Positions 1 to 34,916 of a DNA stretch of 34,916 nucleotides are shown piece after piece. The DNA comes from a virus. Every line of letters starts with the position of its first letter. Within the stretch, counting starts at the first letter, position 1. The notes beneath the pieces are model-generated. The model was not told where the DNA came from, did not search any database, and worked only from the letters and a program-made list of their open reading frames with translations. The position numbers were made by a program, and so were the translations under genes. The DNA lies in the IMG/VR virus record IMGVR_UViG_3300021961_010493, positions 1 through 34,916 of that record. One strand, given 5' to 3'.

Positions 1-384
1 ATTTCCATAGTGGCGGAAACCAACGATATAGGAGTTGAAGGCGTTGCCACTACAGAAGAGTTCTGGGTGACGGAAAAGATCTGTAGGCCCATGTTCAACT
101 ATCATCCGTTCGTGGTGCTCAGCACTCCTTTCTTCCTAAAGAACCTTCGCTCATTGGGATACCAGACATTCGACACCATCATCGATGAATCCTACGACAA
201 AGAAACCGATCCATATGTGAGATTGGACAAGGCCTTGGACGCGGCCATAGAATTAGAGAAGTGCATAACCAGTACTTTGCTTAAATCCATATTAGTAAAC
301 AACTTCGAAGTGCTGAACAGAACCTATCAGGACACAGTGGCATTCCTGGAAAACAAATTGAACCACACTTCATCTATTAAATAG
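1..384 (+). CDS. Glycosyltransferase-like protein, C-terminal part (5' end outside window)
   Basis: The reading frame is open from base 1, so the gene probably begins before the window; the GTG at 10 is only the first possible internal start. The visible 127 residues contain TEEFWVTEKICRPMFNYHPF followed by LSTPFFLKNLRSLGYQTF and IIDESYD. This pattern (E-K-x-x-[KR]-P-[IM]-x-x-x-H-P-F ... L-[RK]-S-L-G-[FY]-x-T-F-D ... D-E-S-Y-D) is one I associate with the C-terminal half of glycosyltransferase-like proteins common in marine phages, where the E-K and P residues resemble fucosyltransferase-type nucleotide-sugar sites. The acceptor cannot be told. It lies 4 bp upstream of the next gene and is probably cotranscribed. 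The recognition is from memory of the family, so the function is moderate to low confidence; that it is a real coding region is likely. Confidence 0.55.
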   Translation: MSIVAETNDIGVEGVATTEEFWVTEKICRPMFNYHPFVVLSTPFFLKNLRSLGYQTFDTIIDESYDKETDPYVRLDKALDAAIELEKCITSTLLKSILVNNFEVLNRTYQDTVAFLENKLNHTSSIK

Positions 385-388
385 CAGT

Positions 389-595
389 ATGACTCTGGAA
401 GAACTCAAGAAACTCGCGGGTATAACAGGACAGCAACAATCCACAGGAGAGAACATGTCTGTGACGGCAACCAATCTGCGTAAGAAAGAACGCAAGTTAG
501 GGTTGAAACCTGGAGATCCGGATTGGTTCAAATTATGGTTTTCAAGACCATTCATGACCGGTGTTCCCAAATTTAGAGGTAGGAAAAAGAAATGA
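389..595 (+). CDS. Small basic phage protein of unknown function
   Basis: This encodes 68 residues, starting ATG 389 just after the previous stop and ending in an ATGA overlap with the next gene. The N-terminus (MTLEELKKLAGI) resembles short openings I associate with small T4-like phage proteins, and the C-terminus is strongly basic (FRGRKKK). A middle segment, LGLKPGDPDWFKLWFSRP, is rich in aromatic residues and Pro. No catalytic motif or membrane segment is visible. The tight packing with both neighbours supports translation as part of an operon. Basic, short and soluble, it could bind nucleic acid, but nothing in the sequence proves that. Confidence 0.6.
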   Translation: MTLEELKKLAGITGQQQSTGENMSVTATNLRKKERKLGLKPGDPDWFKLWFSRPFMTGVPKFRGRKKK

Positions 596-828
596 AACTC
601 ATAGAACTTTTCCCCAATGAAGCCATAGGAGCCGCACCCGCTAAGGTTTGTAAATCATCCCGCCCCAATTCATCACTGCCAGCATCATGGTTGGCATCCT
701 GCAAGTCACAGGGACTGAGAGGCAGATCTGGCGACAAATCTCACAAGATAGGCAAGAAGAGAACCACAGTGGGTGGTAAAAAAATCAAAGGCAAGAAGTA
801 CGGTGGACCTTTGCCAGACTATTCGTAG
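592..828 (+). CDS. Small Lys/Gly-rich basic protein, unknown function
   Basis: This encodes 78 residues. Its ATG overlaps the stop of the preceding gene by 4 bp (ATGA), a typical translational-coupling arrangement. The N-terminus MKLIELFPNEA is followed by a Ser/Pro-rich stretch with two Cys, then a basic tail with GKKRTTVGGKKIKGKKYGG and a PLPDYS end. I have an impression of similar small proteins in T4-like marine phages, but cannot name a family. The 3' part is overlapped by the start of the SGNH gene in another frame if that gene begins at 773. No membrane segment or catalytic motif is visible. Confidence 0.55.
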   Translation: MKLIELFPNEAIGAAPAKVCKSSRPNSSLPASWLASCKSQGLRGRSGDKSHKIGKKRTTVGGKKIKGKKYGGPLPDYS

Positions 829-1657
829 CAAGTACAACAGACTGATCGCTTACGGTTGTTCTAACACCATGGGCGAGGAGTTGGGTGATCATCACTGCCT
901 CGGCATCGGTTTCGATGAATGCAATCAAATGAAAAAGAAAACCGGCACCGTGGCCAAGTTCGAATCCACCATCCACAAAGGAAAGACTGTGTGGAATTGG
1001 TTTGAACAGGAAGGCTGCCTTGCTATCAACAACCGTTTGTCATATCCCAATCAACTTGCCCAAATGCTGGGATTAGAATGCGATAACAGGGCCATGCCTG
1101 GAGCATCTCAGGAAAAAATATATTGGGACATGGTGGAAGACTTGCGTGATGGAAGAATACGAGAGACCGACATTGTGTTGATCGGCAACACACTGCCTGA
1201 CCGGATCACAACCATGCAGTTCGAAAACGACCATGTCCAATCTACTGGAATAAATCTTCTTTCCGACACCATCTCGGAACAACAGAAAAAAATGTTGTTG
1301 GACATATGGCCACACGATCAATTCGTTTGGTGGTTTTGGAATTGGTTGAAGTTGACCAAGGTGTTTGCTGAACAACACAAACTGTCGTTGATGATAGCGC
1401 CCTGCACCATCAATGATCTGTTCCCTAAAGATCCCGCCCTGTCGAGAGTGCATCCATCCATATCTGATTACGCAGACAAAGTTTGGAGAGAGATCGAGCC
1501 TGTGGTGCTCGGACGCAAAGGTTTGGAAGATTTTTCATCCGATCCTGACAACTTGCAGTTTGCCGGATGGGGGCATTTCCCTGCCCACAATCATGCGGAA
1601 TTTGCCAAATACCTCTATCAGCAATTAAAACTGTTTGGAAATCTTATTGGAGTATAA
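773..1657 (+). CDS. SGNH/GDSL-like hydrolase family protein
   Basis: This encodes up to 294 residues with a variant SGNH layout: block I is IAYGCSNTMGEE (Ser in a G-C-S rather than G-D-S context), an Asn sits in IGNTLPDR, and the C-terminal block is FPAHNHAEFAKYL with candidate catalytic His. SGNH enzymes are esterases or acyl-hydrolases acting on lipids, acetylated sugars or polysaccharides; here the substrate is unknown. The start is uncertain: ATG 773 lies inside the preceding gene, and GTG 803 would give a 284-residue protein starting closer to block I, as in the related protein at 17877. The 3' end overlaps the convergent lipase gene by 33 bp. A role in modifying host surface glycans or as a virion-associated esterase is inference. 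Confidence 0.7.
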   Translation: MVKKSKARSTVDLCQTIRSKYNRLIAYGCSNTMGEELGDHHCLGIGFDECNQMKKKTGTVAKFESTIHKGKTVWNWFEQEGCLAINNRLSYPNQLAQMLGLECDNRAMPGASQEKIYWDMVEDLRDGRIRETDIVLIGNTLPDRITTMQFENDHVQSTGINLLSDTISEQQKKMLLDIWPHDQFVWWFWNWLKLTKVFAEQHKLSLMIAPCTINDLFPKDPALSRVHPSISDYADKVWREIEPVVLGRKGLEDFSSDPDNLQFAGWGHFPAHNHAEFAKYLYQQLKLFGNLIGV

Positions 1658-2368
1658 AGTTATCGAGTGATCGAAAACTCCGTCGAAGGGTTGACCCTTC
1701 TGCCAAGCACGGAACCTACCACGCCATTGATCTTTAAACTTCTGCCAAGCTGTAAGTTTTCTGATATTACCATAGTGGTTGATGTAGTGTAATTCACCTT
1801 GATGTTTGTATCCCATGATGGCAAACGGAACTGTGGGTACAATGTCGTTGTTGTTTCTAAATCTGTGTGCTTTAATACCACATGACTTAAATGCTTTGGC
1901 AAAGGACCATCCACCCACTCTGGGTGAACCGTATGTGTAAAGTTCTACATGATGTTCCAGTTCATGAGCAAAGTAAAGAGCAAATAGATGTGCCATAGCA
2001 CCACCCAGTGAATGTCCACAAATAGAAACTCGTTTTCTGTGTGATCCATTGGCATGTGAAACTTCAACTGCCCAATCCAAGTTCTTTTCAACTTCATCTT
2101 TGAACCCATCGTGTGCCCAACAGATTCCTCTGAATTTGGTTTTGTAAGCCTTCAAATCTGCCTTGATGTCGTTCCAAGATGTTGCCTGTGTGCCTCTGCA
2201 CACAATGATCAATCTATCATTGTCCCAGCATACAGCCACTTCAGATCCTTCATATGACCTAAATTCGCTGGATAGGTTGAATTCTCTCTTGATCTTGCCC
2301 ATAAATTGCTCTTGAGGAAGATAGACATATTCTGCGAGCTTGCTATGTAGGGTAAAATCATGTATCAT
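1625..2368 (-). CDS. Class 3 lipase-like alpha/beta hydrolase
   Basis: This encodes 247 residues with the fungal-type class 3 lipase pattern: the nucleophile elbow ICGHSLGGAMAH puts Ser near residue 120; TYGSPRVGG follows about 25 residues later, as in the family; NNNDIVPTVPF gives the probable catalytic Asp near 175; and HYINHYG gives a candidate His at 194 or 198. The upstream segment VCRGTQATSWNDIKAD matches the family's 'FRGT' oxyanion strand. There is no signal peptide, so it would act in the cytoplasm or be released on lysis. It is one of few genes on the minus strand in this part and shares a 32-bp divergent promoter region with the next gene. A phospholipase role on host membrane lipids is plausible but inferred. 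Confidence 0.85.
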   Translation of the reverse strand: MIHDFTLHSKLAEYVYLPQEQFMGKIKREFNLSSEFRSYEGSEVAVCWDNDRLIIVCRGTQATSWNDIKADLKAYKTKFRGICWAHDGFKDEVEKNLDWAVEVSHANGSHRKRVSICGHSLGGAMAHLFALYFAHELEHHVELYTYGSPRVGGWSFAKAFKSCGIKAHRFRNNNDIVPTVPFAIMGYKHQGELHYINHYGNIRKLTAWQKFKDQWRGRFRAWQKGQPFDGVFDHSITLYSNKISKQF

Positions 2369-2400
2369 TATGATTATTTATTTTTGGTTAAATATAAACA
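2369..2400. promoter_or_regulatory. Compact divergent late-promoter-like region
   Basis: Only 32 bases separate two divergent genes. On the minus strand AATAAATA (2375-2382) ends 6 nt before the lipase ATG. On the plus strand TTAAATATAAACA ends directly at ATG 2401. Both resemble the T4 late box TATAAATA. Neither side has a Shine-Dalgarno sequence, so either transcript would be leaderless or nearly so. Confidence 0.5.
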
Positions 2401-2646
2401 ATGAAGCGCCATACCCGTTCCATACTTGAAGAAATAGCCTCATGTGCACCAGGATCAGCTCGCAAGAACATTGTAGAAAGCAAAGGCCTGCACATATTAG
2501 AGTCTGCTATCAATTTTATAAAGGAAATGTATGACGTTTATCCCAAGGAGCAGGCACAGGATCTACACAGAAAGTTCATCAACTCTGTGCGTGATCTCGA
2601 ACACAAAAAGTTCTACAACAGCCTGAAACGCAAGGATGAGATTTAA
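2401..2646 (+). CDS. Conserved-looking small phage protein, unknown function
   Basis: This encodes 81 residues, predicted mostly helical and basic (MKRHTRSILEEIA... to ...LKRKDEI). The elements RSILEEIAS, ENIVESKG-like (RKNIVESKGLHILESAINFI) and KFINSVRDLEHKKFYNSL resemble, in my memory, a small conserved protein of T4-like cyanophages with the pattern 'VIESRGxHxIxSAIN ... RFxNSIRxxDxxKF'. Its function is not known to me. The start follows an A/T-rich box directly, without Shine-Dalgarno. The 3' end overlaps the next gene by 11 bp. Confidence 0.65.
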   Translation: MKRHTRSILEEIASCAPGSARKNIVESKGLHILESAINFIKEMYDVYPKEQAQDLHRKFINSVRDLEHKKFYNSLKRKDEI

Positions 2647-3859
2647 CCAATTCCTTAAGGAAGATGTCAATGTACATCTCTATCACATCGAAGAAGACAT
2701 AATCCGCAATGGACTGGTAGGAGCCAAATCCGCCGTGAACTATCTCAACGGTTTGGTCAACATGATGGCCGGTTCCACCAACAACACGGTGAGGATGACT
2801 GTCAAGTGGGACGGTGCTCCTGCAATCATATGCGGAATAGATCCCTTGAAGAAGAAATTCTTCGTGGGGACCAAATCTGTGTTCAATCCCGGCACACCAA
2901 AGATAAACTACACCTTCGAGGACATTGACCGTAATCATCCAGCACAAGGACTCAACAAAAAATTAAAGTATGCACTCAGGTATCTGGCCAACCTCAACAT
3001 CAACGGAGTGGTCCAGGGAGACCTAATGTTCACACCAGGAGACATCAAACCCGAAAGGATAGACGGAGAAGCCTATCTCACATTCACTCCCAACACCATC
3101 ACTTATGCTGTCCAGAAGGGTAGCAAACTGTATGATCAAATAACCAAGGCCAAGATCGGCATCGTGTTCCACACTCAGTACACGGGCGATTCGTTGGACA
3201 ACCTGGACGCACAATTCGGTGTGGACGTGGGAGAGTTCGGCCAAGATTCCAATGTTTGGTATGATGACGCTTACTTCAAAGACATGACCGGGTCGGCAAC
3301 ATTCACATCCGACCAAGTGAGATCGCTTAAAACACAAGTCGCCCAGATAGAGCAATTGATCGACTCGGTGCCAATGCCTCTATGGATGAAGCTCAGCACC
3401 AACCAAGAGTTTACCAAGTTCATGTTGCAGTTCATCAACCAACAAGTGAGGAAGGGCAAGATGGGTGGCAATCCCAAACAGATGATGCAGTCATTCTTGA
3501 ACTACTACAGAGATGTGCAAGAAAAAGATAAAGAAAAACTCAAGACCGACAAGGCCAAAAGCAAACGCGATCAAATGGTCCAATTGATGGGCAAATTATT
3601 CTCCGACAACACACAAGGCATACTGACCATCCTCCAGATACACAATCTCACTGTCGCCATGAAGAGTTCGATTCTATCACAGATCAACTCTGTGCAATCA
3701 ACCAAACAGTTCATCAAGACCGATAAGGGTTTTCAAGTCACCAATCCGGAAGGGTATGTGGCCATAGACAACGACGGCCAAGCAGTCAAGTTGGTCGATA
3801 GATTAACTTTTTCTCAGCAAAATTTCAACGCCCAAAAGAACTGGGCCAAAGAATCCTAA
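2636..3859 (+). CDS. T4-like phage protein with ligase-like KxDG motif (DUF6267-like)
   Basis: This encodes 407 residues. From memory it belongs to a family widespread in T4-like cyanophages and pelagiphages, which I believe is filed as DUF6267. Around residue 60 it carries MTVKWDGAPAIICG, followed by KKFFVGTKSVFN, then VQGDLMFTPGD near 125 and a further hydrophobic strand in KIGIVFHTQY near 180. K-x-D-G-x-P, a downstream [EQ]-G-[ED]-L and a hydrophobic strand are laid out like motifs I, III/IIIa and IV of covalent nucleotidyltransferases (DNA/RNA ligases, capping enzymes). The C-terminal half is helical and Lys/Gln-rich. If the likeness is real the Lys would be adenylated; that is inference. 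It overlaps the KdsB gene by 4 bp, convergently. Confidence 0.75.
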   Translation: MRFNQFLKEDVNVHLYHIEEDIIRNGLVGAKSAVNYLNGLVNMMAGSTNNTVRMTVKWDGAPAIICGIDPLKKKFFVGTKSVFNPGTPKINYTFEDIDRNHPAQGLNKKLKYALRYLANLNINGVVQGDLMFTPGDIKPERIDGEAYLTFTPNTITYAVQKGSKLYDQITKAKIGIVFHTQYTGDSLDNLDAQFGVDVGEFGQDSNVWYDDAYFKDMTGSATFTSDQVRSLKTQVAQIEQLIDSVPMPLWMKLSTNQEFTKFMLQFINQQVRKGKMGGNPKQMMQSFLNYYRDVQEKDKEKLKTDKAKSKRDQMVQLMGKLFSDNTQGILTILQIHNLTVAMKSSILSQINSVQSTKQFIKTDKGFQVTNPEGYVAIDNDGQAVKLVDRLTFSQQNFNAQKNWAKES

Positions 3860-4545
3860 GCACACCATTTTTCGTAATCTTCAGGAGTGTTGATCTCTCC
3901 CTCGATGGGAGTGGTTTCCTTGGCGAACACCCTGAAACCATTTTCTAACCAACGCAGTTGTTCCAATCGTTCTATCTGCTCGAACTTGCCCTGTGGCAAT
4001 CTTTGGTACTGCCTCAGTGCGTTCATCCTGTATGAATAGATGCCAGCGTGATGGAAACCATAAGGCACTGCCATTCTGCCAAACCATTTGCACTCATACA
4101 CGTCGTGTTTGACTTTGTGATGTTCAACTCCTATGCATTTGACAGAGTTGGGATTGGTCTGTTCCTGCAGTGCCATGTCATATATGAGTGTGCCTATGTC
4201 GAACTGTTTGACCAATGATTGGCATGATACGATTTGTTCCGGCGTGATGTAGGGCATGTCACCCTGCACATTCACCACATACTTGTAGTCCAGTTGGTAG
4301 ACCGCTTCAGCACATCTGTCTGTGCCGGTGGGTGTCTCTGGTTTGGTCATCACAACATCTCCCCTGAACGATTCGACTTCGCGGGCGATTTCAGGATGAT
4401 CAGTTGCTACCACCACGTGGTAACCAGTCTGGACGCATTGGCGCCACACTGTTTCGATCAGTGTGATGCCTTTGCGTTTTAGTAATGGTTTGCCGGGCAG
4501 TCTGGTCGACTGCATTCTCGCAGGTATTACTAATATCGTATCCAC
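3856..4545 (-). CDS. kdsB: CMP-KDO synthetase-like cytidylyltransferase
   Basis: This encodes 229 residues, a little shorter than cellular KdsB (about 250). The N-terminus VIPARMQSTRLPGKPLL is the nucleotide-binding signature of CMP-sugar synthetases. VVATDHPEI, TPTGTDRCAEAV and VVNVQGDMPYI match the following KdsB motifs in order. Cellular enzymes usually read V-Q-G-D-E-P; here Glu is Met, a change near the metal site. The start must be GTG 4545, since an in-frame stop lies upstream and no other start intervenes. KdsB activates 3-deoxy-manno-octulosonate with CTP for lipopolysaccharide core synthesis. In a phage it may feed host-surface or capsid glycan modification together with the glycosyltransferase-like gene at the window's start; the true sugar may be another nonulosonate-like acid. 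Confidence 0.85.
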   Translation of the reverse strand: MDTILVIPARMQSTRLPGKPLLKRKGITLIETVWRQCVQTGYHVVVATDHPEIAREVESFRGDVVMTKPETPTGTDRCAEAVYQLDYKYVVNVQGDMPYITPEQIVSCQSLVKQFDIGTLIYDMALQEQTNPNSVKCIGVEHHKVKHDVYECKWFGRMAVPYGFHHAGIYSYRMNALRQYQRLPQGKFEQIERLEQLRWLENGFRVFAKETTPIEGEINTPEDYEKWCA

Positions 4546-4579
4546 AGTTTCATTATACTATGTTTGAAACAAAAGAGCA

Positions 4580-4673
4580 ACTAAATAAAGCAGTTGAGTA
4601 AACAATTCTAGATATCCAGTTTACTGACACCCCCTATAGGAACATTGAGAAATAAACAAAAAGGAGTACTCAT
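4580..4673 (+). promoter_or_regulatory. Late-like box and strong ribosome-binding site for gene 4674
   Basis: ACTAAATA at 4580-4587 resembles the late box TATAAATA. It would give a leader of about 80 nt ending in the strong Shine-Dalgarno AAAAAGGAG, which sits 8 nt before ATG 4674. A long leader with a good ribosome site contrasts with the leaderless arrangement of many other genes here. Confidence 0.4.
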
Positions 4674-5201
4674 ATGCCCGTAACAAAAAATAGATCAACT
4701 AATATGATCAGAAGACAGTCTTTCACAGGAAAGACACTAACATTCATCGAAGTGTTATTCAACCAGAACTATTCAGGATCAGCAACGACACCAGAATCAG
4801 ATGGTTCAACATGGCAAGCGGTTACCAACGCAGTCAACTCATCAGGTGGAACACTGTTAGCGGTGAACTACTACTTAGGTAGAAAAGCAACAACCGAAGA
4901 CGCAAAATACAACTCAGCAATCACAGCTGGCAACTCGATCGACGTGTACCAATACATCGTTGAAGGTGGACCAGAAATGTTTGACGCTCCAGCATCAGCA
5001 GGTGCATCAACAGGTGATGACTCAACTGTTAAGTCGGGAGCTGAAGTAGACATCGAAACAGCCATCAGAGCGGCTATCTCAGATGACTCAGCTGGTTCGG
5101 TTGGTGTGAAAATTTCACATTTATCTGCAGACGGACATGACGATCTTGCTGGCGTGAAGTCAGAAGTTATCGGTATGTTTGATGGAAGAGGCGCAGCTTA
5201 A
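4674..5201 (+). CDS. Unknown, probably abundant late protein
   Basis: This encodes 175 residues: a basic N-terminus (MPVTKNRSTNMIRRQSF), a Ser/Thr/Gly/Ala-rich middle, and an acidic C-terminal half (GASTGDDSTVKSGAEVDIE...). It has a beta-rich look without signal peptide or membrane segment. It stands alone with a strong AAGGAG ribosome site, a long leader and a G5/C5 hairpin terminator just after its stop, which is how highly expressed single genes look. The codon use is uniform and A/C-rich. I do not recognise the family; a virion decoration, sheath or tail component is a guess from expression signs. The genes at 6238 and 19444 look alike in style but show no clear sequence similarity to it. 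Confidence 0.8.
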   Translation: MPVTKNRSTNMIRRQSFTGKTLTFIEVLFNQNYSGSATTPESDGSTWQAVTNAVNSSGGTLLAVNYYLGRKATTEDAKYNSAITAGNSIDVYQYIVEGGPEMFDAPASAGASTGDDSTVKSGAEVDIETAIRAAISDDSAGSVGVKISHLSADGHDDLAGVKSEVIGMFDGRGAA

Positions 5202-5220
5202 TCCACAGATATTTTAAGGA

Positions 5221-5244
5221 AAAGGGGGCATGTCCCCCTTTTTC
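5221..5244 (+). terminator. Rho-independent terminator
   Basis: AAAGGGGG (5221-5228) pairs with CCCCCTTT (5234-5241) around a 5-nt loop, and is followed by a run of T. It lies 20 nt after the stop of the 4674 gene. Confidence 0.9.
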
Positions 5245-5290
5245 TATGGGTTTAACACCGTCTACAGATGGTAATAACCAAATATAACAC

Positions 5291-5319
5291 TTTTATTTTT
5301 TCAACATTTCCGCTATAAT
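5291..5319 (+). promoter_or_regulatory. Possible sigma70-type promoter
   Basis: A perfect TATAAT lies at 5314-5319. A weak -35 (TTTTAT, 5291-5296) sits 17 nt upstream. It would start the transcript just before the paired inverted repeats ahead of the small membrane protein gene. Confidence 0.4.
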
Positions 5320-5326
5320 ATTACAA

Positions 5327-5367
5327 CTGACATCAAATGTGTCAGTAGAAACTGACAATCAAGTCAG
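5327..5367 (+). repeat. Two adjacent inverted repeats in a leader (CTGAC/GTCAG)
   Basis: CTGACA (5327-5332) is inverted as TGTCAG (5340-5345), and CTGAC (5352-5356) is inverted as GTCAG (5363-5367). The two hairpins share the same arms and stand just before the Shine-Dalgarno AAAGGAG (5371-5377) of the gene at 5383. They could form alternative RNA structures or a double operator. Confidence 0.55.
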
Positions 5368-5382
5368 CATAAAGGAGACAAG

Positions 5383-5616
5383 ATGGATATTATTAAATCT
5401 ATCAAAGGATGGGCTTCATCTCTAGCAGATGTGGGCGTGTCCTTAATCGCTTTAGGAATCGTATTAGAGGTATTATTTGGAGGATCAGGAATTCCTTTCT
5501 GGCCAAATATATCTGTGATCGCAAATGTACAAGCAATACTATCAGGACTAAGTTCAGAAGGACTTTTAGGCTTGGTGGCTGTTTGGGTTTTATATCACAT
5601 TTACAAATCCAAATAA
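5383..5616 (+). CDS. Small two-helix membrane protein
   Basis: This encodes 77 residues with a short amphipathic N-terminus (MDIIKSIKGWASSLADVG) and two hydrophobic stretches, about residues 18-33 and 57-73, separated by a Gly/Pro-containing loop (GGSGIPFWPNIS). The end is basic (YKSK). AAAGGAG lies 5 nt before the ATG, and a clear terminator follows. Size, two helices and a charged tail would fit a holin or a phage membrane factor, but small membrane proteins are hard to name and no lysis gene is next to it. Its own promoter, structured leader and terminator suggest controlled expression. Confidence 0.8.
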   Translation: MDIIKSIKGWASSLADVGVSLIALGIVLEVLFGGSGIPFWPNISVIANVQAILSGLSSEGLLGLVAVWVLYHIYKSK

Positions 5617-5630
5617 TAATACAAGAAACA

Positions 5631-5658
5631 ACGGGCAATCTAAAAGTTGCCCGTTTTT
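5631..5658 (+). terminator. Rho-independent terminator
   Basis: ACGGGCAA (5631-5638) pairs with TTGCCCGT (5647-5654), and T residues follow. It ends the single-gene unit at 5383. Confidence 0.9.
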
Positions 5659-5681
5659 CACCTTTAGAACAACACTTCCAA

Positions 5682-5689
5682 AATAAATA
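5682..5689 (+). promoter_or_regulatory. Late-promoter-like box AATAAATA
   Basis: It matches TATAAATA in 7 of 8 positions and ends 5 nt before ATG 5695. With T4 spacing, transcription would begin at the A of the start codon. No Shine-Dalgarno is present. Confidence 0.5.
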
Positions 5690-5694
5690 GAATT

Positions 5695-6183
5695 ATGAAA
5701 TTCCTAGCAACTCAAACAATCACAAGACCTTCACTGGACATCAAATGGTCTTTTCCATTGACTTCACATGTGAACAACCCATGGATGATGCTTGGTTTCG
5801 AAGACAAGCCAAATTGGTGGGCCACCATCTACGGTGCAGGTCCATACAATGAGGACAATGACTGTTGGACAGACATTGTGAACGGTGAAATCAAGGCAGG
5901 CGACAGACAGGGAACATACGATGATCTCAAACAGCCTTACTTGAAATTTTGGTTGGATGATCACAAACAACAACAAGAATTTGTGAACTCAGGCAAATTA
6001 GTATCCATCGAAGAAAGCGGATACGACACACTCGAGTACACCTGCAAGTTGACATTTGATTCTGTAGAATCATACGATGAATTCACAGAAAACATGGCCA
6101 ATGCTTTAGAGAACAACACAGAAGCACTCAAATACGATGCAAGAAACCGTATTAGGTTTGCTGAGTCCACTTCTTTTATCTAA
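5695..6183 (+). CDS. Unknown soluble phage protein
   Basis: This encodes 162 residues, with many aromatic residues (SHVNNPWMMLGFEDKPNWW and PYLKFWLDDHK) and an acidic middle. No signal peptide, membrane segment or catalytic motif is evident. The C-terminal half (YTCKLTFDSVESYDEFTENM ... ALKYDARNRI) looks like a mixed alpha/beta fold. The start is placed at the ATG directly after the late-like box; no in-frame alternative is better. I do not recognise a family. Confidence 0.75.
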   Translation: MKFLATQTITRPSLDIKWSFPLTSHVNNPWMMLGFEDKPNWWATIYGAGPYNEDNDCWTDIVNGEIKAGDRQGTYDDLKQPYLKFWLDDHKQQQEFVNSGKLVSIEESGYDTLEYTCKLTFDSVESYDEFTENMANALENNTEALKYDARNRIRFAESTSFI

Positions 6184-6188
6184 AATAC

Positions 6189-6237
6189 CATAAATACATG
6201 CAAAGTCCACGGAGCGTGGGCATAAGGAGATAAAACA
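6189..6237 (+). promoter_or_regulatory. Late-like box, leader hairpin and ribosome site for gene 6238
   Basis: CATAAATA (6189-6196) precedes a leader of about 36 nt. The leader carries the perfect hairpin CCACG-GAG-CGTGG (6207-6219) and the Shine-Dalgarno AAGGAG, 8 nt before the ATG. The same 13-nt hairpin recurs at 7080-7092. Confidence 0.6.
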
Positions 6238-6576
6238 ATGGCAATATCAAGAGGAGCAGGATTCGTAGGCGTAAAACCAGGATCAGGCGCAGGTAAAACT
6301 CAATTCGTTGTAAACGTCGGCGTTGGTGGTGGAGCAATTTCACAATCACAAATCGACGGTATCGTGAATGGGTTAGCATCAGGAGCTTCAATAGTAACTG
6401 GAGCTGCACAACCAGAAGCATACACAGTAATCGGTGTTGAAGATGCATTTACACCAGCATCATCAACTTCATGCGATCTGTTAATTGAAGGTGGCGGAAA
6501 CCCATCAACAACAACAGGTGATTACTATGCGGCAGGCACATTATCGATTGTTGCAAAATTCGGCGACAAAGAATAA
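6238..6576 (+). CDS. Unknown Gly/Ser-rich, probably abundant late protein
   Basis: This encodes 112 residues, rich in Gly, Ser, Ala and Thr (MAISRGAGFVGVKPGSGAGK; FVVNVGVGGGAISQSQIDG) with an acidic end. It is probably beta-rich, with no signal peptide or membrane helix. The gene has its own late-like box, a structured leader, a strong ribosome site and a 10-bp hairpin after the stop, again the picture of a highly made protein. The GxGxGKT-like stretch GSGAGKT is not followed by other P-loop features, and the protein is too small for an NTPase, so I do not read it as a Walker A. A capsid decoration or tail component is a guess. Confidence 0.8.
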   Translation: MAISRGAGFVGVKPGSGAGKTQFVVNVGVGGGAISQSQIDGIVNGLASGASIVTGAAQPEAYTVIGVEDAFTPASSTSCDLLIEGGGNPSTTTGDYYAAGTLSIVAKFGDKE

Positions 6577-6587
6577 TCTTAAATACA

Positions 6588-6616
6588 GTAAAGCGGTTCA
6601 TCCAGGACCGCTTTAC
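6588..6616 (+). terminator. Strong hairpin after gene 6238
   Basis: GTAAAGCGGT (6588-6597) and ACCGCTTTAC (6607-6616) form a perfect 10-bp stem with a 9-nt loop. No T-run follows, so it may act as a 3' stabiliser or a factor-dependent terminator rather than a simple one. Confidence 0.6.
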
Positions 6617-6646
6617 ATTCCCAAAAAAATCATATAAAATATTATC

Positions 6647-7036
6647 ATGCAAGAGCACATAGTCGGATATTCTCTGGTCGACATCACAGACGCATCAGCA
6701 CTCCAGCGACAGAACTTGAACAGCATCTTGCAGTGTGTATCACTGAGGGCTAACCCCATGAACATCAAAGTCATGCTGATGGCCAACCAATCCATGGAAA
6801 ACTATGATTTCGGGCAAAACTTCGGCGGTCACCACAATGTGTGGATAATCAGTTTCACTGTGGAACAGAGCATGTTGTACGAAAATAAGAGCGGACCTTT
6901 GGGAGGACTGCATGAAGATGTGCACCAGGTACCCATCATAGCAGACCTAATGGAATCTGCAACCATAAGTCCCGAAATATTCGATGCCAAAGACCACCTC
7001 AAGAAAAACATCTACTTTAATCGGCAAGTGCTGTAA
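6647..7036 (+). CDS. Unknown phage protein
   Basis: This encodes 129 residues beginning MQEHIVGYSLVDITDASALQ. Alternating strands and helices are suggested by IKVMLMAN and VWIISFTVEQ, and a His-rich patch (GHHNVW; LHEDVHQVP) might bind metal. No signal or membrane segment is present. The ATG follows ATATAAAATATTATC without a Shine-Dalgarno. I have a vague sense of similar proteins in T4-like marine phages ('GYSLVDIT ... QxxN') but cannot name the function. Confidence 0.7.
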   Translation: MQEHIVGYSLVDITDASALQRQNLNSILQCVSLRANPMNIKVMLMANQSMENYDFGQNFGGHHNVWIISFTVEQSMLYENKSGPLGGLHEDVHQVPIIADLMESATISPEIFDAKDHLKKNIYFNRQVL

Positions 7037-7111
7037 TAAATATTCGAAAGAATAGGCTCACACAGGCAATCATAGGCAACCACGGAGCGTGGAAAGGACG
7101 CTATGATTTAA
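7035..7111 (+). promoter_or_regulatory. Late-like box, repeated hairpin and 2-codon upstream ORF
   Basis: AATAAATA (7035-7042) would start a leader of about 64 nt. It contains the hairpin CCACGGAGCGTGG (7080-7092), identical to the one before gene 6238, then AAAGGA (7094-7099). Five nt below this is ATG-ATT-TAA (7103-7111), a two-codon ORF whose stop directly touches the start codon of the next gene at 7112 in the same frame. Confidence 0.55.
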
Positions 7112-7354
7112 ATGGAAAGAACAGCAGTTCAATACGAAAGTGAAAAGAAAAGCTTAGAAGCACACGTCGATCTATGTGCTGAACGCTATTACCGTCTGGA
7201 GCAGAGATTGGGTGGCGTGGAAGATGCGGTCAAGGATCTCAAGAACACCATGGTGGATGAGTCCAAACGCACTTCAAAAATCATCATCGGATCCGCGGCA
7301 ACTGTCATAGGTGGTTTGTTATCCACCGTGGTCGCACTCATCATGATGCTATAA
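7112..7354 (+). CDS. Coiled-coil protein with C-terminal membrane anchor (XhlA-like shape)
   Basis: This encodes 80 residues. An N-terminal helical, charged part (YESEKKSLEAHVDLCAERYY; LEQRLGGVEDAVKDLKN) with coiled-coil spacing is followed by one membrane helix near the C-terminus (about 59-80, IIIGSAATVIGGLLSTVVAL). This is the shape of the XhlA haemolysin/holin-associated family, but I cannot claim homology. The start is fixed by an in-frame TAA immediately upstream; the ribosome site AAAGGA is 12 nt away and is closer to the two-codon ORF. Several proteins of this plan lie in the window. Confidence 0.7.
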   Translation: MERTAVQYESEKKSLEAHVDLCAERYYRLEQRLGGVEDAVKDLKNTMVDESKRTSKIIIGSAATVIGGLLSTVVALIMML

Positions 7355-7355
7355 A

Positions 7356-7601
7356 GTGGAAATCAAGTTCAAACATTTTTCAATATCGATCAGTCCGGAA
7401 GAAGTCCGTGTGCTTAAACTCATCCTGACCGAAGATTACCAATCTGATTATTTTGCAATAGATGACTGGTCCATCATTGACTTATTGTATAAAAAGCATA
7501 TAATAATATACAACAAGATCGAAAGAAATAAACCCGAGTTACAACCATGGTGTCAAAACACAGTATTGAGGACTTTGTCAGACGAGCAATCTGGAAACTA
7601 A
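7356..7601 (+). CDS. Small unknown protein, overlaps next gene
   Basis: This encodes 81 residues from GTG 7356, one base after the previous stop. The N-terminal two-thirds (FKHFSISISPEEVRVLKLIL ... WSIIDLLYKKHIII) look like a normal small alpha/beta protein. The last 18 residues are encoded where the next gene has already begun in another frame (55-bp overlap), so the natural end may differ from the ancestral one. A plausible sigma70 promoter lies inside the gene. No family is recognised. Confidence 0.55.
   Translation: MEIKFKHFSISISPEEVRVLKLILTEDYQSDYFAIDDWSIIDLLYKKHIIIYNKIERNKPELQPWCQNTVLRTLSDEQSGN
7477..7504 (+). promoter_or_regulatory. Sigma70-like promoter inside gene 7356
   Basis: TTGACT (7477-7482) and a perfect TATAAT (7499-7504) are 16 nt apart. 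Transcription would begin near 7511 and read the gene at 7547. Confidence 0.5.
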
Positions 7602-7987
7602 CCAGGTCATCCAACATCATCAAATATGTGCCCAAGAGCATCCATAACGGAGTGGTGGTCGGGGACTGTGCGGTGATCCGCAATAAGAAACAGACCTTTG
7701 ATGTCTACTCCAAACATCGCAAACCCCTCAAAAAGGACATCTGCAATCACAAATTGGCCATCTGCATCGCTACATTGATGAACCAATACACGGACAGCCT
7801 GCAAGCCAAACTCAAGGAACTCACCAAGTTGGACAATCAATACGCCATCGCTTTGGGACATTACCACAAGTACAAGAGCCTTATAGATGATAAACCGCAT
7901 CTGATGGATGATTTTGAGCACTGGGAAGAGGAAATCATACTGCTCAGCAACAAGATAGACAACGAATACAAGACCATGACACTTTAA
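7547..7987 (+). CDS. Unknown basic helical protein
   Basis: This encodes 146 residues. A basic N-terminal part (SIEDFVRRAIWKLTRSSNII; IRNKKQTFDVYSKHRKPLKK) precedes a long helical, probably coiled-coil C-terminal part (LQAKLKELTKLDNQYAIALG; HWEEEIILLSNKIDNEYK). No Shine-Dalgarno is seen at ATG 7547. The overlap with the preceding frame could mean an old frameshift or simply compact packing. The function is unknown. Confidence 0.65.
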   Translation: MVSKHSIEDFVRRAIWKLTRSSNIIKYVPKSIHNGVVVGDCAVIRNKKQTFDVYSKHRKPLKKDICNHKLAICIATLMNQYTDSLQAKLKELTKLDNQYAIALGHYHKYKSLIDDKPHLMDDFEHWEEEIILLSNKIDNEYKTMTL

Positions 7988-8003
7988 TATAAACTGTGTG
8001 CAA

Positions 8004-8011
8004 TATAAATA
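8004..8011 (+). promoter_or_regulatory. Perfect T4-type late box TATAAATA
   Basis: TATAAATACTA extends the match to the T4 late consensus. The box ends 7 nt before ATG 8019, giving a leader of about two bases. Confidence 0.65.
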
Positions 8012-8018
8012 CTACACA

Positions 8019-9515
8019 ATGAGATTAGACAACATAGATTTTTTTTCGCCGGATAAACTTCAGCAGATAATCGCTGAGCGTTTCGGACAGTCAGTGAAAC
8101 TTGCTGACTTGAATGACGACAGTTTGGGCATATTTGAACAGTCAACCAGAGAAGCCATTAAAAGTTTCGAAAGAAGCATGGGTTTCAACAGCCAGCAATC
8201 CAATCCAAGATATGTTGAGAACAAGATATTGTTGGACTTCATACTCAAAGAACAGGAAAAAAGATTAAAAGTCAACAAAGTCATGGGCGATAAGGTTGAA
8301 CTGAGTGACCCTGAAAATCCTGGCATGACCACAACCATCGACACCAAGAAGATGGACCTCGACACGGACGAAAAAGGTCAATTGAAATTGGACAAGAAAG
8401 ATCAAAAGTCCATGCAACAACAAAAATCCAAACTCATCCCCGGCCAGACAATTAGAATGGAAGACATGGACGATGACGCCAAGGAATTTGTTGATTACCT
8501 TTCTTCCAAAGGTTACAAAATTTTAAGCCAAGGCGGTGGCCCAAACGGAATATCCATCGAATATCAAGATCGCGATGGCAAGACACACCAAGTAGATTTC
8601 AAACACGGTGGCATAACCAAAGAACAAGATGACACAGCAAAAGATGATCTGGAAGACATCGTTGCTCCCGAATTTAAGAAAGTTGTCCATGACATGCAAC
8701 AAGGCATGAGCAAGGATGAGATCAAAAAGAAATATCCCAAAGCTGCCAAGACCGTTGACCAAGTGGCAGACGACTTAAAGAAAGTGATGGAGGTGATGAA
8801 AAATCATTTCCTCGCTGTGCAAGGTCATCAAATTGACGAAGCAGGATATAGGATGTCAGGCAGAGAGACAGCGGCACTAAGATTATTGGTTGGTTCGCAA
8901 AATTTTGCCATGGCGAGAAGAGCAATGGAAATGGCACGAAACGGTCAGTCAGTTCCGGCATCATTAATGAAAGGCTTTATGCCTATCTTAGAAAAACTAG
9001 ATAAATTTATCAAGGGAGGGGCAGGAGCCGTGAACAGACTAAACACACTTTCTTCTATTGTAGGAGAAGACTACGAAGCGAAATTAAAAAAACTTTTAGA
9101 GAACGAGATGGAAACATCCGAGATCCTATTAGCATCACAGGACATCGTTGACCAGATCACAGACATGTATGAAAAGATTGCAGAACTTAAATCGTCTGCT
9201 GTTTTAGAGTTGGTTGATAGAATGTCGAATGAAATGGGCCAGGAGATTGCCGATTCATTCTCAAATCAAATCAATCCAACACTCCAAGCACTCGAAGATG
9301 CTTTGGGCACTGCAAGAAAAGGTGCACAGGATTCTGTGTCAATTGTGAAAGGCGAACAGCCTAAACCAATGGCCGGAGATGGTGACATCGATGCAGACAT
9401 GGACATTGATTCAGCTGATGGAATGGGAGACGCAGACATCGAAGGTGGAGACGACTTTGGTGCTTCTGAACCTGCTGCCGGTGGGACAGAACCAGCCGGT
9501 CGTGCAGAGAGATAA
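8019..9515 (+). CDS. Large acidic-tailed phage protein, putative structural/head-associated
   Basis: This encodes 498 residues from ATG 8019; a GTG 21 nt upstream overlaps the perfect late box, so the ATG is preferred. It is predicted mostly helical: a charged N-terminal half with Lys/Asp/Gln-rich linkers, a central region (YRMSGRETAALRLLVGSQNF), a coiled-coil-like stretch (SQDIVDQITDMYEKIAELKS) and a C-terminal tail of Asp/Gly/Ala (DGDIDADMDIDSADGMGDAD). I recall similar proteins in T4-like cyanophages, annotated only as structural or hypothetical. A head-core or virion-internal role is possible. It is followed by a gene overlapping at one base. Confidence 0.7.
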   Translation: MRLDNIDFFSPDKLQQIIAERFGQSVKLADLNDDSLGIFEQSTREAIKSFERSMGFNSQQSNPRYVENKILLDFILKEQEKRLKVNKVMGDKVELSDPENPGMTTTIDTKKMDLDTDEKGQLKLDKKDQKSMQQQKSKLIPGQTIRMEDMDDDAKEFVDYLSSKGYKILSQGGGPNGISIEYQDRDGKTHQVDFKHGGITKEQDDTAKDDLEDIVAPEFKKVVHDMQQGMSKDEIKKKYPKAAKTVDQVADDLKKVMEVMKNHFLAVQGHQIDEAGYRMSGRETAALRLLVGSQNFAMARRAMEMARNGQSVPASLMKGFMPILEKLDKFIKGGAGAVNRLNTLSSIVGEDYEAKLKKLLENEMETSEILLASQDIVDQITDMYEKIAELKSSAVLELVDRMSNEMGQEIADSFSNQINPTLQALEDALGTARKGAQDSVSIVKGEQPKPMAGDGDIDADMDIDSADGMGDADIEGGDDFGASEPAAGGTEPAGRAER

Positions 9516-9847
9516 TGCTGATCATCGAAATAGATAATTTCGCACACCATTTAGCTACCGTACTACAATACTTCAAACAGGAAGCAGATGCTCGAGAAAC
9601 GGGTGCTGTTGTTCCTATCGATGCTCTGTCCGATTTCATGTCCAGCCAGGGCATGTCTATCAATCCGGACGTGATCAAAAACTTGATAAGCACAGATCCA
9701 CAGATCAAAAATCTTGTAAAATCCTTCGACGGGGACAAGATCACCATAGACACAGTGGTAGAACCCACGGGTGATAATGCCATGAACATCGATGGTTCCG
9801 ACGAAGTTTCCAAGATGGCCAAAAGAGCTTTGAAAAAACGCTCATAA
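9515..9847 (+). CDS. Small unknown protein coupled to 8019 gene
   Basis: This encodes 110 residues. Its ATG shares one base with the upstream stop (TAATG), so the two are probably translated in a coupled manner. The N-terminal helix (NFAHHLATVLQYFKQEADAR) and middle (IDALSDFMSSQGMSINPDVI) are helical, and DGDKITIDTVVEP is a strand pair; the C-terminus is basic (KMAKRALKKRS). No known motif is seen. Its close tie to the large acidic-tailed protein suggests a partner, but this is only context. Confidence 0.7.
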   Translation: MLIIEIDNFAHHLATVLQYFKQEADARETGAVVPIDALSDFMSSQGMSINPDVIKNLISTDPQIKNLVKSFDGDKITIDTVVEPTGDNAMNIDGSDEVSKMAKRALKKRS

Positions 9848-9865
9848 GACTGTATAATATATTTT

Positions 9866-10282
9866 ATGATTAGGAAAATTCATCCGCACGAGCATCACCT
9901 TTTCCAAAAAGACCCGGTCAGACCTCATATAGAAACTGCTTTCAGAATAGCACCCCCCAATGAAGTTTATGTTTACTCATACCACAACGACATTGACGCT
10001 GTGATCTGTGTGGCCTATAATGACAACGTTCCTGCGAACGAATCCGAATTGAGAATGACTGGAAGCACTGTGGCAACTTTTTACACAGTGTGGAGTTACA
10101 CCAAGGGGGCCGGCACAGAAATAATATTTGCTGTCAAAGAACACATAGAAAAAACCAAACCCAACATCGAAAGATTCGTCACACTTTCGCCCTGCACAGA
10201 AATGGCAACTCGTTTTCATCTCAAGAACGGCGCAACTCTGTTAAACAAATATGAGGAATATCAAAACTTTGAGTACAAGTAA
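9866..10282 (+). CDS. Putative acetyltransferase-like phage protein
   Basis: This encodes 138 residues with a GNAT-like pattern of strands: VYVYSYHNDIDAVICVAYND, ATFYTVWSYTKGAGTEIIFA, then RFVTLSPCTEMATRFHLKNG and a final QNFEYK. The segment 'TLSP..EMA..FH...GA' followed by 'N..T.NF.Y' resembles small conserved T4-like phage proteins that I have seen described as hypothetical or acetyltransferase-like. The usual acetyl-CoA signature R-x-x-G-x-G/A is not clear, so catalytic activity is doubtful. ATG 9866 follows TATAATATATTTT without a ribosome site. It overlaps the next gene's proposed start by 32 bp. Confidence 0.6.
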   Translation: MIRKIHPHEHHLFQKDPVRPHIETAFRIAPPNEVYVYSYHNDIDAVICVAYNDNVPANESELRMTGSTVATFYTVWSYTKGAGTEIIFAVKEHIEKTKPNIERFVTLSPCTEMATRFHLKNGATLLNKYEEYQNFEYK

Positions 10283-10961
10283 CATCACACCACCGCCTTT
10301 CGTAGAAAAGTTTGAGTACCACAAACTGGAACAGATCAATGAAGCAGGCCGCAGAGTGTATCAAACTCCACAGGGAGATCGCATACCTTCTGTGACCACC
10401 ATACTGTCCAAGACCAAAGACATGACCCATCTCAACGAATGGAAAGAAAGAGTGGGCGAACAGGAAGCACAGAGGATAGTCAAAGAAGCATCAGGCGTGG
10501 GTTCTGCCATGCACAACAACTTGGAAAAATTCCTGTGTGGCGAAGAACGACAACCTGGCAACAATCTCGTCCATGTGCAGGCCAACAAGATGGCTGATCA
10601 GATCATACAGAACGCTCTGGTTGATGTCAACGAAGTATGGGGCATCGAACAAGCATTATACTTTCCGGGGCTCTACTCTGGCACCACAGACCTTGTGGGA
10701 ATGTACAAAAACAATCCGGCCATAATGGATTTCAAACAGACCAACAAACCCAAGAAAAAAGAATGGGTAGAGGATTACTTCCTGCAGTTGGTGGCCTATG
10801 CAGAAGCACACAACGAAGTTTACGGCACTAAAATACGCGAAGGACACATCTTCATGTGCTCCAGAGACTTGAATTATCAGCAGTTCGACCTTGAACCCAC
10901 ACACTACGACTACTGGCTGGACAAATGGCTGGCAAGAGTAGAAGATTACTACAAGCTCTAA
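10251..10961 (+). CDS. PD-(D/E)XK superfamily exonuclease, RecB-like
   Basis: This encodes up to 236 residues. The RecB-family nuclease core is visible in order: SVTTILSKT and the G-x-x-x-H of GSAMHNNLEKFL at the N-terminus, then GTTDLVGMYKNNPAIMDFKQ (catalytic Asp in T-T-D and D-F-K for the D-x-K) near residues 144-162, and FLQLVAYAEAHNEVYG with the Q-x-x-x-Y of motif QLVAYA. Such single-domain nucleases in T4-like marine phages are thought to work in replication, recombination or host DNA breakdown. ATG 10251 overlaps the upstream gene; TTG 10269 is an alternative start. Family assignment is firm from the motifs. Confidence 0.85.
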   Translation: MRNIKTLSTSNITPPPFVEKFEYHKLEQINEAGRRVYQTPQGDRIPSVTTILSKTKDMTHLNEWKERVGEQEAQRIVKEASGVGSAMHNNLEKFLCGEERQPGNNLVHVQANKMADQIIQNALVDVNEVWGIEQALYFPGLYSGTTDLVGMYKNNPAIMDFKQTNKPKKKEWVEDYFLQLVAYAEAHNEVYGTKIREGHIFMCSRDLNYQQFDLEPTHYDYWLDKWLARVEDYYKL

Positions 10962-10964
10962 GTC

Positions 10965-10972
10965 AATAAATA
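10965..10972 (+). promoter_or_regulatory. Late-promoter-like box AATAAATA
   Basis: It lies 7 nt before ATG 10980 of the tail fibre gene, at the same distance as the boxes at 8004 and 20415. No Shine-Dalgarno is present. Confidence 0.5.
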
Positions 10973-10979
10973 CACACAA

Positions 10980-12512
10980 ATGGCTATCGTACAGATTTCA
11001 AGAATACAGCACAGACGCGGTGTAAAATCACTGTTGCCACAACTGGCGGCGGGCGAACTGGGTTGGGCAGTGGACACACAAGAATTATACATCGGCAACG
11101 GCAGTTTGGCGGACGGCGCACCGGAGCTGGGCAACACCAAGATCATCACAGAAGATGATGACATACTTGGTTTAGCCACATCCTACACATACAAAGGAAA
11201 CACACAGACTCCTGTGGTCACAGGCACAGATGCCAACAACCCCATTAGAAGAAGCCTTTCCAACAAGTTGGACGACCACGTGTCGGTCAAGGATTTCGGA
11301 GCAGTGGGCGACGGTTCCACCGATGACACAGCGGCCATCAACAGAGCCATAGCAAATTTACAGACCGTGGAGAACACGGGCAAGGAAAGACGCAGATTGG
11401 TGTTCCCGGGAGGAACATACATAGTTTCGGATGTGATCAAATTATATCCCTACACTCAGTTGATAGGCGATGGCATGGAATCTACTTTTATAAAACAAAC
11501 TTCTGGTAGTGCTGACTGTTTGATCAGAACAACAGACAGAAATGGCAACACTTCAGCCAACATAGGTAATGATGGAGCTGCCAAACCCCAGGGCATAGAA
11601 TGTTCGGGCATCCATTTCGTGACGCAACACGCAAAAGATCTTATCATACTCGATCAGTGTGAGGACATCCATTTTAGATCATGCCATTTCACAGGAACCT
11701 ACAACACACAGGATGGTGACTCATCGTCACCCGCTGTCGTTTCGTTGGTGACTTTCAATTCAACTGCGGCCCTGCCGACCAAAAGAATCACATTTACAGA
11801 TTGCACATTTGAAAAGTCATACTACTGTGTCAAGGCCAATGACGACATCCAAGACATATTCTTCGTCAGCAGTGAATTCCAGACTGCGTACAGAGCTTTC
11901 AATTTGGCGGAAACCGCCGATGGATCCACAGCAGGAAGGATCACAGGTCCAACCGGTGTTGTGATATCATCTTGCAGATTCTATGAGATAGATGCAGAAG
12001 CAGTAAAGATACACAGTGCGGGTGGCAATCCAAGAGGAAACATAGTGGCCAACTGTTCATTCAGAGATGTTGGACAGAACGCGGATGACTCTTCCGAAAC
12101 CACCGCCATACAATTCGACGTGGGAGGCAACTTCGCACACCACAACTATTTCTATCGCACAGACAATGTCAGCACAGTGGGTGGTACAATCTATCACGAA
12201 GGTCCTGTGGAATCTTCCGTCACGCTGGCAGACAACACAGTGGGCGCAACAGACACAGGCATTCAATTTAATTCACATTCGGAAAATCATGTCAAGGTGG
12301 AATACATCATCAGCAGGGGCACATCAAGACAGTCCGGCACATTACACATCAATGGCACCAGTGCTTCCATGAACATAGACGATGAGAGGTATCCGGCGGG
12401 TGGTTTGGGAGTGACTTTTAGCGTGGTGGCCAGCACAGGCAAAGTGCAATATACAACCACTTCTACAAGTGATGACGCTGTATTAAAGTATCGTATAATA
12501 AGATTTACCTAA
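10980..12512 (+). CDS. Tail fibre/tailspike with right-handed beta-helix
   Basis: This encodes 510 residues. The N-terminus (IQHRRGVKSLLPQLAAGELG, then WAVDTQELYIGNG) is the short trimerisation/attachment repeat common in phage tail fibres. About residues 95-120 read VKDFGAVGDGSTDDTAAINR, the signature of the pectate-lyase-3 (PF12708) entry into a right-handed beta-helix. Many short Cys/Ser/Asn-containing strands follow (CSGIHFVTQH; HFRSCHFTGTY; ITFTDCTFEKSYY), and the end is a beta-rich cap. It probably binds or degrades a host polysaccharide at the tail. Catalytic acids cannot be assigned by eye. It stands after a late-like box with no ribosome site. Confidence 0.88.
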   Translation: MAIVQISRIQHRRGVKSLLPQLAAGELGWAVDTQELYIGNGSLADGAPELGNTKIITEDDDILGLATSYTYKGNTQTPVVTGTDANNPIRRSLSNKLDDHVSVKDFGAVGDGSTDDTAAINRAIANLQTVENTGKERRRLVFPGGTYIVSDVIKLYPYTQLIGDGMESTFIKQTSGSADCLIRTTDRNGNTSANIGNDGAAKPQGIECSGIHFVTQHAKDLIILDQCEDIHFRSCHFTGTYNTQDGDSSSPAVVSLVTFNSTAALPTKRITFTDCTFEKSYYCVKANDDIQDIFFVSSEFQTAYRAFNLAETADGSTAGRITGPTGVVISSCRFYEIDAEAVKIHSAGGNPRGNIVANCSFRDVGQNADDSSETTAIQFDVGGNFAHHNYFYRTDNVSTVGGTIYHEGPVESSVTLADNTVGATDTGIQFNSHSENHVKVEYIISRGTSRQSGTLHINGTSASMNIDDERYPAGGLGVTFSVVASTGKVQYTTTSTSDDAVLKYRIIRFT

Positions 12513-12544
12513 CCTAATTATCCACACTTTTCCAAAAATAATCG

Positions 12545-12573
12545 TTTACTAAAGAACCTTTTGGCTCTATAAT
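12545..12573 (+). promoter_or_regulatory. Sigma70-like promoter for nrdA
   Basis: TTTACT (12545-12550) and TATAAT (12568-12573) are separated by 17 nt. ATG 12588 is 15 nt from the -10, so the leader would be only about 8 nt and has no Shine-Dalgarno. A host-type promoter would fit early expression of nucleotide metabolism. Confidence 0.6.
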
Positions 12574-12587
12574 AACTACAACATCAC

Positions 12588-14906
12588 ATGAATAATCCAA
12601 AAGAAATATTAATAGAAAAAAGAGACGGATCCAGGGAACCACTGGACGTCAACAAGATGCATTTCGTTGTTGAACAGGCCTGCGAAGGACTTACAGGCGT
12701 GTCTGCTTCACAGATCGAAATGAATTCACACATACAATTTACAAACGGCATGACGTCAAAGGACATCCAAGATATCCTGATACGTTCTGCAAATGATCTT
12801 ATCACATTAGAATACCCCAACTATCAGTATGCGGCGGCAAGACTGCTGTTGTGGAACGTCTACAAGGAAGTGTTCGGACAGTTCCAACCCAAACACTTTG
12901 TGAATGTGATCATTCAAAACGTCAAGCGTGGCGTGTACGACCGTGCGATATTAGACAGTTACACCAAAACAGAATTGAAAAAACTCAACACATGGATCAA
13001 ACACGACAGGGATCTTGAATTCACATATGCTGGTTTAAGGCAAGTGGTGGACAAGTATCTCGTGCAGGATAGATCATCCGGCGAGGTGTACGAAACTCCG
13101 CAGTTCATGTACATGATGATTGCGGCAACTCTGTTTGCTTCTTATCCAAAAGAAACTCGCATGTCATACATCAAAAAATATTATGATGCAATATCAACCT
13201 TCCAGATCAACATACCAACTCCTGTGATGGGTGGAGTGAGAACTCCGATCAAGCAGTTCGCTTCTTGCGTGTTGGTGGATGTGGATGACACACTGCCCTC
13301 AATTTTTTCCTCCAATTCCGCTGTGGGATATTACATCGCACAGAGAGCCGGCATCGGATTGAACCTTGGTCGTATCAGAGCGATCAATTCAAAGATCAGG
13401 GGTGGCGAGGTAGCACACACGGGTGTGATTCCTTTCCTCAAAGTGTTCGAAGCCACAGTGAGATCATGCACACAGAATGGTATCAGAGGCGGGTCAGCCA
13501 CTGTACACTTTCCAATATGGCATCATGAGATCGAAGACATCCTTGTGTTGAAAAACAACAAGGGCACAGAAGATAACAGAGTTAGAAAGTTAGACTACTC
13601 GATCCAGATTTCAAAAATATTCTATGAGAGATTGTTGAAGGACGAAGACATCACTCTTTTCTCACCCCATGACGTGCCAGATCTATACGAAGCATTCGGC
13701 CATGACAACGCCAAGTTCGATGAACTGTATTTGAAATACGAAAATGATCGCAAGACATCCAAGAAGAGGATCAAAGCCATGGATCTGTTTTCCGCACTGT
13801 TAAAAGAGCGAGCAGAAACAGGACGCATCTACATCATGAACATCGATCATGCCAACTCGCATTCGTCATTCAAAGATCCTGTCCGCATGTCAAATCTATG
13901 CCAAGAAATTACTCTACCAACTGTGCCCATACAACACGTGGACGATGAGCAAGGCGAGATAGCACTTTGTATATTGTCAGCAGTCAATGTGGGGACTCTC
14001 AAGTCATTGGACGATTTAGAATCGATATGTGACCTAAGCGTGAGAGCACTTGAGCAGATCATCGACTATCAAGGTTATCCTGTCAAAGCCGCGGAGCGTT
14101 CCACAAAAGCAAGACGCTCGCTTGGTATTGGCTACATCGGCCTGGCACACTTCCTTGCCAAAAACAAAGTCAAGTATGGCGACAAAGAAGCATGGAAATT
14201 GGTGCATCAACTATCCGAATCATTCCAATATTACTTGCTAAAAGCATCCATGACATTGGCCAAAGAAAGAGGAGCATGCGAAGGGTTTGGAAGAACCAAA
14301 TATGCAGATGGATTGCTACCAATCGACACATACAAGAAAGAAGTGGACGAACTGGGCAAATTCAAATATGAGTGTGACTGGGAATGGTTGAGAAAAGAAA
14401 TCAAACAGCACGGACTGAGACACTCAACACTGTCAGCACAGATGCCATCGGAATCATCTTCCATCGTATCAAATGCTACCAACGGCATAGAGCCTCCACG
14501 TGCTCTGCTGTCAACTAAAAAATCAAAGAAAGGTCCACTCAAACAAGTGGTGCCACAATATCAACAGTTGAAAAACTTTTACACACTGCTGTGGGACATG
14601 CCTTCCAACGAAGGATACATCAACATTGTGAGCGTCATGCAGAAGTTTTTTGATCAGGCCATATCAGGCAACTGGTCATACAATCCATTGCACTTCGAGA
14701 ACAACGAGGTTCCCATGAGTGTGATGCTGAAAGACTTGTTGACAACCTACAAATTGGGTTGGAAGACATCTTACTACCAAAATACCTATGACTACAAGGG
14801 CGAAGAAGAAACGGTCCAGCCACAAGGTATCCAGGACACGGTCACTGAATTTCCGCCAGAGCCTGCACAACAAGACGACGAGTTGTGTGATGCTTGTGCG
14901 ATATAG
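12588..14906 (+). CDS. nrdA: Ribonucleoside-diphosphate reductase class Ia, alpha subunit
   Basis: This encodes 772 residues, close to E. coli NrdA (761). An N-terminal ATP-cone (IEKRDGSREPLDVNKMHF) is complete, so allosteric activity control may be retained. Active-site residues are in place: Cys near 227 (FASCVLVDVDD), NLCQEITLP with Cys 438 and Glu 440, Cys 461 (IALCILSAVNVGTL), PSESSSIVSNATNGIEPPR, and the C-terminal Tyr pair KTSYYQN. The C-terminus ends LCDACAI, the CxxC that exchanges electrons with thioredoxin or glutaredoxin. It makes dNDPs for phage DNA synthesis, working with NrdB encoded 36 bp downstream. No intein or intron interrupts it. Confidence 0.98.
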   Translation: MNNPKEILIEKRDGSREPLDVNKMHFVVEQACEGLTGVSASQIEMNSHIQFTNGMTSKDIQDILIRSANDLITLEYPNYQYAAARLLLWNVYKEVFGQFQPKHFVNVIIQNVKRGVYDRAILDSYTKTELKKLNTWIKHDRDLEFTYAGLRQVVDKYLVQDRSSGEVYETPQFMYMMIAATLFASYPKETRMSYIKKYYDAISTFQINIPTPVMGGVRTPIKQFASCVLVDVDDTLPSIFSSNSAVGYYIAQRAGIGLNLGRIRAINSKIRGGEVAHTGVIPFLKVFEATVRSCTQNGIRGGSATVHFPIWHHEIEDILVLKNNKGTEDNRVRKLDYSIQISKIFYERLLKDEDITLFSPHDVPDLYEAFGHDNAKFDELYLKYENDRKTSKKRIKAMDLFSALLKERAETGRIYIMNIDHANSHSSFKDPVRMSNLCQEITLPTVPIQHVDDEQGEIALCILSAVNVGTLKSLDDLESICDLSVRALEQIIDYQGYPVKAAERSTKARRSLGIGYIGLAHFLAKNKVKYGDKEAWKLVHQLSESFQYYLLKASMTLAKERGACEGFGRTKYADGLLPIDTYKKEVDELGKFKYECDWEWLRKEIKQHGLRHSTLSAQMPSESSSIVSNATNGIEPPRALLSTKKSKKGPLKQVVPQYQQLKNFYTLLWDMPSNEGYINIVSVMQKFFDQAISGNWSYNPLHFENNEVPMSVMLKDLLTTYKLGWKTSYYQNTYDYKGEEETVQPQGIQDTVTEFPPEPAQQDDELCDACAI

Positions 14907-14942
14907 TTGACTAATTACATATAATAGTATAAATTATAAACA
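14907..14942 (+). promoter_or_regulatory. Putative promoter between nrdA and nrdB
   Basis: TTGACT (14907-14912) overlaps the nrdA stop. A TATAAA (14928-14933) lies 15 nt on, and another TATAAT lies at 14920-14925. ATTATAAACA runs directly into ATG 14943. No ribosome site is seen. Confidence 0.4.
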
Positions 14943-16040
14943 ATGAGCAAAACAGTATTCAATAGAAATGAAGTAGACTTCACCAAACAGCATATGTTTT
15001 TTGGTGAGGACCAGAATGTCCAACGATATGACCAATTCCGCTATCCCGAGTTTGACAAACTCAATCAAAGGATGCTGGGATATTTTTGGAGACCAGAAGA
15101 GATATCTCTGCAAAAAGATCGTGCTGATTTCCAAACATTTCGTCCTGAACAAAAGCACATCTTCACAGCCAATCTGAAGTACCAAACACTGCTGGATTCT
15201 GTGCAGGGCAGAGGGCCTTGTCTTTCATTCCTACCATACTGCTCATTACCCGAACTGGAAGGTTGTATCATCACTTGGGATTTCATGGAAACCATACACT
15301 CGCGTTCATACACATATATTATGAAGAACGTGTACCCAGATCCATCCGAAGTGTTCGACACAATCCTCAATGATAAAGAAATTGTTAAACGGGCGATATC
15401 TGTCACGGAAAACTATGACAGGTTCTCCGAAGTGGCTCAGAACTATTTCATCAAGGGCCAAGGAGACATGGACGAAGTTCAACGCCAGTTGTATCTGGCC
15501 ATGGTCAATGTGAACATACTCGAAGGCTTGAGATTTTATGTGTCGTTCGCTTGCACATTTGCATTCGGCGAACTAAAGTTGATGGAGGGTTCCGCAAAGA
15601 TTATTTCTTTCATAGCAAGGGATGAAGCAACGCATTTGAACTTGTCCACGCAAATCATCAAGAACTGGCACAACGGAGATGGCGGTATGAAGAAGATAGC
15701 AAACTCTTGCAAAGACGATGTGATCAAGATGTATGAACTCTGTGTGGAAGAAGAAAAAGCATGGGCAAAGCATCTCATGAAGGAAGGCACCATCATAGGA
15801 CTCAACGAAAAACTGTTGGGTCAGTATGTCGAGTTCGTGGCCAACAAGAGATTGAAAGCAATCGGATTCGATCCGTTGTTCGATAGACCAGCAAACGCAA
15901 ACCCACTACCATGGACACAGCACTGGTTGTCATCAGCGGGACTACAGGTGGCTCCTCAAGAGACCGAAGTAGAAAGTTACATCATCGGCGGTGTGAAACA
16001 AGACGTAGACAAAGACACACTGAAAGGATTTACTTTATAA
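14943..16040 (+). CDS. nrdB: Ribonucleoside-diphosphate reductase class Ia, beta subunit
   Basis: This encodes 365 residues, near E. coli NrdB (376). The di-iron ligands and radical Tyr are visible: METIHSRSYTYIMKN holds Glu 116, His 119 and Tyr 123; LEGLRFYVSFACTFAFGE holds the next Glu; and FIARDEATHLNLSTQ supplies Glu and His. The conserved Tyr marks it as a tyrosyl-radical (class Ia-type) enzyme rather than a Tyr-less one. The C-terminal peptide KDTLKGFTL should bind NrdA. Its stop overlaps the next gene's ATG (TAATG). Confidence 0.98.
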   Translation: MSKTVFNRNEVDFTKQHMFFGEDQNVQRYDQFRYPEFDKLNQRMLGYFWRPEEISLQKDRADFQTFRPEQKHIFTANLKYQTLLDSVQGRGPCLSFLPYCSLPELEGCIITWDFMETIHSRSYTYIMKNVYPDPSEVFDTILNDKEIVKRAISVTENYDRFSEVAQNYFIKGQGDMDEVQRQLYLAMVNVNILEGLRFYVSFACTFAFGELKLMEGSAKIISFIARDEATHLNLSTQIIKNWHNGDGGMKKIANSCKDDVIKMYELCVEEEKAWAKHLMKEGTIIGLNEKLLGQYVEFVANKRLKAIGFDPLFDRPANANPLPWTQHWLSSAGLQVAPQETEVESYIIGGVKQDVDKDTLKGFTL

Positions 16041-16357
16041 TGTTGATCGACTCAGGATTTTCAGCCAATGATATCATTGCCATGCGGATCACGGGTGGTG
16101 ATGAAGTTATAGCGAAATTCATATCACAGGATGAAAAAACCATTAAAGTATCCAAACCACTGGCATTGGCGATGACCCAACAGGGCATTGGCATGACACA
16201 GTATCTCATGATGGGTGACATGACTCGCGAATTTGTGTTCAACAAGACATCTGTGGTTACCATGCAAAAAGCCAACAAATCTGCGGCTGACAACTACATC
16301 AAAGGAACAACGGGTATTACTCCTGCTTCTTCAATTCCACCTTTACAAACAAAGTAG
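16040..16357 (+). CDS. Small beta-barrel-like protein coupled to nrdB
   Basis: This encodes 105 residues from ATG 16040, which shares one base with the nrdB stop; longer upstream in-frame starts would lie inside nrdB and are not preferred. The sequence IIAMRITGGDEVIAKFISQD, then TIKVSKPLALAMT and FVFNKTSVVTM looks like the five-strand Sm/Hfq-like fold seen in small T4-like phage proteins of unknown role ('G-x-E-[VI]-[IV]-[AG]-[KR]'). A tail of Ala/Ser/Pro follows. RNA binding is conceivable but unproven. Confidence 0.7.
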   Translation: MLIDSGFSANDIIAMRITGGDEVIAKFISQDEKTIKVSKPLALAMTQQGIGMTQYLMMGDMTREFVFNKTSVVTMQKANKSAADNYIKGTTGITPASSIPPLQTK

Positions 16358-16376
16358 ACAAATTTTTAATCTGAGC

Positions 16377-16384
16377 ATAAAATA
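16377..16384 (+). promoter_or_regulatory. Late-like box before tmRNA
   Basis: ATAAAATA (in CATAAAATAG) lies directly before the first tmRNA piece and could start it near 16390. The match to TATAAATA is partial. Confidence 0.3.
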
Positions 16385-16605
16385 GTATTGCTGATGCTTG
16401 ATGCTATCTCGGACTCCGGGGCAGTACCGGACACCTCCACCATTTCAATCGCTTAAAACATCTTCGGGTGTTCTGAGGGGGTGAAATAGGCTCGACGGAT
16501 AGAGTAGTTGGCAAATACAAATGCAGATGAAAATCTAGCACTTGCGGCCTAATTTAGGCTGACGGGGTTTGGCCCACCTGGCAACAGAAAGGGCCATTTA
16601 AATTA
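16385..16605 (+). ncRNA. ssrA: Transfer-messenger RNA, circularly permuted two-piece form
   Basis: The acceptor piece comes first: T-stem TCCGG/CCGGA with loop GGCAGTA, then the 3' acceptor strand CACCTCC, discriminator A, and an encoded CCA ending at 16442. The coding piece begins at 16477 with GGGGGTGAAATAGGCTCGAC, whose GGGGGTG pairs with CACCTCC (7 bp, one G-U). The tag reading frame is 16511-16552. ACTATC-type helix P2 is supported by CTATC (16404-16408) opposite GATAG (16498-16502), and GGCCC/GGGCC (16571-16575, 16591-16595) forms a likely pseudoknot stem. The 34-nt spacer 16443-16476 to be removed holds a C-TTCG-G hairpin. This permuted order is typical of alphaproteobacteria (and some other lineages). 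The outer ends are estimates. Confidence 0.92.
16511..16552 (+). other. tmRNA-encoded proteolysis tag
   Basis: GCA-AAT-ACA to GCC-TAA encodes ANTNADENLALAA. It starts with Ala-Asn as resume codons usually do and ends ALAA, the ClpX-recognised end of the E. coli tag (ANDENYALAA). Confidence 0.93.
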
Positions 16606-16634
16606 AATACTCACATATAAAGAAAGGTACAGTA
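16602..16634 (+). promoter_or_regulatory. Late-like box and ribosome site after tmRNA
   Basis: ATTAAATA (16602-16609) immediately follows the tmRNA. AGAAAGG (16621-16627) is 7 nt before the GTG at 16635. Confidence 0.4.
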
Positions 16635-16793
16635 GTGAAAGTTAATACAAACCCATTGATTAGATTTATCGTTAAATGCAGAATGTTCTATGCGGACATC
16701 CGTGGACATCACGGCAAGAAGTGGGACTACGAACCTAGCAAATATTATATGGGAGGAATTCAACGTGGCAGAATCAAAAAACGACGATGGTAA
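16635..16793 (+). CDS. Short basic, aromatic protein (52 aa), easily missed
   Basis: GTG 16635 with AGAAAGG 7 nt upstream opens a 52-codon frame: a hydrophobic start (VNTNPLIRFIVKCRMFY), a central RGHHGKKWDYEPSKYYMGG and a basic end IKKRRW. Its 3' part overlaps the next gene's start in another frame, with that gene's ribosome site inside it. Well-spaced Shine-Dalgarno, non-random composition and the need to fill an otherwise empty interval support it. No family is recognised. Confidence 0.6.
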   Translation: MKVNTNPLIRFIVKCRMFYADIRGHHGKKWDYEPSKYYMGGIQRGRIKKRRW

Positions 16794-16962
16794 ATTAGAA
16801 CTTTCTATCAGAGTACTTGGCAATGAATTGATTGCTATCAAAATGGAAGTGAATGACTTTAAAATGAAATGGTTGGTGATCGGTGTGGCAACACTGGTAG
16901 GATTGGGATATGCTGTGTCATCATTTGGTCCAAAACTGATGGACACATTTGGAGCATTATAA
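16765..16962 (+). CDS. Small protein with C-terminal membrane helix
   Basis: This encodes 65 residues from GTG 16765, chosen because GGGAGG (16751-16756) lies 8 nt upstream; an in-frame ATG at 16690 would give 90 residues but lacks a ribosome site and covers the short basic gene. The N-terminal part is charged and helical (DDGKLELSIRVLGNELIAIK), and a membrane segment follows (WLVIGVATLVGLGYAVSSF). It lies one base before the next gene, which has the reverse plan (membrane helix first, coiled coil after), suggesting paired membrane partners. Confidence 0.7.
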   Translation: MAESKNDDGKLELSIRVLGNELIAIKMEVNDFKMKWLVIGVATLVGLGYAVSSFGPKLMDTFGAL

Positions 16963-16963
16963 A

Positions 16964-17443
16964 ATGTGGAAGTGGATAGGTTACATCACCGCAGTCCTGC
17001 CTCTGATTGGTGTGGTGTATGGAGGCTTAAGAATCACCAGTGATCTACAAACATCGATTCAACAGTCTATACAAACATCAACAGATGCTCACTCAAGGAT
17101 AGATTCTATTTCACAATTCCAACAAGACATCAACAAGCAACTGTTAGATTTACAGTCAATCAGTGCTGAAGTGAATGGAATTGTAGGATCATTAGAGCGT
17201 CAGAAAGATGACACAGTCACACGTGGACAACTGGATACTCTGAGAGATCAGATATACGCACTGAGAGACACAGTTGAGCAGATGCGTGACACGTCAAACA
17301 AAGTTTCAGATATCTATAGCAGACTTGACAAGATGGAACGTGAAGTCAACAACACACAGATAGATGATGATCAACGCATTCATAATGCCCTCAAGGACAT
17401 TGAAGAAATATACAGAAGGCTTGATAGGGCCAAGATTGATTAG
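16964..17443 (+). CDS. N-terminally anchored coiled-coil protein
   Basis: This encodes 159 residues from ATG 16964. One membrane helix (MWKWIGYITAVLPLIGVVYG) is followed by a long Gln/Asp/Ser-rich coiled coil (DLQTSIQQSIQTSTDAHSRI to DIEEIYRRLDRAKID) with heptad spacing throughout. There is no lipobox or cleavage motif, so it is a signal-anchored protein whose coiled coil faces the periplasm or the cytoplasm. An i-spanin-like shape is possible, yet there is no adjacent o-spanin. AGGAG for the next gene follows its stop directly. Confidence 0.75.
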   Translation: MWKWIGYITAVLPLIGVVYGGLRITSDLQTSIQQSIQTSTDAHSRIDSISQFQQDINKQLLDLQSISAEVNGIVGSLERQKDDTVTRGQLDTLRDQIYALRDTVEQMRDTSNKVSDIYSRLDKMEREVNNTQIDDDQRIHNALKDIEEIYRRLDRAKID

Positions 17444-17451
17444 GAGATAAA

Positions 17452-17877
17452 ATGTACGAATACAAATGTGAAATATTAAAAGTGGTGGACGGTGACACTG
17501 TGGATGTGGACATCGACTTAGGATTCGGTATTTGGTTAAGGAACGAACGAGTCAGAATAATGGGCATTGACACACCTGAATCCAGAACCAGAGATAAGGT
17601 GGAGAAGAAATTCGGATTGGCATCCAAAGCCAAACTAAAATCACTGCTGGGCAAAACAGGTGTCCTTAAAACACAGGTAAACAAGAACGGCGAAGACATG
17701 AAGGGCAAGTTCGGTCGTATCCTTGGAGACTTCCAAGTGGGTGTTACCACAGCATCGAAAATACTGTGCGAAGAAGGACATGCAGTACCGTACTTCGGCG
17801 GATCCAAGGATGACGTTCAAGCACAGCACAAACTCAATAGAGAAAGATTAGTCAGGGACGGTATAGTCAAACTGTAA
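17452..17877 (+). CDS. Staphylococcal-nuclease-like (thermonuclease) protein
   Basis: This encodes 141 residues. VVDGDTVDVDIDLGFG and RVRIMGIDTPESRTRDK give the SNase OB-fold signature: Asp 13 and 15 region for calcium, Arg in 'VRIMGID' and Glu in 'TPES'. The later KGKFGRILGDF supplies the second conserved Arg. There is no signal peptide, unlike secreted thermonucleases, so it would act inside the infected cell, perhaps in host DNA or RNA breakdown. AGGAG lies 5 nt before the ATG. Its stop overlaps the next gene (TAATG). Confidence 0.9.
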   Translation: MYEYKCEILKVVDGDTVDVDIDLGFGIWLRNERVRIMGIDTPESRTRDKVEKKFGLASKAKLKSLLGKTGVLKTQVNKNGEDMKGKFGRILGDFQVGVTTASKILCEEGHAVPYFGGSKDDVQAQHKLNRERLVRDGIVKL

Positions 17878-18530
17878 TGAAACTGTTTGCCTTAGGTTGC
17901 AGTCTAACCTACGGGCATGGCTTGCCTGACTGTGTGGGCGAGGACATCAAAAATCCAGGTCCCGTGGCCAGCGATCATGCATGGCCCCGCATGTTGTCCG
18001 ACATGTTAGGTGTCGACTGCGTTAATCTTGCACTTCCGGGCATCAGCAACAAATACATACTCAAACGCATATTAGAAACAGCCATTCAACGACAAGACAT
18101 GGTCGTGGTGCAATGGACTTACTTTTCCAGATGGACGGTGTTCAAGGATGACCAAGACCATCAACACATCGGCCCATGGAAAAATGACAGTTTCAAAAAT
18201 TTCTTGGAAAATTATTACACCGACGCCGACTGTGTATTCAATAATGTGCAGATGATAGATCATGCTTGGTTGCACCTTAAATCCATAGGATGTCCTTTTG
18301 TTTTCGCGTGTGCGGAAAAAGGCAACGAAAAATTTTGGAATGAGGAAGACAAGATCAAACATCTGTTCAACCAAAGCGACTTCATCCATGCCCGGTTCGA
18401 CTCGAGCATAAAGGATTTCATGGTGGACAAGGCATTGGACGATCGCCATCCGGGCGAACACAGTCATAGATCTTATGCAAAATACCTAAGAGATCTGCCA
18501 ACTTTTGCCGAGTTGACAAATACCAAATAG
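17877..18530 (+). CDS. SGNH hydrolase-like protein, second copy type
   Basis: This encodes 217 residues beginning MKLFALGCSLTYGHGLPD, the G-[CD]-S block I of SGNH hydrolases right at the N-terminus. WPRMLSDMLGVDCVNLALPG follows as in phage members, MVVVQWTYFSRW stands where block III (G-x-N-D) usually lies but lacks an obvious Asn, and DDRHPGEHSHRSYAKYL carries the D-x-x-H end. The missing Asn may mean altered chemistry. It shares this layout with the protein at 773, so the two are probably distant paralogues. It is cotranslated with the nuclease. Confidence 0.75.
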   Translation: MKLFALGCSLTYGHGLPDCVGEDIKNPGPVASDHAWPRMLSDMLGVDCVNLALPGISNKYILKRILETAIQRQDMVVVQWTYFSRWTVFKDDQDHQHIGPWKNDSFKNFLENYYTDADCVFNNVQMIDHAWLHLKSIGCPFVFACAEKGNEKFWNEEDKIKHLFNQSDFIHARFDSSIKDFMVDKALDDRHPGEHSHRSYAKYLRDLPTFAELTNTK

Positions 18531-18540
18531 ACTTTACAAT
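18513..18540 (+). promoter_or_regulatory. Sigma70-like promoter for hydrolase gene
   Basis: A perfect TTGACA (18513-18518) and TACAAT (18535-18540) are 16 nt apart. The -10 ends 6 nt before ATG 18547, so the predicted start of transcription is at the start codon. Confidence 0.6.
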
Positions 18541-18546
18541 ATAAAC

Positions 18547-19101
18547 ATGATGAGAATACTATTAGTGGTGGTAGCGTTCTTTTTGGGATCAACATGGTGC
18601 AAACTTACCCATGCGTTCGACTACAATATAATCGATCCTGAACTAGAACCCGAAGCCTATTGCATGGCACAGAACATACTGTTCGAGTCCAGCACAGAAC
18701 CCATGGCGGGCAAGATTGCTGTGGGATTGGTGGTCCTCAACCGAGTGAACGACAATCGTTATCCGAACACAATCTGCGAAGTGATCAAACAAGGACCTGA
18801 GTACGAATCTTGGAAAACACAGAAGGACGAAACACTTGATGATGAAGACAGAATTTATTATCCTGTAAAAAACCGATGCCAGTTTTCTTGGTACTGCGAT
18901 GGCAAGTCAGATGAAATCATTGCCTCTGAAAATTGGTACAAGGCACAGATCGTTGCACTTCAACTGTTGGACGGCAAGTTCAAAGGCATGATAGAAGGTG
19001 CTACTCATTACCATGCCAGTTGGGTCAACCCTGCCTGGAGACATGAACTAACTTACATCGGACAAGTGGGCGATCACTTGTTTTATAGGTGGGAATCATA
19101 A
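18547..19101 (+). CDS. Exported SleB-type cell wall hydrolase (Hydrolase_2)
   Basis: This encodes 184 residues. A hydrophobic N-terminus (MMRILLVVVAFFLGSTWC) looks like a signal peptide or signal anchor. The rest matches SleB/CwlJ-like hydrolases: AYCMAQNILFESSTEPMAGK with the conserved catalytic-type Glu in 'E-[AS]', VGLVVLNRVNDNRYPNTICE, CQFSWYCDGKSDE, and THYHASWVNPAWRHEL before a final GDHLFYRWES. Such enzymes cut peptidoglycan glycan strands. With an N-terminal export signal it could be a Sec-exported endolysin. The gene's own promoter and its one-base overlap with a lipoprotein-like gene suggest a lysis or envelope unit. Confidence 0.88.
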   Translation: MMRILLVVVAFFLGSTWCKLTHAFDYNIIDPELEPEAYCMAQNILFESSTEPMAGKIAVGLVVLNRVNDNRYPNTICEVIKQGPEYESWKTQKDETLDDEDRIYYPVKNRCQFSWYCDGKSDEIIASENWYKAQIVALQLLDGKFKGMIEGATHYHASWVNPAWRHELTYIGQVGDHLFYRWES

Positions 19102-19418
19102 TGAAAGTATTGACCTGCCTGATCATGTTGGCCTGCAACAATGCTTCTCTGACCATGTGGACTGGCCATGTGGACCAAGCCAGCCTGATCAATCCTGCAT
19201 TCCAACACTCCATGGACAAGACACAAAACGGTGCTGTGACGTATTGGAACGACCCTACAACCAAAAAAAGTGGTTACATCAAGCCTCTTTACGCATCAAA
19301 GAAGTATGCAGGCCACTGCAGACACTTCGAAATAGCATACTTTTATCCAGATAAAGAGGGCACATATCACTACGGCATAGCCTGTAGAAACAAAGATTCT
19401 TTCTGGCAAGTTAAATAA
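19101..19418 (+). CDS. Small lipoprotein with surface-antigen-like (17 kDa) domain
   Basis: This encodes 105 residues from ATG 19101, sharing one base with the upstream stop; GTG 19089 is a less likely start. The N-terminus MKVLTCLIMLACNNAS resembles a lipobox (M-L-A-C). The rest (AVTYWNDPTTKKSGYIKPLY; GHCRHFEIAYFYP; YHYGIACRNKDSFWQVK) follows the 'W.NP.TG..G.V.P ... CR.F ... G.ACR...G.W' pattern of Rickettsia-type 17-kDa surface antigen domains. Together with the exported hydrolase just upstream it may act at the outer membrane, for example as a spanin-like or surface-altering protein. The domain likeness is by eye. Confidence 0.65.
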   Translation: MKVLTCLIMLACNNASLTMWTGHVDQASLINPAFQHSMDKTQNGAVTYWNDPTTKKSGYIKPLYASKKYAGHCRHFEIAYFYPDKEGTYHYGIACRNKDSFWQVK

Positions 19419-19443
19419 TAAATAAAAGCGAAGGAATAAAACA
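19417..19443 (+). promoter_or_regulatory. Late-like box and ribosome site for gene 19444
   Basis: AATAAATA (19417-19424) is followed by GAAGGA, 9 nt before ATG 19444. This is the long-leader type, as in the other apparently abundant genes. Confidence 0.45.
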
Positions 19444-20094
19444 ATGTGGTCAAACTCAGGTGATATTAGACACTTAAAACATTACAGAGTAACTGTAGAC
19501 ATGTCAGCATACATGACAGAAGAAGGCACTCGCGGTGGCGGTGTTACACCCAACGGAAACTTTCCGGATGGAGTCAAGCACTACTACGCAACAAACCTAA
19601 CTGGCACCAAAAACTCAACAAGAGCAACTACCAATGCCAAAGCACTCAACAGAGAGCGAGGTTTGATGAGATGGGAACAGGTTGTTAAAAATCTTCAAGT
19701 AAATTCAAACTGTGAAATTTTGGACATAGAAATTGTAGAAGCAAATGGTGATGCTCAGGCAACCAATCTACAATTCACAGTGGCCTACGAAGACACAGAC
19801 TCAATCAATATCACAGGCACATCCATTGATGGATCAACAGTCAACAACACAGTTTTATTAAGAATCAAAGAATTGGTAGCACAGGGCATCAACTGTGGCA
19901 CACCAATATCAAATGACTCAACAGTAGCATCAGGCACCATCATAGAACTAAGAACTGTGTACAAACCTGCAACAACTGACACAGAGATTTCGTCAGTCAC
20001 AGCACAATCACCAGATGACACAGGTGAGATATTTGATTCGATCACAGTCGCACAGATTACCACAACTAAATTGGTAAGCGGCGAAGATTCATAA
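19444..20094 (+). CDS. Unknown, probably abundant late protein
   Basis: This encodes 216 residues with no signal peptide. The N-terminal part is basic (SNSGDIRHLKHYRVTVDMSA), followed by Gly-rich TRGGGVTPNG, NFPDGVKHYYATNLTGTKNS and RERGLMRWEQVVKNL, and a beta-rich Thr/Ser/Asp C-terminal half (EDTDSINITGTSIDGSTVNN). Late-like box, ribosome site and single-gene layout suggest strong late expression; a virion surface or tail component would fit the composition. I do not recognise a family, and see no clear alignment to the proteins at 4674 or 6238. Confidence 0.8.
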   Translation: MWSNSGDIRHLKHYRVTVDMSAYMTEEGTRGGGVTPNGNFPDGVKHYYATNLTGTKNSTRATTNAKALNRERGLMRWEQVVKNLQVNSNCEILDIEIVEANGDAQATNLQFTVAYEDTDSINITGTSIDGSTVNNTVLLRIKELVAQGINCGTPISNDSTVASGTIIELRTVYKPATTDTEISSVTAQSPDDTGEIFDSITVAQITTTKLVSGEDS

Positions 20095-20131
20095 TATTTT
20101 TTTCCAAAAAATTTTCACATAAACATATGTG

Positions 20132-20410
20132 ATGAGAAAATATAAAGTCGAGAAATCAGGCCCTATCTTTTGTTCACCGGACAACGGTAAAACAGTCTTC
20201 ATACAACACAAGAATGGTAATAAAACCCTTGTGTACGAATCCGACACAGCGAAATACGATCGCCAAGCATCACGTGAATCATACCTTTCAGACTCGCAGG
20301 CCTGTTTCATCAGAGACAAATATCCTGCCCTCAAAGATGCTTGGAATCAGTACAAGGAAGTGTGGGAACTCACCGTTACCGACGATGATTTGAACTATCC
20401 TTGGTACTGA
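20132..20410 (+). CDS. Small unknown soluble protein
   Basis: This encodes 92 residues from ATG 20132 (a GTG three bases earlier is possible). Basic N-terminus (MRKYKVEKSGPIFCSPDNGK), a beta hairpin (TVFIQHKNGNKTLVYESD) and a helical C-terminal half with many aromatic residues (DAWNQYKEVWELTV) ending NYPWY. No ribosome site or known motif is seen. The upstream region is A/T-rich. Confidence 0.65.
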   Translation: MRKYKVEKSGPIFCSPDNGKTVFIQHKNGNKTLVYESDTAKYDRQASRESYLSDSQACFIRDKYPALKDAWNQYKEVWELTVTDDDLNYPWY

Positions 20411-20414
20411 TTTG

Positions 20415-20422
20415 CTTAAATA
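20415..20422 (+). promoter_or_regulatory. Late-promoter-like box CTTAAATA
   Basis: The box ends 7 nt before ATG 20430, the same spacing as at 8004 and 10965. No Shine-Dalgarno is seen. Confidence 0.45.
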
Positions 20423-20429
20423 TTAGATT

Positions 20430-21845
20430 ATGTTTCTAATTGTATTGGCATTAATATGTGCATTGACCATCTCTGGCGTTGCGATATTCTATTCAGTGAT
20501 AGGACTGGGCGCCATATTTGCGGCGGCCAAAGTTCCAATCTATGTGATGGGAGGAGTGTTGGAAGTAGCCAAACTTGTCACGGCATCCTGGCTGTATCAA
20601 AACTGGAAGAACATTCCATTCCTGCTTAAAACATATTTGACCACTGCTGTCGGAATATTGATGATCATCACATCATTGGGTATATTCGGATTTTTATCCA
20701 AAGCACACGTCGAACAGGCCACACCAGCGGCTGAAACCATCGCCATCATTGACAGACTGGATGAACAAATACTAAGACAACAGAGCACCATCGACAATCT
20801 CACAGCAAAGATTGAAAGACTGCAGGGTGGAGGCAATATCAATGTAAATGATCAAATTGCTCGTGAACAGCAGATCATCGACAATGCAGATGATAAAATC
20901 AAAGCAGATGTTGAACTGATCCAGACCAAAATATCAAACACCCAAAAACAAATAGATGACATACAAATAGATGCAGACAAGAAGATAGACATAGCACGGA
21001 CAGATTCAAAGGAATCCATTCAACGACTGAGAGACGATGCTGATGCAATTATAGTATCGGAACAAAACAAATTGGCACAGCTGGACAAAGCAGTCAACGA
21101 TGTGCTGAATGCCAACAAATCATTCTTCAATGAAGAACAAGAAGCGGCCAAACTCAAAGAATCACAAAAACCAGAACGCAATCAAATAGACGTCAAGATC
21201 AATCAAACCCAAAAGCAACTGGCACAGGACATCAATGCGATCAACACACAGACTGACACCAAGATCGCTGACATCCAAGGTGTTGCAGATGCACAGATAA
21301 CCGATCTCCGTGCTAAAATAGACGGGTTTAATGCTGAAATAAGCGTCTTACAAGCCTCTGTTGCAGAAGAAGTAGCACTTGCCAAGCAAAGAATCAATGA
21401 GATCAACACAGCGGCGATTACAGCAGGAGACAATGCAGAACTACAAATCCGAACTTTCGAACAACAAATAAATGAAGCATACGACACAATAGATGGACTG
21501 AATGCAGAAAAATTCATTGCTGAATCCAAGATAAGAGATCTTGAAGCAGAAGTTGGTCCTATCAAATATATTGCTCAATTTTTCGATGCAGACGGCGAAG
21601 TTGATCTGGAGAGAGCTGTGACATGGTTGATCATTACCATCATGTTTGTGTTCGATCCCCTGGCTGTGTTGCTGTTGATTGCTGTGAACATGAGCCTCAA
21701 GGCAAGATATGGTTGGTCATTCGAAGGGCATGGACATTTGACTGCCAAGGAGTCAGAGTCACTGAACTTGAACAAGCCACATAGAGTGTCTGTGTTAGAA
21801 AAGGTTGTAGAAGACAAATACAAAAAAGGAGAAAACAATGGATAA
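20430..21845 (+). CDS. Large membrane protein with long coiled coil
   Basis: This encodes 471 residues. Three hydrophobic segments at the N-terminus (about 1-22, 24-45 and 66-92, the last YLTTAVGILMIITSLGIFGF) are followed by some 290 residues of Gln/Asp/Ala/Ile-rich coiled coil (RLDEQILRQQSTIDNLTAKI to ESKIRDLEAEVGP) and a final membrane helix (WLIITIMFVFDPLAVLLLIA, about 394-420). The plan, hairpin anchor, long stalk and return helix, suggests a protein that bridges or scaffolds at the membrane. I recall unnamed membrane coiled-coil proteins in T4-like marine phages. Two short coiled-coil genes follow, the first overlapping it. Confidence 0.85.
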   Translation: MFLIVLALICALTISGVAIFYSVIGLGAIFAAAKVPIYVMGGVLEVAKLVTASWLYQNWKNIPFLLKTYLTTAVGILMIITSLGIFGFLSKAHVEQATPAAETIAIIDRLDEQILRQQSTIDNLTAKIERLQGGGNINVNDQIAREQQIIDNADDKIKADVELIQTKISNTQKQIDDIQIDADKKIDIARTDSKESIQRLRDDADAIIVSEQNKLAQLDKAVNDVLNANKSFFNEEQEAAKLKESQKPERNQIDVKINQTQKQLAQDINAINTQTDTKIADIQGVADAQITDLRAKIDGFNAEISVLQASVAEEVALAKQRINEINTAAITAGDNAELQIRTFEQQINEAYDTIDGLNAEKFIAESKIRDLEAEVGPIKYIAQFFDADGEVDLERAVTWLIITIMFVFDPLAVLLLIAVNMSLKARYGWSFEGHGHLTAKESESLNLNKPHRVSVLEKVVEDKYKKGENNG

Positions 21846-22053
21846 ACAAGAAATAATCAACGATCTATGGAAACGCTATTCAAGGACTCTTGAAAGGCTC
21901 AACGAGGCATTAGACCAATTGGCCCAAAAACCCAAGGAAGTGGAACGCATCGTAGAAGTTGAATCTTCATTGAATGTTGAAATGCCGGATGACATCGCAG
22001 CTCTGGAAGCAAAGGTCGAGCAAAAATTAGCGGATGAACAATCCCAACAATAA
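21838..22053 (+). CDS. Short coiled-coil protein
   Basis: This encodes 71 residues, starting inside the 3' end of the preceding gene, with AAAGGAG 7 nt before its ATG. It is helical and acidic (NDLWKRYSRTLERLNEALDQ; DDIAALEAKVEQKLADEQ). It overlaps the next gene by 20 bp. Together with 22034 it may form a heteromeric coiled coil with the long membrane protein; this is context only. Confidence 0.7.
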   Translation: MDKQEIINDLWKRYSRTLERLNEALDQLAQKPKEVERIVEVESSLNVEMPDDIAALEAKVEQKLADEQSQQ

Positions 22054-22378
22054 GATAGCAATTGGAATCCTTTTATCCAAATACTCCAAAGTGCTTGGAT
22101 CTCTCGACGCCTGCTTGGACAAAATCAAACAACTGAGGCAGAAAGTGAAAGAATTAGAAAAGCAAGTCAACAAAACACAGATAGCCAGCACATCGCCCAA
22201 CATAGATTATTGGGGTAGGCCAAAAACTTCAAAAAAACTGATAGATGATATGGCCTACGAACAACAGACCGAACAAAGATACAGAAGATTGGCCAAGGAA
22301 GTCAAGGCAAAGAAATTGGATATAAAAATGTTGAGCGAACAGGAACAGATCATTGTGGAAAGGCTGTTAGATGAATAG
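22034..22378 (+). CDS. Basic coiled-coil protein
   Basis: This encodes 114 residues. A helical Lys/Gln/Glu-rich sequence (YSKVLGSLDACLDKIKQLRQ; KVKELEKQVNKTQ), then a short Pro/Trp linker (SPNIDYWGRPKTSKK) and another helix (EQRYRRLAKEVKAKKLDIKM). The linker resembles 'YWGRPK' joints in small phage helical proteins. It starts in the tail of the preceding gene and overlaps the next by 8 bp. No function is assigned. Confidence 0.7.
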   Translation: MNNPNNKIAIGILLSKYSKVLGSLDACLDKIKQLRQKVKELEKQVNKTQIASTSPNIDYWGRPKTSKKLIDDMAYEQQTEQRYRRLAKEVKAKKLDIKMLSEQEQIIVERLLDE

Positions 22379-22619
22379 GATAACATTCTGCTCAGATCCT
22401 GACACAGAAAACAATTCACACTGCTTCGGCCTCGAGAATTTCAACGACAATACCATCAAGGAAATTCTAAACCATGTCGAAGATGACACAACATTTTACC
22501 TTATCGATAAAAAAAGTTCTAATCAATGGTTGAATATTATAAGAAAAAAAGTTAAAATAATATTTGACTGCAACAATGATTCAATCCAACAAATAAAACA
22601 TACATGCCAAAAAAAATAA
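22371..22619 (+). CDS. Small unknown protein before clpX
   Basis: This encodes 82 residues (MNRITFCSDPDTENNSHCFG to IKHTCQKK) with four Cys, an acidic middle and a basic end (WLNIIRKKVKIIFDCNNDS). It overlaps its upstream neighbour by 8 bp and the clpX start by 16 bp. The tight link to clpX suggests joint expression; a specificity factor for ClpX would be an attractive guess but nothing shows it. Confidence 0.65.
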   Translation: MNRITFCSDPDTENNSHCFGLENFNDNTIKEILNHVEDDTTFYLIDKKSSNQWLNIIRKKVKIIFDCNNDSIQQIKHTCQKK

Positions 22620-23791
22620 TAGACAAATGTGCTTTCTGTGGCAAGTCCAAGGAGGATGTACACAAACTAATCGCTTCTGACAACACAGCTATATGTGATG
22701 ATTGCGTGTCCAAATGCTCGACTATTCTGGAGGATGAAAAGAATCCGTCCAAGGCAAAAGCACTCAGCATATTAGATGTTGATCCACAGGAGATAAAATC
22801 TTATCTTGACACCAGCGTGATAGGACAAGATGAAGCAAAGAAACAAGTCGCAGTCAGCGTGTATCTTCACTACAAGCGTTTGTCAAATCCAAACATTTTG
22901 GAAAAGTCAAACATATGCATGATAGGGCCAACAGGTTCTGGCAAGACACTGCTGGCAAAAACCATAGCAAAATTTTTGGATGTACCATTCTACATCGCAG
23001 ACTCCACCACACTGACAGAGTCTGGCTATGTGGGAGATGATGTCGAGACCGTGATAGCAAGTTTGGTCGAGGCAGCGGATGGGGACATCGAACGTGCCGA
23101 GAAAGGCATAGTGTTCCTTGATGAAGTGGATAAGATTGCAAGGAAATCAGAGAACGTTTCTATCACAAGAGATGTGTCGGGTGAAGGAGTTCAACAGGCA
23201 CTGCTCAAAGTCATAGAAGGCACCAAGTTGAAAGTGCAGATGAAAAGGAACAGGAAACACCCACAGGGAGATTCAATTGAAGTTGACACTTCGAACATCC
23301 TTTTCATATGTTCCGGAGCATTCGTAGGACTGGATACCATCAAGAGGAACTCCACAGGAGTTGGATTTTTACATCCTGAAGCGGACAAAAAGGTCAAGTT
23401 CTCAGAAACCACAGACGATCACCTCATCAAGTACGGCCTGATACCAGAGTTCGTTGGCAGGGTTGGTAGCATCGTTGAATTACAAAAACTCACCGTCAAA
23501 GAATTGGAAGACATCATCAAGGTGTCATCCATCAGTCCATTGAAACAGTATCAGATGGTGTTTGATACCGAATCAGTCGAACTGACCATCGAAGATGAAG
23601 CGATCACTAAGATAGCGGAAAACTGTTGGAATTCGGACATCGGAGCACGTGGGATCAAGAATTACTTTGACAAGATTCTCAAACAAACCCTGTTCAACAT
23701 CCATGCCCTCAAGAAGAAAAAACTCGCTAAAATATTGATAAAATGCGACTCGGTTGACAACATGTCCGATCCACTATATACTTTTAACTAA
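22604..23791 (+). CDS. clpX: ATP-dependent Clp protease ATP-binding subunit ClpX
   Basis: This encodes 395 residues, near the bacterial norm (about 424). A zinc-binding domain has Cys 9, 12, 31 and 34 (CAFCGK; CDDC). AAA+ motifs follow: Walker A GPTGSGKT (108-115), pore loop GYVG in LTESGYVGDDVE, Walker B IVFLDEVDKIA, the RKH loop in NRKHPQGD, and sensor 2 GARGIKNYF. The loop that docks on ClpP (I-G-F in E. coli) reads VGF in STGVGFLHPEA and lies in a shortened loop. This unfoldase should feed tagged proteins to host ClpP; no clpP is present in the window. It is followed at 2 bp by the bS21 gene. Confidence 0.97.
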   Translation: MPKKIIDKCAFCGKSKEDVHKLIASDNTAICDDCVSKCSTILEDEKNPSKAKALSILDVDPQEIKSYLDTSVIGQDEAKKQVAVSVYLHYKRLSNPNILEKSNICMIGPTGSGKTLLAKTIAKFLDVPFYIADSTTLTESGYVGDDVETVIASLVEAADGDIERAEKGIVFLDEVDKIARKSENVSITRDVSGEGVQQALLKVIEGTKLKVQMKRNRKHPQGDSIEVDTSNILFICSGAFVGLDTIKRNSTGVGFLHPEADKKVKFSETTDDHLIKYGLIPEFVGRVGSIVELQKLTVKELEDIIKVSSISPLKQYQMVFDTESVELTIEDEAITKIAENCWNSDIGARGIKNYFDKILKQTLFNIHALKKKKLAKILIKCDSVDNMSDPLYTFN

Positions 23792-23793
23792 TT

Positions 23794-24051
23794 ATGTTTG
23801 AAAATCACACAAGAAAACCTCGCCAGGAAAGACAGATCTCGCGACACTTTGAAGTAGAAGTGCGTGGCGATGATGTCATGAAAGCATGGCGTAAGTTAAA
23901 GAAAAAACTTATGAAAGAGCGAGTGTTGGAAGAAGTCAAAGAACGTAGATACTACCAAAAACCATCGGAAAAGAAACGCGAAACCAAAAAATTGTTGAGA
24001 AGACAAGCACTTAGACTGCGTAGAAAACAGATGGAAAAAGAAGGTTTCTAA
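23794..24051 (+). CDS. rpsU: Ribosomal protein bS21 homologue
   Basis: This encodes 85 residues. FEVEVRGDDVMKAWRKLKKK and VLEEVKERRYYQKPSEKKRE match the bS21 pattern 'V-x-x-x-[DE]-x-[DV]-x-x-A-[LW]-R-[RK]-[FL]-K-[RK] ... [VG]-[LI]-x-E-[VL]-[RK]-x-R-x-[FY]-Y-x-K-P-[ST]', ending in a basic helix (RRQALRLRRKQ). bS21 sits near the anti-Shine-Dalgarno on the small subunit and helps initiation. A phage copy could replace the host protein and shift ribosomes to phage messages. An extra N-terminal Arg-rich extension of about 15 residues precedes the core. It starts 2 bp after clpX, without its own ribosome site. Confidence 0.88.
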   Translation: MFENHTRKPRQERQISRHFEVEVRGDDVMKAWRKLKKKLMKERVLEEVKERRYYQKPSEKKRETKKLLRRQALRLRRKQMEKEGF

Positions 24052-24061
24052 TCTTAGGCTC

Positions 24062-24089
24062 TTGACATTTTAAAAATCTGCACTATATT
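24062..24089 (+). promoter_or_regulatory. Sigma70-like promoter for hsp20
   Basis: TTGACA (24062-24067) and TATATT (24084-24089) lie 16 nt apart, giving a leader of about 87 nt to ATG 24183. Confidence 0.65.
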
Positions 24090-24097
24090 ATTAAATG

Positions 24098-24149
24098 TAC
24101 ATCATAAGATGTATAAATAACCGTGTAAGATGCTTGATAGGTCTTACAC
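24098..24149 (+). promoter_or_regulatory. Late box and two hairpins in the hsp20 leader
   Basis: TACATC-ATAA-GATGTA (24098-24113) is followed by a perfect TATAAATA (24112-24119), then by the 8-bp hairpin GTGTAAGA/TCTTACAC (24123-24149). The gene thus has a host-type promoter and a late-type box in series, plus RNA structure before the ribosome site AAGGAGG. Confidence 0.6.
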
Positions 24150-24182
24150 AACATTAACTTGCTTAATAAGGAGGACAAGACA

Positions 24183-24638
24183 ATGACAAATAAATCCCTA
24201 TCAATCTTTAATCAATTAAGACCAGTAACAGTTGGTTTTGACAACATGTTTGACCACTTCGAAAGAATGTTCGACGACGATTCATTCTTTAGAACACCGA
24301 GCATGGCGAACTTTCCACCCTACAACATAGTGAAGACTGGAAAGAACACATACGATGTGGAACTTGCACTCGCAGGTTTTTCTAAGGACGACATTGAAGT
24401 TCACTACGAGAACAACATGTTGACTGTGAAGTCTAAGCAAAAGGACGAATCAGAAGAGAAAGACGAAGATGGCAACATTCTACACAGAGGCATCAGCAAG
24501 AGATGGTTTTCAAAATCATTCACAGTTGCCGACGATGTGGAAGTCAAAGGCGCTGAACTGAAGGACGGATTGCTTAAAATATCAATGGCAAGAATCCTAC
24601 CAGAAGGCAAAGAAGCCAGAACAATTGAAATAAAGTAA
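24183..24638 (+). CDS. hsp20: Small heat-shock protein, Hsp20/IbpA type
   Basis: This encodes 151 residues from ATG 24183, where AAGGAGG lies 8 nt upstream; an in-frame start at 24159 is less likely. The N-terminus (FNQLRPVTVGFDNMFDHFER) and alpha-crystallin domain (YNIVKTGKNTYDVELALAGF; YENNMLTVKSKQ; HRGISKRWFSKSFTVADDVE; LKDGLLKISMARILPE) match bacterial IbpA. The C-terminal I-x-I motif is found as TIEIK. T4-like marine phages often carry Hsp20, thought to protect during capsid assembly. A GNRA-loop terminator follows. Confidence 0.97.
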   Translation: MTNKSLSIFNQLRPVTVGFDNMFDHFERMFDDDSFFRTPSMANFPPYNIVKTGKNTYDVELALAGFSKDDIEVHYENNMLTVKSKQKDESEEKDEDGNILHRGISKRWFSKSFTVADDVEVKGAELKDGLLKISMARILPEGKEARTIEIK

Positions 24639-24645
24639 ACAGTAT

Positions 24646-24670
24646 AGGGGGTGGCAACACCCCCTGCTTT
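24646..24670 (+). terminator. Terminator with GCAA tetraloop
   Basis: AGGGGGTG (24646-24653) pairs with CACCCCCT (24658-24665) around GCAA, followed by a T-containing tail. Confidence 0.85.
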
Positions 24671-24673
24671 ATA

Positions 24674-24709
24674 TTGACAGTTAATTCATAAGAACATATA
24701 ATTTAAATA
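24674..24709 (+). promoter_or_regulatory. Consensus sigma70 promoter with overlapping late-like box
   Basis: TTGACA (24674-24679), 17 nt, TATAAT (24697-24702), both perfect. TTTAAATA (24702-24709) overlaps the -10 and ends 2 nt before ATG 24712. The transcript would be nearly leaderless. Confidence 0.7.
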
Positions 24710-24711
24710 CT

Positions 24712-25017
24712 ATGATGACACAGAGCAACATACAAGTAGAAGAAAAAGTAATACAGATCCTGCAGGAACCCAGCAAGTATGCTGTGATCTTCATGAACGA
24801 TGATCAGACTCCGATGGACTTCGTGATCAAGATGCTGATAGAACATTTCCAATACAACAACGAACAGAGTTACAAGATGATGAATCAGATCCATGAACAA
24901 GGCAAAGGTGTAGTTGCAATATATCCGTTCGAAATAGCAGAGCAGAAGGCCACAGAAGTCAAGGTGGCGGCCACTGCCAACAAGTTCCCACTCGAAGTCA
25001 AGATCGAAAAAGCCTAA
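24712..25017 (+). CDS. clpS: ClpS adaptor protein
   Basis: This encodes 101 residues. SKYAVIFMNDDQTPMDFVIK is the ClpS signature (N-D-D-x-T-P-M), and IHEQGKGVVAIYPFEIAEQK holds the conserved His-x-x-G of the N-degron pocket. KFPLEVKIEKA matches the family's end. In bacteria ClpS brings N-end-rule substrates to ClpAP. The window has clpX but no clpA, and ClpS normally binds ClpA, so it either works with host ClpA or diverts it. It has its own strong promoter and almost no leader. Confidence 0.93.
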   Translation: MMTQSNIQVEEKVIQILQEPSKYAVIFMNDDQTPMDFVIKMLIEHFQYNNEQSYKMMNQIHEQGKGVVAIYPFEIAEQKATEVKVAATANKFPLEVKIEKA

Positions 25018-25041
25018 TAAAATCAACACAAAAATCAGGGG

Positions 25042-25070
25042 TTGACTTATTCACAGTTTGACCTTATAAT
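25042..25070 (+). promoter_or_regulatory. Sigma70-like promoter for gene 25115
   Basis: TTGACT (25042-25047) and TATAAT (25065-25070) are 17 nt apart. The leader of about 38 nt holds GAAAGGG, about 12 nt before the ATG. Confidence 0.7.
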
Positions 25071-25114
25071 ACTAATAACTTTAAACTTATACATAGAAAG
25101 GGTAACAAAATACT

Positions 25115-25432
25115 ATGGCAAGAACAAAGCAATACGTGGTTTACACACGTGAGTTTTCCAAAGGTAGAGTAAACTCAAAAGTTGGCGTTTTTATCGATGA
25201 AGCTAAAAATGCTATGGACAAAAAAGGTAACATCAACGGTGGTGTTATCAAACACAAGAACCTTGCAATGACAAGAAAAACTCCTACAACTCAACTTCTT
25301 TCAAGAGGTTATGATTTCTCAGTGAGAGTTTTAGCAAAAACTGACTTGGAAAATGCAAGAACATTAAGAGATGCTACAATTGGTTTATTAGCATCTGCTG
25401 GTAAGACTGTAATCAACTACCAAGCGGCTTAA
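25115..25432 (+). CDS. Unknown basic, probably highly expressed protein
   Basis: This encodes 105 residues with a basic N-terminus (MARTKQYVVYTREFSKGRVN) and regular alpha/beta pattern (FIDEAKNAMDKKGNINGGVI; YDFSVRVLAKTDLENARTLR). Its codon use is more A/T-rich at third positions (many TTT, GTT and AAA codons) than its neighbours. A near-consensus promoter and a strong bidirectional-type terminator frame it as a single-gene unit. It may bind nucleic acid or be a virion protein; I do not recognise it. Confidence 0.78.
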   Translation: MARTKQYVVYTREFSKGRVNSKVGVFIDEAKNAMDKKGNINGGVIKHKNLAMTRKTPTTQLLSRGYDFSVRVLAKTDLENARTLRDATIGLLASAGKTVINYQAA

Positions 25433-25450
25433 TTAACTTAATCTAAAAGA

Positions 25451-25481
25451 AGGGGCGGTGTTCATTCATCGCCCTTTTTTT
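25451..25481. terminator. Bidirectional terminator between convergent genes
   Basis: GGGGCGGTG (25452-25460) pairs with CATCGCCCT-type arm (25467-25475) and is followed by seven T on the plus strand. On the minus strand the hairpin overlaps the end of the gene at 25462 and is followed by TTCTTTT. Confidence 0.8.
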
Positions 25482-25722
25482 GTATCTGCTCAATCAACAA
25501 ATCCTCTACTATCCTATTATTGACATCCATGCCGAACTGCAACTTGTCCATGGATTCCTGAAGGGCGTCGATCTTGGAATTAATATCGTCGTTTATGATT
25601 TGCTGTTGTTCGAAATGAGTCAGGATGTTTGACCTGTAAAACCATGCGTTGTACCTGGCATTCACGTAAACTGCGCCAGCAAACACACTGAGTAGAACAA
25701 TTATTCTTATAATACCGCTCAC
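25462..25722 (-). CDS. N-terminally anchored coiled-coil protein
   Basis: This encodes 86 residues from GTG 25722. A membrane helix (IIRIIVLLSVFAGAVYVNAR) precedes a helical, heptad-like part (FEQQQIINDDINSKIDALQE; SMDKLQFGMDVNNRIVEDLL). ATTAAATA (25727-25734, minus strand) ends 4 nt before the start. It follows the cyclase gene on the same strand by 28 bp. Size and plan are like an i-spanin or a small scaffold; no family recognised. Confidence 0.7.
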   Translation of the reverse strand: MSGIIRIIVLLSVFAGAVYVNARYNAWFYRSNILTHFEQQQIINDDINSKIDALQESMDKLQFGMDVNNRIVEDLLIEQIQKKGDE

Positions 25723-25750
25723 GCAATATTTAATGGTAATTTGGTAATGA

Positions 25751-27796
25751 TTATTTGGTTGTTGCTATGAACACGCCGGACCAATCCTTGGGTAATTTCT
25801 GTGTTTTCATGTACTCACAGCGTTCGATCCACATGTTGTAGTAGCCAGACATCTTGCCACCGAAATGCTTGGACAGCCTCTGGCAGTGCCATATGGCCTC
25901 ATCAAAATTTTGGCTTCTGTAAGCCTGGTGCATCTGATCATGCAGGTCCTTGCTCTTGTGGTAATCTGACTTTACGTCATCCAACACGGTGAAAATCTCC
26001 AGGCCAACTGTTTTACCCTTGACCGCCAAATCATCCAATTTTAGATAAAAGAAATCATCCTTGGTCCTACGCACAGTCTCTGGTCCTATGATCAACAACA
26101 CTCCATACGCCTTGCACTGTGATTCCAATCTGGCTGTGGTGGAAACAGCATCTCCCAGCACGTCGTAAGAGTGCCTTTCGGTAGATCCCATTTCACCGAT
26201 GTAACCAAGTCCGGTGTTGATGCCAGCACCCATGCCCACGGGAGGTCGTCCCTGTGCTACCAATTGTTCATTGAACTTTTCAACTGCCTTCAACATGTTG
26301 AGTCCTGTCTGCACAGCACTCTTGGGATGGTCTTCATCATCGATGGGAGCTCCATGGATGTGCATGGAAGCATCACCGATGTACTTGATGATCATGCCAT
26401 TGGCATCTAAAACTGGTTTCGTGATGGCATCCATGTACCCGTTCATCACTTGTGTCAGACCTTTCACATCGTCACCGAATGATTCACCCAGCGGTGTAAA
26501 ACCTCTGAGATCTGAAAAGCATATGCTGACTTCTTTCTTGACGCCTTCCTTGACCAGTTGGGGATTTTCCTGTAGCATCTTGACCACTGTGGGCGAAGCA
26601 TAACCACCAAACTGTTTCTTGATGGCCTGCTTCTGCATGTATTCAGAAACGAATCTATTGAACACAGCATGAAGTCCCACCAACACCGTGGTTATCACGG
26701 GCCATGAAAAATCAAACAGTAATAATCTTGTAGAATATATGTGAACAGACCCATACACAGTGCCTGCTCCAATTATAATAATAAGTCCGGCAACCACACC
26801 ATAGTGGAAGAATCTTGCGGCAACAATCAACAGCAATCCGATCGCAAACAGATAGGCCAGTTCATACATGTCTGCTAAATCTGATCTCACAATGTTGTCA
26901 CCATTAATGATGGTTTGCAGTGACACCGCCACCGGTGTGTGAGCATACTCTGTGCCCGTGGGTGAAGCAATGGTCGAGCCAATGCCTTCTGCTGTGAGTC
27001 CTATCACAACTATCTTGCCCTCAACGTGTTCTTGGGTGGCCTGCATGATTGACACAGAGGGAAATTGTTTGTTCCAACGCAACCATATGCGAGCATATGG
27101 ATCTGTGGTTATGGTAGGATAACCTGGTACTCGAACTGCTTGAACACCTGTTGGCCCTGCTTTGACTTGATAGGATGGGGCTCCTGTGGCCACACGAATT
27201 GTTTCGATGGCCATGGCAGGATATGTTTCGCCTGCAACTGTCATGATGAGTGGCATTCTTCTTACAACACCATCACGTTCTGGTGCTATGTTTAACACAC
27301 CCACACCGTCTGCTGAAGAACCCAACTCAGGTATAGGACCCAACATGCCCGGCCATTCAAACAGCCACGGTATGGGATCACCTATCTTGGCAATGCCTCT
27401 GGGCACTGCGTTCTTGTTGGTCTGGGTGGTGCCTGTCTGAGCGATGATGATGCCATTGCCTTTGAGTGCTTGTACAAGGACATCATCCTTGCCCGCACGA
27501 TCCTCTTCCGAGAATAGGATAGGCATAATAATAAGTCCAGCACCCTGTGAACGCAGATGATTTATGACATCTGCCAGATAGTCTCTGGGCCAAGGCCATT
27601 GTCCAAATGCTTCAATGGCTGGTTCGTCAAACTCAACAATCACAATGTCTTTGCTTTCAACCACAGCATCTGTGCTTTGAAGATAGTCAAATGATTTTAA
27701 ACGAGCAGTCTCTGTTAGGCCACCGTCTTGAAATCTCAGAAAGACGAGAACAGCAAGAGTGATGAGAACTGTGAGCCAATGTGTGATGTATTTCAT
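25751..27796 (-). CDS. CHASE2-domain adenylate cyclase
   Basis: This encodes 681 residues. A signal-anchor helix (about 7-22) is followed by a periplasmic CHASE2 domain (VVESKDIVIVEFDEPAIEAF; QWPWPRDYLADVINHLRSQG; VGVLNIAPERDGVVRRMPLI), three further membrane helices (about 310-385, e.g. LAYLFAIGLLLIVAARFF), and a class III cyclase domain. Metal Asp residues sit in CFSDLRGFT and IKYIGDASMHIHG; adenine-type Lys and Asp are in IIKYIGD and SYDVLGDAV. The usual Asn of 'G-D-x-V-N-x-x-x-R' is Ser here (GDAVSTTARLES), while the Arg is kept, so rate or control may differ. It would make cAMP in response to an envelope signal. CHASE2 cyclases are often found with FecR-domain proteins, as here. Confidence 0.93.
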   Translation of the reverse strand: MKYITHWLTVLITLAVLVFLRFQDGGLTETARLKSFDYLQSTDAVVESKDIVIVEFDEPAIEAFGQWPWPRDYLADVINHLRSQGAGLIIMPILFSEEDRAGKDDVLVQALKGNGIIIAQTGTTQTNKNAVPRGIAKIGDPIPWLFEWPGMLGPIPELGSSADGVGVLNIAPERDGVVRRMPLIMTVAGETYPAMAIETIRVATGAPSYQVKAGPTGVQAVRVPGYPTITTDPYARIWLRWNKQFPSVSIMQATQEHVEGKIVVIGLTAEGIGSTIASPTGTEYAHTPVAVSLQTIINGDNIVRSDLADMYELAYLFAIGLLLIVAARFFHYGVVAGLIIIIGAGTVYGSVHIYSTRLLLFDFSWPVITTVLVGLHAVFNRFVSEYMQKQAIKKQFGGYASPTVVKMLQENPQLVKEGVKKEVSICFSDLRGFTPLGESFGDDVKGLTQVMNGYMDAITKPVLDANGMIIKYIGDASMHIHGAPIDDEDHPKSAVQTGLNMLKAVEKFNEQLVAQGRPPVGMGAGINTGLGYIGEMGSTERHSYDVLGDAVSTTARLESQCKAYGVLLIIGPETVRRTKDDFFYLKLDDLAVKGKTVGLEIFTVLDDVKSDYHKSKDLHDQMHQAYRSQNFDEAIWHCQRLSKHFGGKMSGYYNMWIERCEYMKTQKLPKDWSGVFIATTK

Positions 27797-27855
27797 ATTA
27801 TGTAAACTTTCTATACATAGTTATTAACTTGCATTTTAATCCTAATTCACAAGTA

Positions 27856-27900
27856 TTTAAATATATTGGTTCATAACATTAAAGGCAAATTGGAGGTCGA
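27856..27900 (+). promoter_or_regulatory. Late-like box and ribosome site for barrel gene
   Basis: TTTAAATA (27856-27863) is followed by a leader of about 32 nt ending in TTGGAGG, 4 nt before ATG 27901. Confidence 0.4.
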
Positions 27901-29424
27901 ATGTTTAAAAGATTAATGGCTTTGTTAGCCGCTTGGGCAATGGCAACTGCGACTGCTTATTCCCACACCAACTCTATCGGTTACGTGAGTGATGCTTCGA
28001 GTAATGTGACATTTTGGTATGGCACATATCACTACACTTCTTTCAACGAAGCAGAATTAAAATTGGAAGGTGCTAATGGTACCACATACACCACAACCAT
28101 CACACAGTTTGATGAATTGTCATCCACCACACCCAACGGACTGTTTCCTGGCACCAACTATTTCACCACAGACGGCACATCTCTAATTCCTTATTCAGAC
28201 AGCACAGCGGCAGGTGGACAATCCAACACATGGCAGGGTTTGACATTTTCAGGACTGTCCGCAGGTGACTACACATTCACATACATTCCATTGGGTGATT
28301 CAGAATCCTATCAACCCAACGGCACACCCACAATGGACTGGGCACCTTGGGATGAAGTCATTAGAACTTACACAGTCACACTAAACAGTGCTTTGCTGTC
28401 AGGTGATGCCAACCAAAACGGTATCCTTGATTCATTGGAAACTTCTCCAGCATCAAATTCTTCACCCACAGTGACCAGTCAGGGTTCTTCCACAGTGACT
28501 GCCAACACAGCCACAGTGACAGCGGGTGTTCAGACAGTGGCCAGAGTTCAGACCACAACCACTTGGGACAACATGAGCGATGGCACCACACAAAACACAC
28601 AGAGTTCATCCACTACCCTGACACCGCTCACAGGCAGAGTGGATCAGCACACACAATTAAACAAAATTGCCACAGTGAACAGAGATGTTCTGCTATCAGA
28701 TCCCTACAGACAGGATGGCATTGAAGGCAAGCAGGGCGTATTTTTCATCAATGCTCACGGATCTACATTCAGCATGGCCAACGGCTATGATGCCAACTCA
28801 CAGACAGGTGGCATAGAATACAGAAGTTCTGTGAACCCTGGACATGTAGTGGGCATCATGTATAACAAAACCAGAGTAGATTTAGAGGGTCAAGACTCTC
28901 AATCAGATGTGGATCAAACACAGGTGGGGTTATACTCACACTATCAGATCGGCAACAACTTATTAAAAACTGATGTGGGCATGATCAACTCTCAGTATCA
29001 GACCAATAGATCAGTTGGCAACACTTGGAACAATCAATCTGCTGTGAATGGTTCAGATGCTTATCTGCACACCAGACTGTATGTGCCCTACAAGTTTGGC
29101 CTGACTCCTTTCGTGGGTTACTCATTCAATCAAAACAGATTGGACGGATACACAGAGACCGGTGATTCAGTCACAGCAAGAACTGTGGGCAAATCAGAAA
29201 CTGTGGATCGTGCAGTAGAAGGTGGCATCAAGATGGACTACACCGTCAGCAATTGGGACTTTGAAGCACAATTGATGCGAACCAGTTCAGACTTATCCAA
29301 GCAACACTTTGGCGTGGAATACAACTTCAGCGATTCTAAATCTGTTGGAGTAACTGTGATTAATTCAGACTATAAAGATATGTCTGCACAGACTGTGATG
29401 TTTGCACTGGATATAAACTATTAG
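27901..29424 (+). CDS. Secreted protein with C-terminal outer-membrane beta-barrel-like domain
   Basis: This encodes 507 residues. The signal peptide MFKRLMALLAAWAMATATAY with an A-x-A-type cleavage region is clear. Residues about 22-165 form a beta-rich domain (NSIGYVSDASSNVTFWYGTY; TWQGLTFSGLSAGDYTFTYI), then a short EF-hand-like DANQNGILDSLE, a Ser/Thr linker, and from about 245 a barrel-like region of alternating strands (VDQTQVGLYSHYQIGNNLLK; VPYKFGLTPFVGYSFNQNRL). The end VMFALDINY has the terminal aromatic residue needed for BAM-dependent insertion. It looks like an autotransporter-type or OmpA-like surface protein. In a phage genome it would remodel the host outer membrane. Confidence 0.85.
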   Translation: MFKRLMALLAAWAMATATAYSHTNSIGYVSDASSNVTFWYGTYHYTSFNEAELKLEGANGTTYTTTITQFDELSSTTPNGLFPGTNYFTTDGTSLIPYSDSTAAGGQSNTWQGLTFSGLSAGDYTFTYIPLGDSESYQPNGTPTMDWAPWDEVIRTYTVTLNSALLSGDANQNGILDSLETSPASNSSPTVTSQGSSTVTANTATVTAGVQTVARVQTTTTWDNMSDGTTQNTQSSSTTLTPLTGRVDQHTQLNKIATVNRDVLLSDPYRQDGIEGKQGVFFINAHGSTFSMANGYDANSQTGGIEYRSSVNPGHVVGIMYNKTRVDLEGQDSQSDVDQTQVGLYSHYQIGNNLLKTDVGMINSQYQTNRSVGNTWNNQSAVNGSDAYLHTRLYVPYKFGLTPFVGYSFNQNRLDGYTETGDSVTARTVGKSETVDRAVEGGIKMDYTVSNWDFEAQLMRTSSDLSKQHFGVEYNFSDSKSVGVTVINSDYKDMSAQTVMFALDINY

Positions 29425-29699
29425 GTTTTTGATTTTTTAACAGAGTCAGCAATCTTTTTGTTTTCTTTGTTTTCCAATTCCTCAATCATCTTGAGTTTGG
29501 TGTTCAATCTGATCAAATCATTGTCCAACATTCTGATTCTGTCTATGAGTGCTATCAGAGTCTTGTTGGCTTCGCCCAGCACGGGTTTGATTTCTTGGGT
29601 AACCCACTGCCAAATGTAGTAGACAAAATAGCCAAGACCCATGGCGGCTATGATTGGAAAACCGTATTGATTAATGGCGTCTACTAATCCGTTACTCAT
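29421..29699 (-). CDS. Membrane coiled-coil protein, paralogue A
   Basis: This encodes 92 residues. A membrane helix (FPIIAAMGLGYFVYYIWQWV) precedes a coiled coil (ANKTLIALIDRIRMLDNDLI; RLNTKLKMIEELENKENKK). It aligns by eye with the next gene: 'GFPI.-A-.-.-G-YFV' and 'LI.-LDNR..-.-NDL'. The pair share a one-base overlap and are probably a duplicated gene. Related short proteins occur, to my memory, in T4-like marine phages; a holin-like or membrane-scaffold role is possible. Confidence 0.75.
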   Translation of the reverse strand: MSNGLVDAINQYGFPIIAAMGLGYFVYYIWQWVTQEIKPVLGEANKTLIALIDRIRMLDNDLIRLNTKLKMIEELENKENKKIADSVKKSKT

Positions 29700-29977
29700 T
29701 AATCTCTCCTTGCGTCTTCTTTGCCTTCATTGGCAGCTAATCTTTCAACATTGGGTTTCACACCCAACACATGACTCATCTTGGCATCGATCTGCACCAA
29801 ATCGTTGTTCATGGTTTGAACTCGGTTGTCCAGTGCTGTGATGATGTTCTTGAGACCATTCACTCCGCCAGTGACTCCTGCCAGAATGAACTTGATGGTG
29901 AGGAACACAAAGTATCCTGCGGCGATGGCACCCGCTATGGGAAAGCCGACTTCGCCTACTAATGCTAAAAATTCCAT
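29699..29977 (-). CDS. Membrane coiled-coil protein, paralogue B
   Basis: This encodes 92 residues: VGFPIAGAIAAGYFVFLTIK is the membrane helix, GLKNIITALDNRVQTMNNDL the coiled coil. Length and layout equal those of the downstream copy. It is the first gene of a two-gene minus-strand unit lying between the barrel gene and the curli-like operon. TTAAATAA-type A/T sequence lies about 10 nt upstream of its ATG on the minus strand. Confidence 0.75.
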   Translation of the reverse strand: MEFLALVGEVGFPIAGAIAAGYFVFLTIKFILAGVTGGVNGLKNIITALDNRVQTMNNDLVQIDAKMSHVLGVKPNVERLAANEGKEDARRD

Positions 29978-30025
29978 ATACCATTATTTAATATAATGTA
30001 CTGCTTAAATCCATTGCTGTTTTTG

Positions 30026-30033
30026 CCTAAATA
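30026..30033 (+). promoter_or_regulatory. Late-like box CCTAAATA before csgF
   Basis: It ends 3 nt before ATG 30037 and 6 nt before a second in-frame ATG at 30040. With T4 spacing the transcript would start at the second ATG, so translation may begin there. This is the same style as before phage genes elsewhere in the window. Confidence 0.45.
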
Positions 30034-30036
30034 TAC

Positions 30037-30498
30037 ATGATGACTACCACATCACTGAAAATGAGCTTGTTAGCTCTCATTACTCTTCTGACGACTGCAT
30101 CCGCAGGTGAGTTGACCCACGACTTCAAAAACCCTTCCTTTTCCGGACAGGGTTACTCAAACCATGTGTTGGCGCTCGAACAATTACAGTTCACTCGCAA
30201 ACAGGACTTGGCGGACGACATAGCAAGGGCACTCAAGGACGCTGAACGAGAAGAAGAGAACGAAGTTATCAACAAGTTCATTGCCAATGTGGAGTCAAGA
30301 ATTTACGCCAATTTGTCCAAGCAGTTGGTAGACAATATGTTTTCATCAGACGGGGCCACCACCGGCACTGCTGAAATCGAAGGTGCTACCATCTATTGGG
30401 AGAAAGACACAGATCTGGGTGAAATCTCAATCAGGATCACTGAAGCAGATGGAACTGTGACTACATTGACGGTACCAGTAGGAGATTTCGGGTTCTAA
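30037..30498 (+). CDS. csgF: Curli assembly component CsgF-like protein
   Basis: This encodes 153 residues. The signal peptide (SLLALITLLTTASAG) ends with A-S-A. The mature N-terminus, ELTHDFKNPSFSGQGYSNHV, carries the F-x-N-P-[SN]-F-x-G signature by which CsgF binds inside the CsgG pore. LALEQLQFTRKQDL follows, as in the family's linker, and the C-terminal half is beta-rich (TDLGEISIRITEADGTVTTL). Length is close to E. coli CsgF (138). CsgF couples the secretion pore to fibre nucleation at the outer surface. csgG follows within 4 bp. Confidence 0.88.
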   Translation: MMTTTSLKMSLLALITLLTTASAGELTHDFKNPSFSGQGYSNHVLALEQLQFTRKQDLADDIARALKDAEREEENEVINKFIANVESRIYANLSKQLVDNMFSSDGATTGTAEIEGATIYWEKDTDLGEISIRITEADGTVTTLTVPVGDFGF

Positions 30499-30501
30499 TG
30501 T

Positions 30502-31371
30502 ATGTTAAAACAAATTGTCGTGATACTATGTTCGATACTGCTCGTATCGTGTGCTAAACACGCCGGAATAAACGGCTACACTGGCCCCGAGCTCTCTCCT
30601 GCACCCCTGCAACAAAAATTCCAAGAAATTCCCCCACTGGATGGACCCAAAATAACCATAGCAGTCTACTCTTTCACAGACAAGACTGGACAGAGGAAAC
30701 CCAACGACAAGTTTTCTTCTCTGTCATCTGCGGTTACCCAGGGTGCTGAATCGTGGGTGATACAAGCTTTACAAGAAGTGGGCGACGGCACCTGGTTCCA
30801 GGTAGTTGAGCGTGTTGGCCTTGACAATCTTGTGAAGGAAAGACAGTTGATTAGATCAACTCGAGAACAGTACGAAGGCGAAGAAGCCAAGAATCTAAAA
30901 CCCCTGCTGTTTGCTGGCCTGCTCATTGAAGGTGCTGTGGTAGGCTACGACTCAAACGTGGTCAGCGGCGGCTCGGGAGCAAGATACTTGGGCATCGGAG
31001 CTCAGACTCAATATCGGGTTGACACTGTCACGATCGCCATGCGAGTGGTTTCTGTCAACACAGGCGAAGTTCTATTGTCTGTGACCACACAGAAAGACAT
31101 AGCTTCTCATGCTTCAGGAGTGGATGTGTTCAAGTTTTTGGACTTGGGCACCAAAGCACTGGAGATCGAGTCGGGCATGGCCATCAACGAACCAGTAAAC
31201 TATGCTGTGCGAGCTGCTGTTGAACAGAGCATCGTTGAAATAGTGGAACAAGGTGAGCGACGAGGTTTGTGGCAATACAAGACTTCTGATACACAAAAAC
31301 AAGAAAGGGTAAACAATGACAAAACAATGGGCAACTATAATAACCCTATTGTTGATGGTGCTTCCAAGTAG
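30502..31371 (+). CDS. csgG: Curli secretion channel CsgG-like lipoprotein
   Basis: This encodes 289 residues (E. coli 277). The lipobox LLVSC puts the lipidated Cys at 17. ITIAVYSFTDKTGQRKPND, SSLSSAVTQGAESWVIQAL, WFQVVERVGLDNLVKERQLI and LLFAGLLIEGAVVGYDSNV are the family's hallmark stretches, the last two near the pore loops, and TIAMRVVSVNTGEVLLSV follows. It should form the nonameric outer membrane pore for curlin export. A C-terminal extension beyond the family's usual end (KQERVNNDKTMGNYNN...) overlaps the next gene by 56 bp and carries its ribosome site. Confidence 0.95.
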   Translation: MLKQIVVILCSILLVSCAKHAGINGYTGPELSPAPLQQKFQEIPPLDGPKITIAVYSFTDKTGQRKPNDKFSSLSSAVTQGAESWVIQALQEVGDGTWFQVVERVGLDNLVKERQLIRSTREQYEGEEAKNLKPLLFAGLLIEGAVVGYDSNVVSGGSGARYLGIGAQTQYRVDTVTIAMRVVSVNTGEVLLSVTTQKDIASHASGVDVFKFLDLGTKALEIESGMAINEPVNYAVRAAVEQSIVEIVEQGERRGLWQYKTSDTQKQERVNNDKTMGNYNNPIVDGASK

Positions 31372-32038
31372 TTGGGTGCTGTCCAATGATATCTACATTG
31401 ACCAAATTGGTGACAGTTTGGATTTGGATATCACACAGGATGGTTCCAACAACCAGATAGGAAACTCAACCACTGATGTCACACTCGCGGGTGACAACAT
31501 GACGTTTTCAATCACACAGACTGGAAATACCAACACAATAGCGGCTGTTATCAAAGGCACGACATACACAGGAACATGGGCATTCACAGGTAACTCAAAC
31601 ACTGTGGACTTGCTGTGTTCTTCCGCAACCACAGGAGACTGTGACACAGTGACACTGAACATCACCACAACTGGTGATTCCAACACATTTGACTTTGACA
31701 TCGGCGAAACTGCTGATGCTTCATCCGGCACAGTAAACTTCACACTGACTGGTGACAACACAGATGTGGTCGCTGCCATAGACGGTCAAAGTGTAGTGGC
31801 AACTGTGACATCCAACAACTCAACATCATTGGCAACCACATCTGCTTCATCAGATGAAGGCAATGCCATAACATTCAACATTGATGGTGATGGTGACGTT
31901 AATGGACACACAGTGATCCTCGACATCACAGGCGGTGGTTCGACATATGATGTGACCCAGAGTGGTATCAATGACAACTATATTGATGCTGACTTTGATG
32001 GCGATTCCCAAGACGTGGACATCACACAGAGTGATTAA
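31316..32038 (+). CDS. Curlin-repeat secreted protein (CsgA/CsgB-like)
   Basis: This encodes 240 residues from ATG 31316, with AAGAAAGGG 6 nt upstream, inside csgG. A signal peptide (ITLLLMVLPSSWVLS) is followed by curlin-like strands: NDIYIDQIGDSLDLDITQDG, SNNQIGNS, FSITQTGNTNTI, then looser repeats (TLNITTTGDSNTFDFDIG; YDVTQSGINDNYIDADFDGD). The pattern S/N-x-x-x-x-x-Q-x-G-x-x-N-x-x-x-x-x-Q is clear only at both ends. Two Cys 8 apart (CSSATTGDC) sit in the middle. It is larger and less regular than E. coli CsgA. It is the likely export substrate of the adjacent CsgG. Confidence 0.85.
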   Translation: MTKQWATIITLLLMVLPSSWVLSNDIYIDQIGDSLDLDITQDGSNNQIGNSTTDVTLAGDNMTFSITQTGNTNTIAAVIKGTTYTGTWAFTGNSNTVDLLCSSATTGDCDTVTLNITTTGDSNTFDFDIGETADASSGTVNFTLTGDNTDVVAAIDGQSVVATVTSNNSTSLATTSASSDEGNAITFNIDGDGDVNGHTVILDITGGGSTYDVTQSGINDNYIDADFDGDSQDVDITQSD

Positions 32039-33132
32039 TGAAGTTCGCCACAGTCTTAGCAGTCGGCCTGCTTTGGTGCACTAACACATTTGCCTCTATA
32101 GGCTCTGTTAGTGAGATCAAAGGCAACGGATTGATCAAACGCACCGATGGTGCCAAGATCGATTTGGTGGAGAGCCTTGACGTTTTTTCCTACGACGAAG
32201 TCTCCACTGGACAGGGCAGAACTGCCATCAACTTTGTGGACGACACTCGTGTGGAAATCACCGAACACTCCAAACTGATCATTGACGAATTTGTGTACGA
32301 TCCTGCCAACAATGAGGGTGGTCTTACCCTTACCGCCGCATTGGGCACAGTGAGATACGCAAGTGGTCAGATAGCCAAGGATCACAAAGAGAATGTCAAG
32401 ATACAAACACCCACAGCCACCATCGGTGTGCGAGGCACGGACTTTGCCATGATCGTGGACGAGTTGGGTGGATCAACCATCATCCTACTGCCTTCCTGCA
32501 ATTCAAACGGCAACTGTGTGGTGGGCGAGATCACAGTGGATTCTGCTGTGGGGCAAGTGATCCTCAATCAAGCCTTCCAAGCCACCCACGTGGATGTGCC
32601 AGAGTCACCACCGATCAATCCACTGCTGTTGGACATCAACGAGTCACTGATAGGCAATCTTTTGATCATATCACCGCCCAGAGAATTTGATGACTTTGAA
32701 GATCAGGCATCTGCTCGAAGCATGGCGGACATATTGGGACTGGACTTCCTTGAGATCGATGTGTTGGATCAGGACCTATTGGCGGAAGATCAAGAACAGT
32801 GGCAGACAGAATTGGACATCGACTTCCTGGCCGGCGACTTCCTTGGAGACGTGTTGGCACAATTGAACAAAATTTTAGCGGCAGAGTTCCTGTCAGAGTT
32901 GGGAGACGTGTTCGTGAAGAAAGAACAGCAGACCGGACAGTTGGCCGGCAACATCATCCTGATCGATCAAGGTTCCAACTGGTTCTTCAGACGTGAAGGA
33001 TCATCATCCGTGGTGCAGTTGAAACTGAGCAAACGCTATGGCTACTCCATAGACCTCAAACAGGACGACTTTGTAACTCGTGATTTTATCATAGGAGATG
33101 GATCGGGCAACTCGATCGATATAAAACAATAA
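32038..33132 (+). CDS. Secreted FecR-domain protein
   Basis: This encodes 364 residues. Signal peptide (VLAVGLLWCTNTFA), then a FecR domain: IGSVSEIKGNGLIKRTDGAK, LDVFSYDEVSTGQGRTAINF, DTRVEITEHSKLIIDEF, TLTAALGTVRYASGQIA and IQTPTATIGVRGTDFAMIVD. The last is the most diagnostic. The middle is acidic and Leu-rich. The C-terminus ends GSGNSIDIKQ, which resembles a single curlin strand. FecR domains of this secreted type commonly pair with CHASE2 cyclases. Start and stop overlap both neighbours by 1 bp, so it is cotranslated with the curlin proteins. Confidence 0.9.
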   Translation: MKFATVLAVGLLWCTNTFASIGSVSEIKGNGLIKRTDGAKIDLVESLDVFSYDEVSTGQGRTAINFVDDTRVEITEHSKLIIDEFVYDPANNEGGLTLTAALGTVRYASGQIAKDHKENVKIQTPTATIGVRGTDFAMIVDELGGSTIILLPSCNSNGNCVVGEITVDSAVGQVILNQAFQATHVDVPESPPINPLLLDINESLIGNLLIISPPREFDDFEDQASARSMADILGLDFLEIDVLDQDLLAEDQEQWQTELDIDFLAGDFLGDVLAQLNKILAAEFLSELGDVFVKKEQQTGQLAGNIILIDQGSNWFFRREGSSSVVQLKLSKRYGYSIDLKQDDFVTRDFIIGDGSGNSIDIKQ

Positions 33133-34436
33133 TGTGGTTTGAACGATTAATAACAAGGATTTGTGTGTGGTTGTATGTGTTCATGGTGGGCGCTTACATT
33201 TTTGTACCAGATGCCAGAGCGGATCTATACTATGACACCTATCAGGGCACGGGTGCCACACCAAGTTTCCCGGGCAATGGTGGTAGTTTGACCTATCCCA
33301 CAAAATTAAGTTCAGGCACAGTATCAAGCATTAATTACAGTTGGGGAAGTGGTGTTGTATTAGACTCTGGTAGAAACGAAACGGTTATTGTACATTTCTA
33401 CGGATACATCACCATACCAGGCACAGGAGATCAGGACATACAATTCTATCTGCGAGCGGATGATGGCGTGTATATGAAGTTGGATGACACCGTGGTGATC
33501 AATGACTGGCAAGAACAGGCCGACGGCACTTGGAACTATGTTTCAACGGATCAAACACTCACGGGTGGTGAAACCTATTATATCGATATGTGGTGGTATG
33601 AGAACGGTGGTGGTGCTGTGGTTCAACTGCATTGGGACCAAACAGGATCTGTTGCTCTTGTACCTGCTTCAACATATTCCACAACAGCGCCAGAACCCAC
33701 TGCTGGCATAACATCGGCACAGACCACAACCGTCACCAATGCCAGAGCAGTGACCAACGATGGCAACAGCATCTACATCAATCAAGTGGGCGACAACAAC
33801 ACCCTCAACATCACACAGGATGGCAACGACAATCTGATTGCCGGAACATCTTCTACCACCAACAGCAAAGTCAGGGCTGACATCACAGGCAGCAACAATT
33901 CCATCATCATGACACAGCGTGGCAACAACAATGTGACGCTGTTCAAACTCTTGGGTGATTACAATTCGACCACGCTGAATCAAGGTGGCACCACCGGTGC
34001 AGACGACAACAGGATGATCGTGGACATCAACGGTGATCACAACACAATAAGTGGCACTCAAACTCACAACGACGGCGTGGGCAACTCAGGACATTTCCTT
34101 TCCATCGACCTTGATGGTGATTACAACAATATTCTTTCCAGTCAAATCAATGACGGTGACAAGAAGGCATTCATCTCAGCACAGGGCGATGACAACGACA
34201 TAGATCTGTATCAGCAGGGCACTGGCACACACTACGTGGAAATATCTGTTGGCAGTGATCAAACTGTGGATGTCACCCAGGACGGATCCGGCAATCACAA
34301 TGCTTCAATTTCAATGACTGGATACAGTGCCACACTGGATCTCACCCAGTCGGGAACCACCAGCCAGAACTATGTGCTGACCCAAAACTGCACCAACACA
34401 GCAGGCTGTGGCACGACCACAGTCACCCAACAATGA
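33132..34436 (+). CDS. PA14-domain protein with C-terminal curlin repeats
   Basis: This encodes 434 residues. After a signal segment (ICVWLYVFMVGAYIFVPDARA) comes a PA14 domain (about 30-185): ADLYYDTYQGTGATPSF, VIVHFYGYITIPGTGDQDIQ, YLRADDGVYMKLDDTVVIND and TGGETYYIDMWWYENGGGAV, the last being typical. From about 210 curlin-like repeats follow (NSIYINQVGDNNTLNITQDG; NSIIMTQRGNNNVTLFKLLG; FLSIDLDGDYNNILSSQIND). A Cys pair near the end (CTNTAGC) recalls that in the 31316 protein. PA14 domains bind carbohydrate, so the protein could link an amyloid fibre to glycans. It seems to be a novel domain combination. Confidence 0.88.
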   Translation: MWFERLITRICVWLYVFMVGAYIFVPDARADLYYDTYQGTGATPSFPGNGGSLTYPTKLSSGTVSSINYSWGSGVVLDSGRNETVIVHFYGYITIPGTGDQDIQFYLRADDGVYMKLDDTVVINDWQEQADGTWNYVSTDQTLTGGETYYIDMWWYENGGGAVVQLHWDQTGSVALVPASTYSTTAPEPTAGITSAQTTTVTNARAVTNDGNSIYINQVGDNNTLNITQDGNDNLIAGTSSTTNSKVRADITGSNNSIIMTQRGNNNVTLFKLLGDYNSTTLNQGGTTGADDNRMIVDINGDHNTISGTQTHNDGVGNSGHFLSIDLDGDYNNILSSQINDGDKKAFISAQGDDNDIDLYQQGTGTHYVEISVGSDQTVDVTQDGSGNHNASISMTGYSATLDLTQSGTTSQNYVLTQNCTNTAGCGTTTVTQQ

Positions 34437-34642
34437 TAAAGATATTCCTCATCGCTCTGATATTCAACATGGAGTTGGAAAAATGGGAACCCTTTGACAA
34501 ACTGCCCATAGTGGAAATGCCCAACATAGAAACCTGCCTGCGTTACCAAGCCGGCTACAACAGGACCCTTGTGGCCACACACAGCATGGTTAGGATGTTC
34601 TGTGTGGAAAAACAGCCAGATGTTTATACAAAACCAAATTAA
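34433..34642 (+). CDS. Small protein downstream of curli-like operon
   Basis: This encodes 69 residues, with ATGA overlap with the PA14 gene. A short hydrophobic start (MIKIFLIALIFNMELEKWEP) may be a weak signal peptide. Two Cys (ETCLRYQAGYNRTLV; RMFCVEKQP) could form a disulfide after export. It appears to be the last gene of the operon. The function is unknown. Confidence 0.65.
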   Translation: MIKIFLIALIFNMELEKWEPFDKLPIVEMPNIETCLRYQAGYNRTLVATHSMVRMFCVEKQPDVYTKPN

Positions 34643-34653
34643 AACGGCAGTGG

Positions 34654-34681
34654 TTGACACTCTATAAATATCTTGTATAAT
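34654..34681 (+). promoter_or_regulatory. Nested sigma70 promoter and perfect late box
   Basis: TTGACA (34654-34659) and TATAAT (34676-34681), 16 nt apart, are both perfect. The spacer holds a perfect TATAAATA (34663-34670). Both would serve the gene at 34709. Confidence 0.7.
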
Positions 34682-34708
34682 TTAGCTTGAGCTAAGATTA
34701 GGAAAAAG

Positions 34709-34916
34709 ATGACAGAATTTAGATATGGTATATGGAACTTGCTCAAAAGGATTGTGGGGCATTCATCCGTCACCAGAGCAATCATATACACTGTGGGACA
34801 TATTATTATAGCGATGACCTGCAACAGATTGATCACAGGAGCGGACCTCGAACTTGCGGCCGTTGACGCACTGATCGAACCCATGATAAATGGTGTTTGG
34901 TTTTACCTACTTGACA
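34709..34916 (+). CDS. DUF2061-like membrane protein, N-terminal part (3' end outside window)
   Basis: ATG 34709, preceded by AGGAAAAAG, opens a frame that runs to the end of the window (69 codons). KRIVGHSSVTRAIIYTVGHI, TCNRLITGADLELAAVDALI and EPMINGVWFYLLD follow the DUF2061 pattern (K-x-[IV]-x-x-x-x-x-T-R...T-G...A...E-x-x-x-[NK]-x-x-x-[YF]-Y-x-x-[DE]). Two membrane helices are expected. Small DUF2061 proteins are found in bacteria and marine phages; their function is unknown. Confidence 0.65.
   Translation, partial: MTEFRYGIWNLLKRIVGHSSVTRAIIYTVGHIIIAMTCNRLITGADLELAAVDALIEPMINGVWFYLLD

Follow-up and report, generated by a model that had tools for sequence, protein, structure and literature searches.

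Gene content and conserved layout

The stretch of DNA analysed here (the window) is a 35-kb phage fragment from IMG/VR that encodes a two-piece alpha-type tmRNA, ClpX, the ribosomal protein bS21, Hsp20 and ClpS (Table 1). The presence of all five, proposed in the original prediction, was confirmed by matches to Rfam, Pfam and, for ClpX and bS21, NCBIfam models. Four of them, which had been placed within 2.5 kb, occupy the 2.4 kb between the start of clpX and the end of clpS. In the relatives L002-L009 the layout is identical to that of the window up to the limit of each contig and can thus not be attributed to chance; the order in close relatives reads nrdA-nrdB-tmRNA-SNase-...-clpX-S21-hsp20-clpS. 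In about 60 further, more distant phage contigs the order ClpX-(S21)-Hsp20-ClpS is kept.

Table 1. Position of genes and sequence elements in the window
Feature	Position	Strand	Basis
tmRNA promoter, sigma70-like TAGACA-N17-TAAAAT	16355..16383	+	scan
tmRNA acceptor piece (H2 strand, T arm, acceptor 3' strand, CCA)	16386..16442	+	RF01849, RF04321; 5' end approximate
Permuted tmRNA intervening segment, expected to be excised	16443..16476	+	alignment
tmRNA coding piece	16477..16598	+	RF01849
Tag reading frame ADENLALAA-stop	16523..16552	+	sequence; synonymous-only variation of LALAA-stop codons
ClpX, 395 aa	22604..23791	+	Pfam zf-C4_ClpX and AAA_2; NCBIfam clpX equivalog
Promoter-like TTGACA-N17-TATACT before S21, within clpX end	23754..23782	+	scan, relatives
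Ribosomal protein bS21	23794..24051	+	PF01165, TIGR00030; passes Pfam cut-off
hsp20 promoter, sigma70-like TTGACA-N16-TATATT	24062..24089	+	scan; visible in clade sequences
T4-late-promoter-like TATAAATA upstream of hsp20	24112..24119	+	conserved position
ROSE-like RNA-thermometer candidate, hsp20 5' UTR, ends at start codon	24120..24185	+	RF02523, covariation, own model
Hsp20, IbpA-like small heat-shock protein	24183..24638	+	PF00011 (passes cut-off), phrog_432
Terminator-like hairpin 3' of hsp20	24645..24666	+	scan
Perfect sigma70 consensus TTGACA-N17-TATAAT upstream of clpS	24674..24702	+	12/12
ClpS N-degron adaptor	24712..25017	+	PF02617, 91.9 bits (cut-off 23)

Individual genes of the set have separate promoter-like sites that are conserved between the window and its relatives, so that clpX-S21-hsp20-clpS looks like a neighbourhood and not one operon. 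The 12/12 consensus upstream of clpS also occurs in four clade relatives, five compared relatives carry TAGACA-N16/17-TAAAAT or TATAAT before the tmRNA, and the hairpin following hsp20 is present at the same place in four relatives. The late-promoter-like TATAAATA lies upstream of Hsp20 at a distance of about 70 nt in the clade to 130 nt in jumbo relatives, against a background of 0.011 per 220 b. A chimera or host contamination was ruled out, as the adjoining curli/adenylate cyclase block recurs in relatives and in Melnitz/HTVC008M. The sequence TAAATACTC was considered as a repeated motif and discarded, since it is present in a single copy only.

A permuted tmRNA with a conserved tag end

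The tmRNA is matched by the Rfam models alpha_tmRNA (RF01849; 79.9 bits, gathering score 50; 16338-16598(+)) and tmRNA_permuted (RF04321; 67.4 bits, gathering score 47; 16390-16552). ARAGORN found no tmRNA in the window, a silence that does not speak against the gene, since the covariance models detect it and ARAGORN detects the tmRNA of the relatives; blastn with the tmRNA against cultured phages gave no match. The gene is permuted, the CCA-bearing acceptor piece lying 5' of the coding piece, and the intervening segment shrinks to only about 20 nt in two relatives (L007 and L009). The acceptor strand CACCTCC followed by ACCA (16432-16442) and its partner GGGGGTG (16477-16483) form seven pairs, among them the alanine identity pair G3-U70, and the U-G pair is invariant in six of six sequences. 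In the alignment of relatives both the T stem and the acceptor stem covary; the T stem is 100% paired with three of five pairs changed on both sides, and the RNAalifold consensus agrees.

The tag frame (GCA GAT GAA AAT CTA GCA CTT GCG GCC TAA) is open and, as had been predicted, ends in a hydrophobic ClpX-type sequence followed by a stop. Within the clade, the LALAA end is represented by five distinct sequences with seven variable sites, all of them synonymous, while random change would be expected to be synonymous in 31% of cases. Since variation in the last five tag codons is exclusively silent, the predicted ClpX-type degron is under purifying selection. SmpB was found in none of 35 related records, so that the phage tmRNA would need host SmpB.

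ClpX and ClpS

ClpX consists of an N-terminal Cys4 zinc domain (PF06689) and a single AAA+ module and scores 429 bits against the NCBIfam clpX equivalog (TIGR00382; cut-off 370.75). Alignment with E. coli ClpX shows that it keeps the Cys4 residues, Walker A and B, the GYVG pore loop, the RKH loop and the VGF ClpP-binding tripeptide; the putative ssrA-recognition and ClpP-docking motifs of the phage protein are thus intact. Host ClpX acts as an unfoldase on Mu transposase and lambda O, and the phage protein could likewise serve DNA replication or virion assembly rather than proteolysis of tagged proteins, with Hsp20 and the chaperones as assembly helpers. This is the published view for Agrobacterium phage Atu_ph07 and Sinorhizobium jumbo phage AP-J-162 (PMC6102473, PMC11242549). 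The late-type hsp20 promoter would fit assembly, and in Atu_ph07 and Phosso clpX adjoins topoisomerase and IF3 genes. In the window, however, its neighbours are S21, Hsp20 and ClpS, the GF of the docking tripeptide is invariant in 22 of 22 phage ClpX proteins and most long relatives encode ClpP, which makes a role confined to replication or assembly improbable.

ClpS passes its Pfam cut-off but stays below the NCBIfam equivalog cut-offs (87.2 versus 149), and the predicted protein is a divergent member of the ClpS family in which the N-degron pocket residues (NDD..TPM and the His) are kept. In E. coli, ClpS inhibits the action of ClpA on ssrA substrates. By analogy, phage ClpS might block host ClpA and so shield phage proteins, with Hsp20 preventing aggregation and phage ClpX competing for host ClpP; a phage-coded Aat, the enzyme that makes N-degrons, was found in none of 14 records, which would agree with such shielding. 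Nevertheless, it is very improbable, as the N-degron pocket is kept and many relatives encode a phage ClpA in the same genome.

A larger Clp and chaperone set in relatives

The genes in the window are part of a larger predicted set in its relatives. Nine of ten related contigs of at least 240 kb (G013, G016, G022, G024, G025, G026, G028, G031 and G038) encode tmRNA, ClpP and ClpA, although these are related records and the counts do not represent independent events (G024, G025 and G026 look alike, and G013 overlaps G015). The three also occur together in the sister contig G008, whose ClpP is canonical, scoring 280 bits with its best match in the PDB, and which also has genes for peptide deformylase, DnaJ and a protein resembling GroES. 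ClpX, ClpA, ClpP and ClpS are all present in G008 and the same nine contigs, whereas the window, being a 35-kb fragment, holds only ClpX and ClpS. In some relatives GroES-GroEL or DnaK is inserted in the same island. The assumption that the phage redirects host ClpP thus loses its necessity: with ClpP and ClpA encoded by the relatives themselves, there is no need for the phage to borrow the host protease.

The proposal that all parts form one set is supported in part: the ClpX-(S21)-Hsp20-ClpS genes are clustered and keep their order in relatives, but the tmRNA is not tied to phage ClpX. Among viral records chosen by the tmRNA pattern alone, 24 of 25 had no ClpX seen, contigs of 155-181 kb among them; the relative L211 has tmRNA, S21, Hsp20 and ClpS, with no ClpX in the ClpX slot; in jumbo relatives the tmRNA lies far from clpX; and in the cultured phage PA5oct, which carries the Clp set, no tmRNA match rose above chance. 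Since tmRNA mostly occurs without phage ClpX, and the Clp set of PA5oct without a tmRNA match, the two need not act together, and tmRNA is separable from phage ClpX in these records. These distributions would also suit a cargo of two modules with no link beyond their shared presence in this clade. One would be a tmRNA that is common among marine T4-like phages and works through host ClpXP; the other, a Clp/chaperone island found in large phages, would handle other substrates, and no joint route from tag to ClpX would have been selected. The presence of tmRNA in nine of the ten large contigs of the ClpX-ClpS group and the retention of ClpX-type tag ends argue against this, and it is considered rather unlikely.

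Precedents in known phages

The original prediction regarded each part as known singly from phages, but not the whole set; most of the set has precedents in PA5oct, Atu_ph07 and AP-J-162. Pseudomonas phage PA5oct (MK797984, Arenbergviridae) has the same order (clpX-S21-hyp-hyp-hsp20-clpS), with ClpA and ClpP elsewhere; it differs in its Pseudomonas host, in a ClpX that is only 39% identical and in the missing tmRNA match. For Atu_ph07, ClpX, ClpA, ClpB, ClpP, ClpS and DnaJ were reported (PMC6102473) and the tmRNA count is zero (PMC11242549, Table 1); here clpX stands beside topoisomerase and IF3, outside any S21-Hsp20-ClpS cluster. AP-J-162 encodes one tmRNA, six Clp proteins, Hsp20, DnaJ and GroES (PMC11242549); its host is rhizobial, its clpX likewise lies beside IF3/topoisomerase and the genes were not described as one system.

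Among Kyanoviridae, Melnitz, HTVC008M and Mosig share the curli-FecR-adenylate cyclase block, S21 and Hsp20 (71.5% identical in Mosig), and Melnitz also has a two-piece tmRNA (PMC9004378). In contrast to the window, these phages gave no ClpS match and none is among the ClpX matches listed, a combination that in Melnitz also favours unlinked modules; the Mosig AAA gene in the clpX slot is of the CbbQ/NorQ type and was rejected as ClpX. A study of bS21-encoding phages found Hsp20 (127 genomes) and Clp genes (50 and 47) at most ten genes from bS21, but gave neighbourhood statistics only and did not mention tmRNA (Chen et al., 2022; PMC9723584). The clpX and clpS of the Acinetobacter 'phage' MD-2021a were not counted, as the clpX contig looks bacterial (tig, clpP, TonB genes).

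Proposed function and a candidate RNA thermometer

The explanation that is favoured, and judged somewhat more likely than not, is a proteostasis island with an independent tmRNA in a marine, T4-like (Kyanoviridae-like) phage. Genes, order, motifs, tag selection, co-occurrence and the UTR element were read from the sequence, and from these the activities, partners and net effect are deduced as follows. Host AlaRS would charge the phage tmRNA with alanine and host SmpB would deliver it, whereupon the tmRNA would rescue stalled ribosomes and append ADENLALAA to broken proteins. Tagged proteins would be unfolded by ClpX for ClpP, which is phage-made in relatives and may lie just past the fragment; clpP is predicted roughly 4-5 kb beyond the end of the window, and a clpA is predicted as well. 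ClpS would pass N-degron substrates to phage or host ClpA and, in analogy to E. coli ClpS, could lower ClpA activity on ssrA-tagged proteins, leaving those to ClpX. Hsp20 would hold unfolding proteins, and bS21 would be a phage version of the ribosomal protein. The net effect could be that ribosomes and folding capacity are kept free and host or faulty proteins are recycled over a long infection. If the parts work together, the virus carries a near-complete bacterial protein quality-control pathway except for SmpB, with its own degron, and phage replacement of host proteolysis, beyond hijacking, becomes testable.

As far as searched, the new part appears to be the ROSE-like candidate upstream of phage Hsp20, through which translation of hsp20 is probably temperature-dependent. 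It resembles ROSE_3 (RF02523) in having a GAUGCC..GGGUC hairpin and, ahead of the Shine-Dalgarno sequence of a gene for a small heat-shock protein, a UYGCU motif; unlike ROSE_3 this candidate precedes phage genes. It scores 31.2 bits in the window and 22-34 bits over the loci, all below the gathering score of 43, and is therefore named ROSE-like rather than a member of the family. The hairpin is 96% paired, five of nine pairs are changed on both sides and its score was reached by none of 500 shuffles. The UYGCU motif, which in ROSE lies opposite the Shine-Dalgarno sequence, occurs in nearly all loci inspected, the covariation having been computed for the hairpin pairs. The candidate is conserved from cyanophages to jumbo phages, although in cyanophage UTRs Rfam ROSE_3 gave no match and the element was seen only by eye and with a model of its own.

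A broader reading, for which the chances are put at somewhat under even, holds that a temperature-gated proteostasis island is common to jumbo phages and marine T4-like phages, with ROSE-like thermometers over chaperone genes (Hsp20, in some DnaK/GroESL) beside ClpX, ClpS and bS21, and that together with phage ClpP, ClpA and tmRNA this amounts to their own protein quality control in the course of infection. If the element senses heat, the chaperone output of abundant marine phages, cyanophages included, would be tied to water temperature. The model of the element matches upstream of Hsp20 in most relatives, and the candidate is also found near the inserted phage DnaK and GroES-GroEL genes.

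Conservation of the Clp genes

The gene set named in the original prediction, tmRNA, ClpX, ClpS, Hsp20 and bS21 (S21), is real, as judged by Rfam and Pfam matches, and is conserved in relatives; its function is predicted from homology. In the window, the identities of ClpX, bS21, Hsp20 and ClpS are unambiguous (Pfam), with ClpX scoring above and ClpS below the NCBIfam equivalog cut-off. The phage ClpX aligns over its full length to E. coli ClpX and has all four zinc-ligand cysteines, the GYVG and RKH loops and a VGF tripeptide, the counterpart of the ClpP-docking IGF loop of E. coli, the GF of which is invariant in 22 of 22 phage ClpX sequences. In the N-degron pocket of ClpS the asparagine/aspartate pair is kept, and the histidine is present in 10 of 11 sequences. 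The histidine is missing from the ClpS of one related locus (L211, 8794-9096), which also has no clpX in the corresponding slot.

A ClpX scan of viral contigs yielded 80 loci. Eight close relatives (L002-L009, 68-70% identical, including the near-duplicates L002/L004/L006 and L003/L005) share the order nrdA-nrdB-tmRNA-SNase-...-clpX-S21-hsp20-clpS up to each contig's end, and ClpX-(S21)-Hsp20-ClpS is kept in about 60 further loci, mostly 45-50% identical. The cultured Pseudomonas phage PA5oct has a similar arrangement, clpX-S21-two ORFs-hsp20-clpS. Since the order is conserved, a refutation by random scatter fails for these four genes. Chaperone genes are inserted between clpX and hsp20 in some loci: a full-length phage DnaK in L010 (11500-13380), GroES-GroEL in L029, L034, L039, L040, L045, L048 and L052-L054, and GroES alone in L042-L044.

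The tmRNA and its tag

ARAGORN reported no tmRNA in the window; Rfam models detect one there, permuted and of the alphaproteobacterial type (RF01849, 79.9 bits; RF04321, 67.4 bits). Seven of the eight close relatives exceed the Rfam threshold, and the tmRNA of L009 (RF01849, 39.7 bits) was recognised by eye. The T stem is 100% paired in six sequences with both-side changes in three of five pairs, counted in an alignment where the window's acceptor stem is one column out of register; in the shifted register (RNAalifold) the acceptor stem pairs; two of its pairs differ on both sides and one U-G pair is invariant.

The window's tag peptide is ADENLALAA. Across the final five tag codons and stop, where five distinct sequences differ at seven sites, all seven changes are silent, against about 31% expected of random changes; the chance of this is about 3 in 10,000 assuming independent changes, a rough value as the sequences are related. 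The N-terminal part is free to vary (ADEN, AEET, DNESFIFEEE, ADEYAYEEE). This pattern is consistent with selection for a C-terminal degron of the ClpX/ClpA type, bearing out the predicted ClpX-type tag end, and by sequence comparison the tmRNA is under selection. In the permuted tmRNAs of L007 (4855-5065) and L009 (3910-4122) the CCA and the coding piece are separated by about 20 nt, which is unusually short for the intervening segment. Two jumbo relatives, L106 and L107, have very long tags (27-29 aa, ...TVSGKN[IV]KFSAR...LAV) and RKT/RKV in place of RKH in ClpX, a possible tag-ClpX covariation seen in two related cases only.

Features located in the window and related loci
Feature	Position	Remark
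tmRNA, acceptor piece	CCA end at 16442	window
tmRNA, coding piece	start 16477	window
ROSE-like RNA-thermometer candidate	24120-24185; also L255-L274	window and relatives' leaders; before phage hsp20
CHASE2 adenylate cyclase and csgF-csgG-curlin-FecR block	25751-34436	window; as in HTVC008M and Melnitz
ORF resembling CMP-KDO cytidylyltransferase	3856-4545 (-)	window; by eye only

Two overlapping modules and the wider Clp set

A permuted acceptor-arm pattern, chosen independently of ClpX, occurs in at least 120 viral stretches, and a ClpX zinc finger was found in one of 25 tmRNA records so selected (22-181 kb; mostly fragments, three of 155-181 kb). L211 has tmRNA, S21, Hsp20 and ClpS and a clpX slot without ClpX, and PA5oct, which has ClpX, ClpS, ClpA and ClpP, gave no tmRNA match above chance. 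The tmRNA and the Clp island thus appear to be two modules that overlap in this phage: of the single set first proposed, clpX-S21-hsp20-clpS holds together and the tmRNA is separable.

The window, an IMG/VR virus record of 34,916 bases, is probably a fragment. Among 40 whole records behind the loci, RF01849 matches 19 (several confirmed by ARAGORN), ClpP occurs in 22 and the ClpA N-domain in 13; SmpB was found in none of 35 related records. Nine of ten contigs of at least 240 kb with ClpX and ClpS also have tmRNA, ClpP and ClpA, which does not amount to nine lineages, G024, G025 and G026 looking alike; G011 has neither tmRNA nor ClpA. The sister contig G008 (114,778 b) encodes ClpA, peptide deformylase, DnaJ, a GroES-like protein and a canonical ClpP. 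There, clpP and the counterpart of the window's final visible gene are about 4-5 kb apart; the window may thus break off before reaching clpP. The gene set appears larger than the part inside the window. G008 (L098-L103) also carries a superoxide dismutase and a phosphate-binding-type protein (Pfam) and several radical-SAM-like ORFs (by eye).

A ROSE-like leader of hsp20 and other signals

ROSE_3 scores 31.2 bits on the hsp20 leader (149 bases, E 4e-5), short of its gathering score of 43. It also appears in 10 of 20 leaders taken from relatives (E up to 0.15); for one of the twenty, L257, a wrong stretch was used. Covariation supports the hairpin (96% paired, both-side changes in five of nine pairs, no shuffle equalling the score); UYGCU hardly varies, so this evidence concerns the hairpin, and pairing of UYGCU with the Shine-Dalgarno sequence is putative. 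The UYGCU...AAGGAG motif is present in nearly all inspected loci. A model built from 11 leaders gave 48 matches in 876 kb from 53 sources, about 10 of them training sequences, nearly all immediately 5' of Hsp20 and the remaining few in front of phage DnaK or 5' of the GroES-GroEL genes; Mosig and three cyanophages are included with weak E-values (0.01-0.7). The leader is a candidate RNA thermometer, apparently conserved from cyanophages to jumbo phages. No paper linking phage hsp20 to RNA thermometers was found in a literature search with most subscription journals outside it.

Conserved, separate promoter-like sites, putative as consensus matches that do not prove use, lie upstream of tmRNA, S21, hsp20 and clpS; before clpS, five of five clade members have a perfect TTGACA-N16/17-TATAAT. 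Downstream of hsp20 is a hairpin resembling a terminator, and in most loci a T4-late-type [TAG]ATAAATA lies upstream of hsp20.

Precedents and placement

Clp sets have been published for Atu_ph07 (PMC6102473) and, with a tmRNA, for AP-J-162 (PMC11242549); the claim that the whole set was not known from phages was therefore too strong. ClpP, ClpS, ClpA and ClpX are known from jumbo phages (PMC7824862), tmRNA and SmpB from huge phages (PMC7162821), Hsp20 and Clp genes from phage bS21 neighbourhoods (PMC9723584), and a two-piece tmRNA with curli genes from Melnitz (PMC9004378). None of the papers found in the literature search describes these genes as a single system. The set is conserved and mostly of known kinds; as far as searched, it is new as a variant, through the specific combination in a Kyanoviridae-like clade, the presence of ClpP and ClpA alongside it in relatives, and the ROSE-like hsp20 leader.

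Links to HTVC008M, Melnitz and cyanophages (Kyanoviridae) come from the window's curli-FecR-adenylate cyclase block and from a protein of 407 aa; for Melnitz, the curli block has been published as possibly forming a lysis pore. The type of the tmRNA, alpha, points to an alphaproteobacterial host, an indicator that can mislead, as Melnitz shows. The cytidylyltransferase-like ORF suggests sugar or surface modification. CAKLQF020000005.1 (L125), listed in the phage collection as 'Acinetobacter phage MD-2021a', resembles a bacterial chromosome.
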